Source of the DNA: Pseudomonadota bacterium
Lineage (GTDB): Bacteria > Pseudomonadota > Alphaproteobacteria > Dongiales > Dongiaceae
NCBI GenBank assembly: GCA_016183985.1
Contig: JACPDN010000009.1
Span: 1 to 64,000, forward strand
Reading direction: 5' to 3'
DNA: 64,000 bases
The notes under the pieces are model-generated. The model did not search any database, was not told where the DNA came from, and was given only the letters and a program-made list of their open reading frames with translations. A program made the translations under genes and the position numbers. Each line of letters starts with the position of its first letter. Within the stretch, counting starts at the first letter, position 1. Positions 1-64,000 of the stretch are shown piece after piece.

Positions 1-330
1 AACCCAGCCAGTCACCCGGCCAAGCCCTAGATCCGAAATCCGAGAAACACGGAAACAGCTTTGCAACTTCATCGTCGCAATCAGGTCATTAAGACCCGCC
101 GTCCGCGTATCCCTTCTTCTCTTCTACAATGTCAAATAGCTTGGCCCCGCAGTCACACACGGGAACCCACCAGCCAGACTCGGCCGGTGAAGCCGTGCAA
201 TATAGCGATGCCGGGATGGCGTTACAAGTCGTATGAGGCTTTCGCCTCTACCTGCTTCGCCAGATCTTGCCGGGGCGTTTCAGCCGCCGGTTCGAACCGG
301 TAACCGACGAACCAGTCGGCCCCGTTCGGT
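1..330 (-). other. Leader of an rRNA operon running out of the left edge
   Basis: No protein-coding gene is supported here. Read on the minus strand, the stretch carries the layout of an alphaproteobacterial pre-16S leader: a boxA-like antitermination segment around 126-141 (minus strand AGCTATTTGACATTGT), then a purine-rich GAAGAGAAGAAGGGATACG segment (about 104-122), then about 100 bases to the window edge. 16S rRNA would begin just left of position 1. The promoter-like element at 337-366 is in the right place and orientation. The call rests on remembered leader patterns and cannot be confirmed because the 16S gene itself is outside the window. Confidence 0.6.
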
Positions 331-336
331 GGGCGG

Positions 337-366
337 CTTATAGGCGAGTCGGATTGAGAGTTGCAA
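337..366 (-). promoter_or_regulatory. Probable rRNA operon promoter
   Basis: On the minus strand a TTGCAA -35 (361-366) is followed after 17 bases by CTATAA (338-343), or after 18 by TATAAG (337-342). Upstream (367-410) lie A- and T-runs resembling an UP element, and downstream is a GCCGCCCACC stretch, as is common at alphaproteobacterial rrn promoters. It reads toward the rRNA leader at 1-330 and lies 65 bases beyond the DUF1489 gene stop, with no clear terminator between. Confidence 0.6.
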
Positions 367-430
367 GCACAAAAATTTCGCCGTCTCAAAAAAGTACCAA
401 AACCAACCCAAAGACTGTCTCAAACCGCCC

Positions 431-886
431 CTAAAGAAGCCCCAGGGAACGCAGCTCTTCGCGCAAATCCTCAGGCAGGCCCTCTTCCGCCATCGCCTGG
501 CGCAGCGCGACCCGCTGATCGGCGAGATCCGCCGGGGCATCATCTGCCTCCAAATAGCGCCAGCCCTGAAACGCCCGGCGTGGGCGATTTTCGGTCACGA
601 TCACCGTGGGATCATAAACTATGGCGCAATAGGGCTTGCCCTGCTCGTCCTCGACTTCGTCCAGGCGCAGAATCCGATGGCGCGCGGCGATACGCCCGCG
701 AATGACCCAATAGAGCGAGCCGCCATCGAGTACTTCTTCCGCCCGTTTCGGGAAGGAACGTGTCCAATGGCTGTCTTCCAGAGGTTTTTTTGAAGCGCGG
801 CGCTTTCGCTGCAGCTCTTCGCGGTAGCGGATCAATTCGGCGACGCTGTCGACGCCGACGCAGAGTTTCACCAGATGGACCGTCAT
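431..886 (-). CDS. DUF1489 family protein
   Basis: A 151-residue soluble protein of unknown function. The N-terminus (MTVHLVKLCVGVDSV) and the central part with basic and aromatic residues match the DUF1489 family, which is restricted mainly to Alphaproteobacteria. No signal peptide or membrane segment is visible. It lies 34 bases downstream of the isochorismatase-like gene on the same strand, so the two may be co-transcribed. The ATG at 886 keeps the conserved first residues. The rRNA promoter follows its stop codon closely. Family assignment is from memory of the N-terminal signature. Confidence 0.75.
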   Translation of the reverse strand: MTVHLVKLCVGVDSVAELIRYREELQRKRRASKKPLEDSHWTRSFPKRAEEVLDGGSLYWVIRGRIAARHRILRLDEVEDEQGKPYCAIVYDPTVIVTENRPRRAFQGWRYLEADDAPADLADQRVALRQAMAEEGLPEDLREELRSLGLL

Positions 887-920
887 GCTCGTCGAGAATC
901 GTGATGGGAGATTGAGGAAA

Positions 921-1463
921 TCAGCGAATCAGCTTGGAGACCGCCTTGAATTCCGGGGCGACCGCCGTTCGCAGCCATTCGAACAACACCATCTCGGTCG
1001 TTACCACGTCAATGCCGGCCGCGCGCATCCGATCCAATGCCAATTGACGACTTTCCGGGTGGCGCGAGCCGACGGCGTCCGCAACGACGTGAACCGTGAG
1101 TCCTGCCTGGCGCATTTCGACGGCCGTTTGCAGCACGCAAACATGCGCCTCCATGCCACAGATAATCGTGCTGCACCGCGAATCCGACGTCAGCGCCGCA
1201 CGCAAAGCATCATTTGCAAAGCATGAGAACTCCATCTTCTCAATCGGTTGAGTACCCTCGGCCCGCTCCATGAGGCCGGGCAGCGTGACACCCAGCCCTT
1301 TTCGATATTGCTCCGAGACAAGGACCGGCACGGACAGTTCCCGGGCGGCGTCGAGCAGAATGCCGATCTGGTGCTCGACCAGGGCGATATCCGCAATCGC
1401 CGGAGCCAGCCGTTCCTGGGCGTCAACGACCAATAGTTGAGATCCGGCTCGTTCGATCAACAT
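921..1463 (-). CDS. Isochorismatase-like cysteine hydrolase
   Basis: A 180-residue single-domain cysteine hydrolase of the isochorismatase/nicotinamidase superfamily. The expected catalytic triad is visible: Asp14 in VVDAQ, Lys76 in EKMEF and the nucleophile Cys109 in GMEAHVCV, with the typical cis-peptide region just before the cysteine. The length and the lack of metal-site histidines fit the YcaC-like or hydrolase isochorismatase branch better than nicotinamidase, and the substrate cannot be told. The open frame extends 33 codons upstream, but the ATG at 1463 is preferred: it has a GGAG about 8 bases upstream and begins directly before the first conserved strand. The downstream neighbour is the DUF1489 gene. 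Confidence 0.85.
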   Translation of the reverse strand: MLIERAGSQLLVVDAQERLAPAIADIALVEHQIGILLDAARELSVPVLVSEQYRKGLGVTLPGLMERAEGTQPIEKMEFSCFANDALRAALTSDSRCSTIICGMEAHVCVLQTAVEMRQAGLTVHVVADAVGSRHPESRQLALDRMRAAGIDVVTTEMVLFEWLRTAVAPEFKAVSKLIR

Positions 1464-1635
1464 CGCAATCTCCAAAAACACGCGGATTTGACGGCATTTC
1501 CGCAAGCATAACCGCCGCTTGAGATTGACAAAAGCAAGCTTCTGCTTATAGTCCGGCCACAAATGCGGCGGTCGCCACGGGAGCCGAGGGCGGCCGTTTT
1601 GCTTGTATGATCGGCCCCCTTATTTTCGAGACAAA

Positions 1636-3294
1636 ATGGGTTTTCCCGAACTGGGGCTCAGCCCCGAGCTTCTCCGCGCCGTTTCCGAATCCGGCTATAA
1701 CGAGCCGACGCCGATCCAGGCGCAGGCCATACCGACGGTGCTGATGGGCCGCGACGTACTGGGCTGTGCACAAACCGGCACTGGCAAGACGGCCTCCTTC
1801 ACGCTGCCGATGATCGACATCTTGGCGAACGGGCGCGCGAAGGCGCGCATGCCCCGTTCGCTGATCGTCGAACCGACGCGCGAGCTCGCGGCACAAGTCG
1901 CGCAGAACTTCGAGAAATACGGCAAGTATCACAATCTGAAGCATGCCCTGATCATTGGCGGCGAAGGTTTCGCTGAGCAGGAAGCCAGGCTGATGAGCGG
2001 CGTCGACGTGCTGATCGCGACACCGGGCCGCCTGCTCGACCTCTTCGAGCGCGGCAAGATCCTGCTCATCGATGTGAAGATCCTCGTCATCGACGAAGCC
2101 GATCGCATGCTGGACATGGGTTTCATCCCCGATGTCGAGCGCATCGTCAGCCTGCTGCCTAAGATTCGCCAGACGCTGTTCTTCTCCGCCACCATGGCAC
2201 CGGAAGTGAAACGCCTGGCAGACGCCTTCCTGATGAACCCGAAGGAAGTTACGGTTTCGGCGCCGGCCAGCACGGCGACCACCGTCACCCAGGGCATGAT
2301 TGTCGTCGATGAGATGGACAAGCGCGAAGCGTTGCGCCGCCTCATCCGCGCGGAAGATGTCGGCAATGCGCTCATCTTCTGCAATCGCAAGGTCGACGTC
2401 GATATCCTCTATAAGTCGCTGACCAAGCATGGCTTCAAGGCAGTCCGCCTGCATGGCGACATGCCGCAATCAGCGCGGAGTGAAACGCTGGAGCTGTTCA
2501 AGCGCGGCGAAGCTTCACTGATGGTCTGCAGCGACGTCGCGGCACGTGGCATCGATATCGCGGGCCTGAGCCACGTCTTCAATTTCGATACGCCGATCCA
2601 TGCCGAGGATTACGTGCATCGCATCGGCCGCACCGGTCGTGCCGGCCGCGAGGGTCGCGCGTTCACCTTTGCCACGCCCTATGACGGCAAGCATGTCGCG
2701 GCGATCGTGAAACTGATCGGCAAGGAAATCCCGGCCGTTACGATTGAGGGCATCGATTCGCTACCCTTCGAAGAGGGTGATGGCCGTCGCGGCCGTGGCC
2801 GCAGCCGCGGAGCCCCGTCGCGTGGCCGGGGTCGCGACCGCAGCCGAACACCGCGTTCGGAACATGCCGATCAGCCGGTGGCGGTGATTCAGGAAATGGC
2901 GGCAGCGCCGACCGTTGACGCCTCCGAAGCCCCCGCTGCTGAGGGCAAGTCCCGCCGTCGCCGTCGTGGTGGCCGCAAGGATGCGGCCTCCATCGTTGCA
3001 ACAGAAGCGGTAATCGATGCCGCGATTCCGCATCCAAGCGAATCACTGCATCGCCATGATTTGCTGGAGGCCAGTACGGCCCTGCCGGTCATGGTGGAAG
3101 TAACGCAGCCTGAGGCGCAAAAGCCCCACCTGCCTGTGCAGCCGCACGAAAATCGCCATCAGCGCCGCGCCCACTCCAAGCCGCAGCATGAAGAAGATGC
3201 AATGATCGCCGGCCACGGCTTTGGCGATCACCTGCCGGCTTTCCTTCGTCGCCCTGTTCGACTGCCGTCCGGCGATCGCCGGACTGGCAAGTAA
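1636..3294 (+). CDS. DEAD-box ATP-dependent RNA helicase (RhlE-like)
   Basis: A 552-residue RNA helicase. Motifs run in order: Q motif GYNEPTPIQ (20-28), Walker A AQTGTGKT (45-52), PTRELA (80-85), TPGRLLD (129-135), DEAD (153-156), SAT, and in the second RecA domain HGDMPQSAR, ARGIDI and HRIGRTGRAGR. After about residue 385 comes a low-complexity basic tail rich in Arg-Gly, probably an RNA-binding extension involved in ribosome assembly, RNA decay or cold adaptation. The ATG at 1636 is chosen because family members begin with the same M-x-F-x-E-L-G-L start; a TTG 33 bases upstream is possible. It is convergent with the Na/Pi transporter, whose stop lies 8 bases away. Confidence 0.9.
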   Translation: MGFPELGLSPELLRAVSESGYNEPTPIQAQAIPTVLMGRDVLGCAQTGTGKTASFTLPMIDILANGRAKARMPRSLIVEPTRELAAQVAQNFEKYGKYHNLKHALIIGGEGFAEQEARLMSGVDVLIATPGRLLDLFERGKILLIDVKILVIDEADRMLDMGFIPDVERIVSLLPKIRQTLFFSATMAPEVKRLADAFLMNPKEVTVSAPASTATTVTQGMIVVDEMDKREALRRLIRAEDVGNALIFCNRKVDVDILYKSLTKHGFKAVRLHGDMPQSARSETLELFKRGEASLMVCSDVAARGIDIAGLSHVFNFDTPIHAEDYVHRIGRTGRAGREGRAFTFATPYDGKHVAAIVKLIGKEIPAVTIEGIDSLPFEEGDGRRGRGRSRGAPSRGRGRDRSRTPRSEHADQPVAVIQEMAAAPTVDASEAPAAEGKSRRRRRGGRKDAASIVATEAVIDAAIPHPSESLHRHDLLEASTALPVMVEVTQPEAQKPHLPVQPHENRHQRRAHSKPQHEEDAMIAGHGFGDHLPAFLRRPVRLPSGDRRTGK

Positions 3295-3301
3295 GGCTGC
3301 T

Positions 3302-4936
3302 CTAGCGCAAGCGGCTCGGGCTAAGTTCTCCGGCCGCTTCCAAAAGCGGCTGGGCGACGATGGCAAGATGCGAGTTGATGCGCTTCAGATCGCGCAGAAT
3401 GTCGAGATGCAGGCCGCTCGTCTGCATGCTCTCGATACGGCCTGAACGCAGTCGTTCCAGGTGATTCTCCGCGGCATTGCGTTCGAGTTCCCGAAAAATC
3501 TGCTTCTCGGCGAATAGCTGGCGCGCCAGCTTGATGTCACCCGACATGAAGACATTCATCGCCAGTTCCAGATTGTGGGTCAGGCGCTCGTGGATCTCGT
3601 CGAGTTCGCGCGTGCCCTCGGGCGAGAATTTGAGCTGATACTTCACCTTCTTGGCGGCCAATTCCATCAGGTTCTTGTCAACGATGTCGCCGATGTGTTC
3701 GAGATTGGTGATGAAAGTGATGAGGTCGACAACCCGTTTCTGGTCGTTGGGGTCCATCAGTTCGCGGCTGACGCCGGTGAGATAGAGTTTGATCGCCTCG
3801 TTGAGACGATCGACCTGGGTGTCGATATCGCTGACCTGCTTGATCAGACGCCGGTCGTCAGAACGGAAGACCGCCAGCGATTGGCGCAGCATTTGACCCA
3901 CCAGATCGCCCATCCGGAGCGCCTCGCGGCCGGCATTCGCAAGGGCGATCGTCGGCTGATCCACAGGACCTTGCGAGAGATAGCGCGGTTTGCCGGGATC
4001 ATCCGTCATCACCTGATCAGGCAGCAATCGCGCCGTGAGCCTGGCAATCGGCGCGGTAAACCAGATGAAGATCACAGCAAGCGCCAGATTGAATGCCACA
4101 TGGTAGTTCAGCGCCTGGCGTGCCGGTGCCGCTTCCAGCAAGGCGAGATAGGGCTGCACCAAGCCGATAAGTGGCACTGCGAGCGCAACGCCGATGACAC
4201 GGAAAATGAGATTGCCGACCGGCACCCGGCGTGCCTCCGGCGGCTCGCCCGCCGTCGCCAGAACCGGCATGACAGCACTGCCGAGATTGGCACCCAGGAT
4301 CAGCGCCAGCCCTAGATCGACCGGGACCAGGGCCTTCGCCATAAAGCTGATCACCAGTAGCACGACGGCCAGGCTGGAGGTCGAAAGCACCGTGAGTGCC
4401 GCCCCAACCAGCACGCCGAAAGCCGGGGCGTCACTCATGACCTGCAGGATCTGTGGCAAAAGTGGTGCGTCGCGCACCGGCTCTGCCGCCTCCGTGATGA
4501 GATGAAGGCCCAGCAGTGCGATGCCAAGGCCGACGATGGCCCGGCCCAGATCTTTAACCTTCGAGTCCTCGAATTTGTTGAACATGATCCAGCCGACGAT
4601 GATCAGCAGTGGCGAGATCCAGCCCACTTTGAATGAATAGGCCTGCGCAACCAAGCTGGTACCCAGATCGGCGCCCAGCATAACAGCGAGCGCCCCGCCC
4701 GTTGTGACGAGCCCGCGCGAGGCAAAGGATGCCGACAACAGCGCGGTGGCGCTCGAAGACTGCAACAGGCAGGTAATGCCGAGCCCGGAGAGAAATGCCG
4801 TGAAGCGGTTGCCAGTCGCCTTGCTGAGACTCTGGCGAAGCTGAGCGCCATAGGCCCTCAGAACGCCGGTACGCACCATGCGCAGGCCCCACAAAAGCAA
4901 CGCGGCTGCGCCGAACAGGTTGAGCAAGAAAATCAT
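3302..4936 (-). CDS. Na/Pi cotransporter family protein with PhoU-like tail
   Basis: A 544-residue inner-membrane protein of the NptA/YjbB type. The N-terminal part (about 1-310) is a run of hydrophobic segments containing the hallmark QSSSAT (near residue 59) and a weaker second copy (STSSLAV, near 186), the inverted repeats that form the sodium and phosphate path. The C-terminal part (about 340-544) is hydrophilic and helical, matching the PhoU-like domain found in this family. Such proteins move phosphate with sodium, often as exporters when phosphate is high. It lies downstream of the aminoethylphosphonate importer on the same strand, but 100 bases separate them, so co-transcription is unproven. 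Confidence 0.88.
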   Translation of the reverse strand: MIFLLNLFGAAALLLWGLRMVRTGVLRAYGAQLRQSLSKATGNRFTAFLSGLGITCLLQSSSATALLSASFASRGLVTTGGALAVMLGADLGTSLVAQAYSFKVGWISPLLIIVGWIMFNKFEDSKVKDLGRAIVGLGIALLGLHLITEAAEPVRDAPLLPQILQVMSDAPAFGVLVGAALTVLSTSSLAVVLLVISFMAKALVPVDLGLALILGANLGSAVMPVLATAGEPPEARRVPVGNLIFRVIGVALAVPLIGLVQPYLALLEAAPARQALNYHVAFNLALAVIFIWFTAPIARLTARLLPDQVMTDDPGKPRYLSQGPVDQPTIALANAGREALRMGDLVGQMLRQSLAVFRSDDRRLIKQVSDIDTQVDRLNEAIKLYLTGVSRELMDPNDQKRVVDLITFITNLEHIGDIVDKNLMELAAKKVKYQLKFSPEGTRELDEIHERLTHNLELAMNVFMSGDIKLARQLFAEKQIFRELERNAAENHLERLRSGRIESMQTSGLHLDILRDLKRINSHLAIVAQPLLEAAGELSPSRLR

Positions 4937-5036
4937 CTATCCATCGCCTCGACTCGGGGAACCGTCCCGCATTGTCACGAAACTGTAACATATGACAGAG
5001 ATTGCAGGCGATGGCAGCCTGAGACCGACGCTTAGA

Positions 5037-6746
5037 TCAGCGCTTGCGCCACGCTTGGGTCCGCCGCTCGAGGCCGCCGACAACCAACACCTGCAGCCCT
5101 TTGACGATAGCAGAGGTCGCGACAATGACGATACCCATGGCGCAGGCAGTTGCCGTGTTGCCGGCATCGTCGGTGTTGATGGCGTTGATCGACATCAGCT
5201 TGGTTTCCGCCGAATAGAGGAAGATCACGGCAGAGACCGTGGTCATGGCGTTGATGAAGAGATAGACGGCGATGTCGAGGACCGCCGGTAGACAGATCGG
5301 CACCGTCACCCGCCAGAACGTCCGATAGAACGGCACTTTCAGAGAGGCGCCAACCGCCTCGAACTCGGCATCCACCTGCTTCAGGGCTGTGACGGCCGTG
5401 AGATGGCTGACGGTATAGAAATGACAAACCGTGTTGACCACGAGCACAGCCATGGTCCCGTAGATAAAGTTGAGCGGATTGTCGGGGGCGTTGAAGAAGA
5501 AAATATAGGAAAGGCCCAGCACGATTCCAGGCACCGCCAGAGGAATCATGGCCAGAAAATGGAGGACCATCCGTAACCGTGTCGCTCCCCTGCTCTTCTC
5601 GATCAGATAAGCGCCGCTGAAAATGATCGTCGTCCCGATCAAGGCGACACAAGCGGCCAGCCGCAGGCTGTTGAAGTAAGGCCCCCAGCCATCCGTCCCG
5701 ACACGGGAAAAGTCATACCATTTCAGGGTCAGGCTCAGATTGTACGGCCAGAGTTTGGCGAGCGAACCGAATACGGCCATGCCGAGCACCAATAACAGGA
5801 AACCCGCCACCAGAGCGACCAGCACCAAGAACAAGCGGTCGATCGTCTGACGCGGTTTGGGCTGCAATGGGACGGCGCGCGCCGAGAGCAAGGCGACCTG
5901 CTTGCGCTGCACCATGCGGTCGACAGCAAAAGAGAGCACTGCCGGCAGCAACAGAATGAGGCCGACGACCGCCCCCATCTGGAAATTGAACTGGCCGATC
6001 ACCTGGCGATAAACATCGGTCGCCAGTACGTTGTAGGAGCCGCCGATCACCTTGGGGACACCGAAATCGGTGAAGATCAAAGTGAAGACGACTAAAGCAG
6101 CGCTTACCAATCCGTAGCGGCAACCCGGCAACGTCACCGTGAAGAAGATGCGAGCCGGTTTGGCGCGCAGGGATTCGGCCGCTTCATAGAGGCGCGCGTC
6201 CGCCACGGCGAGCGCCGTGATGAGGATCATAAGGGCATGGGGGAAAGCAAAGAAGACTTCGCCGATCACGATGCCGATGGGACCGTAGACTTCATGCCCC
6301 AATAATACAAACTTCAGAATGCCCTGATTGCCAAAGAGATAGATCAGCGCCAGCCCCGGCAGCAGCGATGGCGCGAGCAGAGGAATGAGGGCAATAGCGC
6401 GAAAAAGGCCGCGGCCACGAAGGCAGGTGCGCGTCAATGCATAGGCGTAGATAAATGCCAGCGTGATCGTGATGACGGTACCGAGGATCGAAACATAAAC
6501 CGTATTCCCCAAGGACTGAAGCATCGCCGGGTCATCGAAGTAGCGGGCGAAATTGGCAAGGCCGATGAATTGCCCGTTCTTGTCCTGCACACTCTTGGTC
6601 AGCAATGTGTAGAGTGGCAGAGCGAGGGTAATGACGAGATAGGCGCCCAACACGAGAAGTGCCGCCCGAGCGCCCCATTCCTCGCCACTGACCTTTGCTT
6701 TGATCCGCGGTGCCGTTGCAGTGCCGGCAAGGGCAATATCAGCCAT
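5037..6746 (-). CDS. phnU2: Fused permease of a 2-aminoethylphosphonate-type ABC importer
   Basis: A 569-residue inner-membrane permease with about twelve hydrophobic segments, made of two tandem MetI-like halves (about 1-290 and 310-569), each with the cytoplasmic EAA loop that contacts the ATPase (for example YEAAESLRAKPARIF in the first half and FEAVGASLKVPFYRTF in the second). This two-in-one architecture is typical of the PhnU2 permease family and of related iron-type importers. The ATG at 6746 overlaps the end of the ATPase gene by 8 bases, implying translational coupling; longer in-frame starts upstream would lie wholly inside the ATPase gene. It is the last gene of a three-gene importer operon. 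Confidence 0.8.
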   Translation of the reverse strand: MADIALAGTATAPRIKAKVSGEEWGARAALLVLGAYLVITLALPLYTLLTKSVQDKNGQFIGLANFARYFDDPAMLQSLGNTVYVSILGTVITITLAFIYAYALTRTCLRGRGLFRAIALIPLLAPSLLPGLALIYLFGNQGILKFVLLGHEVYGPIGIVIGEVFFAFPHALMILITALAVADARLYEAAESLRAKPARIFFTVTLPGCRYGLVSAALVVFTLIFTDFGVPKVIGGSYNVLATDVYRQVIGQFNFQMGAVVGLILLLPAVLSFAVDRMVQRKQVALLSARAVPLQPKPRQTIDRLFLVLVALVAGFLLLVLGMAVFGSLAKLWPYNLSLTLKWYDFSRVGTDGWGPYFNSLRLAACVALIGTTIIFSGAYLIEKSRGATRLRMVLHFLAMIPLAVPGIVLGLSYIFFFNAPDNPLNFIYGTMAVLVVNTVCHFYTVSHLTAVTALKQVDAEFEAVGASLKVPFYRTFWRVTVPICLPAVLDIAVYLFINAMTTVSAVIFLYSAETKLMSINAINTDDAGNTATACAMGIVIVATSAIVKGLQVLVVGGLERRTQAWRKR

Positions 6747-7833
6747 GGCGCGCGGCCTTCTCTTCGCCAGGGAAAAGACGTATGCGCTCGGGCGGCAGGG
6801 CGACTTGCAGCTCTTGGCCCGGCACCAACCCGAGGTCGCGCATGGCATTGATCGAGAAATCGGCGTGCAGCGCACGGCCGCACGCAAGGCGCAGTTCCGC
6901 ACGACAGAACGAGCCCAGGAACTCCATGTGCTCGATCTTCGTGAGAAGCGTGTTCCCTTTTCCATCGGCAATGCCGCGAACCTGGATGTCTTCGGGCCGG
7001 ATGCAAAGTGTTACACCGTGGCCAGCAGCCAAGTTGGCGTCCGGCGCCTCCAGTACGGCTTGCCCCAGCCGGATCAAACCGGGCGCTTCAATGTCGACAG
7101 TTAAGAAATTCATCTGCCCGACGAAATCGGCGACAAACGCGGCCGCCGGCTGGCGATAGATCTCTATCGGCGTGCCCACCTGCTCAATGCGCCCTTCATT
7201 CATGACGACGATCCGGTCGGCGATGGCCAATGCTTCTTCCTGGTCGTGAGTGACCATGATGGTGGTGACATTGATGCGGCGCTGCAATTGCTTGAGTTCG
7301 GCGCGCAGATGCTGCCTTACCCGCGCATCGAGGGCCGACAAAGGCTCGTCGAGCAAAAGGAGGCCCGGCGACATGGCGAGCGCACGCGCCAAGGCGACAC
7401 GCTGCTGCTGACCGCCAGAAAGCTGCGCTGGATATTTCAGCTCTTGACCGGAGAGCCCAACCATCGCGAGCAGCTCCGAAACTCGCTTGTCGATGTCCGC
7501 GCGTGGCATCTTCCCGCCCGCAAGGCCATAACCGACATTGGCTGCCACCGTCAGGTTCGGGAACAGCGCGTAGGATTGGAAGACGATTCCGAAATCGCGC
7601 TGCGATGGCGGCAGCCCCGAAATATCGCCGCCCGCCTGGAGGATACGGCCGCTGGTCTGGATGTCGAGGCCGGCGATGGCCCGCAGCAATGTCGTCTTGC
7701 CACATCCAGACGGGCCAAGAAAGCAGACGAACTCACCCGGGTAGATGTCGAGCGAGATGCTTTTCAGCGCCTGGAAGTCGCCGAAATTCTTGCTCACAAA
7801 TTCGATACGCAGATAGGGATGCCTGCCCGACAT
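6739..7833 (-). CDS. phnT2: ATPase of a 2-aminoethylphosphonate-type ABC importer
   Basis: A 364-residue ABC ATPase of the polyol/iron/phosphonate class. Walker A GPSGCGKTT (around 43-51), the signature LSGGQQQRVALARAL, Walker B LLLDEPLSALD and switch histidine VTHDQEEAL are all present, followed by a TOBE-like regulatory domain (about 275-364). The ATG at 7833 gives the usual start just before the first strand; an upstream in-frame start would run through a strong hairpin at 7856-7887 and is rejected. It overlaps the permease gene by 8 bases. The 2-AEP specificity is inferred from the very characteristic binding protein upstream. Confidence 0.82.
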   Translation of the reverse strand: MSGRHPYLRIEFVSKNFGDFQALKSISLDIYPGEFVCFLGPSGCGKTTLLRAIAGLDIQTSGRILQAGGDISGLPPSQRDFGIVFQSYALFPNLTVAANVGYGLAGGKMPRADIDKRVSELLAMVGLSGQELKYPAQLSGGQQQRVALARALAMSPGLLLLDEPLSALDARVRQHLRAELKQLQRRINVTTIMVTHDQEEALAIADRIVVMNEGRIEQVGTPIEIYRQPAAAFVADFVGQMNFLTVDIEAPGLIRLGQAVLEAPDANLAAGHGVTLCIRPEDIQVRGIADGKGNTLLTKIEHMEFLGSFCRAELRLACGRALHADFSINAMRDLGLVPGQELQVALPPERIRLFPGEEKAARHG

Positions 7834-7855
7834 GACTTGCCGCCTTGAAAAATGA

Positions 7856-7887
7856 GGCGATCCCGCCGCGTCTGCGGCGGGATCGCC
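7856..7887 (-). terminator. Hairpin between binding-protein and ATPase genes
   Basis: A perfect 14-bp inverted repeat (7856-7869 and 7874-7887) with a 4-base loop lies between the stop of the binding-protein gene (7918) and the ATPase start (7833). On the transcribed strand the stem is followed by TCATTTTTC. This looks like a partial terminator or an mRNA-stabilising stem that would raise the amount of binding protein relative to the membrane complex, as in many importer operons. Confidence 0.75.
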
Positions 7888-7917
7888 CTTTACCAAATTT
7901 GCTTCCGTTGATGCGCC

Positions 7918-8979
7918 TTACTTCGGCGCGTCCTTCGAGCCGAAGCTACGCTGCCACTCGTCGAGAATGGCCTGACGACGATCCGCCATCTCATAGAAAT
8001 TGTTTGGCGTGATCATCAGCTTTTCCTCATCGGCCGGGTAATTGGCCGGGAGGGTCGGCGTCACATCCTTACGCGCCAATACCTGATAGCTCTCGTTATA
8101 GAGCTTGTTGGCATCGGCGCTGGCTGCGAAATCAGCAAGCTTCTTCGCGGCTTCCAGATTCTTGGTGCCCTTCATGATCGCGGTCGCTTCCATGTCCCAG
8201 CCGATGCCATCCTTAGGCAGGATGACCTCAACCGGCGCGCCGTCATTGATCAGCTTGACACCCGGATAGGCGAAAGAGATGCCGATGGGGTATTCGCCGG
8301 CGCCAGCCGCCTTGCAGGGCTTCGAACCCGAATGCAGGTAGGTTTTGATGTTCTCGTGCAGCTTGCCCATATAGTCCCAGCCGCCCTTGTCACCAAAGAG
8401 CTGCAGCCAAGCCGAAACGGTGAGGAAGCCGGTGCCCGACGAGCCGGGGTTCGGCATCACAATCTGGTCCTTGTACACGGGATCCAGCAGATCCTTCCAG
8501 GATGTGGGCTTCGGCAGGCCGAGCTTTTCCGCTTCGACCTTGTTGTAGCAGATGGCGGAGGCCCAAGCGTCCATGCCGACCCAGGTCGGCCAGCCGTTAC
8601 GCGTGTCCTTGAAATCGTCCTTAATCTGGTCGAAGCCCTGCGGGCTATAACGCTCCAGCATGCCTTCCTTGTCGAGCACCATCAGGCTGGTGGCGGCAAG
8701 CCCCCAGACCACGTCAGCCTGGCGATTTTGCTTCTCGGCCAGAAGGCGCGCGGCGATCACACCGGTGGAGTCACGCTGCCATTCAATGGTGATGCCGGGA
8801 TTGGCCTTCTCGAAGGCCTCCTTGTAGACCGGCAATTGCTCTTCTTCGAGCGCCGTATAAACCTTCAGCACGACATCGTCGGCAAGGCTCGCCTGCGGCG
8901 CGACGAACATGGTGGCGGCAGTCGCCAAGACAGCAGCCCCCATCAGCGCCATCTGGCGGCGCGAGATCCAATTTTTCAT
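7918..8979 (-). CDS. phnS2: Periplasmic 2-aminoethylphosphonate-binding protein
   Basis: A 353-residue periplasmic solute-binding protein. A signal peptide covers about residues 1-33 (SRRQ, hydrophobic core, then ASLADD). The mature start VYTALEEEQL, the segment WQRDSTGVIAARLLAEKQ and the phrase ADVVWGLAATSLMVLDKEGM closely match the PhnS2 (AEP-binding) family; related families bind ferric iron or thiamine. No degradation gene for aminoethylphosphonate (phnW, phnX, phnA) is nearby, so this window shows uptake only. The ATG at 8979 has AGGAG upstream (near 8991) and precedes the signal peptide; a longer start is not supported. Confidence 0.83.
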   Translation of the reverse strand: MKNWISRRQMALMGAAVLATAATMFVAPQASLADDVVLKVYTALEEEQLPVYKEAFEKANPGITIEWQRDSTGVIAARLLAEKQNRQADVVWGLAATSLMVLDKEGMLERYSPQGFDQIKDDFKDTRNGWPTWVGMDAWASAICYNKVEAEKLGLPKPTSWKDLLDPVYKDQIVMPNPGSSGTGFLTVSAWLQLFGDKGGWDYMGKLHENIKTYLHSGSKPCKAAGAGEYPIGISFAYPGVKLINDGAPVEVILPKDGIGWDMEATAIMKGTKNLEAAKKLADFAASADANKLYNESYQVLARKDVTPTLPANYPADEEKLMITPNNFYEMADRRQAILDEWQRSFGSKDAPK

Positions 8980-9070
8980 TTCCCCAATCTCCTGGTGTGC
9001 GATTGCCGAATACGGCGGGCAGGAAATTGGCGGGGGAACCACGCATCTATGATGAAGGATTTATGACGTC

Positions 9071-9104
9071 TATAGGTCAAACAGGGCTTTCCCTATGGCC
9101 TATA
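9071..9104. promoter_or_regulatory. Nested inverted repeats upstream of the importer operon
   Basis: Outer arms TATAGG (9071-9076) and CCTATA (9099-9104) flank an inner AGGG/CCCT pair (9083-9094). The element lies 92-125 bases before the binding-protein start in the only gap between this operon and pepA, a plausible operator. No regulator gene is adjacent and the site matches no consensus I know. Confidence 0.3.
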
Positions 9105-9125
9105 TAGATAATTTCGATGAATAGA

Positions 9126-9154
9126 AGGCGGGCGAGCCGAAGCTCGACCCGCCC
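9126..9154 (-). terminator. Terminator after pepA
   Basis: On the minus strand a GC-rich stem (GGCGGG..GAGC paired with GCTCG.CCGCC, loop TTCG) begins 15 bases after the pepA stop and is followed by TTCTATT. It separates pepA from the importer operon downstream on the same strand. Confidence 0.65.
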
Positions 9155-9168
9155 AGATGACAATCAGA

Positions 9169-10674
9169 TCACAGAATGCCTTCAGCCTTGGCGACAAATT
9201 GCTCCAGCAGTTGAACGGCATAGCCAGTGCCGCCCGCCGGGCAGGTCACGCGGTCTTTGCCAGCGAATTCGCGGCCGGCAATGTCGAGATGTGCCCAGGG
9301 CCGATCCTCGACGAACTGCTTCAACAAGGCGGCCGCATGCGGCGCGTCGCCGGATTCCGCATCGTCGGCATGGTGCTTGATGTCAGCGATGCGGGATTCG
9401 AGGTGCTCGTCATAGGCCTTATCGAGCGGCATGCGCCACAGGCGCTCGCCCACCGCCTGCCCCGCCGCAGTGAGTTCCTTGGCAAGGTCGTCATTGTTGG
9501 CAAAGATGCCGGCAAAGACGGTGCCCAACGCCTGCTGGATCGAATAGGTGAGCGTCGCCATGTCGACGATCGATTTCGGCTTGAAACGGGACGCGGTGTA
9601 ATAGAGCGCGTCGATCAATACCAGGCGCCCTTCCGCGTCGGTATCGATCATCTCGATCGTCCGGCCGGCCAGTGTCTTCACGATGTCGCCCGGCTTGAAA
9701 GCGGTGCCGGACGGCATATTCTCGACGAGGCCAACGACGCCCACCACGTTCACTTTCGCCTTGCGTTCGGCCAGCGCGCGGATGAGCCCCATCACAGCTG
9801 CGCCGCCGGCCATGTCGCCCTTCATCTCATACATCCCGCCGGAACGCTTGATGCACAGGCCACCGGAATCGAAGCAGACGCCCTTGCCGACAAAAGCCAG
9901 TGGCCCGTCGCCCTTCTTCCCCGGCGCGCCCTGGTATTGCAGCACCAGGAGACGCGGTGGATTGACCGAGCCCTTGCCGACCGAAAGCAGTGCATTGAGG
10001 CCGAGCTTGGCCATCTCCTTCTCATTCAGCGCCTCAACCTTGACACCAAGTTTGCTCAGCGCCTTGGCACGCATCACGAAGCTCTCCGGGTAGAGCTCAT
10101 TGGGCGGCTCGTTGGTGAGATCGCGGGCGAGATTGACGCCGTTGGCCAGGGCCTGCAATCGTGCGGACACCTTCTGCGCCTCGGCTGCCTTTGCAACCAC
10201 CAGCGCCAGGCTGCTGAGTGCCGGTGCTTTATCGGCCTTGGGCTTGGTGAGGAAACGGTCGAAGCGGTAATTGCGCAAGCTCACGCCCAGCGCGATTTCA
10301 CCGGCAATATCCGCCTCATCGGGCTTGGCGCCCTTCACCGGATCGACCAGCACGGTGGCACCGCTTTCGAATTCAGCCAGGAGATGTGACGCCAGGGAGC
10401 CGCCGGCCTCTCGCAACGACAGGGCGTCAATATCCTTCGGCGCACCCAGGCCCAGCAGAATGACGCGCCGCGCCGAGGTGCCGGCCGGCACCAGGATATC
10501 GGCCACCTCACCCTTCTTACCCTTGAAACGTGGCAAGGACAGGCTGCGCTGCAGTGCACCAGAAAGCACCTTATCCAGCGCCTCGCCACGCGGGCCTAGC
10601 TTGCCGCCCTCGGCAATGAGCACGACGAGAACAGCGGCATTCGCTGCCGGCTTGGCGACGAAATCGATCTTCAT
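9169..10674 (-). CDS. pepA: Leucyl aminopeptidase (M17 family)
   Basis: A 501-residue cytosolic aminopeptidase that removes N-terminal residues from peptides using two metal ions. The C-terminal catalytic half has the family signature DTDAEGRLVL and the metal-binding GKGVCFDSGG and KGDMAGGAA motifs; the N-terminal half (about 1-160) is the usual regulatory domain. Length fits the family. The ATG at 10674 begins MKIDFVAKP, typical for alphaproteobacterial members. It stands alone between two terminator-like hairpins (9126-9154 and 10702-10736). Confidence 0.95.
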   Translation of the reverse strand: MKIDFVAKPAANAAVLVVLIAEGGKLGPRGEALDKVLSGALQRSLSLPRFKGKKGEVADILVPAGTSARRVILLGLGAPKDIDALSLREAGGSLASHLLAEFESGATVLVDPVKGAKPDEADIAGEIALGVSLRNYRFDRFLTKPKADKAPALSSLALVVAKAAEAQKVSARLQALANGVNLARDLTNEPPNELYPESFVMRAKALSKLGVKVEALNEKEMAKLGLNALLSVGKGSVNPPRLLVLQYQGAPGKKGDGPLAFVGKGVCFDSGGLCIKRSGGMYEMKGDMAGGAAVMGLIRALAERKAKVNVVGVVGLVENMPSGTAFKPGDIVKTLAGRTIEMIDTDAEGRLVLIDALYYTASRFKPKSIVDMATLTYSIQQALGTVFAGIFANNDDLAKELTAAGQAVGERLWRMPLDKAYDEHLESRIADIKHHADDAESGDAPHAAALLKQFVEDRPWAHLDIAGREFAGKDRVTCPAGGTGYAVQLLEQFVAKAEGIL

Positions 10675-10701
10675 GAAAAACCCTCGGGACTGGGAAATGA
10701 A

Positions 10702-10736
10702 CGAAAAGAGGGCCGAGCATAGCCAAACTCGGCCCC
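10702..10736 (-). terminator. Terminator after the PEP carboxylase-like gene
   Basis: On the minus strand an 8-bp stem GGGCCGAG/CTCGGCCC (10728-10735 and 10710-10717, loop 10 bases) is followed by TCTTTTCG, a normal Rho-independent terminator form. It ends the CoA-ligase / PEP carboxylase-like operon 42 bases after its last stop codon. Confidence 0.7.
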
Positions 10737-10777
10737 TTCCGACAATCCGGTCGGTTTCCCGCGCGTTTTCGGGCGTC

Positions 10778-13700
10778 CTAGCCCAGAGCGCCCACGGTAT
10801 GGATGATACCGGAACTCAGGCGCCGGACCAGGGTATAGAGACCGGCAATTGGGCTGAAGATCGCCTGATGCTCACGCTCATAGGTCTGGTGCCAATCGCC
10901 GACATAGGTTGCGGCCTCGCCGAAATCGCCCTCGAATTTCAGCTGCTCCACCTTGGGGAAGATGGTGTTGAGCTTGCGCATCGCATCGTCGATCTCCAGG
11001 TGGAAGATCTTCGAGACGAGTTGCTGGCGCGTGATGTTGTGCTGATCCGAGAAGTCCGGGATATGGGCCGTCAATGTGAAGATGCGCATGATCAGTGCAA
11101 TGCGAAGCCCATGCATGAGGCGCAGGTTCATCCGCGTCTCGTCGCTGATCTTGGCTTGCGGGAGACCTACCAGGGCGAGCCCCTCACGCAGGTCCAGCAT
11201 GTCGCGCTGGAAGACGCGATAGATCTTGGCAAGTTTTTCGTAGACCCGGTCACCTTCAAGATGCTCTGCGACGTGACGTAGCTCGATAGCCGCCGCAGGA
11301 TCCTTCGCCTGATAAGCACGGGAAAGCCATTGCCCAGGATCGAAGAGATCAACATAGCATTTCAAGGCTTCGAGATCGGTGAAGGCCAGAGCCCAATCGA
11401 CCATGCCGAGCAAGCGCCGGCAGCGCGGTGAGGATTGATAGAGGCGCTGGAAGCGTTCCGGGTCGCGGGCGATCGCCTGCCCCACGCCGCCGACGGTGTT
11501 GGCCAGCATGCCGAGCTGCTGCAGGATACCATTGTGCGGGATAGCGCGCATTTCCCTGGGATGCATGAGATTGACGCGTTGCGCCAATCCCTCATGCTCG
11601 CGTTTCACCGGCCGCGAACCGCTGGTGAAAAGCAGATTGCCCCCGAATGTGTCGAGAAGTGCCGCATAAGCCGGATCGTTCATCACGTCCTCATTGAAGC
11701 GGCGGATGGTGATGAAGAATTCCTTCACATAATCTTCGTCGTGGCGATAGGCGGGGTCGGATTCAACATCCTCCGTCGGGATCGGCAGCATATATTCAAG
11801 AATACGCGTGACCGAGGCCAGGGCGACATCCGGCGTGATGAAGTAAAGATATCCGTCACCCCCCTGGAAGCTCGCTTCCTCCTTCACCCGAATTCCAGCC
11901 TGGGCAAAATTCTGCCGACTGACCGGCGAGGCGATGTATTCGAGACGGGCCCGAAAGTCTTCCGGATGGCCACCACGGCCGATCGATTCACCGTGGGTAT
12001 CGAAGATGACCAGTTCGACATCGTCGAACCCGCGTTGGCGCAGCAATTCGGCGAGCTTCAGCCGCAGCCATTCGACCGAAATCGCGGCCACGGTCTGGCC
12101 GAGGTGCCGGCCGGCATCGGAAAAACCGGTCTGGATACAGAGCCGACCGCGCTGACGTACATAGGCGGCGAAGGCCGGATTCTGCAGGCATTCGTCAATG
12201 ACCCGAATGCCACGCTCGAAGGCCTTCGTCGTCTCGAAGAGCGGCGAGATGTCGACCTTTCTTTCAACCCCGAAGAGCTTGGCGAAATAGAGCGCTGCCA
12301 GCAGCGTCAGCGGAGTTTCCGTCTCGGCGATAAGGAATCGCACCGGCACCGTCGCATCGATATATTTCAGCATCTTCGCCACGATCATGAACAGCCGCTT
12401 GGCCGACGTGCGTTCCGCCAATATGGAAGCGAAATTGATCTGAACTGGCTTCACATTCAGCAGCAGCTTGGTGATCTTGGCGATGTATGAGCGTTTATGC
12501 GCCGGATCATCGGGGGCCGCCTCCATGTCGATCAGCTTGCGGATCGCATTGTGGATTTGCACCGCATTCAGCCGGACATGGGTATGCGCCAACCCCAAGC
12601 CATGGTTGGCAAGCTCGGCGCGGAGGACGATCAGTTTGCGGCGCTGTTCTGGTGTCTTGGTAAGCGCGATGGCGCGGTTGATGAGCTCCAACAGCTGCGC
12701 GGAATCGATCAGGCGAAGGTCACGCCCATCATGCATCCGCTTGGCAATCCGGCGAACCTCCTCTGCCCATGCAAGCGGTGCCTCACCTTCCTTCTTGCCG
12801 CCTTGGAAGACGGCAATTTCGTCTTCCGCTTCCTTGATGGCCAAGGCCAGTCGGCTTTCCAGCAGCTCCAACAGATGAACGAGGTCGACATTGGCGCGCC
12901 TTTGATCTACACCGGCGCGCAATTCCTCGACCATCTTCACATAGCGCTGCAGCTGCAGAACCTGGATCTTGAGGCGCGTGAAGAGCGTGTCGCTCCACTT
13001 GATATCGGAACGGCCGTCGAGATCATATCCGACCCAGCTCGCCACCGTGACAAGGCGGGGCGCCAGTTGCTCCCATTCTTGCGGGTAATGCTCGGCAGCG
13101 ACGTCGAGAGCGATCTCATAGGCCCGATGCAGTGCGCCATGAATATTAGTGATCGCCGCAACCGACATTTCGTATTCATAGGCGAGGTCGAGCTTTTCCG
13201 GCGGGCGATGCTCCACGGCGCGCGTGTCAGCCAGAATCTTGCGTCGGCGCGCGGCACCAAGCTTCTCACCCAGGGCCGTGCGGCCGACGCCAAGCTCGGC
13301 CAGCAGGCGCACCATCTCATGCGACTGACTGAAAGTCGGGTGGCCGGTGATGACGATCCCGAACAGCTCGCGCTCGACCGCAGCCTTGAAGGCCTGGAAT
13401 GAAATGCGAGCACCCTTTTCCTTGCTGCCGCCCGGACGGCGAGAACCCGCCGCGAGAGCCTGGAAGACGGCGCGCAGGCGTTGCTCGTTGCGCTTGGGGT
13501 CGCTTTCGCCGAGATAACGGTTCAGCCGTTCGGCGCGATGCTCGAAGCCGCCCGCTGTCAGTTCCTGGATCAGCGTCTCGACGGCACCGAGGCTGAGTTT
13601 GCCCTGGTCCAGCCGCTTGCCGACCTCGAGCGCCAGGAGTTTCACCGAATTGCCGAACGGGTTGCGCTCGCGCAGGCCCGCAAGGTCGCCAAAGACAGAC

Positions 13701-13876
13701 TTCAGCTCACGCTCGGTCTTCAGCGGATCGAAGCCGCGCTCTGCCGCGAACATGCGTTCGAGCGCCTTCAGGCCCGGCTCCAGAGCGGAGCTCTTGGTTG
13801 GGTTCTGCACGGTCGGTTTCACGCGCAAGGCCGCCACATCACCACCCCGCGACGTTGCCCGCTTCGCCGTGCTCAT
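10778..13876 (-). CDS. Divergent phosphoenolpyruvate carboxylase-like protein
   Basis: A 1032-residue protein related to PEP carboxylase, which makes oxaloacetate from PEP and bicarbonate; the family is usually about 880-930 residues. Family landmarks are visible: VITGHPTFSQ (normally TAHPTE), SWVGYDLDGRSD (normally SW.GGDRDGNP), ETPLTLLA, PLFET, GSRPVKR and RAIP. The active-site segments differ: GFSDAGRHLG stands where GYSDSAKDAG is expected, so the catalytic lysine reads Arg, and FDTHGESIGRGG stands where FHGRGGSIGRGG is expected. The C-terminus lacks the usual NTG ending. It lies 106 bases downstream of the CoA-ligase pair on the same strand, as ppc does in serine-cycle methylotrophs. The ATG at 13876 has GGAGGG upstream. 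Activity is uncertain. Confidence 0.7.
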   Translation of the reverse strand: MSTAKRATSRGGDVAALRVKPTVQNPTKSSALEPGLKALERMFAAERGFDPLKTERELKSVFGDLAGLRERNPFGNSVKLLALEVGKRLDQGKLSLGAVETLIQELTAGGFEHRAERLNRYLGESDPKRNEQRLRAVFQALAAGSRRPGGSKEKGARISFQAFKAAVERELFGIVITGHPTFSQSHEMVRLLAELGVGRTALGEKLGAARRRKILADTRAVEHRPPEKLDLAYEYEMSVAAITNIHGALHRAYEIALDVAAEHYPQEWEQLAPRLVTVASWVGYDLDGRSDIKWSDTLFTRLKIQVLQLQRYVKMVEELRAGVDQRRANVDLVHLLELLESRLALAIKEAEDEIAVFQGGKKEGEAPLAWAEEVRRIAKRMHDGRDLRLIDSAQLLELINRAIALTKTPEQRRKLIVLRAELANHGLGLAHTHVRLNAVQIHNAIRKLIDMEAAPDDPAHKRSYIAKITKLLLNVKPVQINFASILAERTSAKRLFMIVAKMLKYIDATVPVRFLIAETETPLTLLAALYFAKLFGVERKVDISPLFETTKAFERGIRVIDECLQNPAFAAYVRQRGRLCIQTGFSDAGRHLGQTVAAISVEWLRLKLAELLRQRGFDDVELVIFDTHGESIGRGGHPEDFRARLEYIASPVSRQNFAQAGIRVKEEASFQGGDGYLYFITPDVALASVTRILEYMLPIPTEDVESDPAYRHDEDYVKEFFITIRRFNEDVMNDPAYAALLDTFGGNLLFTSGSRPVKREHEGLAQRVNLMHPREMRAIPHNGILQQLGMLANTVGGVGQAIARDPERFQRLYQSSPRCRRLLGMVDWALAFTDLEALKCYVDLFDPGQWLSRAYQAKDPAAAIELRHVAEHLEGDRVYEKLAKIYRVFQRDMLDLREGLALVGLPQAKISDETRMNLRLMHGLRIALIMRIFTLTAHIPDFSDQHNITRQQLVSKIFHLEIDDAMRKLNTIFPKVEQLKFEGDFGEAATYVGDWHQTYEREHQAIFSPIAGLYTLVRRLSSGIIHTVGALG

Positions 13877-13982
13877 CCATCCCTCCAGGTCACAAGAAAA
13901 CGCTGCGCCGATGGGGTTAGACTACCCCGCTCGGCGCAGCTGCAAAAGAACTATTGTGCAGCGCAATAAACGATTGCGTTGC

Positions 13983-14858
13983 CTAGCCTCGGAGCGCCGC
14001 CAAGGCCGTCTCTCCCAGTTCAGCCGGGCTGGGCGTAATGCTGATCCCGGCGCTGCGCAGGGCCTCGATCTTCTCAGCAGCGCTTTCGCCGCCGCCCGAC
14101 ACGATGGCACCGGCATGACCCATGCGACGGCCCGCTGGCGCCGCCTTGCCGGCGATGAACCCGACGACTGGTTTCTTGCGCTTCTCGTGCTTCAGGAACT
14201 CCGCCGCTTCGACTTCCGGCGTACCACCGATCTCGCCGATCATGATGATCGCCTGGGTCTCGTCGTCACCGAGGAAGAGCTCCAGGATATCGACGAAGCT
14301 CGACCCATTCACCGGGTCACCGCCGATACCCACGACTGTCGTCTGACCGAGGCCGACGGCAGTGGTCTGTGTCGCCGCTTCATAAGAAAGCGTTCCTGAC
14401 CGAGAAACGATGCCGACCTTGCCCGGCTTGTGCACATAGCCCGGCATGATACCCATCTTGCACTGATTGGGCGTGATGACCCCTGGGCAGTTCGGGCCGA
14501 TAACGCGCGAGTTGGTACCTTTTAGCTCCTTGCGAACGCGCGCCATGTCGTGAACCGGAATACCATCGGTGATCGCCACGATGGTTTCGATGCCGGCGTC
14601 GATCGCCTCCATGATCGAATCCATGGCATAGATCGGCGGGACATAGATCATCGTCGCGTTGGCGCCGGTCTTGGCGCGCGCCTCGTGCACCGTATTGAAG
14701 ACCGGCAGGTTCAGATGCGTGCTGCCACCCTTCCCTGGTGTCACCCCACCCACCATCTGCGTGCCATAGGCGATCGCCTGCTCCGAATGGAACGTGCCCT
14801 GCGTACCAGTGAAACCCTGGCAGATAACCTTGGTGTTCTTGTCGATGAGAATGGCCAT
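13983..14858 (-). CDS. Succinate/malate-CoA ligase alpha subunit
   Basis: A 291-residue alpha subunit of an acyl-CoA synthetase (ADP- or GDP-forming). The CoA-binding Rossmann half begins [16 protein letters not shown] and the phosphohistidine is His248 in [13 protein letters not shown]. Residues 97-102 read ITDGIP, as I recall for malate thiokinase MtkB, whereas succinyl-CoA synthetases usually have ITEGIP; elsewhere it is closer to SucD. It starts 3 bases after the beta subunit gene. The pair sits next to a PEP carboxylase-like gene and not beside mdh or sucAB, so malate-CoA ligase is the favoured reading, but succinyl-CoA synthetase is possible. Confidence 0.8.
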
Positions 14859-14861
14859 GGC

Positions 14862-16049
14862 TCAAGCCCTCTTCATGAGCGCGACATTGCCGCGCGTTGC
14901 TTCGACGATCTTCTGGGCGGCATCCGACAGGGTCGTCGCCGTGACGATGGGGAGACCCGATTTCTCAAGAATCTCGCGCCCCAGTTCGACATTGGTGCCT
15001 TCGAGGCGGACAACGAGCGGCCGGTCGAGGCCGACCTCCTGTGCCGCACCGACAATACCTTCGGCGATCGAATTGCAACGCATCATGCCGCCGAAAACGT
15101 TGACCAGGATGCCCTTCACGCCGGGATCATTGAAGATCAGCTTGAACGCGCGCGCGACACGTTCTTTCGTCGCGGCACCGGCAATATCCATGAAATTCGC
15201 CGGCTGACCACCGAAATGCTGAATGATGTCCATGGTCGCCATGGCAAGACCGGCACCGTTGACCATGCAGCCGATATCGCCGTCGAGCTTCACATAGTTG
15301 AGGTCGTGGCGCGCTGCTTCGAGCTCCAGCGGATCGACTTCATTATCGTCGCGCAAATCCTGGATGTCATTACGACGGAACAGCGCGTTGTCGTCGAAGA
15401 TCATCTTGCAATCGAGAGCAACAAGGCGGCCGACGCCCGTGACAACGAGCGGATTGATCTCGATCATCACGGCGTCCAGGCTGCGGAAGGCCTTGTTCAC
15501 TGCCATCACGAGGCGCACAAACTTATGGACTTCGCGCTCCTTGAGCCCGAGCTCGAAGGCCACCTGTCGCGCCTGGAAGGCGCGCATCGGTGTAGCCGGC
15601 TGCATGTCGAGGCGAATGATCTTCTCAGGGTGCTTCTCGGCAACCTCCTCGATATCCATACCACCTTCGGTCGAGGCGATGAGACTGACGCCGCCGGTCT
15701 TGCGATTGATCAATTGCGCCACGTATAGCTCGCGTGCGATATCGCTTGCCTGTTCGATATAGACTCTGCGAACCAGACGTCCCTCGGGACCGGTCTGGTG
15801 CGTCACCAGCTTCATGCCGAGCATCTGGTCGGCAGTCGCCACCACTTCCTTGATCGACCTGCAGACCTTGACGCCGCCTGCCTTGCCGCGACCGCCGGCA
15901 TGGATCTGTGCCTTAACAACCCAGGTGGGGCCGTCAAGCTCTTCGGCGATGGATTCGGCTTCAATAAGGTTGTGCGCAACGTCACCCCGCGGCACCGGGA
16001 TGCCGAAACGTCGCAGCAATTGCTTGGCCTGGTATTCATGAATGTTCAT
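14862..16049 (-). CDS. Succinate/malate-CoA ligase beta subunit
   Basis: A 395-residue beta subunit with an ATP-grasp domain (about 1-240, KAQIHAGGRGKAGGVKV) and a C-terminal CoA-ligase domain (GCMVNGAGLAMATMD, then NVFGGMMRC). The start MNIHEYQAKQLL with GGGAG upstream is standard. The length and most of the sequence fit both SucC and malate thiokinase MtkA. Together with the alpha subunit it would make malyl-CoA or succinyl-CoA from the free acid, CoA and ATP or GTP. It is the first gene of the operon that ends in the PEP carboxylase-like gene; a 334-base gap lies upstream. Confidence 0.82.
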   Translation of the reverse strand: MNIHEYQAKQLLRRFGIPVPRGDVAHNLIEAESIAEELDGPTWVVKAQIHAGGRGKAGGVKVCRSIKEVVATADQMLGMKLVTHQTGPEGRLVRRVYIEQASDIARELYVAQLINRKTGGVSLIASTEGGMDIEEVAEKHPEKIIRLDMQPATPMRAFQARQVAFELGLKEREVHKFVRLVMAVNKAFRSLDAVMIEINPLVVTGVGRLVALDCKMIFDDNALFRRNDIQDLRDDNEVDPLELEAARHDLNYVKLDGDIGCMVNGAGLAMATMDIIQHFGGQPANFMDIAGAATKERVARAFKLIFNDPGVKGILVNVFGGMMRCNSIAEGIVGAAQEVGLDRPLVVRLEGTNVELGREILEKSGLPIVTATTLSDAAQKIVEATRGNVALMKRA

Positions 16050-16197
16050 CGCCGACTCTCCCTATCGACTGTGCGCTGGCGGCAGGCCGAATTCGGCCGT
16101 GGCGCTTTCTTGCGCGATGAATGGATCTCGATGTCTTGCTGCGTTCAGCAGGCCGATTGACCAAGCGACCGGAGTTTTCTCCGACCCCCGCATCCGG

Positions 16198-16220
16198 CAT
16201 GCGATCACTCTGGTCGCATG
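16198..16220. repeat. Inverted repeat in the gap between the CoA-ligase operon and the CHAP gene
   Basis: CATGCGATCA (16198-16207) and TGGTCGCATG (16211-16220) form a 10-bp dyad with one mismatch and a 3-base centre. It lies in the 334-base gap 16050-16383, which holds no convincing gene, 149 bases before the ligase start and 164 before the CHAP gene. It could be an operator; it lacks a T-tract and is not a good terminator. Confidence 0.45.
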
Positions 16221-16383
16221 AGGGGATGACGACTTCTTGAATGTGCCTGTCGGCACTTGTCCGATCATTCGTCCGGGCGCTACCAGCGACCCACGATCAT
16301 TTTATCTGGGGGTGCCTTTCTCACTGTCCCAGATTCGACTACCATGATTGCGAAAACGTCACGAGTCGTTGGCATGCATCAAT

Positions 16384-16980
16384 ATGACTGAAGCGCCTCT
16401 GAATCGAATTCATCGACGCGCCGCGATGACATCGCTAACAGCGTCGCTGCTGCTGTTGTTGACCGCTTGTGCAGAAAGACAATTGCCGATTTCCACGCCG
16501 AGCGGCGCCAGCATCGCGCCCTTGGCCGTGCCCACGCCGACGATCAGTTACGATGGCATGTCCTGCGTGCCTTACGCGCGACTGGCTTCCGGCATCAATC
16601 TGCGCGGTGATGCCTACACCTGGTGGGACGGCGCCGATGGCATCTATCAGCGTGGGGTGACGCCGGCACCGGGTGCCGTGCTGGTCTTGGCGCAAACCAA
16701 CCGTTTGCGCAGCGGGCATGTCGCAGTCGTCCGGCAGATCATCAGCTCCCGCGAAATCCTGGTCGATCATGCTAATTGGATTCCCGGCCAGGTCGTCAAC
16801 GGGCAGCACGTCTATGACGTCTCGCCGGCCAATGATTGGACGATGCCGCGCTTCTTCAATTCGGAAGCGGGCGTCTATGGCAGCGTCTACCCGGCATACG
16901 GCTTCATCTACAACGTCGCTGCCAATGCGGCGCAGGCGCCTGTGGCATCAAGCGGACAAATGGGGCTGCCGCCGCAATAG
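16384..16980 (+). CDS. CHAP-domain lipoprotein
   Basis: A 198-residue exported protein with a lipoprotein signal: basic start (NRIHRR), hydrophobic core and lipobox LLTAC with Cys29. The CHAP domain (about 58-150) has the nucleophile Cys61 in GMSCVPYAR and its partner His112 in RSGHVAVV, the arrangement of papain-like peptidoglycan amidases and endopeptidases. It probably cuts cell-wall peptides from the outer membrane or periplasm. The ATG at 16384 gives the most natural signal peptide; an ATG at 16426 or an upstream TTG at 16348 are alternatives. Its end overlaps the convergent hpnA gene by 33 bases. Confidence 0.78.
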   Translation: MTEAPLNRIHRRAAMTSLTASLLLLLTACAERQLPISTPSGASIAPLAVPTPTISYDGMSCVPYARLASGINLRGDAYTWWDGADGIYQRGVTPAPGAVLVLAQTNRLRSGHVAVVRQIISSREILVDHANWIPGQVVNGQHVYDVSPANDWTMPRFFNSEAGVYGSVYPAYGFIYNVAANAAQAPVASSGQMGLPPQ

Positions 16981-18003
16981 GCCGCGGCGCTGCAGATCGA
17001 GCACCGTATCGCGCAACGACTGGATCAACGGCCGGCACTGCCAGTGCAGTTCTCGCTGCGCCTTGCTGCAGTCGAAGGCCATGGAGGAACGCGCCAACCG
17101 GACGCCAGTAAGGGGGGCCATCGGTGGCTTCTTGGTGATATTGGCTGCACCTTCGCTGACCAGCGCGGAAACGTAGGCCAGCCAGTAGGGAACCTTGCGC
17201 TTCGGCATGGAAAGCCCGGTAAGCCCTTCCAGTTCCTTCAGCAGCCGACCCAGGCTCAGATTCTCATGCCCCAGGATGTAGCGCTCGCCGATGCGCCCGT
17301 GTTCGGCTGCCAGGAAATGACCCAGCGCCGCGTCCCGCCCATCGACCAAATTGAAATCGCAATCGAGATAGGCGGGAGTAGTGCCGTTGAGAAAGCCAAG
17401 AATCATCTTGGTCGGCGGCGTCAGCAGAAAATCACCGGGGCCGATCGGCATGGTCGGATTGACAATGACGAGAGGCATCCCCCCATTGGCTGCCGCCTGG
17501 GCAGCCTCCTCCGCCCGAAACTTGGAACGACAATATGGGCCGGGCACGTCGTTGACGGTATGGCGCACCTTTTCGTCAATCAGGGCGTTCTGCGATGCAC
17601 GCGGCGCATTGATGTTCTTCAGGATGGATTCTGTCGACGTATAGACGAAGCGGGCAACCTTTGCCTCGGCCGCAGCGTCCAATACCCGGCAGGTGCCTTC
17701 ATAATTCACTTCATGAAACGTCGCCGGATCGGCGGCCCACAGGTTGGGATTTGCGGCCAGGTGAAAGACCCGATCGACCCCTGCCATCGCCCTGGTCAGG
17801 ACTGCCCGGTCCCGGATCGATCCCTGGCGCAATTCCACATTTGCAGGAACCGGCAGATCCGGCGATTGCGGCCAATCCCTGAGGTCGAGAACGCGGACAC
17901 GTTCGCCGCGCGCGCTGAGCAGGGAGACGAGATGCCGGCCCATGAAGCCGCAACCCCCTGTTACCAATGAAAGGCGCGTTTCGCCCGACTCCGCCGCTAG
18001 CAT
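16948..18003 (-). CDS. hpnA: Hopanoid-associated sugar epimerase HpnA
   Basis: A 351-residue short-chain NAD(P)-dependent epimerase/dehydratase. The cofactor motif TGGCGFMG lies near residue 15, and the catalytic Tyr and Lys are in GPYCRSK. The following stretch (AEEAAQ, VIVNPTMPIGPGD, ERYILGHENLSL) matches HpnA, which is linked to hopanoid clusters, although its exact substrate is unsettled. The gene reads away from the rest of the cluster: its ATG is 15 bases from the divergent start of the MlaC-like gene, so the two promoters must overlap coding sequence. The 3' end overlaps the CHAP gene. Confidence 0.75.
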   Translation of the reverse strand: MLAAESGETRLSLVTGGCGFMGRHLVSLLSARGERVRVLDLRDWPQSPDLPVPANVELRQGSIRDRAVLTRAMAGVDRVFHLAANPNLWAADPATFHEVNYEGTCRVLDAAAEAKVARFVYTSTESILKNINAPRASQNALIDEKVRHTVNDVPGPYCRSKFRAEEAAQAAANGGMPLVIVNPTMPIGPGDFLLTPPTKMILGFLNGTTPAYLDCDFNLVDGRDAALGHFLAAEHGRIGERYILGHENLSLGRLLKELEGLTGLSMPKRKVPYWLAYVSALVSEGAANITKKPPMAPLTGVRLARSSMAFDCSKAQRELHWQCRPLIQSLRDTVLDLQRRGLLRRQPHLSA

Positions 18004-18018
18004 ATATATTTCCGCTCC

Positions 18019-18624
18019 ATGATGACCCTTGGCCGCCTCTTTTCGATCCTTGTCGGTCTCAGCATCTTTTTGGCTATGCCGAGCCTATCACGCGCCGAAA
18101 TTCAGACGGAATCAGCGGCAACCTATATTCGCACCCTGTTCGAGACAAGCACGGGCGCCGTGGCGGCTCCTGCCCTTTGCCAACACATCGCGCAGTTGGG
18201 CAAGTCTGCTGCCGGGCGATCCTGGCGATTGTTACCGCCGACCGAGCGCCCGCTTTTTGCCGACGGCTTCTGCCATTTAGCGATCGAGGCGGTTAATCGG
18301 CTACATATTGCCTATCCGAATCTGCAAATGGAGTTGGGGGACGTTTCGCCGGCTCCCCAAGGGATGATGATGGTCTCGAGCAAAGTGCGGAAACGGGCGG
18401 ATTCAGCTCCATGGCGGGTGGATTGGCAGGTTGCAGAAGCTGCGGGGCAGTTGCGGTTGGCGGATATGCGGCTTCTTGGCCTATCGTTGGGAATCTTCTT
18501 GCGCAGCCTAGCCAATGCCGAGGATGGGCCGCCGACTGCGGATCGCATATTGGCCCAGTGGCGACGCGCGCTGGACCGCGCCCTTCCGCTGCGGATCGAT
18601 CAAATGCCGGTTCCGTCGAAATGA
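18019..18624 (+). CDS. MlaC/HpnM-like periplasmic lipid-transport protein
   Basis: A 201-residue protein with a clear signal peptide (cleavage probably after SRA near residue 26). The body resembles the MlaC/Ttg2D family of periplasmic phospholipid carriers: a helical start, then [14 protein letters not shown] and the beta-rich second half with DWQV and the LRLADMRLLGLSLG stretch. A second family member, hpnM, lies 5 kb away. It is the first gene of a plus-strand run that continues to copC, copD and hpnN. A role in carrying hopanoid or phospholipid between membranes is inferred from family and position. The next ATG, 3 bases on, is equally possible. Confidence 0.7.
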   Translation: MMTLGRLFSILVGLSIFLAMPSLSRAEIQTESAATYIRTLFETSTGAVAAPALCQHIAQLGKSAAGRSWRLLPPTERPLFADGFCHLAIEAVNRLHIAYPNLQMELGDVSPAPQGMMMVSSKVRKRADSAPWRVDWQVAEAAGQLRLADMRLLGLSLGIFLRSLANAEDGPPTADRILAQWRRALDRALPLRIDQMPVPSK

Positions 18625-18680
18625 TGACTTCCGGTCGCCGGTCTGGTATTTAGCGAGCCAATCTTCGCCTCTTCTATCGG

Positions 18681-19076
18681 ATGGATAAGACATTGAACAG
18701 GCTCGTTAATTTAGTCAGGAAGCTGACCTTGGCTGGTTTCGTCCTGGCATTGTCGATCGCTCCATCGGTGAAGCCGGCGCTGGCGCATGCCATTATCGTT
18801 TCGGCCGTACCAGCTGCCGGCTCAACGGTGTCGGGGCCTGAGATCGACCTGGCCTTCACCTTCAATGTCCGGGTCGACGCCGGTCGATCGAAGCTGACCC
18901 TTACCGGTCCGGATGGCAGCTCATCCGATATCGCCATTTTGCCGGCGGATAGCCCGGCCGTCCTGGCTGGCCATCTATCGGGGCTGAAGGCCGGCGCCTA
19001 TTCGGTGCGCTGGCAGGTATTGGCGACAGACGGTCATATCACCCGTGGCGACCTCGATTTTACTGTCGCACCGTGA
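18681..19076 (+). CDS. copC: CopC-domain periplasmic copper-binding protein
   Basis: A 131-residue periplasmic protein of the CopC/PcoC family. The signal peptide ends in PALA, so the mature protein would start with His (HAIIVSAVP), the residue that supplies the N-terminal copper ligand. The Asp and His ligands are in TDGHITRG. No methionine-rich Cu(I) site is visible, so it probably binds only Cu(II). It lies 56 bases after the MlaC-like gene and 30 before copD. With CopD it would take part in copper uptake or tolerance; its place inside a hopanoid operon is unusual. Confidence 0.85.
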   Translation: MDKTLNRLVNLVRKLTLAGFVLALSIAPSVKPALAHAIIVSAVPAAGSTVSGPEIDLAFTFNVRVDAGRSKLTLTGPDGSSSDIAILPADSPAVLAGHLSGLKAGAYSVRWQVLATDGHITRGDLDFTVAP

Positions 19077-19106
19077 CGTCACTGTAGCCAAGAGGCCGAG
19101 CCCGCC

Positions 19107-20756
19107 TTGTCCTTCCTCCTCGACATCTTCGGATTTCTCAGTGTGTTGCTCTCCGGCTTCGCCCGGTCGGCGCAATGTGTCTATGTCGGCAGTGTCGTCT
19201 TCCTGTTTTTGATCGCACGACCCGTTTGTGAACATGCAAATGAGGCCGGCATTCGCGTCATCGCGATGACGCGCCGTATCGGTCTTTATTCAGCCGTCGC
19301 CATGTTCGCGGTCCTGGCGGCCAATTTATGGGCGCATACCGCAATACTCGCCGGCACGACGGATGGCAGCTATCTGAATGCCCTCGGCGGCACATATGCG
19401 ATGGCGCAGGTGTTGCGTCTCGGCGCGGCCTTGGTCACGGTGGCCTTGCTGGCCCGGCGGAGTGGGCCCAGCGATTTCCTGTTGCCCTTGCTCGCACTCG
19501 CCGACATCGCAGCCGGTATCGCCACCAGCCACGCCGCGGCCCGGCTTGACAGCCAGAACATTCTCATCCTGGCCACGACCCTTCACCACTTAGGTGCTGC
19601 CATATGGATTGGCGGTCTTCCCGCCTTCTTATACGCGCTTAATAGGCTTCCGGCCGGTTCGACCCTCGAGCAAGTTGGCCGTCGCTATTCGTTGACGTCG
19701 GCGGTGTCGGTACTGGCCATCACCATCTCCGGCGTCATTATGCTGGTCTACTATGTTGGCTCGACCGGTGCGATGTATGGCACGGCCTATGGTATGATGC
19801 TTGGAACGAAGATAATTCTGTTCCTGACCGTTCTCGTCCTTGGTGCGTTCAATTCCTTTGCCGTACGGCAGCTCGCCAGCGGCACGGCCCCGCTCCTACG
19901 CCTCAAACGCTTTGTCGAAGTCGAGATCGGTATCGGCATGACGATCCTCTTCGTCGCCGCCTCCATCACTTCGTTGCCGCCGGCGATCGACCTGACGGAC
20001 GGCCGCGCCACGCTGAGCGACATAGCAGAGCGGTTGGAACCGAAATGGCCGTCGCTCCGCAGTCCGGACAAAAGCACACTGGCGTTTTATGAGGAACAGC
20101 GACCTGCAAACGCCGCGACAGGCCAAGACATGGCAAGCCATATGCAGGTCTATGTGCCTGGATCGGGCATGCCGCTGCCGCGCAATGCCGAGGATATTGC
20201 CTGGTCGGAGTACAACCATCACTGGGCTGGCTTCTTCGTCCTGCTGATCGGCATTCTGGCACTGCTGGAGCGCACCGGTCGAGCACCCTGGGCAAAGCAC
20301 TGGCCCCTGCTCTTCATCGGCTTGGCGGGCTTTCTATTCCTGAGGTCTGAGGCGGAAGGATGGCCGATCGGCACCCTTAGCCTCGCGGAAAGTATGCGCG
20401 ATCCGGAATTCGTGCAGCATAAGCTCTTCATGGTGCTGATCACGGGTTTTGCCGGTTTCGAATGGAGCGTCCGCACTGGCGCATTAACGCGCGGCTGGGC
20501 GAGCTACGTCTTTCCATTGCTGAGTGCAGTCGGCGGCATGATGTTGCTGACTCACTCCCACTCCATCGCCAATGTGAAAGAACTGCTGCTAATTGAGATG
20601 ACACATATGCCGATTGCCATACTCGGCATTTGGGCTGCCTGGACGCGCTGGCTGGAGCTGCGCTTGGACGGGAAAGGCCGCGTCATATGTGGCTGGCTGT
20701 GGCCGACCTTCTTCTGCTTGGTCGGCATCGTACTTATTCTTTATCGCGAGATTTGA
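19107..20756 (+). CDS. copD: CopD-family inner-membrane protein
   Basis: A 549-residue membrane protein with about twelve or more hydrophobic segments. The middle part (about 130-300) has the CopD pattern with paired histidines in TTLHHLGAAIWIGGLPAF. The C-terminal third adds further membrane segments and histidines (YNHHWAGFF, LLTHSHSIANV), making it longer than a simple CopD of about 300 residues. The start is a TTG at 19107 with AGAGG upstream. It follows copC by 30 bases and its stop is 4 bases before the hpnN start, so it is translated within the hpnN operon. Copper import is the family role; a hopanoid role is not established. Confidence 0.78.
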   Translation: MSFLLDIFGFLSVLLSGFARSAQCVYVGSVVFLFLIARPVCEHANEAGIRVIAMTRRIGLYSAVAMFAVLAANLWAHTAILAGTTDGSYLNALGGTYAMAQVLRLGAALVTVALLARRSGPSDFLLPLLALADIAAGIATSHAAARLDSQNILILATTLHHLGAAIWIGGLPAFLYALNRLPAGSTLEQVGRRYSLTSAVSVLAITISGVIMLVYYVGSTGAMYGTAYGMMLGTKIILFLTVLVLGAFNSFAVRQLASGTAPLLRLKRFVEVEIGIGMTILFVAASITSLPPAIDLTDGRATLSDIAERLEPKWPSLRSPDKSTLAFYEEQRPANAATGQDMASHMQVYVPGSGMPLPRNAEDIAWSEYNHHWAGFFVLLIGILALLERTGRAPWAKHWPLLFIGLAGFLFLRSEAEGWPIGTLSLAESMRDPEFVQHKLFMVLITGFAGFEWSVRTGALTRGWASYVFPLLSAVGGMMLLTHSHSIANVKELLLIEMTHMPIAILGIWAAWTRWLELRLDGKGRVICGWLWPTFFCLVGIVLILYREI

Positions 20757-20760
20757 TCGG

Positions 20761-23340
20761 ATGTTGGAAGGGTTTATCGGCCGCCTTGTGAGCTGGAGCG
20801 AGCGTCGCGCTGTGCTCCTGATTGTACTTTCGCTGTTGCTGACGGCGACCGCCGGCATCTTCACGGCCCGCCATCTCGGCATGGATACCGATACGGCGAA
20901 TATGATTTCGCCTGAGTTGCCGTGGCGCAAGGAATTGGCGCATTTCAACGCGCTTTTTCCGCAGAATACCGGGCTGCTCGTTGTCATGATCGACGGCAAG
21001 ACGCCGGATGCCGCCGAAGATGCCGCGGCAGCGCTCTTTGCCAAGATCGAAACTCGAAAGGATCTGTTCGCGACGGCCCGGCGCGCCGATGGCGGCCCCT
21101 ATTTCGAGAAATACGGGCTTCTCTTCCTGCCTGTCGATCAAGTGCAGAAGATCGCCGATGCCGTGATCGAGGCTCAGCCCTTTATCGGTTCACTGACACA
21201 AGATCCCAGTTTGCGCGGCTTGTTCGATGTGTTCTCGCTGGCGATGGATGGCATTATCCAGAAAGCAGCAAGCGTCGAACGGCTGGAAAAGCCACTCTCT
21301 GCCATTTCAAGTACGCTCAGCGACGCCCTTTCCGGTGGCCGCCAAGCCATGTCCTGGCAGACCTTGCTTCTCGACCGGCCGACTGAAGCTCGTGACCTGC
21401 GTCGCCTGATCCTGACGCAGCCGAACCGGGACTTTGCAGCGTTGAAGCCTGGCGAAGCGGCCACAAGCTTCATCCGCGATACGGTCAAAGAACTGGGGCT
21501 GACGCCCGATACCGGAGTAACGGTTCGCCTAACAGGTCCAGTTGCACTCAATGACGACGAATTCGCCACCGTTGCCGAAGGCATGGGTTGGGCGCTGCTG
21601 ATTTCGACGGTCCTTGTGCTTCTATGGCTGTTCATGGCGCTGCGTTCCGTCAAACTCATTCTCGCCACCTTCATCACATTGGTCGTCGGCCTTATCCTTA
21701 CCTTTGCATTCGCGACCTTGGCGGTCGGCAAACTCAACCTGATCTCAGTCGCGTTTGCTGTCATGTTCATCGGCCTGTCGATCGATTTCGGCATTCAGTT
21801 CGGCGTGCGCTACGGACAGGAAAAAACGGAAGGCGGGCTTGCCGGCGCACTGGTCCGAACTGGAACTGCCATGGCCCGGCCGCTGACTCTGGCTGCCATC
21901 GCCATCGCGGTCGGTTTCGCTGCTTTCATACCAACCGATTATCGCGGCGTCTCCGAACTGGGCCGCATCGCTACCGCCGGCATGGCCATCACTTTGATCC
22001 TCAATGTGACCCTGCTTCCGGCCTTATTGGCACTGTTCAAGCCACGAATCATGGCTGGTGACATGGGCTTTGCCTGGGGTCGACCTGCGGACGCGTGGTT
22101 GGCGCGAAATCGGAAATACGTCCTCGCCTTCTGGGGCGTTGTTGCGATCGCCGGTGTCGCGCTCTCGCCGCGGCTTGAGTTCGACTTCCATCCCCTTCAC
22201 CTCAAGGATCCGAAAGTTGAATCCATGGCGGCCATCATCGACTTGATGAAGGATCCGATCCGCTCTCCCTACGCCATCGAAATCGTCACGAAAGACGCCG
22301 CATCCGCTGACGCGCTAAAGGAAAAGCTCTCGAAGTTGCGCGAGGTCTATGCCGTGATATCGGCGTCCAGTTTCGTCCCGAAGGATCAGGATGCGAAGCT
22401 TGCAATCCTGCAGGATCTGCAACTCCTCATGGGCGTCACTTTGGAGCCGGTCGCGACGAAACCCGCGCCGACCACGGAGGAAATCCGCGCCTCGCTAAAA
22501 AACTGTGCGGCCAAGCTGCGCGAAGCCCTGCCATCCTCCGATAAGGCTCAGCAACTCGCCCGCCTGCTTGATCAGGCTGCCACTGCCGATCCTTCGCTTT
22601 ATCCGGAGCTGCAGCGCATGCTTGTCGATGGTTTGATGCCGCGAATGAAGATGCTCGCTGCCGCCCTGACGGCGGAAGGCGTCACGCTTGATACACTTCC
22701 CGCAGATATCAAGTCGCAATGGGTGGCCGCCGACGGCGAAATGCGCCTTACCGTGATGCCCAAAGGCGACAGCAATGACAGCGCGGTTCTGGCAAACTTC
22801 GTCAACGCGGTGCGCGGCGTCGCACCCGAGGCCACCGGTCCCGCCGTGCAGATATATGAATCCGGCCGCGCCGTCACCCGAGCGTTCCAAATGGCCAGTT
22901 TGACGGCCGTCATGGCGATCGCTGTTCTGCTTGCCGCCGTCCTGCGGCGACCGCGCGACGTTGCCTATGTGATGCTGCCGCTGCTGATGACGGCGCTCGG
23001 GACCATCATTATATGCGTGGCGTTCGGGCTGAAGCTGGATTTCGCCAACATCATTGCGCTGCCCCTGCTTCTGGGCATCGGCGTTGCCTTCGACATCTAC
23101 TTCGTCGTCAACTGGCGGCGCGGTGTTACCAACCCGCTATCGACCAGCACGGCCCGCGCCGTTCTCTTCAGCGCCCTGACGACGGGCTCATCCTTTGGAA
23201 GCCTGGCGCTGTCCAGTCATCCTGGAACTGCACGCATGGGGATGTTGCTGTTGATAGCTCTCACCATGCTGATCGTCGTTATTTTCGCCTTCATGCCTGC
23301 CTTGATGGGCAAGCCACCAAGTGAACCCCAAAAGGCATAA
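20761..23340 (+). CDS. hpnN: Hopanoid RND transporter HpnN
   Basis: An 859-residue RND/MMPL transporter of the HpnN family, which in Rhodopseudomonas is needed to place hopanoids in the outer membrane. Two halves each have an N-terminal membrane helix, a large periplasmic part and a bundle of membrane segments (SIDFGIQFGVRYGQE in the first, GVAFDIYFVVNWRRG in the second). The ATG at 20761 gives the natural N-terminus MLEGFIGRLV and lies 4 bases after the copD stop; an upstream in-frame start would overlap copD by about 140 bases. A bidirectional terminator follows. Confidence 0.88.
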   Translation: MLEGFIGRLVSWSERRAVLLIVLSLLLTATAGIFTARHLGMDTDTANMISPELPWRKELAHFNALFPQNTGLLVVMIDGKTPDAAEDAAAALFAKIETRKDLFATARRADGGPYFEKYGLLFLPVDQVQKIADAVIEAQPFIGSLTQDPSLRGLFDVFSLAMDGIIQKAASVERLEKPLSAISSTLSDALSGGRQAMSWQTLLLDRPTEARDLRRLILTQPNRDFAALKPGEAATSFIRDTVKELGLTPDTGVTVRLTGPVALNDDEFATVAEGMGWALLISTVLVLLWLFMALRSVKLILATFITLVVGLILTFAFATLAVGKLNLISVAFAVMFIGLSIDFGIQFGVRYGQEKTEGGLAGALVRTGTAMARPLTLAAIAIAVGFAAFIPTDYRGVSELGRIATAGMAITLILNVTLLPALLALFKPRIMAGDMGFAWGRPADAWLARNRKYVLAFWGVVAIAGVALSPRLEFDFHPLHLKDPKVESMAAIIDLMKDPIRSPYAIEIVTKDAASADALKEKLSKLREVYAVISASSFVPKDQDAKLAILQDLQLLMGVTLEPVATKPAPTTEEIRASLKNCAAKLREALPSSDKAQQLARLLDQAATADPSLYPELQRMLVDGLMPRMKMLAAALTAEGVTLDTLPADIKSQWVAADGEMRLTVMPKGDSNDSAVLANFVNAVRGVAPEATGPAVQIYESGRAVTRAFQMASLTAVMAIAVLLAAVLRRPRDVAYVMLPLLMTALGTIIICVAFGLKLDFANIIALPLLLGIGVAFDIYFVVNWRRGVTNPLSTSTARAVLFSALTTGSSFGSLALSSHPGTARMGMLLLIALTMLIVVIFAFMPALMGKPPSEPQKA

Positions 23341-23382
23341 GAAAAAGGGCGGGCACCGTCTGGCTGCCCGCCCTTCTTTTTC
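23341..23382. terminator. Bidirectional terminator between hpnN and hpnM
   Basis: GAAAAAGGGCGGGCA (23341-23355) pairs with TGCCCGCCCTTCTTTTTC (23365-23382) around a 9-base loop. The A-run on one side and T-run on the other give a proper terminator on both strands, serving the convergent hpnN (stop 23340) and hpnM (stop 23398). Confidence 0.9.
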
Positions 23383-23397
23383 TCATTGCGCCTTCGC

Positions 23398-24024
23398 TCA
23401 GGCTTCCTTCTTCAAATCCTCGATCTTCTGTTCGAGCGAGGCAATAAGGGCATCGGCACCACCTTCGACAACGACCTTCGAGAAGTCGGAGCGCATCTGC
23501 GCCATCTGCGAAATTGAGCCCGAAAGATAGATGTCGATCACACGCCAAACATCTTTGCTGAAGCGGAAGAGATAGTTGAGCGCTATCGGTTCCCCATTGG
23601 AACGGATCAGCTTGCTTTCCACGAGCTGGCGGTCATCACCCGCCGGCTTCGCTTCACCGACTTCGAACTTCTGGTTCTTGAACGACTTGAATCGCGCGGC
23701 GTAGGTCGTGACCATGTACTTGTTGAACGTCACCAGCACGGCAGTCTTCTTGTCACCCGGCATCTTGGTCCATTCCGGACCGACCGAGATCTTGCACATG
23801 GTCGCCACATCGAAGGTGTTGTTCAGAACCGGCTCGATCTTCTGATACCGGCCATCGAAACCAAGCTCGGTGCCATGCTGCATGCAATCCAGCAGTGTCG
23901 CGTAGAATGCCTTGATAAGATCAGCGGGCTCGACGGCCTGGGCAAAGGACAGGCCCGGCCGCAAGATTGTGGCTGCGCCAGCCATGGCCAACGCCTGGCG
24001 TCGCGAAAACTGCAACATGCTCAT
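23398..24024 (-). CDS. hpnM: Hopanoid-associated MlaC-like protein HpnM
   Basis: A 208-residue periplasmic protein of the MlaC family, in the subgroup found with hopanoid genes. The signal peptide has a Tat-like start ([14 protein letters not shown]) and ends near FAQA. The body shows the family pattern: [14 protein letters not shown], the GRYQKIEP segment, NTFDVATM and a C-terminal [11 protein letters not shown]. It probably works with HpnN in lipid transport across the periplasm. The start overlaps the dxs stop by 4 bases (ATGA), so it is translationally coupled to dxs. Confidence 0.87.
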
Positions 24025-25934
24025 GCCCGCGCGCTCGCCTCGGCCACACCCAGCGCAGCAAGCGCTTCACTGACGATATGGCGCGCGTTCAGGCAGGCCA
24101 CGTCATATTGCTTCTGCGGCGCATCGTGATCGATGCAGATATCGGGCAGCGTCATGGGTCGGATCTTCAGGCCTTTGTCCAGGGCACCGGATTTCGCCAG
24201 GAACTGTAGGACATGAGCTGCGAACCCGCCAATGGCGCCTTCTTCAATCGTGATCAACACTTCGTGTTCACGCGCAAGACGCTTTACCAGATCTTCGTCG
24301 AGCGGCTTGCAGAAACGGGCATCAGCAACGGTGCAGCTCAATCCCTTGGCGCCGAGCTCGTCGGCAGCCTTCAGGACTTCCACCATCCTGGTGCCGTAAT
24401 TCAGGATCGCAATCTTGGTTCCTTCGCGGATGATCCGGCCCTTGCCGATCGGCAGCACCTCGCCGCGAGCCGGCAGATCGACACCGATACCTTCGCCACG
24501 CGGATAACGGAAGGCTACGGGGCGATCATCGATCGTGGCGGCTGTTGCCACCATATGCATCAATTCCAGCTCATCCGACGGCGCCATCAACACGAAGTTC
24601 GGCAGACATCCCAGATAGGCGATGTCGTAATTACCGGCATGGGTCTGCCCGTCGGCACCAACGAGGCCCGCGCGGTCAATGGCAAAGCGAACCGGCAGGC
24701 TTTGAATGGCAACATCGTGCACGACCTGGTCATATCCGCGCTGCAGAAAGGTCGAGTAGATCGTGCAGAAGGGCTTCATGCCTTCGGTCGCCATGCCAGC
24801 GCAGAAGGTCACGGCATGCTGCTCGGCGATTGCAACGTCGAAGGTGCGGTCGGGGAATTCCTTGCCGAAAGCGTCAAGGCCCGTGCCTGACGGCATGGCA
24901 GCGGTGACCGCCACAATCCTGTCGTCGGCCTTGGCTTCGGCAATCAGTGCCTTGGCGAAGACGCCGGTATAGCTGGGCGCCTTCGGGGCCGATTTCTGCT
25001 GCACGCCAGTCGCAACGTCGAATTTGACCACGCCATGATAGCGATCGGCGGAGTTCTCGGCCGGGGCGTAGCCCTTGCCCTTCTGGGTCACGACATGGAC
25101 GAGGACCGGGCCCGGCTCGTCCGACTTGGCAAGGTTCTGCAGCACAGGCAACAGATGGTCGATGTTATGGCCGTCGATCGGGCCAACATAATAGAAGCCC
25201 AATTCCTCAAACAGCGTGCCGCCGCCCGAGATGATGCCACGGGCATATTCCTCCGCCCGGGCCGCCATCTTCTGCAAACGGTTCGGTAGGATGCGCGACA
25301 CATCTTTGGCAAAGTGCCGCAGCGAGCGGAACGAAGTCGACGACAGCGAGCGCGAGAGATAGGCCGAGAGCGCACCAACGGGCGGGGCAATCGACATATT
25401 GTTGTCATTGAGGATGACGATCAGCTTGGTATCGAGCGAGCCGGCATTGTTCATGGCCTCATAGGCCATGCCCGCCGACATCGAGCCGTCACCGATCACA
25501 GCGATGCAGGCGCGCTTGCGACCCTGCATTTCGCTGCCGACCGCCATGCCGAGTGCCGCTGAGATCGAGGTCGAGGAATGAGCGGTGCCGAACGGGTCAT
25601 ATTCCGATTCGGAGCGCTTCACGAAGCCGGAGAGGCCCCCACCCTGGCGCAACGTCCGAATCCGATCGCGGCGACCGGTCAGAATTTTATGCGGATAGGC
25701 CTGATGTCCCACGTCCCAAATAAGGCGGTCATAAGGGGTATCGAAAACATAATGAATCGCCGTCGTCAGCTCGACGACGCCAAGGCCGGCGCCCAAATGC
25801 CCACCGGTAACCGAGACGGCATCGATGGTCTCCTGACGCAGTTCATCCGCCAATTGGCGCAGATCCGAGGGGTCGAGCTGGCGCAATTGAGCCGGCGTGA
25901 CGACGCGGTCGAGCAAGGGGGTTTTGCTGGTCAA
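24021..25934 (-). CDS. dxs: 1-deoxy-D-xylulose-5-phosphate synthase
   Basis: A 637-residue thiamine-diphosphate enzyme that joins pyruvate and glyceraldehyde 3-phosphate in the first step of the MEP isoprenoid pathway. The [16 protein letters not shown] cofactor motif, the transketolase-like middle domain with [12 protein letters not shown], and the C-terminal domain are complete. The only usable start is a TTG at 25934, because an in-frame stop lies seven codons upstream. It feeds precursors to the hopanoid enzymes nearby and is followed by hpnM with a 4-base overlap. Confidence 0.95.
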
Positions 25935-26352
25935 GAGATAAGCCTTTTACCCTATGGGAACGCGTCACGAGCCGGCATCGGCCAACTACTCAATGCAGTC
26001 GGCACTCAATGCCGGAAAATGTGACAGGTTCACGGTTATCCGAATCCGGGTGCTTATAGGCAAATCGCCGGCAAAGTGCCACCCCTTTCCCGGGGGTAAT
26101 ACCATGAACCGGCAGCAAAACCCCCGAAATGGTTGACCAAATCGATAGATTATTGCGCATTGCACCTTAACCCAGCCCGACAGAACCCAGCTATGGGGTA
26201 TTTTCAGTGGTAACAGAAGGCAATTCTGTGTAAACGGTGCCTTTAGTCCCGGCTTCTCACAGCGTTTCATGTGCGTAGCAAACTGGCGCCAAGACTGAGC
26301 GCTTAGCTAGGGTATTTGTCTTATTTCTGTTGACCAGAGTGGATCGATTGGC
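25935..26352. other. Intergenic region between dxs and ispH
   Basis: A 418-base gap between divergent genes. It should carry promoters for dxs (minus) and ispH (plus), but I find no convincing -35/-10 pair on either strand. Short open frames here have no recognisable product. A small GC-rich dyad near 26085-26099 is weak. Confidence 0.5.
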
Positions 26353-27294
26353 ATGCGGGTAGTTTTGGCTCAGCCGCGCGGTTTCTGCGCCGGCGTCGAA
26401 CGCGCGATTGAAATCGTCGAGCGCGCTATCGAGCGCTTCGGTCCGCCGGTCTATGTCCGGCACGAGATTGTCCACAACCGACATGTGGTTGAGGGCTTGC
26501 GCGCCAAGGGCGCCGTTTTCGTCGAGGAGCTCGACGAAATTCCCGAAGGCCGTTACGCGATCTTCAGCGCACATGGCGTTTCGAAGACGGTTGTCGAGGC
26601 AGCCCGCGAGCGTGGCCTGAATGTAATCGATGCCACCTGCCCGCTTGTGTCCAAGGTCCACACGGAGGGCACCCGTTATGCGGACCAGGGTCGTCAGGTC
26701 ATCCTGATCGGCCATGCCGGTCACCCGGAGGTCGAAGGCACGATGGGTCAGGTGCCTGGCGGCGTCCTGCTCATCTCGACCACCGACGACGTTGCAAAGC
26801 TTCAGGTGAACGATCCGGCGAAACTGGCCTACATCACCCAAACGACCCTGTCGGTCGACGATACCAAGGCCGTGATCGAGGCACTCAAGGAGCGCTTCCC
26901 GGAGATCGTCGGTCCGAACACCAAGGACATTTGTTACGCCACGCAGAACCGTCAGCAGGCAGTTCGGCAATTGGCCGAACAGGTCGATCTGGTCCTTGTG
27001 ATCGGCGCTCCAAATTCGTCGAATTCCAACCGGCTGAAGGAACTGGCCAAGGAACTCGGCATTAAGAGCTATCTCATCGAAGACGCCTCGCAGCTGAAGC
27101 CGGAATGGCTTGCTGACGTGCGCTCGGTCGGCGTCAGCGCCGGCGCTTCCGCACCTGACGTCCTGGTCCAGGATCTGGTCGCCCGGTTGCAGGAATTGAA
27201 GGATGTCCAGGTTGAATTGATGGCGGGCGTCGAAGAGAACGTCCGCTTCCGTTTGCCGCCTGAACTTGCCGATCAGTCGGCCGCGGCACAGTAA
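26353..27294 (+). CDS. ispH: 4-hydroxy-3-methylbut-2-enyl diphosphate reductase
   Basis: A 313-residue iron-sulfur enzyme that gives isopentenyl and dimethylallyl diphosphate in the last step of the MEP pathway. The three cluster cysteines are in [10 protein letters not shown] (Cys12), [11 protein letters not shown] and [10 protein letters not shown]. The length fits the family. It lies 23 bases before hpnH on the same strand, and dxs, the first enzyme of the same pathway, is transcribed away from it, so both ends of the pathway sit inside the hopanoid region. The ATG at 26353 gives the standard [10 protein letters not shown] start. Confidence 0.95.
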
Positions 27295-27317
27295 GAATAA
27301 GAAGAGGAGATCACCCC

Positions 27318-28472
27318 TTGTCCGTTCCATTGCGCCAAGCTATTCGCGTCGGCTCTTATGTGGTCAAACAGCACATCCTGGGCCGCAAGCGCTATCCGCT
27401 GGTTCTCATGCTGGAACCCTTGTTCCGCTGCAACCTCGCCTGCGCCGGCTGTGGCAAGATCGATTATCCGGCCGACATTCTGAACAAGCGCATCTCGGTT
27501 CAGGAAGCGCTCGATGCGGCCAATGAATGCGGTGCGCCGGTTGTTTCCATCGCCGGTGGCGAACCGCTGCTGCACAAGGAACTGCCGGAGATCGTCGATC
27601 GCCTGATCAACGAGCAGAAGCGCTCGATCTATTTGTGCACCAACGCCCTTCTTCTCGAGAAGAAGATGGATCTCTATAAGCCGTCGCCCTACTTCACCTG
27701 GTCGGTCCATCTCGATGGTTCGAAGGAAGAGCACGACAAGTCGGTCTGCCAGGACGGTGTCTATGAGCAGGCCGTGGCCGCGATCAAGAAAGCAAAGGCC
27801 GCCGGCTTCAACGTCAACATCAATTGCACCTTCTTTGACGGCACCAATGCCGATCGGGCAGCTGCCTTCTTCGACGACGTAATGGCGATGGGCGTTGACG
27901 GCATCACTGTGTCGCCGGGCTATGCCTATGAGCGCGCGCCCGACCAGCAGCACTTCCTCAACCGGAAGAAGACCAAGGATCTGTTCCGCGCCATCTTCCG
28001 CAAGGGCGATCGCGGCCGTCGCTGGCAATTCAGCCAGTCGACCCTGTTCCTCGACTTCCTTGCCGGCAACCAGGCCTATCACTGCACGCCGTGGGCCAAC
28101 CCGACCCGCAACGTGTTCGGCTGGCAGCGCCCGTGCTACCTCCTCGGCGAAGGTTACGCGAAGACCTTCACTGAGCTGATGGAGACGACGGACTGGGACA
28201 AATACGGCGTCGGCAATTATGAAAAGTGCGCCGATTGCATGGTCCATTCGGGCTTCGAAGGCAGCGCGGTGAAAGACACCATCCGCAGCCCGCTGAAGGC
28301 CTTGAAGGTCGTGCTGAAGGGTATCGAAACGGAAAAGCCGATGGTGGCCGACATCTCGCTCGAAAAACAGCGCTCGGCCGAATACGTCTTCTCAAGCCAT
28401 GTCGAGAAGGCGATGGCCGAAATCCACGAAGAGAAAGAGCGTTTAAAGCAGGGCCGCGCGGCCGCGGAGTAA
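27318..28472 (+). CDS. hpnH: Hopanoid radical SAM protein HpnH
   Basis: A 384-residue radical SAM enzyme that adds a 5'-deoxyadenosyl group to diploptene, giving adenosylhopane, the first step to extended hopanoids. The cluster cysteines Cys38, Cys42 and Cys45 form CNLACAGC, and AGGEPLLH is the SAM-binding motif. A cysteine-containing C-terminal segment (YEKCADCMVHSG) is also typical. The start is a TTG at 27318 with AGGAGA 8 bases before it, giving MSVPLRQAIRVG. The 3' end overlaps the convergent hpnG gene by 30 bases. Confidence 0.95.
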   Translation: MSVPLRQAIRVGSYVVKQHILGRKRYPLVLMLEPLFRCNLACAGCGKIDYPADILNKRISVQEALDAANECGAPVVSIAGGEPLLHKELPEIVDRLINEQKRSIYLCTNALLLEKKMDLYKPSPYFTWSVHLDGSKEEHDKSVCQDGVYEQAVAAIKKAKAAGFNVNINCTFFDGTNADRAAAFFDDVMAMGVDGITVSPGYAYERAPDQQHFLNRKKTKDLFRAIFRKGDRGRRWQFSQSTLFLDFLAGNQAYHCTPWANPTRNVFGWQRPCYLLGEGYAKTFTELMETTDWDKYGVGNYEKCADCMVHSGFEGSAVKDTIRSPLKALKVVLKGIETEKPMVADISLEKQRSAEYVFSSHVEKAMAEIHEEKERLKQGRAAAE

Positions 28473-29084
28473 AGCGCTCATTGCGGTCCGCGAGCGCAGG
28501 GCGACGCGGATCAGCCCGGGCAACTGCCAGGGCTTCATGAGAAGAGACAGAAGGACGGCACCGATCGCGGGCCGTCCTTCTTCATTGAGGCCCTTCAGCG
28601 CCGCTTCGGGCAATGCGTCGTCCGCCGTATCCGCAATCGCGCGGATGATGAGAAACGGCAGCCCATGCTGGAGCGCCACTTCCGCCACGTGGTGGCTCTC
28701 CATGTCGATGGCGACGGCACCTGTTTCATCGAACAGAGCGCCCTTCTCCGCTCGCGTCGCAGCGGCCGCCGATCTCCCGGCGATTGTGCCACCCTGCGCC
28801 GAAACTCGCTGCAAGGCTCTCTGGCGCCATGATTGATCGCAAGGAAGACGTCGACCGTCCGCAAGAACCACCTCATCGGCGATGATGAGGTCTCCCGGCT
28901 CCATCTCCGGGTCGAGGGCACCGGCAATACCGAAACTGACCAGAGCCGTCACCCCGCCAGCCACCAGCGCCTCCGCCTTTCGGCGGGTGGGGTCTGGGTG
29001 CCCACCGCCCGCAACAACGATGAAGCCAAGGCCGTCGAGCAGCTTGGCCTCGGACTGCATGCCGGTGATGATTCCGACCGACAT
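28443..29084 (-). CDS. hpnG: Hopanoid nucleosidase-like phosphorylase HpnG
   Basis: A 213-residue member of the nucleoside phosphorylase fold, acting after HpnH: it removes adenine from adenosylhopane to give (phospho)ribosylhopane. The start MSVGIITGMQSEAKLL and the region VAIDMESHHVAEVA with IIRAIADTADD show the family glutamate and aspartate. The ATG at 29084 shares one base with the shc stop (TGATG), so it is translated together with shc. Longer in-frame starts lie inside shc and are rejected. It is convergent with hpnH. Confidence 0.88.
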   Translation of the reverse strand: MSVGIITGMQSEAKLLDGLGFIVVAGGGHPDPTRRKAEALVAGGVTALVSFGIAGALDPEMEPGDLIIADEVVLADGRRLPCDQSWRQRALQRVSAQGGTIAGRSAAAATRAEKGALFDETGAVAIDMESHHVAEVALQHGLPFLIIRAIADTADDALPEAALKGLNEEGRPAIGAVLLSLLMKPWQLPGLIRVALRSRTAMSALLRGRAALL

Positions 29085-31039
29085 CACATGCCGTACATGA
29101 CGTGCTGGGAATTGCCCTGCTTCAGATTGCGATAGCGCGCCATCGCCCAAATTGGAAAGAAGGCTTTGTAGCCGTGATAGCGGAGATAGAAGACGCGCGG
29201 GAAACCGACAGCGGTGTATTCCTGCTCGTCCCAGGTGCCGTCGGCCTTTTGCGTGTCGGTCAGATACGCCATGCCACCGGCGACTGCCGTATTGTCGACT
29301 TCGCCGGCAGCCATCAGACCCAGAACCGCCCAAGCGGTCTGCGACGGAGTCGATTCCGGCCCCTCGCCGCGCGGCTTGTCTGCCCAGTAACTGTCCCCAC
29401 TTTCGCCCCAACCGCCATCGGCGCGTTGCTTGCTGATCAGGAAGGCCACGCCTTTGCGCATCGCGGGATGGTCGGCTGGAATGCCGATCGCATTGAGGGC
29501 GCACAGCACCGACCAGGTGCCATAGATGTAATTGGTGCCCCAACGGCCGAACCAGGCGCCATCAGCCTCCTGCTCGCGTATCAGATAATCGACGGCCGCT
29601 TTCACCTTCGGATGGTCGATCTTGTAGCCGAGCTGCGCCAGCATCGAGAGGCAGCGTGCCGAGACGTCGGCCGTTGGCGGATCGAGCAAGGCGCCGTGAT
29701 CGGCGAACGGAATGTGATTGAGATAGTAGTACTCGTTGTCGGCGTCGAACGCACCCCAGCCGCCATTCTTGCTTTGGAGACCTAGAATCCATTCGACCGC
29801 GCGATCGATCGATTCCTTGTAGCGGTCGTGATCGAGACGATCCATCGCCATCACCACGACAGCTGTATCGTCCACATCCGGATAGTGATCATTGTTGTAC
29901 TGGAAAGCCCAGCCACCAGGACGCACGCCCGGCGCACGCACGGCCCAGTCGCCCACGACGTCGAGGATCTGACGATCCTTCAGCCAGTCCGTCGCCGCGG
30001 TGACGCGCTGCGCCGCCTCGCCACCGACTTCCAGCAAAGCGTGAGCGACAAGACCGGTGTCCCAGACCGGCGACAGGCAAGGCTGGCAATAGGCCAACTC
30101 ATCCTTGAACACCATCAGCCTTTCGACCGACTGCTTGGCAATCACGAAATTGGGATCGTCCTTCCGAAAGCCGAGAACATCGAACATCATCACCGAGTTG
30201 GCCATAGCCGGATAAATGGCACCTAGGCCGTCTTCACCATTCAAGCGCTCGATGGTCCAGGCCACAGCCTTGTCGACCGCCTTTTGACGCAGGCCCTTCG
30301 GGAAGAAGCCGTCGACCCGCTGCAGGATGCGGTCGACAACCCGGAAAAAGACCGCCCACGGCCCTTTTCGGTCCATGTTGTACCAATTGGCGACCTGCTC
30401 CGGCGGCACCAGGAAGAGCTCGCGCACATCGACCTGCTTCGGGTTTCGCGCACGGGGCTGCTTCGACATCAATACCAGTAGCGGCACAATGACCGTGCGC
30501 GACCAATAGCTCACCTTGTCCAGATGAAACGGGAACCATTGCGGCAGATGCATGATCTCGACAGGCATCTTCGGCACGCCGCGCCACGGAATCTGGCCGA
30601 ACAGCGCCAACTGGATCAGCGTGAAAACATTGCTCTTCGCTGCCCCGCCGAAATCGAGGATGGCCTTGCGCGCGCGCGCCATGTGCGGGGCGTTGATATC
30701 CTCGCCGCAGCATTTCAGCGCGTAATAAGCCTTCACCGAGGCCGAGATGTTGAAAGCGCCGCCGTGATAGAGCGGCCAGCCGCCATGCGCGCCTTGAATA
30801 TCCTTCAGATAGCGGACGATCTTGGCTTCAGTCGCGGTATCGATTTCGTCCAGGAAATGCTTCAGTAGAACGTATTCGGCCGGAATGGTCGCGTCTGCTT
30901 CCAGCTCGAACGCCCAATGGCCATCCTCACGCTGTTGCTTCAGCAAAGCGTCGGCGGCCTTATCGATTCCCAATTCCAAACGCCCCGCCATTGCGGCAAC
31001 GCCAATCTCCGCCTGGGCAGCGAGGTTGCGACTGCTCAT
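29084..31039 (-). CDS. shc: Squalene-hopene cyclase
   Basis: A 651-residue membrane-associated cyclase that converts squalene to hopene and hopanol. The catalytic acid motif DVDDTA is present, and many QW-type repeats (for example DGHWAFEL near the start, NGGWGAFDADNEYYY in the second half and KADGTWDEQEYTAVGF near the end) line the barrel. The length is normal. The squalene-making genes hpnC, hpnD and hpnE are not in this window. The ATG at 31039 is kept; an internal ATG (MAGRLELG) 16 codons later is possible because the first residues are not conserved. Confidence 0.96.
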   Translation of the reverse strand: MSSRNLAAQAEIGVAAMAGRLELGIDKAADALLKQQREDGHWAFELEADATIPAEYVLLKHFLDEIDTATEAKIVRYLKDIQGAHGGWPLYHGGAFNISASVKAYYALKCCGEDINAPHMARARKAILDFGGAAKSNVFTLIQLALFGQIPWRGVPKMPVEIMHLPQWFPFHLDKVSYWSRTVIVPLLVLMSKQPRARNPKQVDVRELFLVPPEQVANWYNMDRKGPWAVFFRVVDRILQRVDGFFPKGLRQKAVDKAVAWTIERLNGEDGLGAIYPAMANSVMMFDVLGFRKDDPNFVIAKQSVERLMVFKDELAYCQPCLSPVWDTGLVAHALLEVGGEAAQRVTAATDWLKDRQILDVVGDWAVRAPGVRPGGWAFQYNNDHYPDVDDTAVVVMAMDRLDHDRYKESIDRAVEWILGLQSKNGGWGAFDADNEYYYLNHIPFADHGALLDPPTADVSARCLSMLAQLGYKIDHPKVKAAVDYLIREQEADGAWFGRWGTNYIYGTWSVLCALNAIGIPADHPAMRKGVAFLISKQRADGGWGESGDSYWADKPRGEGPESTPSQTAWAVLGLMAAGEVDNTAVAGGMAYLTDTQKADGTWDEQEYTAVGFPRVFYLRYHGYKAFFPIWAMARYRNLKQGNSQHVMYGM

Positions 31040-31216
31040 TCTTTTGAATCACTCTAAATTTTCACGATATCTGGCCGGAGAATGCGCGACTTTCCCCCTA
31101 TTTTCAACCCCTTAACCCATAAAAAGCTAGCTAGCACCGATTCCAACAACCCTGATATTTCAATGCTTTATTAATGCTCCTCCGGCATTTTGCTGCATCG
31201 ACCTGGAAGGATGGCA

Positions 31217-33325
31217 ATGCTGGCGCGGATCCGGTGGTGGTTGGGGGGTAGGCTGTCTCGGCAGTTGATCGCCGCATTGGCGATCAGCGTGCTTGTCATC
31301 GGCGCTCCGGCCGGCCTCCTGCTCTACAACCTCAGCGAACGCTGGGCGATTGATGACGCCAAGCGGATCGTCCTCAGCATCCAGGAAAGCAAGCAGCGCG
31401 AAATCGAAGCCGCCTTGGCAATGGCGGACCCAAGCCTGATGAAGCTACAGGGCTATATCGTGACGGCCCTAAGCCCGCCCGCCGGCCCAGAGGATCAAAT
31501 TGCCCTCAAACAGCTGGTCATACCTTTCATTGACGGATCAATGCGCCCTGATCCGAAGAAATTTGACGGTCGGCAACATGCCGGCATGTATCTTGATCCA
31601 CGCACGCCTCGGACCGATACCGTAGCCGCCTTTCACGCCCGCTTGCAGCCCATCATCGATCTCTACGGTGCCGGTACCATTCCGCGCTTCGATACGTTGT
31701 GGCTCCTCACGCGCTGGCATTCCATGATCGTCCTTATGCCACGCGTACCGACTTACATTTGGGACGCAACGCCCGACGATGACTACAACATCACGGAATG
31801 GATCACGGGTGGTGACCCCGTTGTTAACCCGAAGCGAAGCCTCTATTGGACCAAACCCGCCTACGACACCGTTTCGCGGTCCTGGATGGTCAGTGCCGTG
31901 AAGCCACTCGATGTGGACGGCGAGTGGGTCGGCACCATTGGTCATGACTTCTTCCTTGCCGGACTGTTCGATCGCCTTTCGAGCAACCCGACCTTTGCCG
32001 CCAGCGAAGACTTCCTGGTAGACGGCAGCGGCGATTACATGCTGGCCGGCGATTGGCAACACGAGATCGAAAGTGCCGCCTTCAGGCCCGACGACAAGGC
32101 CGCGATCGACGCGGCTCTCGCGCCAGTCCGAGAGAGCCTGGGTCAGTTTTCCAGCCCGGTGGTGGTTGCAACCCAATTCCGTGAAGAACCCGTCCTCGCC
32201 GCAGCCGCCCGGATTGCCGGCCCGGATTGGACGCTGATCCATATCGTCCCGCAACGCAGCGTCGCCAGTCGCATTTCCGATACTTTCGTCGGCTCTGCAA
32301 TTGTCACCCTCATCGCGTTCTTGCTGGTCGCCGCAGTCATCCATAGTCTGCTGCAGCGGCGCGTAATCCAGCCGCTTCAAGCGCTCGCCAGTTCGGTCCA
32401 GCGCTTGGAGCGCGGCGAAGAGCACGCACGCGCCGAGATCTGCAGGAACGACGAAATCGGCCGCCTTGCCGCTGCGTTCAACATGATGGCGGTCCGCATC
32501 GGAAAATCGCGCCGCAAGTTGGAAAAAGCGCGACAGGAGCTGGAGAGCCGGAATATCGAATTGCAACGGGCCAATCGAGCAAAGACCAATGTGCTCGCCA
32601 ATATGAGCCATGAACTCAGAACCCCGCTCAATGCCATCCTGGGGTTCTCGGAAATTCTCAACCTGCAATTTTATGGTCCACTCGGCGACAAGCGCTATGT
32701 GGAGTATGTCGGCCACATCCACCACAGTGGCAAGCACCTGCTTGACCTCGTCAATGACATTCTCGATCTCGAGAAGATCGAAGCCGACAAGATGGTCCTC
32801 AAATATGACGACTACGACATTCGCCCATTGATCGAGAGCTGCATTGCAATGGTCAAACCTGCCGCGGATACGCATGGCGTGGAGCTATCAATGCCCAGTA
32901 GCGCAAGCCCCATCGTAATCAGCTGCGATCGCCGCGCGGTAAACCAGATGCTGCTGAACCTACTCAGCAACGCTATCCGCCACACGCCTGCGGGTGGTCA
33001 GGTCGCTGTCAGTACAGAACCAAGCAGCGATGGCGGCCTGGATCTCACGATTTCCGACAATGGCAGCGGCATTCCCGACCGCCTGTTGCCGCTCCTCTTT
33101 TCGCCTTTCGGCATTAAGGCGGCGCACATCGCCGATACCGGCGCACAAGGTCGAAGTGGCACCGGCCTCGGCTTATCGATCACGCGCGGCCTCATCCGAC
33201 TGCACGACGGCGATGTGCATGTCGACACGAAGGTCGGCACGGGAACCCGCATGACACTGCATTTCCCAGCCGGTCGTGTGCGCCCACATCAAGACCTTGC
33301 GCGATTGGAAGAATTCGCGGGCTAG
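31217..33325 (+). CDS. Sensor histidine kinase with a periplasmic sensing domain
   Basis: A 702-residue membrane kinase. There is a membrane helix near residues 15-40, a large periplasmic domain (about 40-355, PDC/Cache-like in size and position), a second helix (about 357-378), a HAMP linker (VIQPLQALASSVQRLERG), a HisKA domain with phospho-acceptor His465 in MSHELRTPLN, and a full ATPase domain (NLLSNAIRHTP, DNGSGIPD, GTGLGLSITRG). No response regulator gene is adjacent, so it is an orphan kinase. The ATG at 31217 has GGAAGG 6 bases upstream; the ATG at 31211 would place that site against the start codon. The ligand cannot be read from sequence. Confidence 0.88.
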   Translation: MLARIRWWLGGRLSRQLIAALAISVLVIGAPAGLLLYNLSERWAIDDAKRIVLSIQESKQREIEAALAMADPSLMKLQGYIVTALSPPAGPEDQIALKQLVIPFIDGSMRPDPKKFDGRQHAGMYLDPRTPRTDTVAAFHARLQPIIDLYGAGTIPRFDTLWLLTRWHSMIVLMPRVPTYIWDATPDDDYNITEWITGGDPVVNPKRSLYWTKPAYDTVSRSWMVSAVKPLDVDGEWVGTIGHDFFLAGLFDRLSSNPTFAASEDFLVDGSGDYMLAGDWQHEIESAAFRPDDKAAIDAALAPVRESLGQFSSPVVVATQFREEPVLAAAARIAGPDWTLIHIVPQRSVASRISDTFVGSAIVTLIAFLLVAAVIHSLLQRRVIQPLQALASSVQRLERGEEHARAEICRNDEIGRLAAAFNMMAVRIGKSRRKLEKARQELESRNIELQRANRAKTNVLANMSHELRTPLNAILGFSEILNLQFYGPLGDKRYVEYVGHIHHSGKHLLDLVNDILDLEKIEADKMVLKYDDYDIRPLIESCIAMVKPAADTHGVELSMPSSASPIVISCDRRAVNQMLLNLLSNAIRHTPAGGQVAVSTEPSSDGGLDLTISDNGSGIPDRLLPLLFSPFGIKAAHIADTGAQGRSGTGLGLSITRGLIRLHDGDVHVDTKVGTGTRMTLHFPAGRVRPHQDLARLEEFAG

Positions 33326-33349
33326 TGCCGCGAGTGCCGGGCCGGCGTT

Positions 33350-34579
33350 CTAGCGCTGCAACTTAAGGTGCACGACATCGATCGAGCCGGCTTTGAAGCC
33401 AGCCTCGCAATAAGCAAGGTAATAGGTCCACATGCGGCGAAATCGTTCGTCGAAGCCCAGGGGCTGAATCTTCGGCCAAGCCTGCAGGAAGGATTCCCGC
33501 CACTCACGCAGAGTGCGCGCATAGGAAGCGGCAAAACCATCCTCGCCGAGGAACTGCAGGCCGCTATCTCGAGCGAGATTTTGCAGCACCGAACTGGTCG
33601 GCAGCATTCCGCCAGGAAAGATGTAGCGCTGAATGAAGTCGGCGTTGCGGCGATAGCCCTCAAACCGCTCCTCGGCAATGGTGATGATCTGCAGCACCGC
33701 CGTGCCGCCCTGGTTCAGCCGCTCACGCAAGACATCGAAATAGCGTTTCCAATGCGCTTCCCCCACAGCCTCGAACATCTCGATCGATACGATGCTGTCG
33801 AACCTGCCGGGGCAGTCGCGATAATCCTGTAGCCGCAACTCCACGCGCCCCGACAAGCCCTGGCGGCGCATCCGCGCCTCGGCAAAGGCGAGCTGCTCCT
33901 TCGACAATGTGAGACCCGTGACGTTGCAGCCGAACTCCTTCGCCGCCACTTCGGCAAAGCCGCCCCAGCCGCAACCGATTTCCAGCACGTGCTTGCCCGG
34001 GGCCAATTCCGCCAATTCGGCGACGCGCCGGTATTTATCGGCCTGTGCGGCCTGCAGCTCATTCGCACCGCGCTCGAAATAGGCCGAGGAATAGGTCATC
34101 GACGGATCGAGCCATTGCCCATAGAACTCGTTCCCGAGATCATAGTGATAGGCAATGTTGCGCTTGCTGCCCTTGCGCGTATTCGGGCGCATCATATGCA
34201 TGAGGCGATGCCACATGCGCATCAGTTTCTTGCCTGAGAGGGCCGCTGCCATGGCGTGCTCATTGCGGGCTGCAAGCTCGATGAGATCGGTGAGGTCGGG
34301 GCTGTCCACCTCCCCTGCCATATAAGCCTCGGCAAAGCCGATATCCCCGCCGCGAATGAGCCGCTGGATACCTTTGACGTCACGAATTTCCAGTTCGGCA
34401 GCCGGGCCGGGCTCGACGCCCTCGACGGCGTGCCGACGCCCGTCCGGAAACAGCACTGCCAGCTGCCCGACCTTCAGGTGGTTAAGCGTGCGGCTGAAGA
34501 CATTTTCCCACAGCCCTGCCACGACGCCGCGCCCGTCTCCCCCATGCTCTGGCTTCCCCGACGCCCCCGCCATGCCCAT
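33350..34579 (-). CDS. cfa: Cyclopropane-fatty-acyl-phospholipid synthase
   Basis: A 409-residue S-adenosylmethionine-dependent methyltransferase that adds a methylene bridge to unsaturated chains of membrane phospholipids. The SAM-binding motif VLEIGCGWGGFAEVA lies near the middle, and the signature stretches YHYDLGNEFY, MTYSSAYF and the C-terminal REWRESF and WTYYLAYCEAGF are present. It is transcribed divergently from the rpoE-chrR pair. In Rhodobacter a cyclopropane synthase gene belongs to the RpoE regulon, so joint control is likely, although I see no RpoE site reading toward cfa in the gap. Two ATGs (34579, 34573) are possible; the first has a better ribosome site. Confidence 0.93.
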   Translation of the reverse strand: MGMAGASGKPEHGGDGRGVVAGLWENVFSRTLNHLKVGQLAVLFPDGRRHAVEGVEPGPAAELEIRDVKGIQRLIRGGDIGFAEAYMAGEVDSPDLTDLIELAARNEHAMAAALSGKKLMRMWHRLMHMMRPNTRKGSKRNIAYHYDLGNEFYGQWLDPSMTYSSAYFERGANELQAAQADKYRRVAELAELAPGKHVLEIGCGWGGFAEVAAKEFGCNVTGLTLSKEQLAFAEARMRRQGLSGRVELRLQDYRDCPGRFDSIVSIEMFEAVGEAHWKRYFDVLRERLNQGGTAVLQIITIAEERFEGYRRNADFIQRYIFPGGMLPTSSVLQNLARDSGLQFLGEDGFAASYARTLREWRESFLQAWPKIQPLGFDERFRRMWTYYLAYCEAGFKAGSIDVVHLKLQR

Positions 34580-34695
34580 CCCCCTTCATGTCAGGTATCT
34601 CACATTTAGTATCGGCGGAACGGGGCCGTTTGTGAAGCTGCTCCCGCCCGGCGGCAACTGTCCTGGAATCGGTCGAAAAATTCCTTAACCGGCAC

Positions 34696-34725
34696 TGATC
34701 CGGCAAAACGGCCAGGCCGTAGATT
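34696..34725 (+). promoter_or_regulatory. RpoE-type promoter of rpoE-chrR
   Basis: TGATCC (34696-34701), an 18-base spacer and TAGATT (34720-34725) match the promoter form recognised by ChrR-controlled RpoE sigma factors (TGATCC, about 18 bases, TAA-like). Transcription would start near 34731, so translation must begin downstream of that point. This suggests that RpoE drives its own gene. Confidence 0.6.
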
Positions 34726-34924
34726 GGGTATGGAAAATGCGCCCGCCTTCAGCCCCTTCAAGGACAGTTTGGACTCCTCCCGATCGTACGGGACCGGACA
34801 GGTGCGGCAGATGGCGAAACTCGCTAGAACGGCCATGAGAGCTGAAACAGGAGTGGCCGCGCAGACCATGATCCCCAGCGACGCCAAACAGGAAGCGACC
34901 GGCACCGGCAACGAGGCGGCGCGC

Positions 34925-35461
34925 ATGACCACTCTGCTGTCTGCATTCCAGGCGGCAAGGGATGAGGCAATCTTCGCCGAGCTATTTCGCTATTATGCGC
35001 CGCGACTGAAATCCTACATGCGCAAGCTGGGCGCTGCGGAAGATATCGCCGAGGAACTGGCGCAAGAAGCCATGGCCTCGGTTTGGCGCAAGGCGCATTT
35101 ATTCGATGCAGGGAGGGCAGGCGCCGGCACCTGGATCTTCTCGATCGCGCGCAACCTACGCATTGACGCTTTCCGCCGGCAGCATCGGCCTGAGATCGAT
35201 TTCGATGACCCGGTCTTGGTCTCGGCTGAACCGGCTACACCGGAAGTGGCGCTGGATCGAGACCGGCAAGCCATCGCAATCAGAGCCGCCCTAGCAGCGC
35301 TGCCACGCGAGCAGGCGCGGATCGTCCATCTGTCTTTCTTCGAGGACAAGCCACACGCCCAAATTGCCACCGAACTCGGCATTCCACTCGGCACTGTCAA
35401 GTCACGCATGCGCCTTGCCTTCCAACGTTTCCGCAAGGCGCTCGGAGAGCAAACATCATGA
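34925..35461 (+). CDS. rpoE: ECF sigma factor of the RpoE/ChrR type
   Basis: A 178-residue extracytoplasmic-function sigma factor. Region 2 (FAELFRYYAPRLKSYMRKLG through ELAQEAM and TWIFSIARNLRIDAFR) binds the -10 and core enzyme; region 4 (LPREQARIVHLSFFEDK to GIPLGTVKSRMRLAFQRF) binds the -35. The frame is open to 34724, but that start overlaps the promoter at 34696-34725. The ATG at 34925 has GAGG upstream and gives the usual length of about 180 residues; ATGs at 34811 and 34835 are alternatives. The stop overlaps the anti-sigma gene start (ATGA). The partner suggests a singlet-oxygen response. Confidence 0.85.
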   Translation: MTTLLSAFQAARDEAIFAELFRYYAPRLKSYMRKLGAAEDIAEELAQEAMASVWRKAHLFDAGRAGAGTWIFSIARNLRIDAFRRQHRPEIDFDDPVLVSAEPATPEVALDRDRQAIAIRAALAALPREQARIVHLSFFEDKPHAQIATELGIPLGTVKSRMRLAFQRFRKALGEQTS

Positions 35462-36147
35462 ATGCCCAAACGCCTGCATCGCGCCGCTCCGCCCAACCGG
35501 ACCATCATCCAGGTGAAGAATTGATCGTCGCTTATGCGAGTGGTGCGCTCGACGAAGCGAATGCCCTGGCCATTGCCAGCCACATGACGTTATGTCCAGT
35601 CTGCCGCGATGCTGTGGCGCTCTATGAGACCTTGGGTGGCAGCCTGATGGATCATTTGCCACCGGCTCCACTGGCCGATGGCGCCTTGATTGAAACACTG
35701 GCGCGCGCCAAGGCAATGCCGGCAACGTCTCAGCCTCGCTCGTCGCTTGCCGCCCACGGCACCGCCCCTCTTTTGCCGGCGCCGCTGCGTCATTATGTCG
35801 GAGGCGACATTGATGCCGCCAAATGGCGCCCTCTCGGTGCAGGTATCCATCATATGCCGCTCATCAATGGCGACAGCGTGACCGCACGGCTGCTGCGGAT
35901 CGGCCCCGGCAGATCTGTATTTGATCACACGCATGGTGGGACCGAGCTCACTGTCGTCCTTGATGGCAGCTATACGTCGCAAGGTCAGCACTTCACTCGC
36001 GGGGACATCGAGGTTGCCGATGAGACTGTCCATCATCGCCCAGTCGCCAGCATGAAAGGCGCTTGCGTTTGTCTCGTGGTGACCGATGCGCCGCTGCGCT
36101 TCCATAGCTGGCTTGGACGCCTGATGCAGCCATTTATCGGGATTTGA
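35458..36147 (+). CDS. chrR: ChrR-type zinc anti-sigma factor
   Basis: A 229-residue cytoplasmic anti-sigma factor. The N-terminal zinc domain has His42-x3-Cys46-x2-Cys49 (SHMTLCPVC), the ZAS motif that holds the sigma factor. The C-terminal half (about 95-229) is a cupin with the metal ligands in HTHGGTE (H-x-H-x3-E), as in the ChrR sensing domain, where singlet oxygen leads to release of RpoE. It overlaps rpoE by 4 bases, so the two proteins are made in matched amounts. The neighbouring cfa gene supports a membrane photo-oxidative stress role. Confidence 0.9.
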   Translation: MNAQTPASRRSAQPDHHPGEELIVAYASGALDEANALAIASHMTLCPVCRDAVALYETLGGSLMDHLPPAPLADGALIETLARAKAMPATSQPRSSLAAHGTAPLLPAPLRHYVGGDIDAAKWRPLGAGIHHMPLINGDSVTARLLRIGPGRSVFDHTHGGTELTVVLDGSYTSQGQHFTRGDIEVADETVHHRPVASMKGACVCLVVTDAPLRFHSWLGRLMQPFIGI

Positions 36148-36279
36148 TCGTCCCGGCCGGATGGCAACTATTCCCTGCGGCAATTGTTAGGGGCCGGCGC
36201 CCATTGGTTAACCCTGGACATCGCCGTCCGGGGGACTACTCTGGCGCCACGCTCTTAATTCACACTACAGGCCGCCAGA

Positions 36280-38712
36280 ATGCGGGCAAACCGCTCCCTA
36301 CCCATTGCACTCGTCACCATCCTTTATCTGCTGCTCAGCTCAATCGGTGCTGCCACAGCCCAGACGCCGCCGGCTGCCAATCCGCTGGCCGATGTGCCCG
36401 AACGAATTGTCGATTGGGAACGCGCGCTTAAAGAGGCGGATACCACCCTACAAAGGGACGACCTCGCTCAGTCCGAGATCCAGGAGACGACCAAGGCACT
36501 CGCCAGCGTCATTGCAGGCGCCCAGGCGCTGAAAACCGCCAGCCAGCAGGCGATACAATCCGTTTCAGCCGAATTGCAAAGCCTCGGGCCGGCACCGGCA
36601 GACGGTGCGCCACCCGAGGACGAAAAGGTCGCAGCAACCCGCGCCGCCCTTGCCAAGCGCCTAGCCGAGTTTGACGGGTATATCAGCCAGGCTCAGCTCA
36701 CGACGGTGCGGGCCCAGAATCTGGTTGCGGCAATGGGTGTACATGAGCAGGGCCAGTTCACCGCGAAATTGTTCAAACGCCTGCCCTCCCCCCTGCGGCC
36801 GGCTGTCTGGCTGGAGGCTTGGCAACAATTACTCACCGCGGTCAATGATACGGTAGCGGCGCCGCAGCGCTGGTGGCGCGCCGTCGCTGCGCAAGGCAGT
36901 GAGACCATCATCCTCATCGGCGGCCTGCTGCTCATCAGCACATCGTTGCTCATCGGGTGGCAGTTGCACGTATTTCTGCGTCGCCGCTGGGGACCGAACC
37001 CCACCATTGAAGAGCCGAGCCACGCGCGCCGCATTCTCGCCGCCGGCTCCATGGCCGTTGCCGACATTCTTCTGCCCTGCATCTTCCTGGCAGCCCTTGG
37101 CGTGCTGGTAACAGAGATCATCCCGATCAAAAGTGACTTCTTCGGGACTTTAGTGGGCGGTACGACGGCCAACCTGATCGTCTTTCTTCTGGTATCCGGC
37201 CTCGCCCGGGCGATGCTCTCGCCACACACGCCCACTTGGCGCGTCATTCCCGTTACGCCACAGGGTGCGCTTCAGATCGCCCATAAGGTAACATTGCTGA
37301 CGATCGCAGTTGTCGTCTTCAACATGGTCTACTTGATGGCGACCAAGGACGGTCCCGATGTTCCCGCGGCTTTCGCGGCCTGCGTCACTTTCCTGCGTGA
37401 TGTCATCGTCGGTGCGATCGCACTTTCGCTGTTGCGGCGCGACTATTGGGCAGCGCCGGAAGCTCGATTGACAGGCATACTGGGCCTTGTCCGGCGCCTC
37501 CTCATTGTGGTGGCCTGCGCCTCACCGCTGCTGTCGCTGACAGGATATGCCTATCTTTCCGAGCGCATCCTGATTGCGGTCAGCGCGACCCTGGTTGTCG
37601 TGGGATTGGCTTGGCTGCTCCGTTCAGCTCTGCTGGAGGGGCTTGCCCGTTTGATGGGCTCGGAAGTCACCGATGAAGGTGCTGCGACCGTGCCAGGCAA
37701 AACGCAGGCATTGCGTCTCAGCTTCTGGGCAAGATTGCTGGTCGAAACAGTGCTCTGGCTGCCTGCGTTCTACCTGCTTCTTGTCATTTACGGACTGTCG
37801 CCGTCGCTCCTCAACCTGATCATCAACCGCGCGGTCAGCGGCATTCAGGTCGGTCAGGTCACCTTATCGCTGACCGAGATTGTTCTGGCCCTGTTCGTTC
37901 TGGTCGCCGGCCTTTTCGTCGTCGGCCGCATCAAGCGGTGGCTCTCGGACCAGATATTGCCACGGTCGCGTTTCGACGTCGGCCTGCAGAATTCGGTGAC
38001 TGCGGGCTTTGGATATGTCGGCAGCATCATCGTCATTACCCTCGCCGTCGTCACATTGGGGATAGACCTTTCAAATATCGCCATCATCGCCGGTGCCTTG
38101 TCGGTCGGTGTCGGTTTCGGCTTGAAGACCATCGTCGAGAACTTCGTTGCCGGCATCCTGATTCTGATCGAGCGGCCGATCAAGGTCGGTGACTGGATCG
38201 TTGTCGGTGGGACGGAAGGCACGGTAAAGCGCATCTCGGTGCGTTCGACCGAAGTGGAGACCTTCGACAATGCCAGCGTCATCTTTCCCAATTCCGAGCT
38301 GATCGCCAATTCCGTCGTCAACTGGACATTGCGGGACCGTATCGTCCGGATCGTCATACCGATGCGGGTCGTACCCGGCACCGATACCAAACTGGTTCGC
38401 GACCTGCTGCTCGACTGCGCGCGCCAGCAGCGCCGTGTCTGCGCGGAACCGGCACCAACCGTGCTCTTTAAGCGTTTTGTCGATATCGGCCTTGAATTCG
38501 AGCTGCGCTGCTTCGTCATAGACACTGCCTATGTCAATCAGGTCACGTCGGATCTCAACTTCGCGATCGATAACGCCTTCAGGGCCCATGGAATTGACAT
38601 GGCGCACACGGCAAGTGTCATTCGGCCAAAGCCGGAAGCAGCGGCGCCCGCACCTGTCACCGAGCCCACCAAACAACCCAAACCATCCGGACCGATCGCG
38701 ACCGAAGAATGA
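36280..38712 (+). CDS. Large MscS-family mechanosensitive channel with DUF3772 domain
   Basis: An 810-residue membrane protein. A signal-peptide-like start (1-27, ending TAQ) is followed by a helical periplasmic domain resembling DUF3772 (about 30-200), then roughly ten membrane helices and a MscS core (about 560-780). The pore-lining helix region GVGFGLKTIVENFVAG and the following beta domain (IKVGDWIVVGGTEGTVKRIS) are clear. It probably opens on membrane stretch to relieve osmotic pressure. A Pro-rich tail follows. It lies 132 bases after chrR on the same strand; whether it belongs to the RpoE regulon is unknown. Confidence 0.9.
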   Translation: MRANRSLPIALVTILYLLLSSIGAATAQTPPAANPLADVPERIVDWERALKEADTTLQRDDLAQSEIQETTKALASVIAGAQALKTASQQAIQSVSAELQSLGPAPADGAPPEDEKVAATRAALAKRLAEFDGYISQAQLTTVRAQNLVAAMGVHEQGQFTAKLFKRLPSPLRPAVWLEAWQQLLTAVNDTVAAPQRWWRAVAAQGSETIILIGGLLLISTSLLIGWQLHVFLRRRWGPNPTIEEPSHARRILAAGSMAVADILLPCIFLAALGVLVTEIIPIKSDFFGTLVGGTTANLIVFLLVSGLARAMLSPHTPTWRVIPVTPQGALQIAHKVTLLTIAVVVFNMVYLMATKDGPDVPAAFAACVTFLRDVIVGAIALSLLRRDYWAAPEARLTGILGLVRRLLIVVACASPLLSLTGYAYLSERILIAVSATLVVVGLAWLLRSALLEGLARLMGSEVTDEGAATVPGKTQALRLSFWARLLVETVLWLPAFYLLLVIYGLSPSLLNLIINRAVSGIQVGQVTLSLTEIVLALFVLVAGLFVVGRIKRWLSDQILPRSRFDVGLQNSVTAGFGYVGSIIVITLAVVTLGIDLSNIAIIAGALSVGVGFGLKTIVENFVAGILILIERPIKVGDWIVVGGTEGTVKRISVRSTEVETFDNASVIFPNSELIANSVVNWTLRDRIVRIVIPMRVVPGTDTKLVRDLLLDCARQQRRVCAEPAPTVLFKRFVDIGLEFELRCFVIDTAYVNQVTSDLNFAIDNAFRAHGIDMAHTASVIRPKPEAAAPAPVTEPTKQPKPSGPIATEE

Positions 38713-38775
38713 ACGCCGTATTGCGCGTCTTGCCAATGGGTGACGCGTGCCGGTGACGCTGATAAAGTCACGCCC

Positions 38776-39912
38776 ATGCTCGACTTTTTGGTGATAGGCG
38801 CTGGCGTCGTGGGCCTTGCCATCGCACGCCGACTGGCGCGCGCCGGTGGTGAAGTTGTGATTGTCGATTCTGGCGCTGCGATCGGCGCCGAGACCAGCTC
38901 ACGCAACAGCGAAGTCATCCATGCCGGCATTTACTATCCGACCGGCAGCTTGAAGGCACAGCTTTGCGTGAGTGGCAGGCAGGCAATCTACCGCTACTGC
39001 GCGGCCAGAGGTGTGCCGCATCGGCGCTGCGGCAAATTGCTGGTTGCTACCGATATGGCACAGCGCGCCGCATTGCAGGCCCTATCGGAGAAGGCACTCG
39101 CCAACGGCGTCGAGGATTTGCAGATCCTCTCCGTAGGCGCCGCAAAATCGTTGGAGCCAGCATTAAGCTGTGTCGCGGCTTTGCTTTCTCCGTCGACCGG
39201 CGTCGTCGACAGCCACCAATTGATGCTGAGCTATCTGGGGGATGCCGAGAATGCCGGCGCTGTCCTGTCGCTGCACACGCCGGTGATCAGAGGCACCCGC
39301 AAGAGCGACTTCTGGCAGATAGGCCTAGGCGGCGACCAGCCGGACGACATATCGGTACGGACAGTGATCAATGCTGCGGGTCTGGCCGCCAGCAGCGTTT
39401 CGCGTGCGCTGGGATTGGCGCCGGACCGTGTCCCCACGACCCATTTTGCCAAAGGCAACTACTTCACGCTGCAGGGCGGCAAGCCACCTTTTTCCCGTCT
39501 GGTCTATCCCATGCCGGAACCGGGTGGTCTCGGCGTTCATGTCACGCTCGATCTGGGTGGGCGGGTTCGCTTTGGGCCAGATGTCGAATGGGTCGACAAA
39601 ATCGACTATGCGGTGGACCCCGAACGTGCCGAGCGCTTCTACCCGGCTATTCGCCGCTATTATCCGGACCTCGCCGATGGCGCCTTGGTTCCAGCCTATA
39701 GCGGCATTCGCCCCAAGCTATCGCGCGACCCGCGTGTCGATTCTGACTTCCTCATAGAGACCGAAGCGGATCATAGCGCACCTGGCTTGGTATGCCTCTA
39801 CGGCATCGAATCGCCCGGCCTCACGGCCAGCCTGGCGCTCGCCGAGCGAATTGCCGCTAGCCTCGGCAGCCTCCCCAGCGCAGAAGACGCTGAGCTATTC
39901 CGTCCCGCGTAG
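38776..39912 (+). CDS. FAD-dependent oxidoreductase, L-2-hydroxyglutarate oxidase-like
   Basis: A 378-residue flavoprotein of the DAO fold. The dinucleotide motif GAGVVG (residues 8-13) starts the FAD-binding strand, followed by SRNSEVIHAGIYYP, a stretch typical of the L-2-hydroxyglutarate oxidase/dehydrogenase (LhgO) branch, and HFAKGNYF and the C-terminal YGIESPGLTASLA. It probably oxidises L-2-hydroxyglutarate or a similar 2-hydroxy acid. The ATG at 38776 is preferred over an upstream start at 38740 because it places the FAD motif at the N-terminus. The next feature is tRNA-Phe on the other strand. Confidence 0.82.
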   Translation: MLDFLVIGAGVVGLAIARRLARAGGEVVIVDSGAAIGAETSSRNSEVIHAGIYYPTGSLKAQLCVSGRQAIYRYCAARGVPHRRCGKLLVATDMAQRAALQALSEKALANGVEDLQILSVGAAKSLEPALSCVAALLSPSTGVVDSHQLMLSYLGDAENAGAVLSLHTPVIRGTRKSDFWQIGLGGDQPDDISVRTVINAAGLAASSVSRALGLAPDRVPTTHFAKGNYFTLQGGKPPFSRLVYPMPEPGGLGVHVTLDLGGRVRFGPDVEWVDKIDYAVDPERAERFYPAIRRYYPDLADGALVPAYSGIRPKLSRDPRVDSDFLIETEADHSAPGLVCLYGIESPGLTASLALAERIAASLGSLPSAEDAELFRPA

Positions 39913-39982
39913 CTGGCACGGAAATGCCAAGCGACCCCATAAGGACCGGCGCAGAGCGGATAGTGCATAAAAGGAAGGGGAG

Positions 39983-40058
39983 TGGTGCCCAGAGCCGGAA
40001 TCGAACCAGCGACACTGTGATTTTCAGTCACATGCTCTACCAACTGAGCTATCTGGGC
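39983..40058 (-). tRNA. tRNA-Phe (anticodon GAA)
   Basis: A complete 76-base cloverleaf on the minus strand: acceptor GCCCAGA/TCTGGGC, D stem GCTC/GAGC, anticodon stem TGTGA/TCACA around CTGAAAA (anticodon GAA), T stem GCTGG/CCGGC with TTCGATT, discriminator A and an encoded CCA. It lies downstream of yacG, the usual alphaproteobacterial position. Confidence 0.97.
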
Positions 40059-40137
40059 CCCTCGCGGAACGGGCGGATATTTAATGGCTTTGCGGACACT
40101 TGTCCAGCCGCAAATTGACGAAAAAATCCACGCTAAA

Positions 40138-40299
40138 TCAACTGCTTGAATTCTCATCCTCATCCGGCGGCGTGACCGACGCGGGAATCTTATAGACATC
40201 GCTCAGCCAGCGATTGAGATCGATCTTCTTGCAGCGTTCGGAGCAGAACGGCCGGTAGGCCTGCTCCACTGGCTTGCCGCAGATCGGACATTTAGCCAT
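40138..40299 (-). CDS. yacG: DNA gyrase inhibitor YacG
   Basis: A 53-residue zinc protein. Four cysteines in CPICGK and [11 protein letters not shown] form the metal site, followed by LNRWLSDVY, all standard for YacG, which binds the GyrB subunit in E. coli. The ATG at 40299 overlaps the RNase E/G stop by 8 bases, so expression depends on that gene. Longer in-frame starts lie within the RNase gene and have no family support. Confidence 0.93.
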
Positions 40300-41236
40300 G
40301 CCACATCTCCGCCAAGGTCGGACCGCTGCGCCGACGCGACAGCTCGACAAGGCCAAGACGCGACATGTTGCCGACCCATTCAATGGCTGGATCGATCCCG
40401 GCCGCCTCGCGCAATGCCACCAGCACCTGTTCTCTCTTGTTGCGGTTTTCAAGATCGATGAAGTCGACAACGATCGTACCACCGAGGTTTCGCAAGGCGA
40501 GTTGCCGTGGAATTTCGCGGGCGGCTTCGATGTTCACCGAAAGTGCCGTCCGCTCGATCCCTTTCTCCGCATTGGCGCCAGCCGAGTTCACATCGATCGC
40601 CGTGAGCGTGCGCACCGGCTCGACAAGGAGCCTGCCACCACCAGGCAGCACGACCTCCTCGTCCAGACCTTCTGCGATTGCGTCCTTGATATCCGCACGC
40701 GAAGGAACCCAGTCGCGTTCAGGCTGGAAAGCGACTTTGCCGACAAAGGCCGGTCGGTACCGCGCGCACCATGTCTCGATAATCGGTACATCGACGCGCC
40801 GGTCGCATGTAATGCTATCCACTTCCTCCAAGGCCCCAAGAGCGCGTTGCCATAGATTGGGTGGCGCCAAAAGGAGGGCCGGTGCTTGCCTGCCTTTGGC
40901 ATTGATATCCACGGTTGTCTTGATGCTGGTGGTTAAGCGAACGCCCTTCTCTTCGCGACCGTCGCGGCGAACCTGCACCACCAGAGCGTCGCCCTCTGTG
41001 GGCTGCCCGCCTTGTTTCTTCAACGGGAGCAAACCCGGCCTGTCCAATCCAATCTCGACGAAGGCAGCATTGAGGCTCGGTTCGACGCCGATCACCCGCC
41101 CGAGATAGACGCCGCCGACCTTGCTGCCTTCGCCCAGTTTCTCCGTCAACGCCTGCGCCAGACGATCGTCCGACCAGCGGAAGAACTCCGTGCGATCGCT
41201 CGATATGCTGATGAATATCTGGTCCGCCATGATCAT
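40292..41236 (-). CDS. Short ribonuclease E/G family protein
   Basis: A 314-residue protein containing the catalytic part of the RNase E/G family in a shortened form. An S1-like segment (about 35-90, [19 protein letters not shown]) is followed by [12 protein letters not shown], whose aspartate is the first metal-binding acid, and [13 protein letters not shown], which holds the second. There is no zinc-link, small domain or scaffold tail as in full RNase E (about 900 residues) or RNase G (about 480). Such short forms are common in alphaproteobacteria between maf and yacG. Its start overlaps the maf stop (ATGA). Confidence 0.85.
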
Positions 41237-41802
41237 ACCTGAAAGCCGAGGCCCGTCAGCATCGCGTGCGTATCGCTAAGGCTGAGGCCAACAATATTGC
41301 TGTACGATCCGGCGATATGTGGAATGAAGGCAGCGGCCAAACCCTGCACCGCATATCCACCAGCCTTGCCGTGCCACTCACCGCTCGCGATGTACCGGTC
41401 GACCTCAACATCATCCAAGCGCTTGAAGATGACATCCGTCCTGACCACACGCAATGCACACTTTCCCGATGGCGCTGCAATCGCTATGCCGCCGATGACC
41501 TTGTGCCGCCGGCCACTCAGAAGCTCAAGACATTTGCGCGCCGTCGCAGCATCTTCGGCCTTGGGCAGAATACGACGGCCCAGCGCCACCACGGTGTCCG
41601 CCGCAAGCACATAGGATTCCGCATGGCGCGGCGTCACCGCATTCAATTTTTCCATCGCGATACGCTTGGCATAGGAGCCTGGCAACTCACGCGGCAAGGC
41701 AGCTTCATCGATATGCGGCGCGTCGATCGCAGACGGCGCAATACCGATCTGGCGCAACAGATCCAAGCGGCGCGGCGAGCCAGAGGCGAGAACGAGAGAC
41801 AA
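41233..41802 (-). CDS. maf: Maf-family nucleotide pyrophosphatase
   Basis: A 189-residue nucleoside triphosphate pyrophosphatase that removes non-standard or modified nucleotides (dTTP, UTP or m7GTP, depending on subgroup). ASGSPRR near the N-terminus binds phosphate, VLAADTVVALG holds the catalytic aspartate, and GKAGGYAVQG is the second family signature. The start is a TTG at 41802 with AAAGG upstream. In many alphaproteobacteria infA lies directly upstream; here only 61 bases separate maf from the phosphatase gene and infA is absent. Confidence 0.93.
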   Translation of the reverse strand: MSLVLASGSPRRLDLLRQIGIAPSAIDAPHIDEAALPRELPGSYAKRIAMEKLNAVTPRHAESYVLAADTVVALGRRILPKAEDAATARKCLELLSGRRHKVIGGIAIAAPSGKCALRVVRTDVIFKRLDDVEVDRYIASGEWHGKAGGYAVQGLAAAFIPHIAGSYSNIVGLSLSDTHAMLTGLGFQV

Positions 41803-41863
41803 GAATCAACCTTTCAGACTGTCATTGGAGCAGATGGCAGACACGGCACGGTATCCTCCATAG

Positions 41864-42310
41864 TCAAATTTGCGGTGCGCCCGTAATCGGAAAGCGCTCG
41901 CGGATGCGCTTCATCAACCCGTCCCGGACCGATCGATAAGCCTCTAGGCGATCCTCTCGCGAGCCCTCCACGATGGTCGGATCCAGAGTATTCCAGAACT
42001 CCACATCACACGCCATGGTTCGCGTCATGTCGACCGCCTTGTGCTGCGCCTCCGGCGACAATGAAATGATAAGATCGAAGGAATCGTCTTCCAGATCGTC
42101 GAAGGTCTTGGGTCGGTGCTTGGTCACATCGATCCCGATCTCATCCATAACGGCAATGACAAATCCGTCGACATCCTGCGCGCGAACCCCAACCGAATCC
42201 ACATAGACCTGCTTGCCGTGAAGATACTTCATAATCGCCTCGGCCATCGGAGAGCGCACGGAATTGTAGGTGCAACAGAAGAGGACGCTGCCGGGTAGGC
42301 CCTGCGGCAT
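41864..42310 (-). CDS. Low-molecular-weight protein tyrosine phosphatase family
   Basis: A 148-residue cytosolic phosphatase. The P-loop CX5R is Cys13 to Arg19 (CTYNSVR), preceded by the hydrophobic strand VLFC, and the general-acid aspartate is in NTLDPTIVEG. The family also includes arsenate reductases, but the conserved place between UPF0262 and maf in alphaproteobacteria and the lack of extra redox cysteines favour a phosphatase-like role. Substrate unknown. It follows the UPF0262 gene by 6 bases in the same operon. Confidence 0.85.
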   Translation of the reverse strand: MPQGLPGSVLFCCTYNSVRSPMAEAIMKYLHGKQVYVDSVGVRAQDVDGFVIAVMDEIGIDVTKHRPKTFDDLEDDSFDLIISLSPEAQHKAVDMTRTMACDVEFWNTLDPTIVEGSREDRLEAYRSVRDGLMKRIRERFPITGAPQI

Positions 42311-42316
42311 GCGCCC

Positions 42317-42787
42317 TCACATCTTGACGTGCAAGGCGCAGATCAGCGTGAACAGCCGACGTGCGGTGTTGAAATCTACCTCGACCTTGCCAGCAAGCCT
42401 TTCGCGCAGAATTTCAGAACCTTCGTTGTGGAGGCCGCGGCGCCCCATGTCGATCGCCTCGATCTGCGACGGCGATGCCGATTTGATGGCTTGATAATAG
42501 CTTTCGCAAATGTCGAAATATTCTTTGACGATGCGCCGGAAGGGCGACAGCGACAGGATGAACTTGTATAGCGGATCGTTTTTCTCGTCCTTGATATCAA
42601 AGACGAGGCGGTTCTCTTCGATTGACAATGCCAGGTGATATGGCCCGCGATGCTCGATGGAGGGCTGGAATTGGTTTTCCTCCAGCAGATCGAAGACAGC
42701 GACCGCTCTCTCCCGCTCCACTTCGGGCGTGCGCCTGGCGGTTGATTCTTCATCCAGGTCGATACGGATCAGCCGGCCTGTCGTCAT
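42317..42787 (-). CDS. UPF0262 family protein
   Basis: A 156-residue conserved alphaproteobacterial protein of unknown function. The strongly conserved segments [51 protein letters not shown] and [14 protein letters not shown] are all present. It is predicted soluble and helical. It lies 12 bases after hisG; in many relatives hisD stands between them and is missing here. The position suggests a constitutively expressed housekeeping role. Confidence 0.92.
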
Positions 42788-42799
42788 GGGCAGCCGGGG

Positions 42800-43450
42800 T
42801 CAGGAAACGGCTTGGCGCAGACGTTCGACGTAATCGTCGATCTCGCGCGGGAAGGTTTTCATGGCCGTGCGATTGACGATAAGGCGCGACGTCACCTCGG
42901 CGATCTTCTCGATCTCAACGAGATTGTTCGCCTTCAGCGTGGCGCCGCTCGAAACGAGATCGACAATGCGTCGGCAAAGACCCAGCGTGGGGGCAAGCTC
43001 CATGGCACCCGACAGCTTGATGCACTCAGCTTGAACGCCACGGGCAGCGAAGTGATTCTGGGTGACATTCGGGTACTTCGTCGCAACGCGGATATGCGAC
43101 CAGCGACTTGGGTCGTCAGTCTCAGACAAATCCTTGGGCTCGGCGACCGACAATCGGCAATGCCCGATGTTAAGGTCGACCGGCGCATAGATTTCCGGGT
43201 AGTCGAATTCAAGCAGCACGTCATTGCCCGCGACCCCCAGCTGGGCCGCGCCAAAAGCAACAAACGTCGCCACGTCGAAGCTGCGAACGCGGATGATTTC
43301 CAACTTCGGGTCGTTGGTACGAAAGCGAAGTGCACGCGAATTTTCGTCCGCGAACTCAGCTTCGGGCTCGATGCCGGCGCGCTTCAGGACAGGCAAGACT
43401 TCCTTAAGGATACGCCCTTTCGGTAATGCCAGGACGAAAATATCGCTCAT
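42800..43450 (-). CDS. hisG: ATP phosphoribosyltransferase, short form
   Basis: A 216-residue short-form HisG, the first enzyme of histidine biosynthesis, which condenses ATP with [15 protein letters not shown] opens the protein, and [13 protein letters not shown] and the PRPP-loop region [14 protein letters not shown] are clear. Short HisG lacks the regulatory C-terminal domain and needs HisZ as partner; hisZ is not in this window. Its ATG overlaps the DUF2948 stop (ATGA). hisD, usually next, is absent. Confidence 0.94.
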
Positions 43451-43968
43451 TCCCGCCCCTTGCCGACACTCACACCGTCTCGGTCATGGTCTGGCCGCCA
43501 TTGCGTCGGCCAACCTTCCCCCATGTCCTTCAGGAACACGCTCAATTCGCCAACTGTCAATTGGATCACACCGCCGCCCGAGAACAACAGATTCAGTTTG
43601 TCGCCATCCTGCTGCAACGTCAGCAGCGACAGAAACTTGCCTCTTTGCTTGAGATCGATATCGCGACTGCGCACCGACAGAACCTTGTCGACACAAAGGC
43701 CGGCGTGAATCCGCTGCTCGGTGTCGTGATAATCATCGGCATCGTGGAAGCTGGCATCTTGCTTTGACGCGGTCACCGTTTGCCGGCCGGCCGGCTGACG
43801 CTCCCAGCGAAAGCGATTGAGCAGCATGATGAAACGCTGCTCATCGCTGAGATACTGCACTTCTGAAATCGGCACCAAAGCATCCTGGAGGCATGCCGCA
43901 ACGATCGCCAGATCGTCCGGATCCTTGGCCATCAGCCTCATTTCGTTGGCACCTGCCGGCTTCGCCAT
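43447..43968 (-). CDS. DUF2948 family protein
   Basis: A 173-residue protein with the DUF2948 pattern seen between murA and the histidine genes of many alphaproteobacteria: [17 protein letters not shown] near the start, [21 protein letters not shown], and a C-terminal [18 protein letters not shown]. Function unknown. It starts 3 bases after the murA stop and overlaps hisG, so it is part of the same operon. Confidence 0.88.
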
Positions 43969-43971
43969 CCC

Positions 43972-45255
43972 CTACTCCGCCGCTGCGTCGCTCAATCGCT
44001 CAATTTCGGCCCCGCAGGCCGATAGCTTGTCCGTCAATCTCTCATAGCCACGGTCAAGGTGATAGACGCGATTGAGATAGGTATCCCCGTCGGCGGTAAG
44101 CCCCGCCAGAACCAGCGACACGCTCGCGCGCAGATCCGTCGCCATGACCGGCGCACCCGTCAATTTCTTGACACCGCGAACCATGGCCGATGATCCGTGC
44201 ACATTGATGCTGGCCCCCATGCGCGCCAGTTCCGGCACATGCATGAAGCGATTTTCGAAGATCGTCTCGGTGATCATCGAGGCACCTTCGGCCGTCGTCA
44301 TCAACGCCATCATCTGCGCCTGCAGATCGGTCGGAAAGCCAGGGAATGGCTCCGTCATGACGTCGACGCCGTTCAGCGCGCCATTCCTGCGCTTCACAAG
44401 CAGGCCGCGCGGTGTCTCCGTCAACAACACTCCCGCTTGAGACAAGGTGGCGGCCGCAGCGCCAATAAGCTCGTGATGCAAGCCGACAAGCTCGACCTCA
44501 CCGCCGGTGATCGCCGCCGCCATGGCATAGGTGCCGGCCTCGATACGATCGGCAACGACACCATGGGTGCAACCATGCAAGCTGTCGACGCCTTGAATCT
44601 TGAGATGATCGGTGCCGATCCCTTCGATCTTGGCACCCATCGCATTAAGACAGGCCGCAAGGTCGGAAATTTCCGGTTCGCGCGCTGCATTGATGAGATG
44701 CGTTTCGCCCTTGGCAAGCGCTGCTGCCATCAGCAGGTTCTCGGTCGCACCGACCGATACCTTCGGGAAGGTAATTTCGCCGCCCCTCAGACCCTTCGGC
44801 GCCTTCGCGATAATGTAGCCGGAATCGAGTTCGATTTCGGCGCCCATCTGTTGCAGGCCCTTGATGTGAAGATCAACCGGGCGCGTCCCGATCGCGCAGC
44901 CGCCGGGCAACGACACTTTTGCCTGACCATGGCGCGCGATGAGCGGTCCCAAGACCAGCACGCTGGCGCGCATCTTGCGCACAAGATCATAGGGAGCCGT
45001 CGTCACGGCCAGCCCCTTGGCCGAGAAGCTGATCGAGCGGCCCTTGAGCGATTGGCGCGTCGTCACCTCGACACCTAGATGCGCTAACAGATTGGTCAGC
45101 GTCGTGATGTCGGCAAGGTCGGGTACATTGTCCAGGCGGACTTCATCGTCCGTCAGCAGACACGTGCACATCAACGGCAGAGCAGCGTTCTTCGCACCGC
45201 TAATCCTGATTTCGCCCTTGAGCGGGTTGCCGCCGCGAATGCGAATACGATCCAT
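43972..45255 (-). CDS. murA: UDP-N-acetylglucosamine 1-carboxyvinyltransferase
   Basis: A 427-residue cytosolic enzyme that transfers enolpyruvate to UDP-GlcNAc, the first committed step of peptidoglycan synthesis. The start [16 protein letters not shown], the [11 protein letters not shown] motif and the fosfomycin-reactive cysteine in [14 protein letters not shown] are present, so it should be fosfomycin-sensitive at this site. Two similar lobes fill the expected length. It lies 21 bases after dcd and heads the run murA, DUF2948, hisG, UPF0262. Confidence 0.97.
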
Positions 45256-45276
45256 AGGTCTTCTTATCCGATCTCG

Positions 45277-45831
45277 TTAAAGCCGCGGCAGCGTCACGCC
45301 GCGCTGCCCCATATATTTGCCGGCGCGATCCTTATAGGACGTCTCGCAAGGGGTGGCACCCTTGAGGAACAGGAACTGGCAGGCGCCTTCATTGGCATAG
45401 ATTTTTGCAGGCAGCGGCGTTGTGTTGGAGAATTCCAGGGTGACATGCCCTTCCCATTCCGGCTCCAGCGGCGTCACGTTCACAATGATGCCGCAACGCG
45501 CATAGGTTGACTTGCCAAGGCAGATGACCAGAACGTCGCGCGGCACGCGGAAATATTCGACCGTACGCGCCAGGGCGAATGAATTCGGCGGGATGATGCA
45601 GACGTCCGTGTCGCGATCGACGAAGCTCTTGGGGTTGAACTCTTTGGGGTCTACCACCGCCGAGTCCACATTGGTGAATATCTTGAACTCCGGCGCGACG
45701 CGCGCGTCGTAGCCATATGACGAGACACCATACGAGATGACTCCATCGCGCTTTTGGCTCTCGACGAAGGGCTCGATCATGCCGTGCTTTTGCGACATCT
45801 CGCGAATCCAGGTATCGGGCATGATCGACAT
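45277..45831 (-). CDS. dcd: dCTP deaminase
   Basis: A 184-residue trimeric enzyme that turns dCTP into dUTP for thymidylate synthesis. [10 protein letters not shown] opens it, and the motifs [26 protein letters not shown] (catalytic glutamate) and the C-terminal [17 protein letters not shown] match the family. The ATG at 45831 is chosen over a start 20 codons upstream because it gives the standard N-terminus and length. It is the first gene of the murA operon. Confidence 0.95.
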
Positions 45832-45949
45832 AGGCAGAAAGATCCCTTCAAGCGTCAAAGAATGGGGGTAATGGGGGATATCCCACGGCATGGATTCGTC
45901 GGCTCCCGATCGCGCCGTTTGTATCGGAAGGCCAGGAAAGCCTCAAGGT

Positions 45950-46126
45950 TTAGCGTGTTTTGGCGATCCCGTCGGGGGCATTCCCTTCCTGTTCTGCCCG
46001 TTCCCGGGCTTGGCCTTTGCGGCGCTTGAGATTCGCCCGCAACGCCGTCGCAAGACGCTCGGCCTTGGCGTCCGCGGCCGGCCCGCCCTTCGTCGCTTCC
46101 TCTCTTTTTTCATTCCGAGGTGACAT
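45950..46126 (-). CDS. Small basic hypothetical protein
   Basis: A possible 58-residue protein, very rich in Arg, Lys, Ala and Glu, with a central RLATALRANLKRRKGQARER helix that would be strongly amphipathic. Similar short basic proteins occur in related genomes, but I cannot name a family. It lies 118 bases upstream of dcd on the same strand and has GGGAG about 9 bases before its ATG. It could be spurious, since GC-rich DNA easily keeps such frames open. Confidence 0.45.
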   Translation of the reverse strand: MSPRNEKREEATKGGPAADAKAERLATALRANLKRRKGQARERAEQEGNAPDGIAKTR

Positions 46127-46335
46127 TCCAATTGCTCCCAAGACTAAGCCAAGCTGCTGAATTCATAGTATTTAATTAGGGCCAAATTGCGACCGCGCCA
46201 AGGTTGTTCGCGGGCTGCCCAATGCGATTTATCCACAGGCGTCACGACACTTGCTATCGTAAACGCCTTCTGGCATGTTCCGCGCCGCTTCACAGGGGCC
46301 TCACCCAAGCTCCCAATCTTAGAAGCGTCAATGGC

Positions 46336-46410
46336 GCCGTCGTAGCTCAGGGGTAGAGCACGTCCTTGGTAAGGACGGGGTCGGAGGTTCGATTCCTCTC
46401 GACGGCACCA
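46336..46410 (+). tRNA. tRNA-Thr (anticodon GGT)
   Basis: A complete 75-base cloverleaf: acceptor GCCGTCG/CGACGGC, D stem GCTC/GAGC with a short loop, anticodon stem CGTCC/GGACG around TTGGTAA (anticodon GGT), T stem GGAGG/CCTCT with TTCGATT, discriminator A and encoded CCA. It stands alone between the dcd region and the PAS gene. No attachment-site duplication or integrase is visible beside it. Confidence 0.97.
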
Positions 46411-46531
46411 GTTTTCCAAATACATCAAATAGATAGGCACAGCCGACGGCAGCGGATCGCCGCGCTTATTCCTATGTCGAAATGGGCTAGCCAGGGCTAT
46501 CCTGCGGACGAGCAGCCCAAGGGCATCTGAT

Positions 46532-47005
46532 ATGGCGGTCGGTTGGGACTACGCGGATTTATCGAGCGCGACATCGGCGGCAATCGCTGACGCGCACGCC
46601 TACTGGAACGTCAAACGCGCCAACCGGGAAATGCCCGACGCAGATGAAATCGATCCGCTAGAGATGCGTAGCTACCTCGGCAAGATCCTGCTCATCGACC
46701 TGCAAGATGGCGATCGCTTTCTCTTTCGCCTCTGTGGCACCGAGGTACGGGATCTGAATGGTGCAGAGCTCACCGGCAAATATGCCGACGCCGTCACTCT
46801 CGGGGACTCACAAGAGGCCTTCATCGAATCTTATCGACGGGCCATCACCAGCCGCCGGCCCGTCTTCTTTCGCGGCAAAATGTGGTGGCAGGACCGCGGC
46901 TACGCTACTTTTGAGCAGGTCAACTTGCCGTTGTCGGAAAATGAATCTGCAGCACGTAGGCTTCTGTGCGTCATCGACGCGAAGCTGCAGTCGCCGGCGC
47001 GCTAG
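46532..47005 (+). CDS. PAS-domain protein (PAS_5 type)
   Basis: A 157-residue cytosolic protein made of a single PAS-like domain of the PAS_5 group, common in Rhodospirillales: YWNVKRANREMPDADEIDP at the start, then LRSYLGKI-like (MRSYLGKILLIDL), FRLCGTEVRDLNGAELTG and FEQVNLPLS. It has no attached output domain, so it may act as a stand-alone sensor or a binding partner. It is convergent with the methyltransferase-like gene (stops 20 bases apart). Ligand and role unknown. Confidence 0.78.
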   Translation: MAVGWDYADLSSATSAAIADAHAYWNVKRANREMPDADEIDPLEMRSYLGKILLIDLQDGDRFLFRLCGTEVRDLNGAELTGKYADAVTLGDSQEAFIESYRRAITSRRPVFFRGKMWWQDRGYATFEQVNLPLSENESAARRLLCVIDAKLQSPAR

Positions 47006-47024
47006 AGACGAAATCGCCCTTCAG

Positions 47025-47687
47025 TTAGAAACGAGGGGTCAAAACATAAGCATAATGCAAAAGATCCGGTCGCCTTACAGCCGCCAAGGTCTGCGCCGAC
47101 ACCGCAAATCCGGCACCCTCTGCACGTGAAACAAAGTCCGGCGCCTCGAAGGCCGACCACAGCAGAATGACGCCATGGGGCGACAGTTTCGCGGCAAAGG
47201 CCCGTAAACCTTCCGCCGAATACAACGCCGCATTCCCCGGCGAGACCAGGGCCTCGGGACCATTATCAACGTCCAGGACAATGACGTCGAAAGGTCCGAA
47301 ATCGTCATGGCGCATCAGGGCGCCGATGTCACCGGGAAGGATTGAAAGGCCGTCTGGCCGTCGTGGCAGTACCGTTGCAGCGACGTAGCGATCGAACCAA
47401 GCGATGACCTGCGGCGACAATTCGGCGACGGTGATGTGCCCGCTCCCGCCAAGAGCGTCGGATACAGCCGCCAGCGTATACCCCAAACCCAATCCGCCAA
47501 TGAGGATGTGCGGCGACGCGGTCTTTGCCACCTCAACCGCCATTCGCCCCAACGCCAGTTCCGACTGATGGCCGAGCCCATTCATCAGTTCGTAGCCATT
47601 AGCACGGATCATATAAATCTCTCCCTGCCGATAGAGCGTCAACTCACCGTCAGGAACCGAGGCTGTTTCGACGAGATCCCACGCCAT
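47025..47687 (-). CDS. Spermidine synthase-like SAM-binding protein at the end of the ape operon
   Basis: A 220-residue protein with the Rossmann fold of spermidine synthases and related methyltransferases: ILIGGLGLGYTLAAVSDAL (motif I), ITVAELSPQVIAWF (motif II acid) and DVIVLDVDNGPEAL. The family's usual N-terminal beta domain is short (first 55 residues). It starts 4 bases after the apeR stop, so it is probably read with the ape operon. Aryl polyenes are often methylated on the aryl head, and classical clusters carry a separate methyltransferase, so a tailoring role is possible; a polyamine-type or unrelated role is equally open. Confidence 0.65.
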   Translation of the reverse strand: MAWDLVETASVPDGELTLYRQGEIYMIRANGYELMNGLGHQSELALGRMAVEVAKTASPHILIGGLGLGYTLAAVSDALGGSGHITVAELSPQVIAWFDRYVAATVLPRRPDGLSILPGDIGALMRHDDFGPFDVIVLDVDNGPEALVSPGNAALYSAEGLRAFAAKLSPHGVILLWSAFEAPDFVSRAEGAGFAVSAQTLAAVRRPDLLHYAYVLTPRF

Positions 47688-47691
47688 AAAT

Positions 47692-48915
47692 CTACACGCG
47701 CTTGAAGATCAGCGAGGTGTTTATGCCGCCGAAGGCAAAGTTATTGGACATGAGATGGCCGATGTCCAAATTGCGAGGCTCTTTCATAACATAGTCAAGT
47801 TCGGCGCAGCGCGGGTCGATATTGTCGAGATTGATAGTCGGCGCGAACCACTGATCTCGCATCATTTCGATGCCAAGCCATGCTTCCATCGCGCCGCACG
47901 CACCAAGGCTGTGGCCGAAATAGGATTTCAGCGAATGTATCGGCGCCGCGCGCCCCAAAGCTGCACGGGTCGCCTCGGTCTCGGCGATATCGCCCCATTC
48001 TGTCGCCGTTCCGTGCCCGCTGACGAAGCCGATCTCGCTTGCCGGCAAGCCGGCATCTGTCAGCGCCTCGATCAAAGCGATTTGCATTGTCGGCGCGTAC
48101 GGCTGCGTCACGTGATTGCCATCCGAATTGCAGGCAAATCCCACGATCTCCGCATGGATCTTGGCGCCGCGCGCCAAGGCACGGTCGCGCTCTTCCAGCA
48201 GGAGCGTCACGGCGCCTTCGCCGATGACCAACCCGTCACGGTCGCGGTCATAGGGTCGCGGGGTCGTTTCGGGCCGATCGTTACGCGTGCTGGTCGCATA
48301 GAGTGTATCGAAGACAGCGGATTCCGTGACGTCGAGTTCATCCGCGCCACCCGCCACCATGACATCGGCCTTGCCCCAACGGATCGCCTCATAGGCATAT
48401 CCAATGCCCTGGCTGCCTGACGTGCAAGCGCTGGATGTTGGTATGACACGGCCGGTGATCCCGAAGAAGAGGCCAATATTGACGGCCGCCGTGTGGCTCA
48501 TCATTTGGATGTAGCTCGTCGCATTGAGCGTCTTCGACTGTCCATCCTTCATCAACTCTGCAAAGGCCATGACGGGCGTCGGGCTGCCGAAGGAAGAACC
48601 ATAGGCGATGCCCGTCCGTCCGGAAGTAACAATCGGGTCGCCAAGCAAGCCAGCATCATCGAGCGCCATTTCCGTCGCCCGCACCGCCATCCTGGCAACC
48701 GGCCCCATGGTCCGGATTTTCTTCCGCGGATAGACATCATCGACCGAGAACCCCGTCACGGGTGCTGCCAGCCGAGTATTGATGCCGACAAAGCGGTCCC
48801 ATTCAGGTAAACGACGGATGGCCGTTTCACCACGTACCATATGCCCGTGAATCTCCGGCCAATTGTTGCCGAGGGCGGTAATGCCGCCCATTCCCGTGAC
48901 CACAACGCGACGCAT
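47692..48915 (-). CDS. apeR: Aryl polyene beta-ketoacyl-ACP synthase
   Basis: A 407-residue FabF-type ketosynthase with a complete catalytic triad: Cys164 in SSACTSGSQG, His301 in SGHGTATEW and His335 in YFGHSLGACG. It would condense malonyl-ACP units during polyene building. It is the last synthase gene of the APE operon, in the position of ApeR in Enterobacteriaceae clusters. The ATG at 48915 shares one base with the apeQ stop (TGATG). Upstream in-frame extension runs inside apeQ and is rejected. The ape names here follow gene order and domain content, not a search. Confidence 0.85.
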   Translation of the reverse strand: MRRVVVTGMGGITALGNNWPEIHGHMVRGETAIRRLPEWDRFVGINTRLAAPVTGFSVDDVYPRKKIRTMGPVARMAVRATEMALDDAGLLGDPIVTSGRTGIAYGSSFGSPTPVMAFAELMKDGQSKTLNATSYIQMMSHTAAVNIGLFFGITGRVIPTSSACTSGSQGIGYAYEAIRWGKADVMVAGGADELDVTESAVFDTLYATSTRNDRPETTPRPYDRDRDGLVIGEGAVTLLLEERDRALARGAKIHAEIVGFACNSDGNHVTQPYAPTMQIALIEALTDAGLPASEIGFVSGHGTATEWGDIAETEATRAALGRAAPIHSLKSYFGHSLGACGAMEAWLGIEMMRDQWFAPTINLDNIDPRCAELDYVMKEPRNLDIGHLMSNNFAFGGINTSLIFKRV

Positions 48916-49631
48916 CAAACCATGCCCCCGTTTACCGAGAGCACCTGCCGCGTCACATAGGCAGCACCTTCCGAGCAAAGATAGGAGACGGCTGCAGCAA
49001 CCTCCGACGGTTGGCCCACACGCCGCATCGGCACCATTTTGAGAACCTCTTCCATGGGCAGATTCTCGATCATTTGAGTCTCGATGATCCCGGGGGCCAC
49101 GCAATTCACCGTGATGTTGCGCTTCGCGAGTTCGATCGCGAGCGCCTTGGTGGCACCGATAACACCGGCTTTGGCTGCGCTGTAATTCACCTGCCCGCGA
49201 TTGCCGGCAATGCCCGACACCGAAGCAATGGTCACAATGCGCCCGCCCAGCCTTGCGCTCACCATCGGCATGACGGCCGGCCTGACGACATTGTAGAAAC
49301 CCCCTAGATCGGTCTCCAGCACATCGTCCCATTCTTCGTCGGTCATGGCTGGAAAGGCTGCATCCCGCGCAATGCCGGCATTCAGGACCAAACCCCAATA
49401 GGCACCGTTCTCGGCGATGTCGGCTTCCAGAACGGCACGCGCCTGTTCGCGGTCTTTTAGATCGAAAGTCAGCACGCGGCCACGGCCGCCTATCGCCGCG
49501 AGTGTCGCCTCGGCACCAGCCCGATCCCGACCGTAATGCAGGGCCATCGTGAACCCGTCAGCGCTCAGCTTTTCGGCAATCGCCCGACCGATGCCCTTAC
49601 TGGCGCCGGTCACCAGAATTGTCTTCGTCAT
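48915..49631 (-). CDS. apeQ: Aryl polyene 3-ketoacyl-ACP reductase
   Basis: A 238-residue FabG-type short-chain reductase that uses NADPH to reduce the 3-keto group after each condensation. The cofactor motif GASKGIGRA is at residues 9-17, NAG follows, and the active-site Ser, Tyr and Lys are in SVSG and NYSAAKAG. It overlaps apeP by 4 bases and apeR by one base, so the three are tightly coupled. In a stand-alone setting it would be taken for FabG; the cluster makes it ApeQ. Confidence 0.88.
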   Translation of the reverse strand: MTKTILVTGASKGIGRAIAEKLSADGFTMALHYGRDRAGAEATLAAIGGRGRVLTFDLKDREQARAVLEADIAENGAYWGLVLNAGIARDAAFPAMTDEEWDDVLETDLGGFYNVVRPAVMPMVSARLGGRIVTIASVSGIAGNRGQVNYSAAKAGVIGATKALAIELAKRNITVNCVAPGIIETQMIENLPMEEVLKMVPMRRVGQPSEVAAAVSYLCSEGAAYVTRQVLSVNGGMV

Positions 49632-50107
49632 CCAATACCCAACTTCGTCACATCAACGCCTTGGCTGATCAGAACCGCAGCAAGATCGGCCGGCTGATGC
49701 AATGTCAGCTGTGCCCGCGCCTGCGGCTTCGCGTCGTGCAAAGTACAATCGAACACACCCGTTTCGCCATCCCGGAAAACGAGCTCGGCACGGACGACCA
49801 ATCGTTCCCCTTCCCGAAACCAGGGCCGTTCGGCCTTGAAATTCCGGCTGCCCAGCAGAAAGCCGATGCGCACCGGCTTGCCTTGCATGCGTGCCTCCAG
49901 GCCAACAAACGCCCCGCAGGCCTGTGCCATCCACTCTATGGCGATATGCGCTGCTATGCCTTGCCCGGCCTCAAAAAACGGGCTGCGGCGATCGACGCGG
50001 AAATCTGCCTCGATCATCGTATCTGTAAAGCCCCGGACACGATCAAGCAGCACCATCCGCCCGGCATGGGGTAGCAGGTCGGCAATTGGATACGGGCAAC
50101 TTTCCAT
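49628..50107 (-). CDS. apeP: Aryl polyene dehydratase (hotdog fold)
   Basis: A 159-residue hotdog protein of the FabA/FabZ-like group. It starts MESCPYPIADLLPHAGRMVLL; the histidine in LLPHAGRM is in the place of the FabZ catalytic histidine. It would remove water from 3-hydroxyacyl-ACP to give the double bonds of the polyene, probably with the second dehydratase domain in the ligase fusion (56830-58521). The ATG at 50107 shares one base with the apeO stop; a TTG two codons upstream is less likely. Confidence 0.75.
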   Translation of the reverse strand: MESCPYPIADLLPHAGRMVLLDRVRGFTDTMIEADFRVDRRSPFFEAGQGIAAHIAIEWMAQACGAFVGLEARMQGKPVRIGFLLGSRNFKAERPWFREGERLVVRAELVFRDGETGVFDCTLHDAKPQARAQLTLHQPADLAAVLISQGVDVTKLGIG

Positions 50108-51276
50108 CACCAATCTCCCTGCCCCAGGATCAGCGCCATATTGCTGCCGCCAAAGGCAAAGGAATTGCTCAGCATGGCCTGCCGTGAACCCATATCAAGG
50201 CACATACCGGTTTTCACAAAATTGAGCGCCGGAATAGCAGGATCTGGCGCGTTGTCCCATAAATGCGGCGGTAGACGCCCCGCACCATGCTCAGGGTGGA
50301 GAGCCAGGTAAAGAAATGCCGCCTCGCAAGCGCCTGCAGCGCCCAACATATGCCCGGTCATTCCTTTGGTCGAACTGCAGGGTGTTTCATTGCCGAAAAC
50401 GCCATGTACGGCAATGGCTTCCATCGCGTCATTGAGCTGCGTCCCGGTACCGTGGAGGTTGACATAACCGATGTCGGCCGGATCTAGCCTCGCATCCCCA
50501 AGTGCTGCGGCCATCGCCTCGGCGGCACCGGCGCCATTCGGTTCCGGGGCGCTCAGATGATAGGCATCAGAGCTTTCGCCAAACCCGAGCACGGCCACTT
50601 CGGATGCTTCCGGTGTCAACAGAAACACCGCCGCACCCTCCCCGATATTGATGCCATCGCGATTGCGGCTGAACGGCTGGCAGAGGCCTCGCGACACGGC
50701 ATCGAGCGACGCAAACCCATTGACGGTCGTTGCGCACAGGGTATCGGCGCCGCCAACAACCGCGGCATCGCACAGCCCGGCCGCCATCAATCGCCTGGCG
50801 CTCGCAAAAACCTTGGCACTCGAAGAACAGGCGGTGGCAATTGTGTAGCTAGGACCAGTCAAGCCAAGATGGGCCGCAGCTCCCTCTGCAAGACATCCCA
50901 GTTCCTGCTGCCGATAGTGATAGCGGCTGGGCCATGCGCCCTGGTTCTTCTTCGCCGCAAAGGCCGCCTCGCCCTCCGCGATCCCCGAGGTGCTGGTACC
51001 GAGAATGACCGCGATCCGATCGGCACCATAGCGCGCTTTCGCCTGCGCTACCTGATCGCCGACTTGCTCAAGGACAAGCCGGATCAAACCATCATTGCGC
51101 GTCAACGCGGTAGGAAGCACGGCATCGATGCGTCCAACCCGAACGCGACGATCCGGATAAGCGATCATCTCATGCGCAAGGCCCGCCCGCGTGCCGGCAA
51201 ATAAGGCATCCGCTACCGCCGCCTTGCCGACACCGATGGGTGTCGCCAACCCCATGGCCGCAATGCCAAGCCTCAC
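50107..51276 (-). CDS. apeO: Aryl polyene ketosynthase (KS-alpha type)
   Basis: A 389-residue ketosynthase with Cys150 (ATACSSSAK), His275 (NLHGTGTQLND) and His309 (TGHMLGAAG), so it is catalytically complete. In the APE system ApeO pairs with the chain-length factor ApeC, which is encoded first in this operon. It has a GTG start at 51276 that overlaps the apeN stop (GTGA). It lies 9.1 kb from its presumed partner apeC (60395-61147), but all intervening genes are on the same transcript. Confidence 0.85.
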   Translation of the reverse strand: MRLGIAAMGLATPIGVGKAAVADALFAGTRAGLAHEMIAYPDRRVRVGRIDAVLPTALTRNDGLIRLVLEQVGDQVAQAKARYGADRIAVILGTSTSGIAEGEAAFAAKKNQGAWPSRYHYRQQELGCLAEGAAAHLGLTGPSYTIATACSSSAKVFASARRLMAAGLCDAAVVGGADTLCATTVNGFASLDAVSRGLCQPFSRNRDGINIGEGAAVFLLTPEASEVAVLGFGESSDAYHLSAPEPNGAGAAEAMAAALGDARLDPADIGYVNLHGTGTQLNDAMEAIAVHGVFGNETPCSSTKGMTGHMLGAAGACEAAFLYLALHPEHGAGRLPPHLWDNAPDPAIPALNFVKTGMCLDMGSRQAMLSNSFAFGGSNMALILGQGDW

Positions 51277-51836
51277 GGTGCCACCTCCACCGTTTGCACG
51301 TCGATGGTGTATCCCCAGGCGCTATTCCGATAAGTCATGCGCCCATCGCCCAGATTGTCGATAAGCAGCACCTCATCGGAACCGACACTGACGACGCGGG
51401 TCCGGCCGACTTCCAGCAATGTCCCGCCGGACGGCTTCAAAGCATGGCGAACAATATCGCGCGGCCAATAGAGCAGGACGATGTCGGCCAGCATCGGTCC
51501 CGGTTTGACCTGTGGCGGCAGCCAATCGGCGCGGGTCGCCGTGACGGCCCCGGATTTGTCCCACGTGATGGTCATGGCTCGCCGGCCAAGACCATCGAGA
51601 CCAACAAGCTGAAACCGATCGGGCGTCACGCTGATCCGGGCTTCGTAGGCAAAGACATCGGCGCCGTGATGTACGGTGACCTGCTGCAGCCACTCAACAC
51701 TATGTCCAAGATCGCCAGGCAACGGCAATGCCAGAACACGCCCTGGAGCGAACATCGGCTTGTTGTCGGGTTGATCTGTCGATACCCCGGCACAGGCAGC
51801 GAGCAGGAGAGCTGCAATAAGGCGCCAAGCCTTCAT
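51273..51836 (-). CDS. apeN: DUF3261 lipoprotein of the ape operon
   Basis: A 187-residue lipoprotein: signal MKAWRLIAALLLAAC with lipobox LLAAC (Cys15). The body is mainly beta, with VTVHHGADVFAYEARISV and LLYWPRDIVRHAL, resembling DUF3261, a family found in APE and related clusters. It is probably anchored in the outer membrane and helps deliver or insert the aryl polyene lipid. The ATG at 51836 overlaps the exporter stop (ATGA); a much longer in-frame extension lies inside the exporter gene and is rejected. Confidence 0.75.
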   Translation of the reverse strand: MKAWRLIAALLLAACAGVSTDQPDNKPMFAPGRVLALPLPGDLGHSVEWLQQVTVHHGADVFAYEARISVTPDRFQLVGLDGLGRRAMTITWDKSGAVTATRADWLPPQVKPGPMLADIVLLYWPRDIVRHALKPSGGTLLEVGRTRVVSVGSDEVLLIDNLGDGRMTYRNSAWGYTIDVQTVEVAP

Positions 51837-54139
51837 ACCGACCCCCGCGACCGCGGATTGACGCCACCTGCGAGCGGCGCAAGAAGGAAGGCAATGAGGA
51901 TGCCAAGGAGCATCGTCAGCCCAAAGGCATGCACGGCAAAAACGCTGCTGAATGCCAGGACGCCGAACGAAAGCAGTGTCGTCACCATATCCAACAATAC
52001 CGCAAGCATCGTTACCGGGCGGCGCGCATAATCCGATTCCGCACAGAACGTCGCATAGTCGACGCCCATCGCAAGAACAAGAATAAGGCCCATGACATGG
52101 AAAAAGCTGATGGCTTCCCCACCCAGAGCAATGAGAGCGGGCGTTAGCAGCAAAGCCGCCATCGACGGCAACAGTACGGTCAGTCCGCCTTTGAAACCAT
52201 ATCGCCATGCCAGCGGCAGGATCATGAGCAAGGCCGAAAATCCGATAAGCCACATGGCGCGATGACGGTAAGTACCGAGCCGTTCGCTGAAGTCGCCGGC
52301 CGGATCCAGGAAGTGGACCCCTGGCCGGCCTGCCAAGGCGGCCCGGACGGCAGCCACATCCCTGATCCCGTCCAACGCAATCACCTGCCGGCCAACCCCA
52401 AGCACCCATTCCTTCAGAAATGGCAACGCGCCGTCATCCAATGCTTGCTGTAGGGTCAGCGGCGTCGGGGTAGGCTTGACCGGTACGGAAAGCCCGAGCG
52501 CCTCGGCCTGCCCCGTCCAATCGAGCCGTTCGATCAACGCCTTGTTCTCGGCTTGTCGTTTCAAAGACGGCACAAAATCCGCTGGCCCGCGATGTGCCGC
52601 AAGGGCGTTTTGCGCCTGCAATTCATCCAGCGTTCTCCCGACGTCTTCGCCCAGTTGCAACGCCGCCTCATCGTCAGCGGCCTCTACGGTGACAAACTGA
52701 ATGGCGCCACCGGTTCCGGTGAGTTCCTGCAAGTCCGCCTGCTCGGCTAAAAGCGTTGGATCGAGGGACTGCATACGTCGCACATCGTCGCTGGTGCCGA
52801 GTTGCAGTACCCCGACAGCACCAAGCCCTATCAGAATGAGCAGAACCATGCGGCAGAGCCGGCGCAGACGAGGATCTTCCCAGATACGCCAAAAGACATT
52901 GGCAAGGCCCAGCAGATGCCGCCCATAGCCGGGCGCCTCGCCGCGATCAAGAAATGGGAACCAGAAGACCACCGTAAAAAACGAGACGCTGAGCCCCACG
53001 ATCGAGAAAACGGCGACCTGCCGAAGCGCTGGAAACGGCGCCCACAGCAGGATCAAATAGCCGATCAGGGTCGTCACAAGACCCAAGCTGATGCCGGGTA
53101 ATACCTCATGGAGCCGCTGCCACGTGGTCGGCCGCGATGGATCGAAGACAGTTGCCGAGTAATGTATCCCATAGTCGACGGCGACACCGGTCAGTCCGAC
53201 GCCAAACAGCAAGGTGGCGATGTGGATTTCGCCAAACAGCGCCAGATTGGCCGCAAGCCCGGCGCCGATCCCGATTATCACCGCCATCACATTCATGAGC
53301 AATGGCCCGACACGGCGGAAAGCGCCTATGAGGAGCAGCATCGTGCCCACGGTGGCAATGGCGCCCAGTGTCGATGTCTCTCGCAACCCCGATTGCGATC
53401 CCTTTGCGGCGAAGAAGATCGCGCCGCCACGTTTTATGGCGAGGTCTGGCGCCTTCCCCGCTTCACGGCCGACGACATCCGCAATGAGGTCTGTGAACTT
53501 GTCTTGCGTATCGAGTGCATAGGGATCTCCGGCAATATTGCCCGTGATCATGATCCATGTCTTATCGTCGCTCTTCACCGACAGGTATCCATCATCCAGT
53601 GCCAGCCTTGAAAGCGGCGCCGGAAGCGACGTCAGGAATGCAGGAAACAACAAGAAAGGATCACGCTTCAGAAGGTGCGCATCCGCAAAGCCACCGACAC
53701 CATAGATCTGGGCTAGCGCGCGCTGAGCAATCGCCTGCCCTCCTCCGGCCGACAACGCCTCACGATCCGCCGGTGCCAGTAGCGCTCCAAGATGCGGCAG
53801 ATAAAATGCCCCCATCGCCTTTACCTGATCCGGACCGATCTGTTGGAGGCTCACAAGCCCGGAAGACGCCAGGCTCTTCTCGATTTCAGCAGCCGCCGAT
53901 CTGGCCGCCTCCCGGCTGGAATGGCCGATGAGCAGGACAAAGCGCCGGCTGCTGTTTTCAATCAGCTGGCCCGCCAAGGCATTTGCGTCTTGTCTATCTT
54001 TCTCCGCCGGCAAGAGGGACAGGAGATCCGTTCGAAACGCTATGCCGGACCACGCATTGACGCCAAGGTAACCGGCCGTCGCAACGACCAGCAGTAACCA
54101 GAAAATGGCAAGTGGGCGAGCAGTGCGGGGCCGTGTCAT
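51833..54139 (-). CDS. apeM: MMPL/RND exporter of the ape operon
   Basis: A 768-residue inner-membrane transporter with two halves, each with a membrane helix, a large periplasmic domain and five to six helices. The first bundle contains GVAVDYGIHYSAT and the second AMGVDYATFCAESDY, whose aspartates are the expected proton-path residues. It is related to HpnN elsewhere in the window but clearly separate. It should move the aryl polyene lipid or its precursor across the inner membrane. Both ends overlap neighbours by 4 bases. Confidence 0.85.
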   Translation of the reverse strand: MTRPRTARPLAIFWLLLVVATAGYLGVNAWSGIAFRTDLLSLLPAEKDRQDANALAGQLIENSSRRFVLLIGHSSREAARSAAAEIEKSLASSGLVSLQQIGPDQVKAMGAFYLPHLGALLAPADREALSAGGGQAIAQRALAQIYGVGGFADAHLLKRDPFLLFPAFLTSLPAPLSRLALDDGYLSVKSDDKTWIMITGNIAGDPYALDTQDKFTDLIADVVGREAGKAPDLAIKRGGAIFFAAKGSQSGLRETSTLGAIATVGTMLLLIGAFRRVGPLLMNVMAVIIGIGAGLAANLALFGEIHIATLLFGVGLTGVAVDYGIHYSATVFDPSRPTTWQRLHEVLPGISLGLVTTLIGYLILLWAPFPALRQVAVFSIVGLSVSFFTVVFWFPFLDRGEAPGYGRHLLGLANVFWRIWEDPRLRRLCRMVLLILIGLGAVGVLQLGTSDDVRRMQSLDPTLLAEQADLQELTGTGGAIQFVTVEAADDEAALQLGEDVGRTLDELQAQNALAAHRGPADFVPSLKRQAENKALIERLDWTGQAEALGLSVPVKPTPTPLTLQQALDDGALPFLKEWVLGVGRQVIALDGIRDVAAVRAALAGRPGVHFLDPAGDFSERLGTYRHRAMWLIGFSALLMILPLAWRYGFKGGLTVLLPSMAALLLTPALIALGGEAISFFHVMGLILVLAMGVDYATFCAESDYARRPVTMLAVLLDMVTTLLSFGVLAFSSVFAVHAFGLTMLLGILIAFLLAPLAGGVNPRSRGSV

Positions 54140-54753
54140 GGCTTGCCGGCAATATCAAGCAGGGCCTTCTCGTCTCCCGTCAGCGCGCCAGCCTCGCGCT
54201 TCTGATCGGTGAAAGTCAAACGATCGAGATCTCCTCCCTGCTTTTCGATCTCAACTTGGTCCACGAAGCCACCACCTGACACACGAATTTCGCTGACAGG
54301 CATCGTTGCCGTGGGCCCGCCAGCCCGCGCCTTCAGGCGCAAATGCCATTTGCCACCGTCTTCGGATCGTTCGACGGTGAAGTCCTTATCCAGCCCCGAC
54401 CAGTCGCCAGCCAAAGCCGCGGTCAGCATGTCATACAATCCGGTCATGATCGGAGCGCGGGTCGCCGGCACATTCAGCGTCGTCGCACCGTTGCTCTGCT
54501 GGGCAAGCCCCTTTTCCGTCATCAGCGTCGTGACGATGAAGGGCTTCTCCGTCCGCCAGATGAGTCCCTTGTCCGGTGCCAACACAAAGCTTCCTTCGCT
54601 TCGCAAGGGTCCGTCAAAGCCCTGCAATAGACGCTCCTGCATGAACCTGCCGCGGAGGATCTCGCCTTGAGCGAGTGTCTGAGGCTCCTCTCCAACAGCC
54701 GGCCCCGACGCAAGCAGCGCCAGGAAGGCCAGAATGATCAGTTTTCCGCGCAC
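54136..54753 (-). CDS. apeL: LolA-like outer-membrane carrier of the ape operon
   Basis: A 205-residue periplasmic protein of the LolA/LolB fold: signal peptide (about 1-22, ending AVGEE), then FMQERLLQGFDGPLRSEGSF, the hook-like beta segments GLIWRTEKPF and a C-terminal DLDRLTFTD. LolA-like proteins carry lipids or lipoproteins through the periplasm; here the cargo is probably the aryl polyene lipid. The start is taken as a GTG at 54753 (VRGKLIILAF) with GAGG upstream, overlapping the thioesterase gene by 16 bases; a longer start is possible but spoils the signal peptide. Confidence 0.78.
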   Translation of the reverse strand: MRGKLIILAFLALLASGPAVGEEPQTLAQGEILRGRFMQERLLQGFDGPLRSEGSFVLAPDKGLIWRTEKPFIVTTLMTEKGLAQQSNGATTLNVPATRAPIMTGLYDMLTAALAGDWSGLDKDFTVERSEDGGKWHLRLKARAGGPTATMPVSEIRVSGGGFVDQVEIEKQGGDLDRLTFTDQKREAGALTGDEKALLDIAGKP

Positions 54754-55157
54754 AGCGCCCGCCTCACATTTTCCAGCAGGATAACCGGCGATTCCAGGCA
54801 CAGCTCCTGCGTTGCCGAACTGACCGCGACCTGGATCGTATGCGCCTTCGTCAGCACCTCACCGGTTTGGGTGTCACGGCAGCGGTAGTCGATCTTGAGG
54901 CGGTTTTCATATTCGATCAGCGTCGCCTGCACGGTAACCCGCTGCCGGTAGCGCACCGGCCGCACATATTTGACTCGCATATCGACGATCGGCCACAGAT
55001 ATCCCGATGCCGCCATCTGCGGGTAATTGTAGTCGATCTTATCCAGCAGCAGTCCGCGCACCTGCTCGAAATAGCGTATATAATTGCCATGCCACACGAC
55101 CTGCATCGGGTCGACATCGTAGAATTGCGCGACGATTTCGCATTCTGCGCTGATCAT
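54738..55157 (-). CDS. apeK: Acyl-CoA/ACP thioesterase of the ape operon
   Basis: A 139-residue hotdog thioesterase of the 4-hydroxybenzoyl-CoA type. The catalytic aspartate is in FYDVDPMQVVWHGNY, the family signature, and the rest of the fold (VRPVRYRQRVTVQATL, LTKAHTIQVAV) is complete. In the APE system it may release or edit polyene chains or stalled intermediates. Its ATG overlaps the glycosyl/acyltransferase stop by 4 bases. Confidence 0.85.
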   Translation of the reverse strand: MISAECEIVAQFYDVDPMQVVWHGNYIRYFEQVRGLLLDKIDYNYPQMAASGYLWPIVDMRVKYVRPVRYRQRVTVQATLIEYENRLKIDYRCRDTQTGEVLTKAHTIQVAVSSATQELCLESPVILLENVRRALCAEN

Positions 55158-56833
55158 GGGCGCGGTTCCTTGGGCGTGGGATTCCAGAAGTCGAAGAAGT
55201 TATACCACTGCAGCGGCTCGGCGATCGCATATCGCTCCAGTCGCGCGGCAAACGACGCCGCATAGCTGTCGAGCGCCGCGTCACGGGCCTGCCGCGGCAG
55301 GACGATCCGATCCGCGAGCTTCTCGACGTCAAGCACGTGATGATCGCCCTGGCGCAGGCAAAACAACGTGTAGACCGGACAGTCCAGCAGTGCTGCCAGT
55401 ATGTACGGTCCCTGCGAAAAGGGCGCCGGACGCCCCAGAAACGGAATGGTACTGACCCGGTCGCTGTTGACGGGTATCCGGTCGCCGGCGATGACCACCC
55501 ACGCGCCCTGCTCCACCCGCGACTTCAGCTCCATCGCAGCAGCCGGTCCGAGATCCGTCACCTGCCAGGTATTGAGCGCCGCTTCCGGCCGATAACTCTT
55601 AAGCAGCCGGTTATAGTTCTCCGCATGCTTTGTGTGCACCAGCACAAGCAAACGCCGGCGCGTCTCCTCATCCAGCAGTGCCCGCGCCAGATCCACATTG
55701 CCAATATGCGCGACGATAAAGAGCGCACCATAGGGCGACCGCTCCGCTTCGATCAAATCGTTGACCTGTCCCGGCTGCACCGCATCGGCGGCCATTCGGC
55801 CTGTCCAACCGATGAACGTATCTACCGCGCGGGCGGCAAAGGACATGAAGTGGCGAAAGCCCGTTCCGAAGGATTGGGGTACCCGAACATTGGCGCCATG
55901 GGACGCAGCTTGGCGCAAGAACGCTGCGGAGGCTCGCCGTTGCTCTCGCCCGGTCAAATAGAAATAGAGAACGATGGGGGCAAGGACGACGAGGCAACCT
56001 CTCCGGCCGAGCAATCTTGCTGCCACGCCCGAAAACCTCAGCCCCGCATAGGCACCACGCTCGGCTATCCACGCCCAATGTCGCGACGTCGCACGCTGCC
56101 TCGAAAGCAGCTGCGGCAAGCGCCTGAGCATGCCGAAAAAGAGCCGCGCATGCATTCGACTGATACGGACATTGTCACGCCACAGGTCGAAATTGGATGT
56201 ATTCCCCTCTGGATAGGTAACCGCCACGGGTTGCTCGACGACCTCTACACCGCGCCAGAAAAGGCGCACGATGATCTCGGTATCGAAATCCATGCGCCGC
56301 CCGATATGCTCGCCATCCGCCCAGAGCGCTGCCACGGCGGCCAGCGGATAGACCCGCAAACCGCACATGCTGTCGCTGATGGCCAAGGACAGCGTCTCGA
56401 TCCAGACCCATATATGCGTTGCATAGCGGCCAATCGCCCGCCCGAGCGGAACCGACCGATCATAGACCGGAACGCCTGTCACCAACGCCTGCGGCTTTCC
56501 ACGCGACAGCTCCAACAGCCGACCTATGGCACCCAGATCGTGCTGCCCGTCAGCGTCGATCTGCAGGACGTGCGTAAAGCCGGCAGCCATGGCCAGCTGA
56601 AATCCATGCAGAACGGCGCCACCCTTCCCTTGATTGGGATCGAGCCGAACCGCGTGGATTGCGTGATCCACGTCTTCCAGCGCCGCCAATCTCTCAGCAT
56701 GCACAGCATCACTGCCGTCATCGACAATGAAAACGGCCAAGTTATGCGCCCGCAGGCGATCAACAATCTCGGGCACCGCGCCGCTGTGATTGTGGCTGGG
56801 GATCAAGGCGCAGGGGCGCCATGCCATATTCAT
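55154..56833 (-). CDS. apeJ: Glycosyltransferase-acyltransferase fusion of the ape operon
   Basis: A 559-residue two-domain protein. The N-terminal part (about 1-240) is a GT2-type glycosyltransferase with FIVDDGSD and IDADGQHD (the DXD metal site). The C-terminal part (about 285-550) resembles LpxL/HtrB acyltransferases, with AHIGNVDLAR where the HX4D-like site is expected and AGDRIPVN. Together they could add a sugar and an acyl chain to make the polyene lipid anchor. It starts directly after the ligase fusion (ATGA overlap). Confidence 0.82.
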   Translation of the reverse strand: MNMAWRPCALIPSHNHSGAVPEIVDRLRAHNLAVFIVDDGSDAVHAERLAALEDVDHAIHAVRLDPNQGKGGAVLHGFQLAMAAGFTHVLQIDADGQHDLGAIGRLLELSRGKPQALVTGVPVYDRSVPLGRAIGRYATHIWVWIETLSLAISDSMCGLRVYPLAAVAALWADGEHIGRRMDFDTEIIVRLFWRGVEVVEQPVAVTYPEGNTSNFDLWRDNVRISRMHARLFFGMLRRLPQLLSRQRATSRHWAWIAERGAYAGLRFSGVAARLLGRRGCLVVLAPIVLYFYLTGREQRRASAAFLRQAASHGANVRVPQSFGTGFRHFMSFAARAVDTFIGWTGRMAADAVQPGQVNDLIEAERSPYGALFIVAHIGNVDLARALLDEETRRRLLVLVHTKHAENYNRLLKSYRPEAALNTWQVTDLGPAAAMELKSRVEQGAWVVIAGDRIPVNSDRVSTIPFLGRPAPFSQGPYILAALLDCPVYTLFCLRQGDHHVLDVEKLADRIVLPRQARDAALDSYAASFAARLERYAIAEPLQWYNFFDFWNPTPKEPRP

Positions 56834-58521
56834 GTCGGCGCCAGGCGAATGACACCCGAGGTCAGCACGACATCGGCACGACGATAAGAGAAGTTGAGGC
56901 GCTGCCTGTCCCTGTCATGTGTGAGGGCAAGCGTGACGGTCGTTTCCGGCAGCGTGAGGCGATGGAACTTGACCTGATAGTCTTGTGCGCTTTCCAGCGG
57001 CAAATCGAGATGGCGCGCCGCGAATTTGACGACCCAGTCGATCTGCGCCACACCCGGAACAATCGGCATGTTCGGAAAGTGACCGTCGAGTTGCAGCAGC
57101 TCCGGCGCGTTGAAAAGGTCCAGCTCCAACGCATCGCCGTTGCGGCGCATGGCCAATAGGTCGGGTTCGGTCTTTCCCTGATTGAAAAGGCTACGCAGTG
57201 CCGCCTGCCTGATCTTTCCCAACGGACCCACCGGCAGCTCCTCGACAAACCGCCAACGGCGGGGCATCGCCGCTGCCTCATGCCGCGATGCCAGGCACTG
57301 ACGGAGGAGCCTCCCGAAACGAAACGCGCCAAGCCGCGCAAGTTCTGCAGAACCCGCAACGCTTGGCACGACAACGGCCGCCAGCACCAATTCGTCATCC
57401 CCCAGTGCTATGAGAGCGACCGCCGCGATCAGCGGCGATCCTGCCAGCGCCGCCTCGATCTCGGGCAGGCTCACGCGCTTTCCCTCGATCTTGACGATGC
57501 GGTCAGCCCGCCCGATCAATCGAAAGCCGCCCGGCACCTGCTCGGCCCGATCTTCCGTTCTGACCCATGCGTCGCCAGACGCAAAAGGCGAGCGCAACAG
57601 CAAGGCGCCGTCGGCGCCAATATCCAGCACGACGCCAGGCGCCGCTGACCAGGGCTCATTGGCCTCGCTCCGCCAGCGCCAACCGATCATCCCGGTTTCG
57701 GTACTGCCGTAGATTTCACATAAGGGCGCGTGAAATGCTTTTTGCGCTGTCGCCGCGCTGTCGTCGCCAAGCTCGGCCCCTGCGGAAAGCAAGCAGGAGG
57801 GCGGCACGTGGTTGGTGGCCAATTCCAGATCGCCAAGGCGTTTCAAATGCGCCGGGCTTACCACCACCGCTGCATGGCCGAGATCCTCGGCCAGCAGCTC
57901 TTCCCAGAATTCGTGCACCGCAGCTTCAAACGGCCTGCCTGTACAAAGCGGCCAAAAGAGCTTGAAGCTGAGGCCGAAGAGATGCTGATGCGTGACGGTT
58001 CCGACAATACGGCCATCTTTGGGAACGCTCGCCCCCAGAACCTGCTCGATCGCGACGGCTTCCCGCTGCATGAGAGCCAGGGTTTTATCGACGCGCTTTG
58101 GCTCCCCCGTGGAGCCCGAGGTAAAGAGCGAAAGCCGGCATGCCTTCGCATCGACGGCCTTCAATTCCATCGGACGGCCGACGCCCGCGCCAAGCTCGAA
58201 AACACTGGTCGCAGCATCCGCCGGCTGATCGGTCACGATCAAATCCCACTCGGCCTGGATAGCGTTGCTGGCGCCCGTCGTCGTGTTCTGTGGCAAGATG
58301 ACGTCGGCGCCGATCTGGAACAGCGCCAGCATGGCGACGGCGCACCAATAGGTATCCTCGGTAATCACCAAGCCGCGCCGGCAATTCAACGCTGCCAGAC
58401 GTGCCGCGTTATGCGCAACATCATGCCGGAGTTGTGAACGCAACAAAGGCTGGCCGCGACGGTAGGCGACAATGCTGCTCTCGTCGCCACTGCCGATGAG
58501 CAAATCCGACAGATCATGCAT
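56830..58521 (-). CDS. apeHI: Fused AMP-ligase and dehydratase (ApeH-ApeI)
   Basis: A 563-residue fusion. Residues about 1-440 are an AMP-forming acyl/aryl ligase: SLFTSGSTGEPKRV (phosphate loop), YGSTETGMIGWR and the C-terminal lid KIEGKRVSL. It probably activates the aryl starter acid (4-hydroxybenzoate type) for loading onto an ACP. Residues about 445-563 form a FabZ-like hotdog domain with LDGHFPNMPIVPGVAQIDW, whose histidine is the expected catalytic residue. I recall these as separate genes apeH and apeI in enterobacterial clusters. It overlaps apeG by 8 bases. Confidence 0.8.
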   Translation of the reverse strand: MHDLSDLLIGSGDESSIVAYRRGQPLLRSQLRHDVAHNAARLAALNCRRGLVITEDTYWCAVAMLALFQIGADVILPQNTTTGASNAIQAEWDLIVTDQPADAATSVFELGAGVGRPMELKAVDAKACRLSLFTSGSTGEPKRVDKTLALMQREAVAIEQVLGASVPKDGRIVGTVTHQHLFGLSFKLFWPLCTGRPFEAAVHEFWEELLAEDLGHAAVVVSPAHLKRLGDLELATNHVPPSCLLSAGAELGDDSAATAQKAFHAPLCEIYGSTETGMIGWRWRSEANEPWSAAPGVVLDIGADGALLLRSPFASGDAWVRTEDRAEQVPGGFRLIGRADRIVKIEGKRVSLPEIEAALAGSPLIAAVALIALGDDELVLAAVVVPSVAGSAELARLGAFRFGRLLRQCLASRHEAAAMPRRWRFVEELPVGPLGKIRQAALRSLFNQGKTEPDLLAMRRNGDALELDLFNAPELLQLDGHFPNMPIVPGVAQIDWVVKFAARHLDLPLESAQDYQVKFHRLTLPETTVTLALTHDRDRQRLNFSYRRADVVLTSGVIRLAPT

Positions 58522-59122
58522 CCCGGCCTCGCTGGCGGTTACCCGCCAATAACCGGTCGCGGATGAGCATTTCACCGAGGAAGAGAACGCCACTGCAGAC
58601 ATAGGAAACGAGCCCGGTCCAAAGCAGCCAAAGCTCGATGCTGTGCAGCGCGGACAACAGCGTGGCAATCGCCGCGTTGGTCACCAACCAAACTGTCCAG
58701 ATCCATGTCAGGCGGCGGCAATAATCCTGGCCTGCCGACGAAAGATCTGGATCGCGCACCCGCGCCATTCGTTCGACGAGGCTCGGCGGATGCCTTAGTG
58801 TGCTGCCGAACAATGCTGCGAACATCAGGCTGATGAGTGCCGGATAGATTCTCGACGCCAAAGTGGCATCGACGATTGACAGCATGCCCAATGCCGCGAC
58901 CGCTGCCAGCAGCGGTACGCGCAACAGGCGCATGAAGCCGCTTGAGGAAAAGTAAGCGCGCGCAAACAACAGCAAGCAAGCGCCAATGGCAAAGACCGAA
59001 GGCGAAACGCGCTCATGCAGCGCATATACCAGAAATGGATAGGCCGCCCCGATCACCACGGCGACGGCGGTGCCTTTGCGGCCAGCTGCATTCTGACGGA
59101 ATCTATTCAGCAAGGACCGCAT
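58514..59122 (-). CDS. apeG: COG4648-type membrane protein of the ape operon
   Basis: A 202-residue membrane protein with about six hydrophobic helices (for example AVAVVIGAAYPFLVYALH, LLRVPLLAAVAALGML and the C-terminal LWLLWTGLVSYVCSG). It belongs to the COG4648-like proteins found next to the ligase gene in APE clusters; the function is not known. The ATG at 59122 overlaps the end of the second ACP gene by 20 bases. Confidence 0.72.
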   Translation of the reverse strand: MRSLLNRFRQNAAGRKGTAVAVVIGAAYPFLVYALHERVSPSVFAIGACLLLFARAYFSSSGFMRLLRVPLLAAVAALGMLSIVDATLASRIYPALISLMFAALFGSTLRHPPSLVERMARVRDPDLSSAGQDYCRRLTWIWTVWLVTNAAIATLLSALHSIELWLLWTGLVSYVCSGVLFLGEMLIRDRLLAGNRQRGRDA

Positions 59123-59351
59123 GCACGCGATCAATCACGTCGCCGACCGAGCGAACCGATTTGAATTCGTCGACCTTGAGCTTGCGCCCCGTCAATTCCT
59201 GCAATTTGACGACAAGGTCGACAGCATCGATTGAATCGAGATCGAGGTCTTCATATAGCCGCGCCTGCAAGGTGATCTTCTCGGCTGGAATCTCGAACAT
59301 GTCTTCGAGATAGCTGCGCAGCTTGCCCTCGATCTGCTCACGCGACAGCAT
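59103..59351 (-). CDS. apeF: Acyl carrier protein (second of the ape operon)
   Basis: An 82-residue acyl carrier protein. The phosphopantetheine attachment serine is Ser40 in DLDLDSIDAVDL. It would carry the starter or growing polyene chain. The ATG at 59351 overlaps the upstream ACP stop by 14 bases; a start 12 codons earlier would lengthen the protein without family support. It needs activation by a phosphopantetheinyl transferase, possibly the one encoded divergently at 61284. Confidence 0.88.
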   Translation of the reverse strand: MLSREQIEGKLRSYLEDMFEIPAEKITLQARLYEDLDLDSIDAVDLVVKLQELTGRKLKVDEFKSVRSVGDVIDRVHAVLAE

Positions 59352-59622
59352 TGGCTTCACTCCCGCCTTGGCCCTGGGCACGGACAAAGCTTGCCAGGCT
59401 GCGCACGTTCGCGAAGTGGGCCTTGATCTCGTCGGTGATGGTCTCGATTTTCAGGCCATAACGGCGACGCAAGGCAACGCCGAGTTCCAGCGCATCGATG
59501 GAATCGAGGCCAAGGCCGGTCCCGAACAGCATTTCTTCGCTATCGATGTCTTCCGGCTGCACGTCCTCGAGCTTCAGCGCGTCGATGATCAGGGCCTTAA
59601 TGTCGTGTTCGAGGTCGTCCAT
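59338..59622 (-). CDS. apeE: Acyl carrier protein (first of the ape operon)
   Basis: A 94-residue acyl carrier protein with the attachment serine at Ser41 in GLGLDSIDALEL and an acidic first helix (DLEHDIKALIIDAL). The pair with apeF is typical of APE clusters: one is thought to receive the starter and the other the extender chains. It starts 6 bases after the acyltransferase stop. Confidence 0.9.
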   Translation of the reverse strand: MDDLEHDIKALIIDALKLEDVQPEDIDSEEMLFGTGLGLDSIDALELGVALRRRYGLKIETITDEIKAHFANVRSLASFVRAQGQGGSEANAVA

Positions 59623-59628
59623 ACGCCG

Positions 59629-60402
59629 TTATCCAAGCCTCAGCTGTTCCGTGAAATAGCTCTGCAGGCGCCGTACCAAATGTCGCGCCGCCAATGAGCG
59701 GTATTGATAGCCAAGGGTATCCGCTGCGTCCAGACGATCCCCGACCAGAATGCGGAAATGGGAGCGGCTGGCCGGGATTTTCCACCAGGGATCCCCCTTG
59801 CTCAGCATGACCGGCCGGCAATCAATGGTGACCAGCTGGATTTGCGCTTCGGCCAACAAGGCGATATTGGCGAATCCGCGGCGGAATTGAAGGCTTTCCC
59901 CCGGCCGTGAGCGGGTTCCCTCGGGAAAAATGATCAGATCCTTGCCGTCCGCCATCGCCGTGCGGCAGGAATCCAGCAGCGCCTCGGGTTCCAGATCGTT
60001 CCGAATATAGCCCGCCCAGCGGACCACCCCGCCGAGATAGCGGTTGCGCCACAACTCAGCCTTCACGATGCATTGGGCGTGCCGGATCAGCGACATCAGG
60101 ATCACGACATCGAGCAATGTCGGATGATTGGCAATGATCAGCCGGCCGGAACTGCTCTGCAGCGCCTCGCGCCCATGGACTTCCAGTTTGATGATGCCGA
60201 GCCATTCCAGCATGCCGACGAAGAAACGGAAGGTCCAATGGATGATGGCCTGCGTCGCGCGCACACGCCGTACCGCATCCCGCTCAAGCAAGGCAATCAA
60301 TGGGAAAACACTGACAGCCAGCAGCAACCCACCGCCAAAGAATGTCGCGAAGGCAAACCCGGTCCCGGCCAAGCGCCAGATGTAGTTGACGCTGTTAAAC
60401 AC
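59629..60402 (-). CDS. apeD: 1-acylglycerol-3-phosphate acyltransferase-like protein of the ape operon
   Basis: A 257-residue membrane-associated acyltransferase of the PlsC family. The catalytic His93 and Asp98 are in ANHPTLLDVV and the substrate motif FPEGTRS follows near residue 160. One or two membrane helices lie near the N-terminus. It probably transfers an acyl group to the lipid anchor of the aryl polyene. It has a GTG start at 60402 overlapping the apeC stop by 8 bases. The exact ape letter is uncertain. Confidence 0.82.
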   Translation of the reverse strand: MFNSVNYIWRLAGTGFAFATFFGGGLLLAVSVFPLIALLERDAVRRVRATQAIIHWTFRFFVGMLEWLGIIKLEVHGREALQSSSGRLIIANHPTLLDVVILMSLIRHAQCIVKAELWRNRYLGGVVRWAGYIRNDLEPEALLDSCRTAMADGKDLIIFPEGTRSRPGESLQFRRGFANIALLAEAQIQLVTIDCRPVMLSKGDPWWKIPASRSHFRILVGDRLDAADTLGYQYRSLAARHLVRRLQSYFTEQLRLG

Positions 60403-61147
60403 GGTGCCACCGCCACATCATTCGCCCGCCCCGTACCGCGGCGGCGGGCGCGTTGCCCAGCAGAAAGCGCAGAAACGACAGCGGTATGCATTCTTGCCCT
60501 TCATCGCCATCGGCCATCGTCGCGGACACGCTCAGTCCGGCATCATCCGCAGCGACCAGGGTCATCGCGAGAACCAATGGAAGCTCTTCCTCGGCCATGG
60601 GGCGAAAGGGCGCGTAATCGTCCGGCAAAGGTGCATCGAAATAGAACAATAGAACCGGTTTGCCGGGCGCCTCTGCCAGGCAAGCGGTGGCCTCGATAAG
60701 GCCATAGCCAAAACTGTCCAATGAGCCGGCGACGGCGGTATGCCCAGCCTTGTTGCCGGTATGGATCGACAGGAGTCCCGCCAGCCCGTGATGAACCGAC
60801 ATGCTGAACTCCGCCGGCGACGGCTGCTCGCCTTTAGCAAGGGATGTCAGCACCAGCACCGTCCGATCAAATTCGCCATGCCGGGACGCGAGAATGTAGC
60901 GCGCATCCTTGGCACCGCTGCAGGCGAGCGCCGCACCCAGGGCCTTCTGCCCTATAGGTGTCGCGCGGCGACGCAGCATCATTGGCAAGGTCGGCGCTGG
61001 CGGATCGTCGGCCGCAGAATCAGGCTGCCCCGCCCAGGCGCGCCATGCGCTCTTGCTCTCGCGCCCGGGCGCCCAGGCAAACCAATCGCGCACCTGGAAC
61101 GGCAGGTCGCGGCGCACAGATTGACGAGGTAGTTCACGGTCGATCAT
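60395..61147 (-). CDS. apeC: Ketosynthase-like chain-length factor
   Basis: A 250-residue protein of the ketosynthase N-terminal type (Ketoacyl-synt_2 like). The stretch FSMSVHHGLAGLLSIHTGNK and AVAGSLDSFGYGLIEA follow the KS fold, but Ser-Leu stands where the catalytic cysteine would be, so it should be inactive as an enzyme. This is expected of a chain-length factor that pairs with ApeO. It is the first gene of the operon. The ATG at 61147 has no clear ribosome site; a TTG at 61156 is an alternative. Confidence 0.78.
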   Translation of the reverse strand: MIDRELPRQSVRRDLPFQVRDWFAWAPGRESKSAWRAWAGQPDSAADDPPAPTLPMMLRRRATPIGQKALGAALACSGAKDARYILASRHGEFDRTVLVLTSLAKGEQPSPAEFSMSVHHGLAGLLSIHTGNKAGHTAVAGSLDSFGYGLIEATACLAEAPGKPVLLFYFDAPLPDDYAPFRPMAEEELPLVLAMTLVAADDAGLSVSATMADGDEGQECIPLSFLRFLLGNAPAAAVRGGRMMWRWHRV

Positions 61148-61283
61148 GACTTGCAATAGATCCCACCGGGGCGGGAGAATTGGTTAACGACGCCGGATCA
61201 TTCAATGGTTGTTATATGGCCGTCCGGCACCAGACAAGAGCGATATCTTGAGGCCCCTGGTTTATTTCACCGTGATCGATGGC

Positions 61284-61832
61284 ATGGAGCGGCAGAAGCG
61301 GAGCTCTGCGGCAAAATCCGTTGTTATACAAATGGTTAGAATAATTCTCGGCCAGCCGAAGGCAAGTTTCGAAATTGCCGCCGAAGCGAGTGGCAAGCCT
61401 GTCGTGACGGGTCATCCGGAGATATTCATCTCCATCAGTCACAGCCAAGCGAGTCTCGCCTGCGCGGCAACCCAAATCGGCCCGATTGGGATCGACCTCG
61501 AGATTGCCAGGCCGCATCGGGATCTCGCCGGCATTGCCGCCTTTGCCTTCGGCCCGCGCGAGCAGATCCGCATCGCCCAAGAAGGCGCTGATGGATTCTA
61601 CCGCATCTGGACCTTGCGCGAGGCGATCGCCAAGGCAAATGGCATTGGCCTGATAGAGGCCGCCGATCGCCGGGACCGGGTGGAGTCCGGGCCGGTGACG
61701 GGCGATTGGCGCTGGCAGGATTGGCATCTCACCCACCGGATTCTCGCGCCCGGTCGGCACCTCGCGATTGCCGTGCATGCGCCCGCGGTCGAAATTATCG
61801 ACTGGCGCCGCGTCACGCCGAATGGCGCTTGA
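61284..61832 (+). CDS. Short 4'-phosphopantetheinyl transferase
   Basis: A 182-residue Sfp-type enzyme that turns apo-ACP into holo-ACP. The fold's second half is complete: FISISHSQASLA, GPIGIDLEIA with Asp71 and Glu73 (metal ligands), and WTLREAIAKANG with Glu113 and Lys117. The usual N-terminal subdomain of about 70-80 residues is largely missing; the protein begins near the RSSAAKSVVIQMVRIILG helix. The ATG at 61284 is assumed; a TTG at 61209 would add 25 residues without restoring that part. It is divergent from apeC and so probably activates the two ACPs. It overlaps betI by 20 bases. Confidence 0.78.
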   Translation: MERQKRSSAAKSVVIQMVRIILGQPKASFEIAAEASGKPVVTGHPEIFISISHSQASLACAATQIGPIGIDLEIARPHRDLAGIAAFAFGPREQIRIAQEGADGFYRIWTLREAIAKANGIGLIEAADRRDRVESGPVTGDWRWQDWHLTHRILAPGRHLAIAVHAPAVEIIDWRRVTPNGA

Positions 61833-62424
61833 TACGGCCGGCGCCGCGCGCGCCGAGGTGAAGCGACATGACCGCTTCCATCTGCGCCATCGCCTCCTCC
61901 TGCCCGAGCCCCTCCTGATTGAGGCCAAAGCGCAGCCACAGGCCGTCGATCATGGCAGTGATGCCGATGACCGCTGCCTCGCGCCTTTCCGGCGGCAAAA
62001 GCTCGGCAAGACCTGACAGCAGGTTGCTGCGCATCCGCGCATGGATGACGCGCTGGATGCGGGCGAAGGTCGGGTTGCGCGGTACCTCGGCGCAAAGCGA
62101 AAGCCAGGCATTGCAGATCTCCGGCTTGAAAAATTTCGGCGAGAAATTGCCGGCAACGATGGCCGCGATCCGCTCTCGCGGCGTTCTGGCCTTGGCCATC
62201 AATGCGATGACCTCGTCGCGCAACAGCGCGTTGGCGTGGCGCATCACGGCTTCCAGTAGCGCATCCTTGCCCTTGAAATAGTGCAGCACGATGCCCTTCG
62301 ACATGCCGGCGCGTTCGGCCACCTTGGCAAGGGTCGTGCCGGCGATCCCCTCCTCCTGCAGGATCTCATAGGCTGCAGCGGCCAATTCCTGCCGGCGCAG
62401 CTGCTCGATACTCAACCGGGCCAA
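61813..62424 (-). CDS. betI: TetR-family repressor BetI
   Basis: A 203-residue TetR regulator. The N-terminal DNA-binding part (about 11-57) has TTLAKVAERAGMSKGIVLHYF, and the ligand domain matches BetI, the choline-responsive repressor: GNFSPKFFKPEICNAWLSL and AMIDGLWLRFGLNQEGL. The start is a TTG at 62424 with AGGAGA upstream. It is divergent from choX and the 139-base gap holds a palindrome at 62494-62511 that is a good candidate for its site. Choline dehydrogenase genes are not in the window. Confidence 0.85.
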   Translation of the reverse strand: MARLSIEQLRRQELAAAAYEILQEEGIAGTTLAKVAERAGMSKGIVLHYFKGKDALLEAVMRHANALLRDEVIALMAKARTPRERIAAIVAGNFSPKFFKPEICNAWLSLCAEVPRNPTFARIQRVIHARMRSNLLSGLAELLPPERREAAVIGITAMIDGLWLRFGLNQEGLGQEEAMAQMEAVMSLHLGARGAGRIKRHSA

Positions 62425-62465
62425 GCTGATTCTCCTGATTCATTCGGCCCTCATTGTCCCCGCCC

Positions 62466-62494
62466 TTGCAGCGGTTGTCCATTCGGACTATAAA
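62466..62494 (+). promoter_or_regulatory. choX promoter
   Basis: TTGCAG (62466-62471), a 17-base spacer and TATAAA (62489-62494) form a good sigma-70 promoter reading toward choX. The start of transcription would be near 62501, inside the palindrome at 62494-62511. Confidence 0.65.
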
Positions 62495-62511
62495 TTGACC
62501 CACGGGTCAAT
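62494..62511. promoter_or_regulatory. BetI-type operator
   Basis: ATTGACCCACGGGTCAAT is a palindrome with 8-base arms and a 2-base centre. A further half-site CGGTCAAT (62524-62531) lies 20 bases, or two helix turns, from the right arm. The element covers the transcription start of choX, so a bound repressor would block initiation. The neighbouring betI gene is the likely regulator. Confidence 0.7.
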
Positions 62512-62563
62512 AAACAAACCAATCGGTCAATAATCTGGATCCACTTTTTTCGGGGAGATTTCG

Positions 62564-63496
62564 ATGCGTCGCACGTTTCTGCTGATTGCCACCAGCCTGT
62601 CCCTGGTTCCCGTCCTCGCTGTCGCCGCCGAACCGGAAAGTTGCGCGAAGGTGCGCCTCGCCGAACCGGGTTGGAATGATCTCACCTTCACCACCGGCGT
62701 TACGACAGTCATTCTCGACGGCCTTGGCTATAAGGCAGAGAGCAACCTGCTCGGCCTCGACATCATTTATCAGAGCCTCAAGAACAAGGATCTCGACGTT
62801 TTCATGGGCTACTGGGATCCGGCCATGGTCAGCTATTACCAATCCTACAAGGCCGATGGATCGGTTGAGACGGTGCACCAGAACCTGGAAGGTGCCAAAT
62901 ACACCTTCGCCGTGCCGCAATACGTCTATGACGCCGGCGTCCACGACATTGCCGATCTCGCGGCGCAGGCCGACAAATTCGACAACAAGATGTACGGCAT
63001 CGAGCCCGGCTCCAATCAGCTGATGTTCGACATCACCAAGGACGCCAAGTTCAAGCTTGCGGACTGGGAGGTCGTTGAATCGAGCGAACAGGGTATGCTC
63101 ACTCAGGTCGACAAGGCGGTGCGCCATAAGGATTGGATCGTCTTCCAAGGCTGGGCGCCACACCCGATGAACAATGACTTTCCGATCGCCTACCTGACCG
63201 GCGGTGACGCCTATTACGGGCCTGATCTTGGCGCCGCCACCGTCCACACGCAGGTACGCAAGGGCTATCTCGACGAATGCCCCAATGTCGCTGCATTGCT
63301 CAAGAACATCACCTTCGACGTTCCGCTCGAAAATGAAGGCATGGGCTATCTGATCCATGACGGCATGAGCGCTACCGACGCCGCGGCCAAGGCCCTGAAG
63401 GCGCATCCCGAATATCTCGACAAATGGCTGGCAGGCGTTACCGCCCATGATGGCAGCGATGGAGCCGCCGCCGTGAAGAAAGCGCTCGGCCTCTAG
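62564..63496 (+). CDS. choX: Periplasmic choline-binding protein ChoX
   Basis: A 310-residue periplasmic binding protein for choline in an ABC importer. A signal peptide (about 1-22, ending AVAAEPE) is followed by VRLAEPGWNDLTFTTG, SLKNKDLDVFMGYWDPAM, and EPGSNQLMF, matching ChoX/OpuAC-type proteins that hold the quaternary amine between aromatic side chains. GGGGAG lies before the ATG. The partner permease and ATPase (choW, choV) are not next to it; an alpha/beta hydrolase follows after 12 bases. Confidence 0.85.
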   Translation: MRRTFLLIATSLSLVPVLAVAAEPESCAKVRLAEPGWNDLTFTTGVTTVILDGLGYKAESNLLGLDIIYQSLKNKDLDVFMGYWDPAMVSYYQSYKADGSVETVHQNLEGAKYTFAVPQYVYDAGVHDIADLAAQADKFDNKMYGIEPGSNQLMFDITKDAKFKLADWEVVESSEQGMLTQVDKAVRHKDWIVFQGWAPHPMNNDFPIAYLTGGDAYYGPDLGAATVHTQVRKGYLDECPNVAALLKNITFDVPLENEGMGYLIHDGMSATDAAAKALKAHPEYLDKWLAGVTAHDGSDGAAAVKKALGL

Positions 63497-63508
63497 AACG
63501 CGTTCATC

Positions 63509-64000
63509 TTGCCTTACGCCGACTTGGACGGTGTCTCCCTGTGGTACGACACCGTCCCCTCGCCGCGCGCCGACGCTGCACCAGCCTTGCTTATTCAGGG
63601 GCTCGGCATGCAGGCTACCGATTGGCCCGCCGCCTTGCTGTCGTCGCTTGCCAGCAAGCGGCCGCTGATCCTGTTCGACAATCGGGATGCCGGCCTGTCA
63701 CAGCTGTTCGGCCCCCGGCAAGATGCCAAACTGCGGGAAGACGCCTTCCCCGGCTGGGACGAACCGGTTGGCCAGCCGCCTTACACGCTTTTCGATATGG
63801 CGGCGGACGCCGTTCATCTGCTGGATGCGCTCGGGATTCCGGCCGCCCACCTGGTCGGATTCTCCATGGGCGGTATGATTGCGCAGATCGTCGGCGCGCG
63901 GCATGCCGACAGGATCTTGAGCGTCACCGGCCTGATGACGAGCGCCGGCCAAGCTTGGCTGGAAAGCACCGCCGATGCCGATCGCATGATGCGGCATTCG
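63509..64000 (+). CDS. Alpha/beta hydrolase, incomplete at the right edge
   Basis: The first 164 residues of an alpha/beta-fold hydrolase, cut off by the window end. The start is taken as a TTG at 63509, 12 bases after the choX stop. LLIQGLGMQATDWP is the oxyanion-hole region and GFSMGGMIAQ holds the nucleophile serine. The type is that of esterases and lactonases; a role with choline (for example hydrolysis of a choline ester or a betaine precursor) is only a guess from position. The missing part should hold the acid and histidine of the triad. Confidence 0.7.
   Translation, partial: MPYADLDGVSLWYDTVPSPRADAAPALLIQGLGMQATDWPAALLSSLASKRPLILFDNRDAGLSQLFGPRQDAKLREDAFPGWDEPVGQPPYTLFDMAADAVHLLDALGIPAAHLVGFSMGGMIAQIVGARHADRILSVTGLMTSAGQAWLESTADADRMMRHS

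Follow-up and report, generated by a model that had tools for sequence, protein, structure and literature searches.

A probable aryl polyene lipid operon in a Dongia-type alphaproteobacterium with no recognisable match to UbiC, XanB2 or LpxC

The window, by which we mean the whole 64,000-nucleotide stretch of DNA that was analysed, comes from a Dongia-type alphaproteobacterium. Its minus strand carries 16 coding sequences between positions 47025 and 61147, in the order apeC-D-E-F-G-HI-J-K-L-M-N-O-P-Q-R, with H and I fused, followed by a terminal gene, referred to below as the tail gene. The features are listed in this order, preceded by a divergent gene and a candidate promoter:

61209–61832, plus strand: 4'-phosphopantetheinyl transferase (PPTase), divergent from apeC (Pfam ACPS, E 4.7e-10); start at TTG 61209, although the true start may be downstream
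61211–61238, minus strand: candidate housekeeping promoter for apeC, with the sequence CTTGTC-N16-TATAAC, of which CTTGT and TATAAC do not vary between the window and genomes G006 and G002
60395–61147, minus strand: apeC, chain-length-factor partner of ApeO, half-size at 250 aa (Ketoacyl-synt_2, 1.3e-51; structures 6qsp_B, then 7f28_A)
59629–60402, minus strand: apeD, lysophospholipid-type acyltransferase with HX4D motif (PF01553, 5.9e-20)
59338–59622, minus strand: apeE, acyl carrier protein (ACP) 1 (PF00550; NCBIfam PRK09184 above cut-off; DSI serine present)
59103–59351, minus strand: apeF, ACP 2 (PF00550; NCBIfam PRK05350 above cut-off)
58514–59122, minus strand: apeG, membrane protein, so named from its place in the operon (62% identical to that of G006)
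56830–58521, minus strand: apeH-apeI fusion, aryl-acid:ACP ligase and dehydratase (AMP-binding, 1.5e-14; ApeI-like, 1.1e-9)
55154–56833, minus strand: apeJ, glycosyltransferase 2 and LpxL-like acyltransferase with HX4D (PF00535, PF03279)
54738–55157, minus strand: apeK, thioesterase (4HBT_2, 4e-13)
54136–54753, minus strand: apeL, LolA-like carrier (LolA_3, 2.6e-7)
51833–54139, minus strand: apeM, RND/MMPL-type exporter (weak HAE3/HpnN matches below cut-offs)
51273–51836, minus strand: apeN, DUF3261 LolB-like lipoprotein (DUF3261, 4.5e-25)
50107–51276, minus strand: apeO, ketosynthase (structures 6qsp_A, E 3.3e-94, then 7f28_B)
49628–50107, minus strand: apeP, dehydratase (ApeP-like, 5.9e-16)
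48915–49631, minus strand: apeQ, ketoreductase (adh_short_C2, 1.3e-51)
47692–48915, minus strand: apeR, second ketosynthase (structures 4ewg, E 4e-161, and 7f27, E 9e-146)
47025–47687, minus strand: tail gene, spermidine-synthase-fold SAM-type enzyme (AlphaFold pLDDT 88.6)

The apeC-to-apeR order on the minus strand was borne out by Pfam, NCBIfam and solved-structure matches. The original prediction had counted 14 genes, where there are 16 coding sequences, and it drew the limits of the unit too narrowly, leaving out the divergent PPTase. Overlaps of 1–20 bases, which it ascribed to almost all of the genes, were found at 13 of the 15 junctions, the others being gaps of 6 bases (apeD/apeE) and 4 bases (apeR/tail gene); these counts depend on the gene starts that we chose, including those of apeL and apeN, for which the family scans were run from a longer start at 54801 and from 51869, respectively. 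The genes are thus tightly coupled, and a single transcript probably covers the ape operon. When compared with the congener G006, the 15 ape genes gave dN/dS values of 0.02–0.22 and look to be under purifying selection, while the PPTase gave 0.29; the values are rough, as dS is high (about 0.9–2.4), and for the tail gene dS is saturated.

Aryl polyenes (APEs) are yellow antioxidant pigment-lipids. The identification of the unit as an APE operon held up on three grounds: the ketosynthase/chain-length-factor pair ApeO-ApeC, for which the best solved structures are 6qsp_A/B, the Xenorhabdus APE pair, and 7f28; the ApeP-like and ApeI-like Pfam families; and the gene order. ApeR (above the cut-off for the NCBIfam equivalog PRK09116), ApeQ, ApeP, ApeI (whose part of the fusion matches structures 3esi and 6qsr), two ACPs and the ApeH ligase are all present by Pfam, NCBIfam and structure matches. 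The lipid attachment and export set is also present, with D, J, K, L and N recognised by Pfam, and G and M assigned by order and conservation alone. ApeG had no family match in the Pfam or NCBIfam scans, and ApeM none in the Pfam scan; apeM was matched in 16 of 17 other clusters examined (partially in G003), the exception being G030.

The PPTase has HetI-, AusB- and AcpT-like NCBIfam matches, all below cut-offs, and may be a dedicated activator of the two ACPs. A PPTase match adjoins apeC in G006, G002, G012, G014, G010, G036, L053, L059 and L060; none was found beside apeC in four Azospirillum loci, L061, L062 or the stretch of G030 that was read. For the tail protein, a Pfam scan gave no match and a solved-structure search was also unproductive. 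All 50 fold matches listed for its AlphaFold model are spermidine/spermine synthases and related aminopropyltransferases. Aminopropyltransferases have GGGDGG in the glycine-rich loop, with the aspartate of the SpeE fold; the loop of the tail protein is GGLGLG. The same gene order is found at the same place in G006 and G002, and also in G003, where it is broken by a contig end. In the APE-free congener G005 the site is empty: dcd and betI are separated by about 650 bases, and the ape genes, the PPTase and the tail gene are all unmatched there. The block from the PPTase to the tail gene is therefore one indel unit between betI and dcd. We considered whether the tail gene might be an APE-specific enzyme throughout the family, and rejected this: it is present in 10 of 41 genomes, six of which have no ape genes beside it. 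Within the Dongia genus, the tail gene travels with the operon.

FabF- and FabG-type families and ACPs predominate in the unit, as they might in a fatty-acid, resorcinol or ornithine-lipid-like pathway. Such a pathway is nevertheless highly improbable here, given the structural match of ApeO and ApeC to the Xenorhabdus APE pair, the ApeP-like and ApeI-like families and the fact that the lipid-attachment and Lol-like genes follow the APE order; furthermore, an alkylresorcinol-type synthase is absent from the unit. A separate question is whether the tail gene and PPTase are ordinary neighbours that flank the operon by chance. This would accord with the six genomes in which tail-gene relatives had no ape genes in the stretch read, with the lack of a tail-gene match anywhere in the APE genomes G010, G012, G014, G030 and G036, and with the 7 of 16 other clusters (those with the upstream side examined) that have no PPTase match beside apeC. 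However, the tail gene directly follows apeR in all four APE-bearing genomes of the genus, the PPTase lies beside the operon in all three that could be read there (G003 being cut short), both genes are gone at the empty site, and the PPTase adjoins apeC in the remaining 9 of the 16 clusters, from several families. We consider chance adjacency unlikely, and favor both genes belonging to the unit.

Pfam and NCBIfam family scans of the 16 genes gave no ApeA- or ApeB-type match. In six other clusters, apeC is preceded by a gene for a small lipoprotein, which is a candidate ApeA by position only; searches of the window, G006 and G002 found no counterpart of it. The tail protein has a SAM-type fold but belongs to a different family from ApeB, the head-group methyltransferase of E. 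coli.

The window also contains genes for a sigma factor, a ChrR-like protein, HpnH, HpnN, an HpnA-like protein (scoring slightly below the cut-off) and squalene-hopene cyclase. The ChrR-like gene was presumed to be such from its place after the sigma gene. Hopanoid genes and a probable RpoE-ChrR-type pair, as named in the original prediction, are present, but the suggested link to RpoE-ChrR is not supported. The RpoE-ChrR promoter consensus, TGATCC-N16-CGTA in the available text of PMC5507510, occurs once in the window, at 34696, upstream of the sigma gene itself. A TGATCC also lies 53 bases ahead of apeC, but it lacks a correctly spaced CGTA and is not shared by G006 or G002; in APE-free G005, a sigma-ChrR pair is found in the same neighbourhood. 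RpoE-ChrR control of apeC was therefore rejected. The candidate housekeeping promoter was missed by the consensus scan, and the promoter and terminator scan performed no better than on shuffled sequences.

The unit has no UbiC, XanB2-type or lyase gene, consistent with the prediction that the aryl acid is supplied from outside the cluster. This was, if anything, understated, since profile searches found no UbiC or XanB2-type match anywhere in the genome. The genome has three aromatic-lyase paralogues, two of which are not histidine-lyase-like and, judged by eye, lack Ala-Ser-Gly, the source of the MIO cofactor in aromatic lyases. The UbiC search was likewise negative in all 37 APE-bearing alphaproteobacterial genomes (34 from one search, plus G003, G012 and G014); with at most seven candidates scored per genome, the class has at least 37 such genomes. 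The same search matched E. coli, as a control, and 5 of 387 class members, although a divergent UbiC would escape it. A XanB2-type domain was found in three of the 37, a search with no positive control genome, though G030 and G227 carry theirs near ApeC. Eight have an ammonia lyase within 8 kb of apeC, and 26, including the Dongia genome, have neither. The upstream flanks read showed no recurrent candidate starter gene.

According to the available text of PMC8253772, the E. coli APE pathway is predicted to begin with 4-hydroxybenzoate, E. coli UbiC is encoded outside the APE cluster, and Xenorhabdus ApeH loads 4-hydroxybenzoate in vitro. A starter-acid gene is accordingly not among the genes that define an APE cluster. 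The accessible part of PMC12423496 describes one alphaproteobacterium without UbiC or XanB2 in which the source of 4-hydroxybenzoate is unexplained. Since UbiC was unmatched in all 37 genomes and neither alternative is found in 26, the starter probably comes from this unexplained alphaproteobacterial route. The same observations, together with the lack of a recognisable tyrosine lyase, would also fit a different aryl acid, for instance 4-aminobenzoate made in folate synthesis, or coumarate of plant origin taken up from soil. The UbiA of alphaproteobacteria reportedly takes 4-aminobenzoate as a substrate (PMC12423496, accessible part), and among NCBIfam ligase families ApeH scores highest with 4-coumarate-CoA ligase (112 bits; cut-off 335), its matches to aryl ligases generally being well below cut-offs. 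Against this stand the 4-hydroxybenzoate precedents from E. coli and Xenorhabdus and the lack of any uptake or coumarate gene in the unit, and we give another acid only an outside chance. A coloured APE product could serve to screen for the route called unexplained in PMC12423496, because UbiC and, for the most part, XanB2-type domains and cluster lyases went unmatched in the APE-bearing alphaproteobacteria searched.

Searches of seven genomes of the genus found no LpxC, and the Dongia genome has a single PF03279 (LpxL-family) match, ApeJ. Lipid A is therefore unlikely to be the APE anchor in Dongia. The available text of PMC8253772 weighs lipid A as a possible anchor in E. coli; the retention of the ApeD/J/K/L/M/N set in a genus lacking LpxC speaks against lipid A being the APE anchor in general. 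The idea that APE replaces lipid A in the family was dropped, as LpxC is missing about as often with APE (5 of 7 genomes) as without it (8 of 10), which is no association (G003 was taken as APE-bearing, and G016 is only 68% complete). A literature search found nothing joining LpxC, sphingolipid, Alphaproteobacteria and lipid A, and the text consulted on Dongia and lipopolysaccharide was silent about Dongia LPS.

From the gene content, we infer that the PPTase would arm ApeE and ApeF, and that ApeH would put an aryl acid, most likely 4-hydroxybenzoate drawn from general metabolism, on an ACP. ApeO-ApeC and ApeR would then lengthen the aryl chain with malonyl units, each round including reduction by ApeQ and dehydration by ApeI or ApeP. 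The polyene acid would be made into a glycolipid by ApeK, ApeD and ApeJ, on an anchor unlikely to be lipid A, and the APE lipid would reach the outer membrane via ApeL, M and N. Overall, we put the probability at about 0.87 that this is a complete, functional-looking APE lipid operon whose starter comes by a route not recognised in the class and whose anchor is not lipid A. A bolder version is speculative and, in our view, probably wrong: that lipid A-free Dongia cells make an APE glycolipid by an undescribed 4-hydroxybenzoate or 4-aminobenzoate route, with the tail enzyme replacing ApeB. If it were true, the APE glycolipid would be an outer-leaflet glycolipid in its own right, the starter route would be shared with ubiquinone, and the tail enzyme would decorate the head or anchor.

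A tree built from eight concatenated Ape proteins of 16 taxa joins the Dongia block and G012, from the same family, as sisters with a support of 100. Several other nodes are weak (51–71, one 87), and G010 and G014, also of the same family, fall outside its group. The tree left out the duplicates L052 and L057, the broken G003 and the divergent G030, and ApeL is missing in one taxon. The identity of ApeC is higher to three of the aligned Azospirillum loci (55–60%) than to G012 and G014 (46–51%), hinting at recent transfer from Azospirillum, which the placement with G012 led us to reject.

APE clusters are already known in alphaproteobacteria, including published ones in Acetobacteraceae (PMC8776678, available text), and the Dongia operon is in itself unremarkable within its family; we found no report linking Dongia with aryl polyenes. 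Starters of flexirubin-type APEs come from XanB2 or an ammonia lyase, as do those of xanthomonadin-type APEs, whereas the Dongia operon carries neither; the ketosynthases of both types are related to those of Dongia. The Xenorhabdus doucetiae and E. coli CFT073 clusters have a C-to-R set and order like that of Dongia (E. coli list in the available text of PMC8253772). The Dongia cluster differs from them in having no apeA or apeB match, a fused H and I and a spermidine-synthase-like tail gene, in a genome without a UbiC match, and, unlike the E. coli cluster as listed there, it has its own divergent PPTase. Acinetobacter baumannii shares ApeO-ApeC and ApeR with Dongia but belongs to another class and differs in starter and anchor context; its ApeH is apparently also fused to a dehydratase, as the wording ApeH-Nt and ApeH-ApeP in the accessible part of PMC8358021 suggests. 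Among alphaproteobacteria, three Azospirillum loci have the small lipoprotein gene before apeC that is unmatched in the Dongia window. Within the stretches read, ApeJ went unmatched in L058 (A. doebereinerae), L059, L060 and L061; in L059, L060 and L061, an oxidoreductase-like gene is situated a short way ahead of apeC. Azospirillum and Bosea nevertheless have the same compact core as Dongia.

The minus strand of the reported stretch holds a genuine aryl polyene (APE) operon, as judged from family matches, solved-structure matches and gene order. We found 16 coding sequences rather than the 14 genes of the original prediction, and the overlaps of 1–20 bases that it described are present at 13 of the 15 junctions, with gaps of 6 and 4 bases at the other two; these junction counts depend on the start codons we chose. 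Pfam and NCBIfam matches identified ketosynthases, a ketoreductase, the ApeP and ApeI dehydratases, two acyl carrier proteins and an adenylating ligase and, on the lipid side, an acyltransferase, a glycosyltransferase–acyltransferase, a thioesterase, and LolA-like and DUF3261 proteins. The names ApeG and ApeM are based on gene order and conservation only. When the sequences were inspected by eye for known motifs, ApeO and ApeR were seen to have kept the catalytic cysteine and histidines, both acyl carrier proteins the serine of DSI, ApeD and ApeJ HX4D, and ApeH the P-loop and C-terminal lysine.

The top solved structures for ApeO and ApeC were chains A and B of 6qsp, respectively, followed by 7f28; for ApeR they were 4ewg and 7f27, and for the ApeI portion of the ApeH–ApeI fusion 3esi and 6qsr. 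We take 4ewg to be Paraburkholderia ApeR, 3esi and 6qsr to be ApeI-type, and 7f27 and 7f28 to be the Acinetobacter pair treated in the same study as 6qsp. That study describes 6qsp as the Xenorhabdus doucetiae ApeO–ApeC pair (PMC8358021).

ApeC relatives were found in 8 of the 41 genomes searched, including the window's own and two congeners; in a third congener, G003, the operon is present, interrupted by a contig end. Downstream, G006, G002 and G003 share the order tail gene, dcd, murA, and upstream G006 and G002 have a 4'-phosphopantetheinyl transferase (PPTase), betI and an OpuAC-type binding protein. At the APE-free congener G005, dcd adjoins betI with about 650 bases between them, an interval that gave no match to the PPTase, the ape genes or the tail gene. 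Since the PPTase and tail gene accompany the operon in the congeners and are absent at the G005 site, the predicted unit is 47025–61832, about 14.8 kb, with these outer genes:

61209–61832, plus strand: PPTase, divergent from apeC
47025–47687, minus strand: tail gene, four bases after apeR

A PAS_5 domain gene (46532–47005, plus strand) sits between the unit and dcd; the matching interval is only about 600 bases in G002, and in G006 it is about 1.9 kb with no match to the PAS_5 gene.

The tail gene had no Pfam match, and NCBIfam gave only a hit below threshold, to the spermidine-synthase portion of a family of fused transporters. A structure model built from 10 relatives (pLDDT 88.6) had spermidine/spermine synthases and related aminopropyltransferases as its best 50 matches listed. 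True aminopropyltransferases carry an aspartate in the glycine-rich loop. Because the loop here reads GGLGLG, without that aspartate, an S-adenosylmethionine-using enzyme with another substrate would be as likely as an aminopropyltransferase. Relatives occur in 10 of the 41 genomes, in 6 of these without ape genes beside them. The tail gene may stand in for ApeB.

Among 17 other clusters (8 genomes and 9 named loci, with the duplicates L052 and L057 left out), ApeM was matched in 16, and a PPTase match adjoined apeC in 9 of the 16 with the upstream side available; there was none next to apeC in four Azospirillum loci, L061, L062 or the G030 stretch. A small lipoprotein gene precedes apeC in G010, where it is doubled, G014, three Azospirillum loci and G036:

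L016, 8292–8678: small lipoprotein gene
L019, 138–524 and 573–959: small lipoprotein genes
L054, 9585–9947: small lipoprotein gene
L055, 9603–9935: small lipoprotein gene
L056, 9585–9947: small lipoprotein gene
L020, 12930–13286: small lipoprotein gene

It had no match in the window, G006, G002, G012, L053 or L058–L062. By position only, it is a possible ApeA candidate. The Bosea-type clusters L059–L061 have an oxidoreductase-like gene, so labelled from a dinucleotide-binding motif seen by eye, shortly before apeC:

L059, 7756–9258: oxidoreductase-like gene
L060, 7765–9285: oxidoreductase-like gene
L061, 8356–9834: oxidoreductase-like gene

These three clusters, and L058 from Azospirillum doebereinerae, gave no ApeJ match in the stretches read.

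Sigma–ChrR and hopanoid genes do lie inside the window:

33350–36147: sigma–ChrR pair and, divergent from it, a cyclopropane fatty acid synthase gene
34696: TGATCC-N16-CGTA

The proposed link between RpoE–ChrR and the operon was not borne out: relatives of sigma and ChrR are in the same neighbourhood of APE-free G005, and the only copy of the promoter pattern in the window lies ahead of the sigma gene. Upstream of apeC, the pair CTTGT and TATAAC is spaced as in a housekeeping promoter and identical in three members of the genus; it would be a better candidate promoter than the RpoE–ChrR site; the pair was not among the returns of a consensus promoter scan.

UbiC (PF04345) was matched in none of the 41 relatives and in 5 of 387 class members. 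With the same draw settings, at least 34 of the 387 had ApeC matches with E values of 1e-8 or lower (up to 7 candidates scored per genome). The weakest of these matches, with E near 1e-13, may lie outside genuine APE clusters; none were removed from the counts. None of the 34 was among the five UbiC-positive genomes, and with G003, G012 and G014 added UbiC was found in 0 of 37. The FkbO/Hyg5-like domain, of which family we take XanB2 to be a member, occurred in 3 of the 37:

G030: within 11 kb of apeC
G227: about 4 kb from apeC
G147: on another contig

Compared by hand, eight had an ammonia lyase 5–7 kb from apeC (G036, G086, G159, G230, G242, G370, G398 and G292, the last cut by a contig end). 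The remaining 26 of 37, including the window's genome, had neither. The window's genome has three aromatic-lyase paralogues, none of them near the operon. One resembles histidine lyase and carries Ala-Ser-Gly; the other two are without the MIO Ala-Ser-Gly:

L048, 9709–11073 (G000:C9:88208–89572): lyase homologue
L049, 8753–10054 (G000:C13:127752–129053): lyase homologue

Several congeners have matches of similar strength to these two. No candidate starter gene recurred in the upstream flanks read; what recurred was the PPTase, the small lipoprotein, the oxidoreductase-like gene (L059–L061) and flanks that sister genomes have in common. Most simply, ApeH would draw on a general metabolite, probably the ubiquinone precursor. 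The bacterial 4-hydroxybenzoate enzymes listed in PMC8854274 are UbiC and XanB2, and PMC12423496 calls the source unexplained in Hyphomicrobium denitrificans, which has neither. Given the UbiC count, most of the class seems to lack a recognised source of 4-hydroxybenzoate for ubiquinone.

LpxC (PF03331) had no match in any of the 7 genomes searched from the genus; beyond it, LpxC was present in 4 of 10 further members of the family and 18 of 24 further members of the class. Because none of the seven has an LpxC match and ApeJ is the sole match to LpxL (PF03279) in the window's genome, these Gram-negative bacteria probably lack lipid A, as judged from these two enzymes. The same is stated for Sphingomonas in PMC10964400. 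APE as a general substitute for lipid A was rejected, as APE does not follow LpxC loss across the family: the gene is absent from 5 of 7 APE-bearing and 8 of 10 APE-free members. For E. coli, PMC8253772, which predates the Xenorhabdus structure, proposes a glycolipid anchor, potentially lipid A; for some metabolites, ApeJ joins the polyene to N-acetylglucosamine, according to PMC8776678. That a genus lacking LpxC keeps its attachment and export genes intact is consistent with the N-acetylglucosamine link rather than lipid A. This setting, with a starter source missing class-wide and LpxC missing, is more interesting than the operon itself, which is a further APE cluster of an already known type, rightly spotted in the original prediction.
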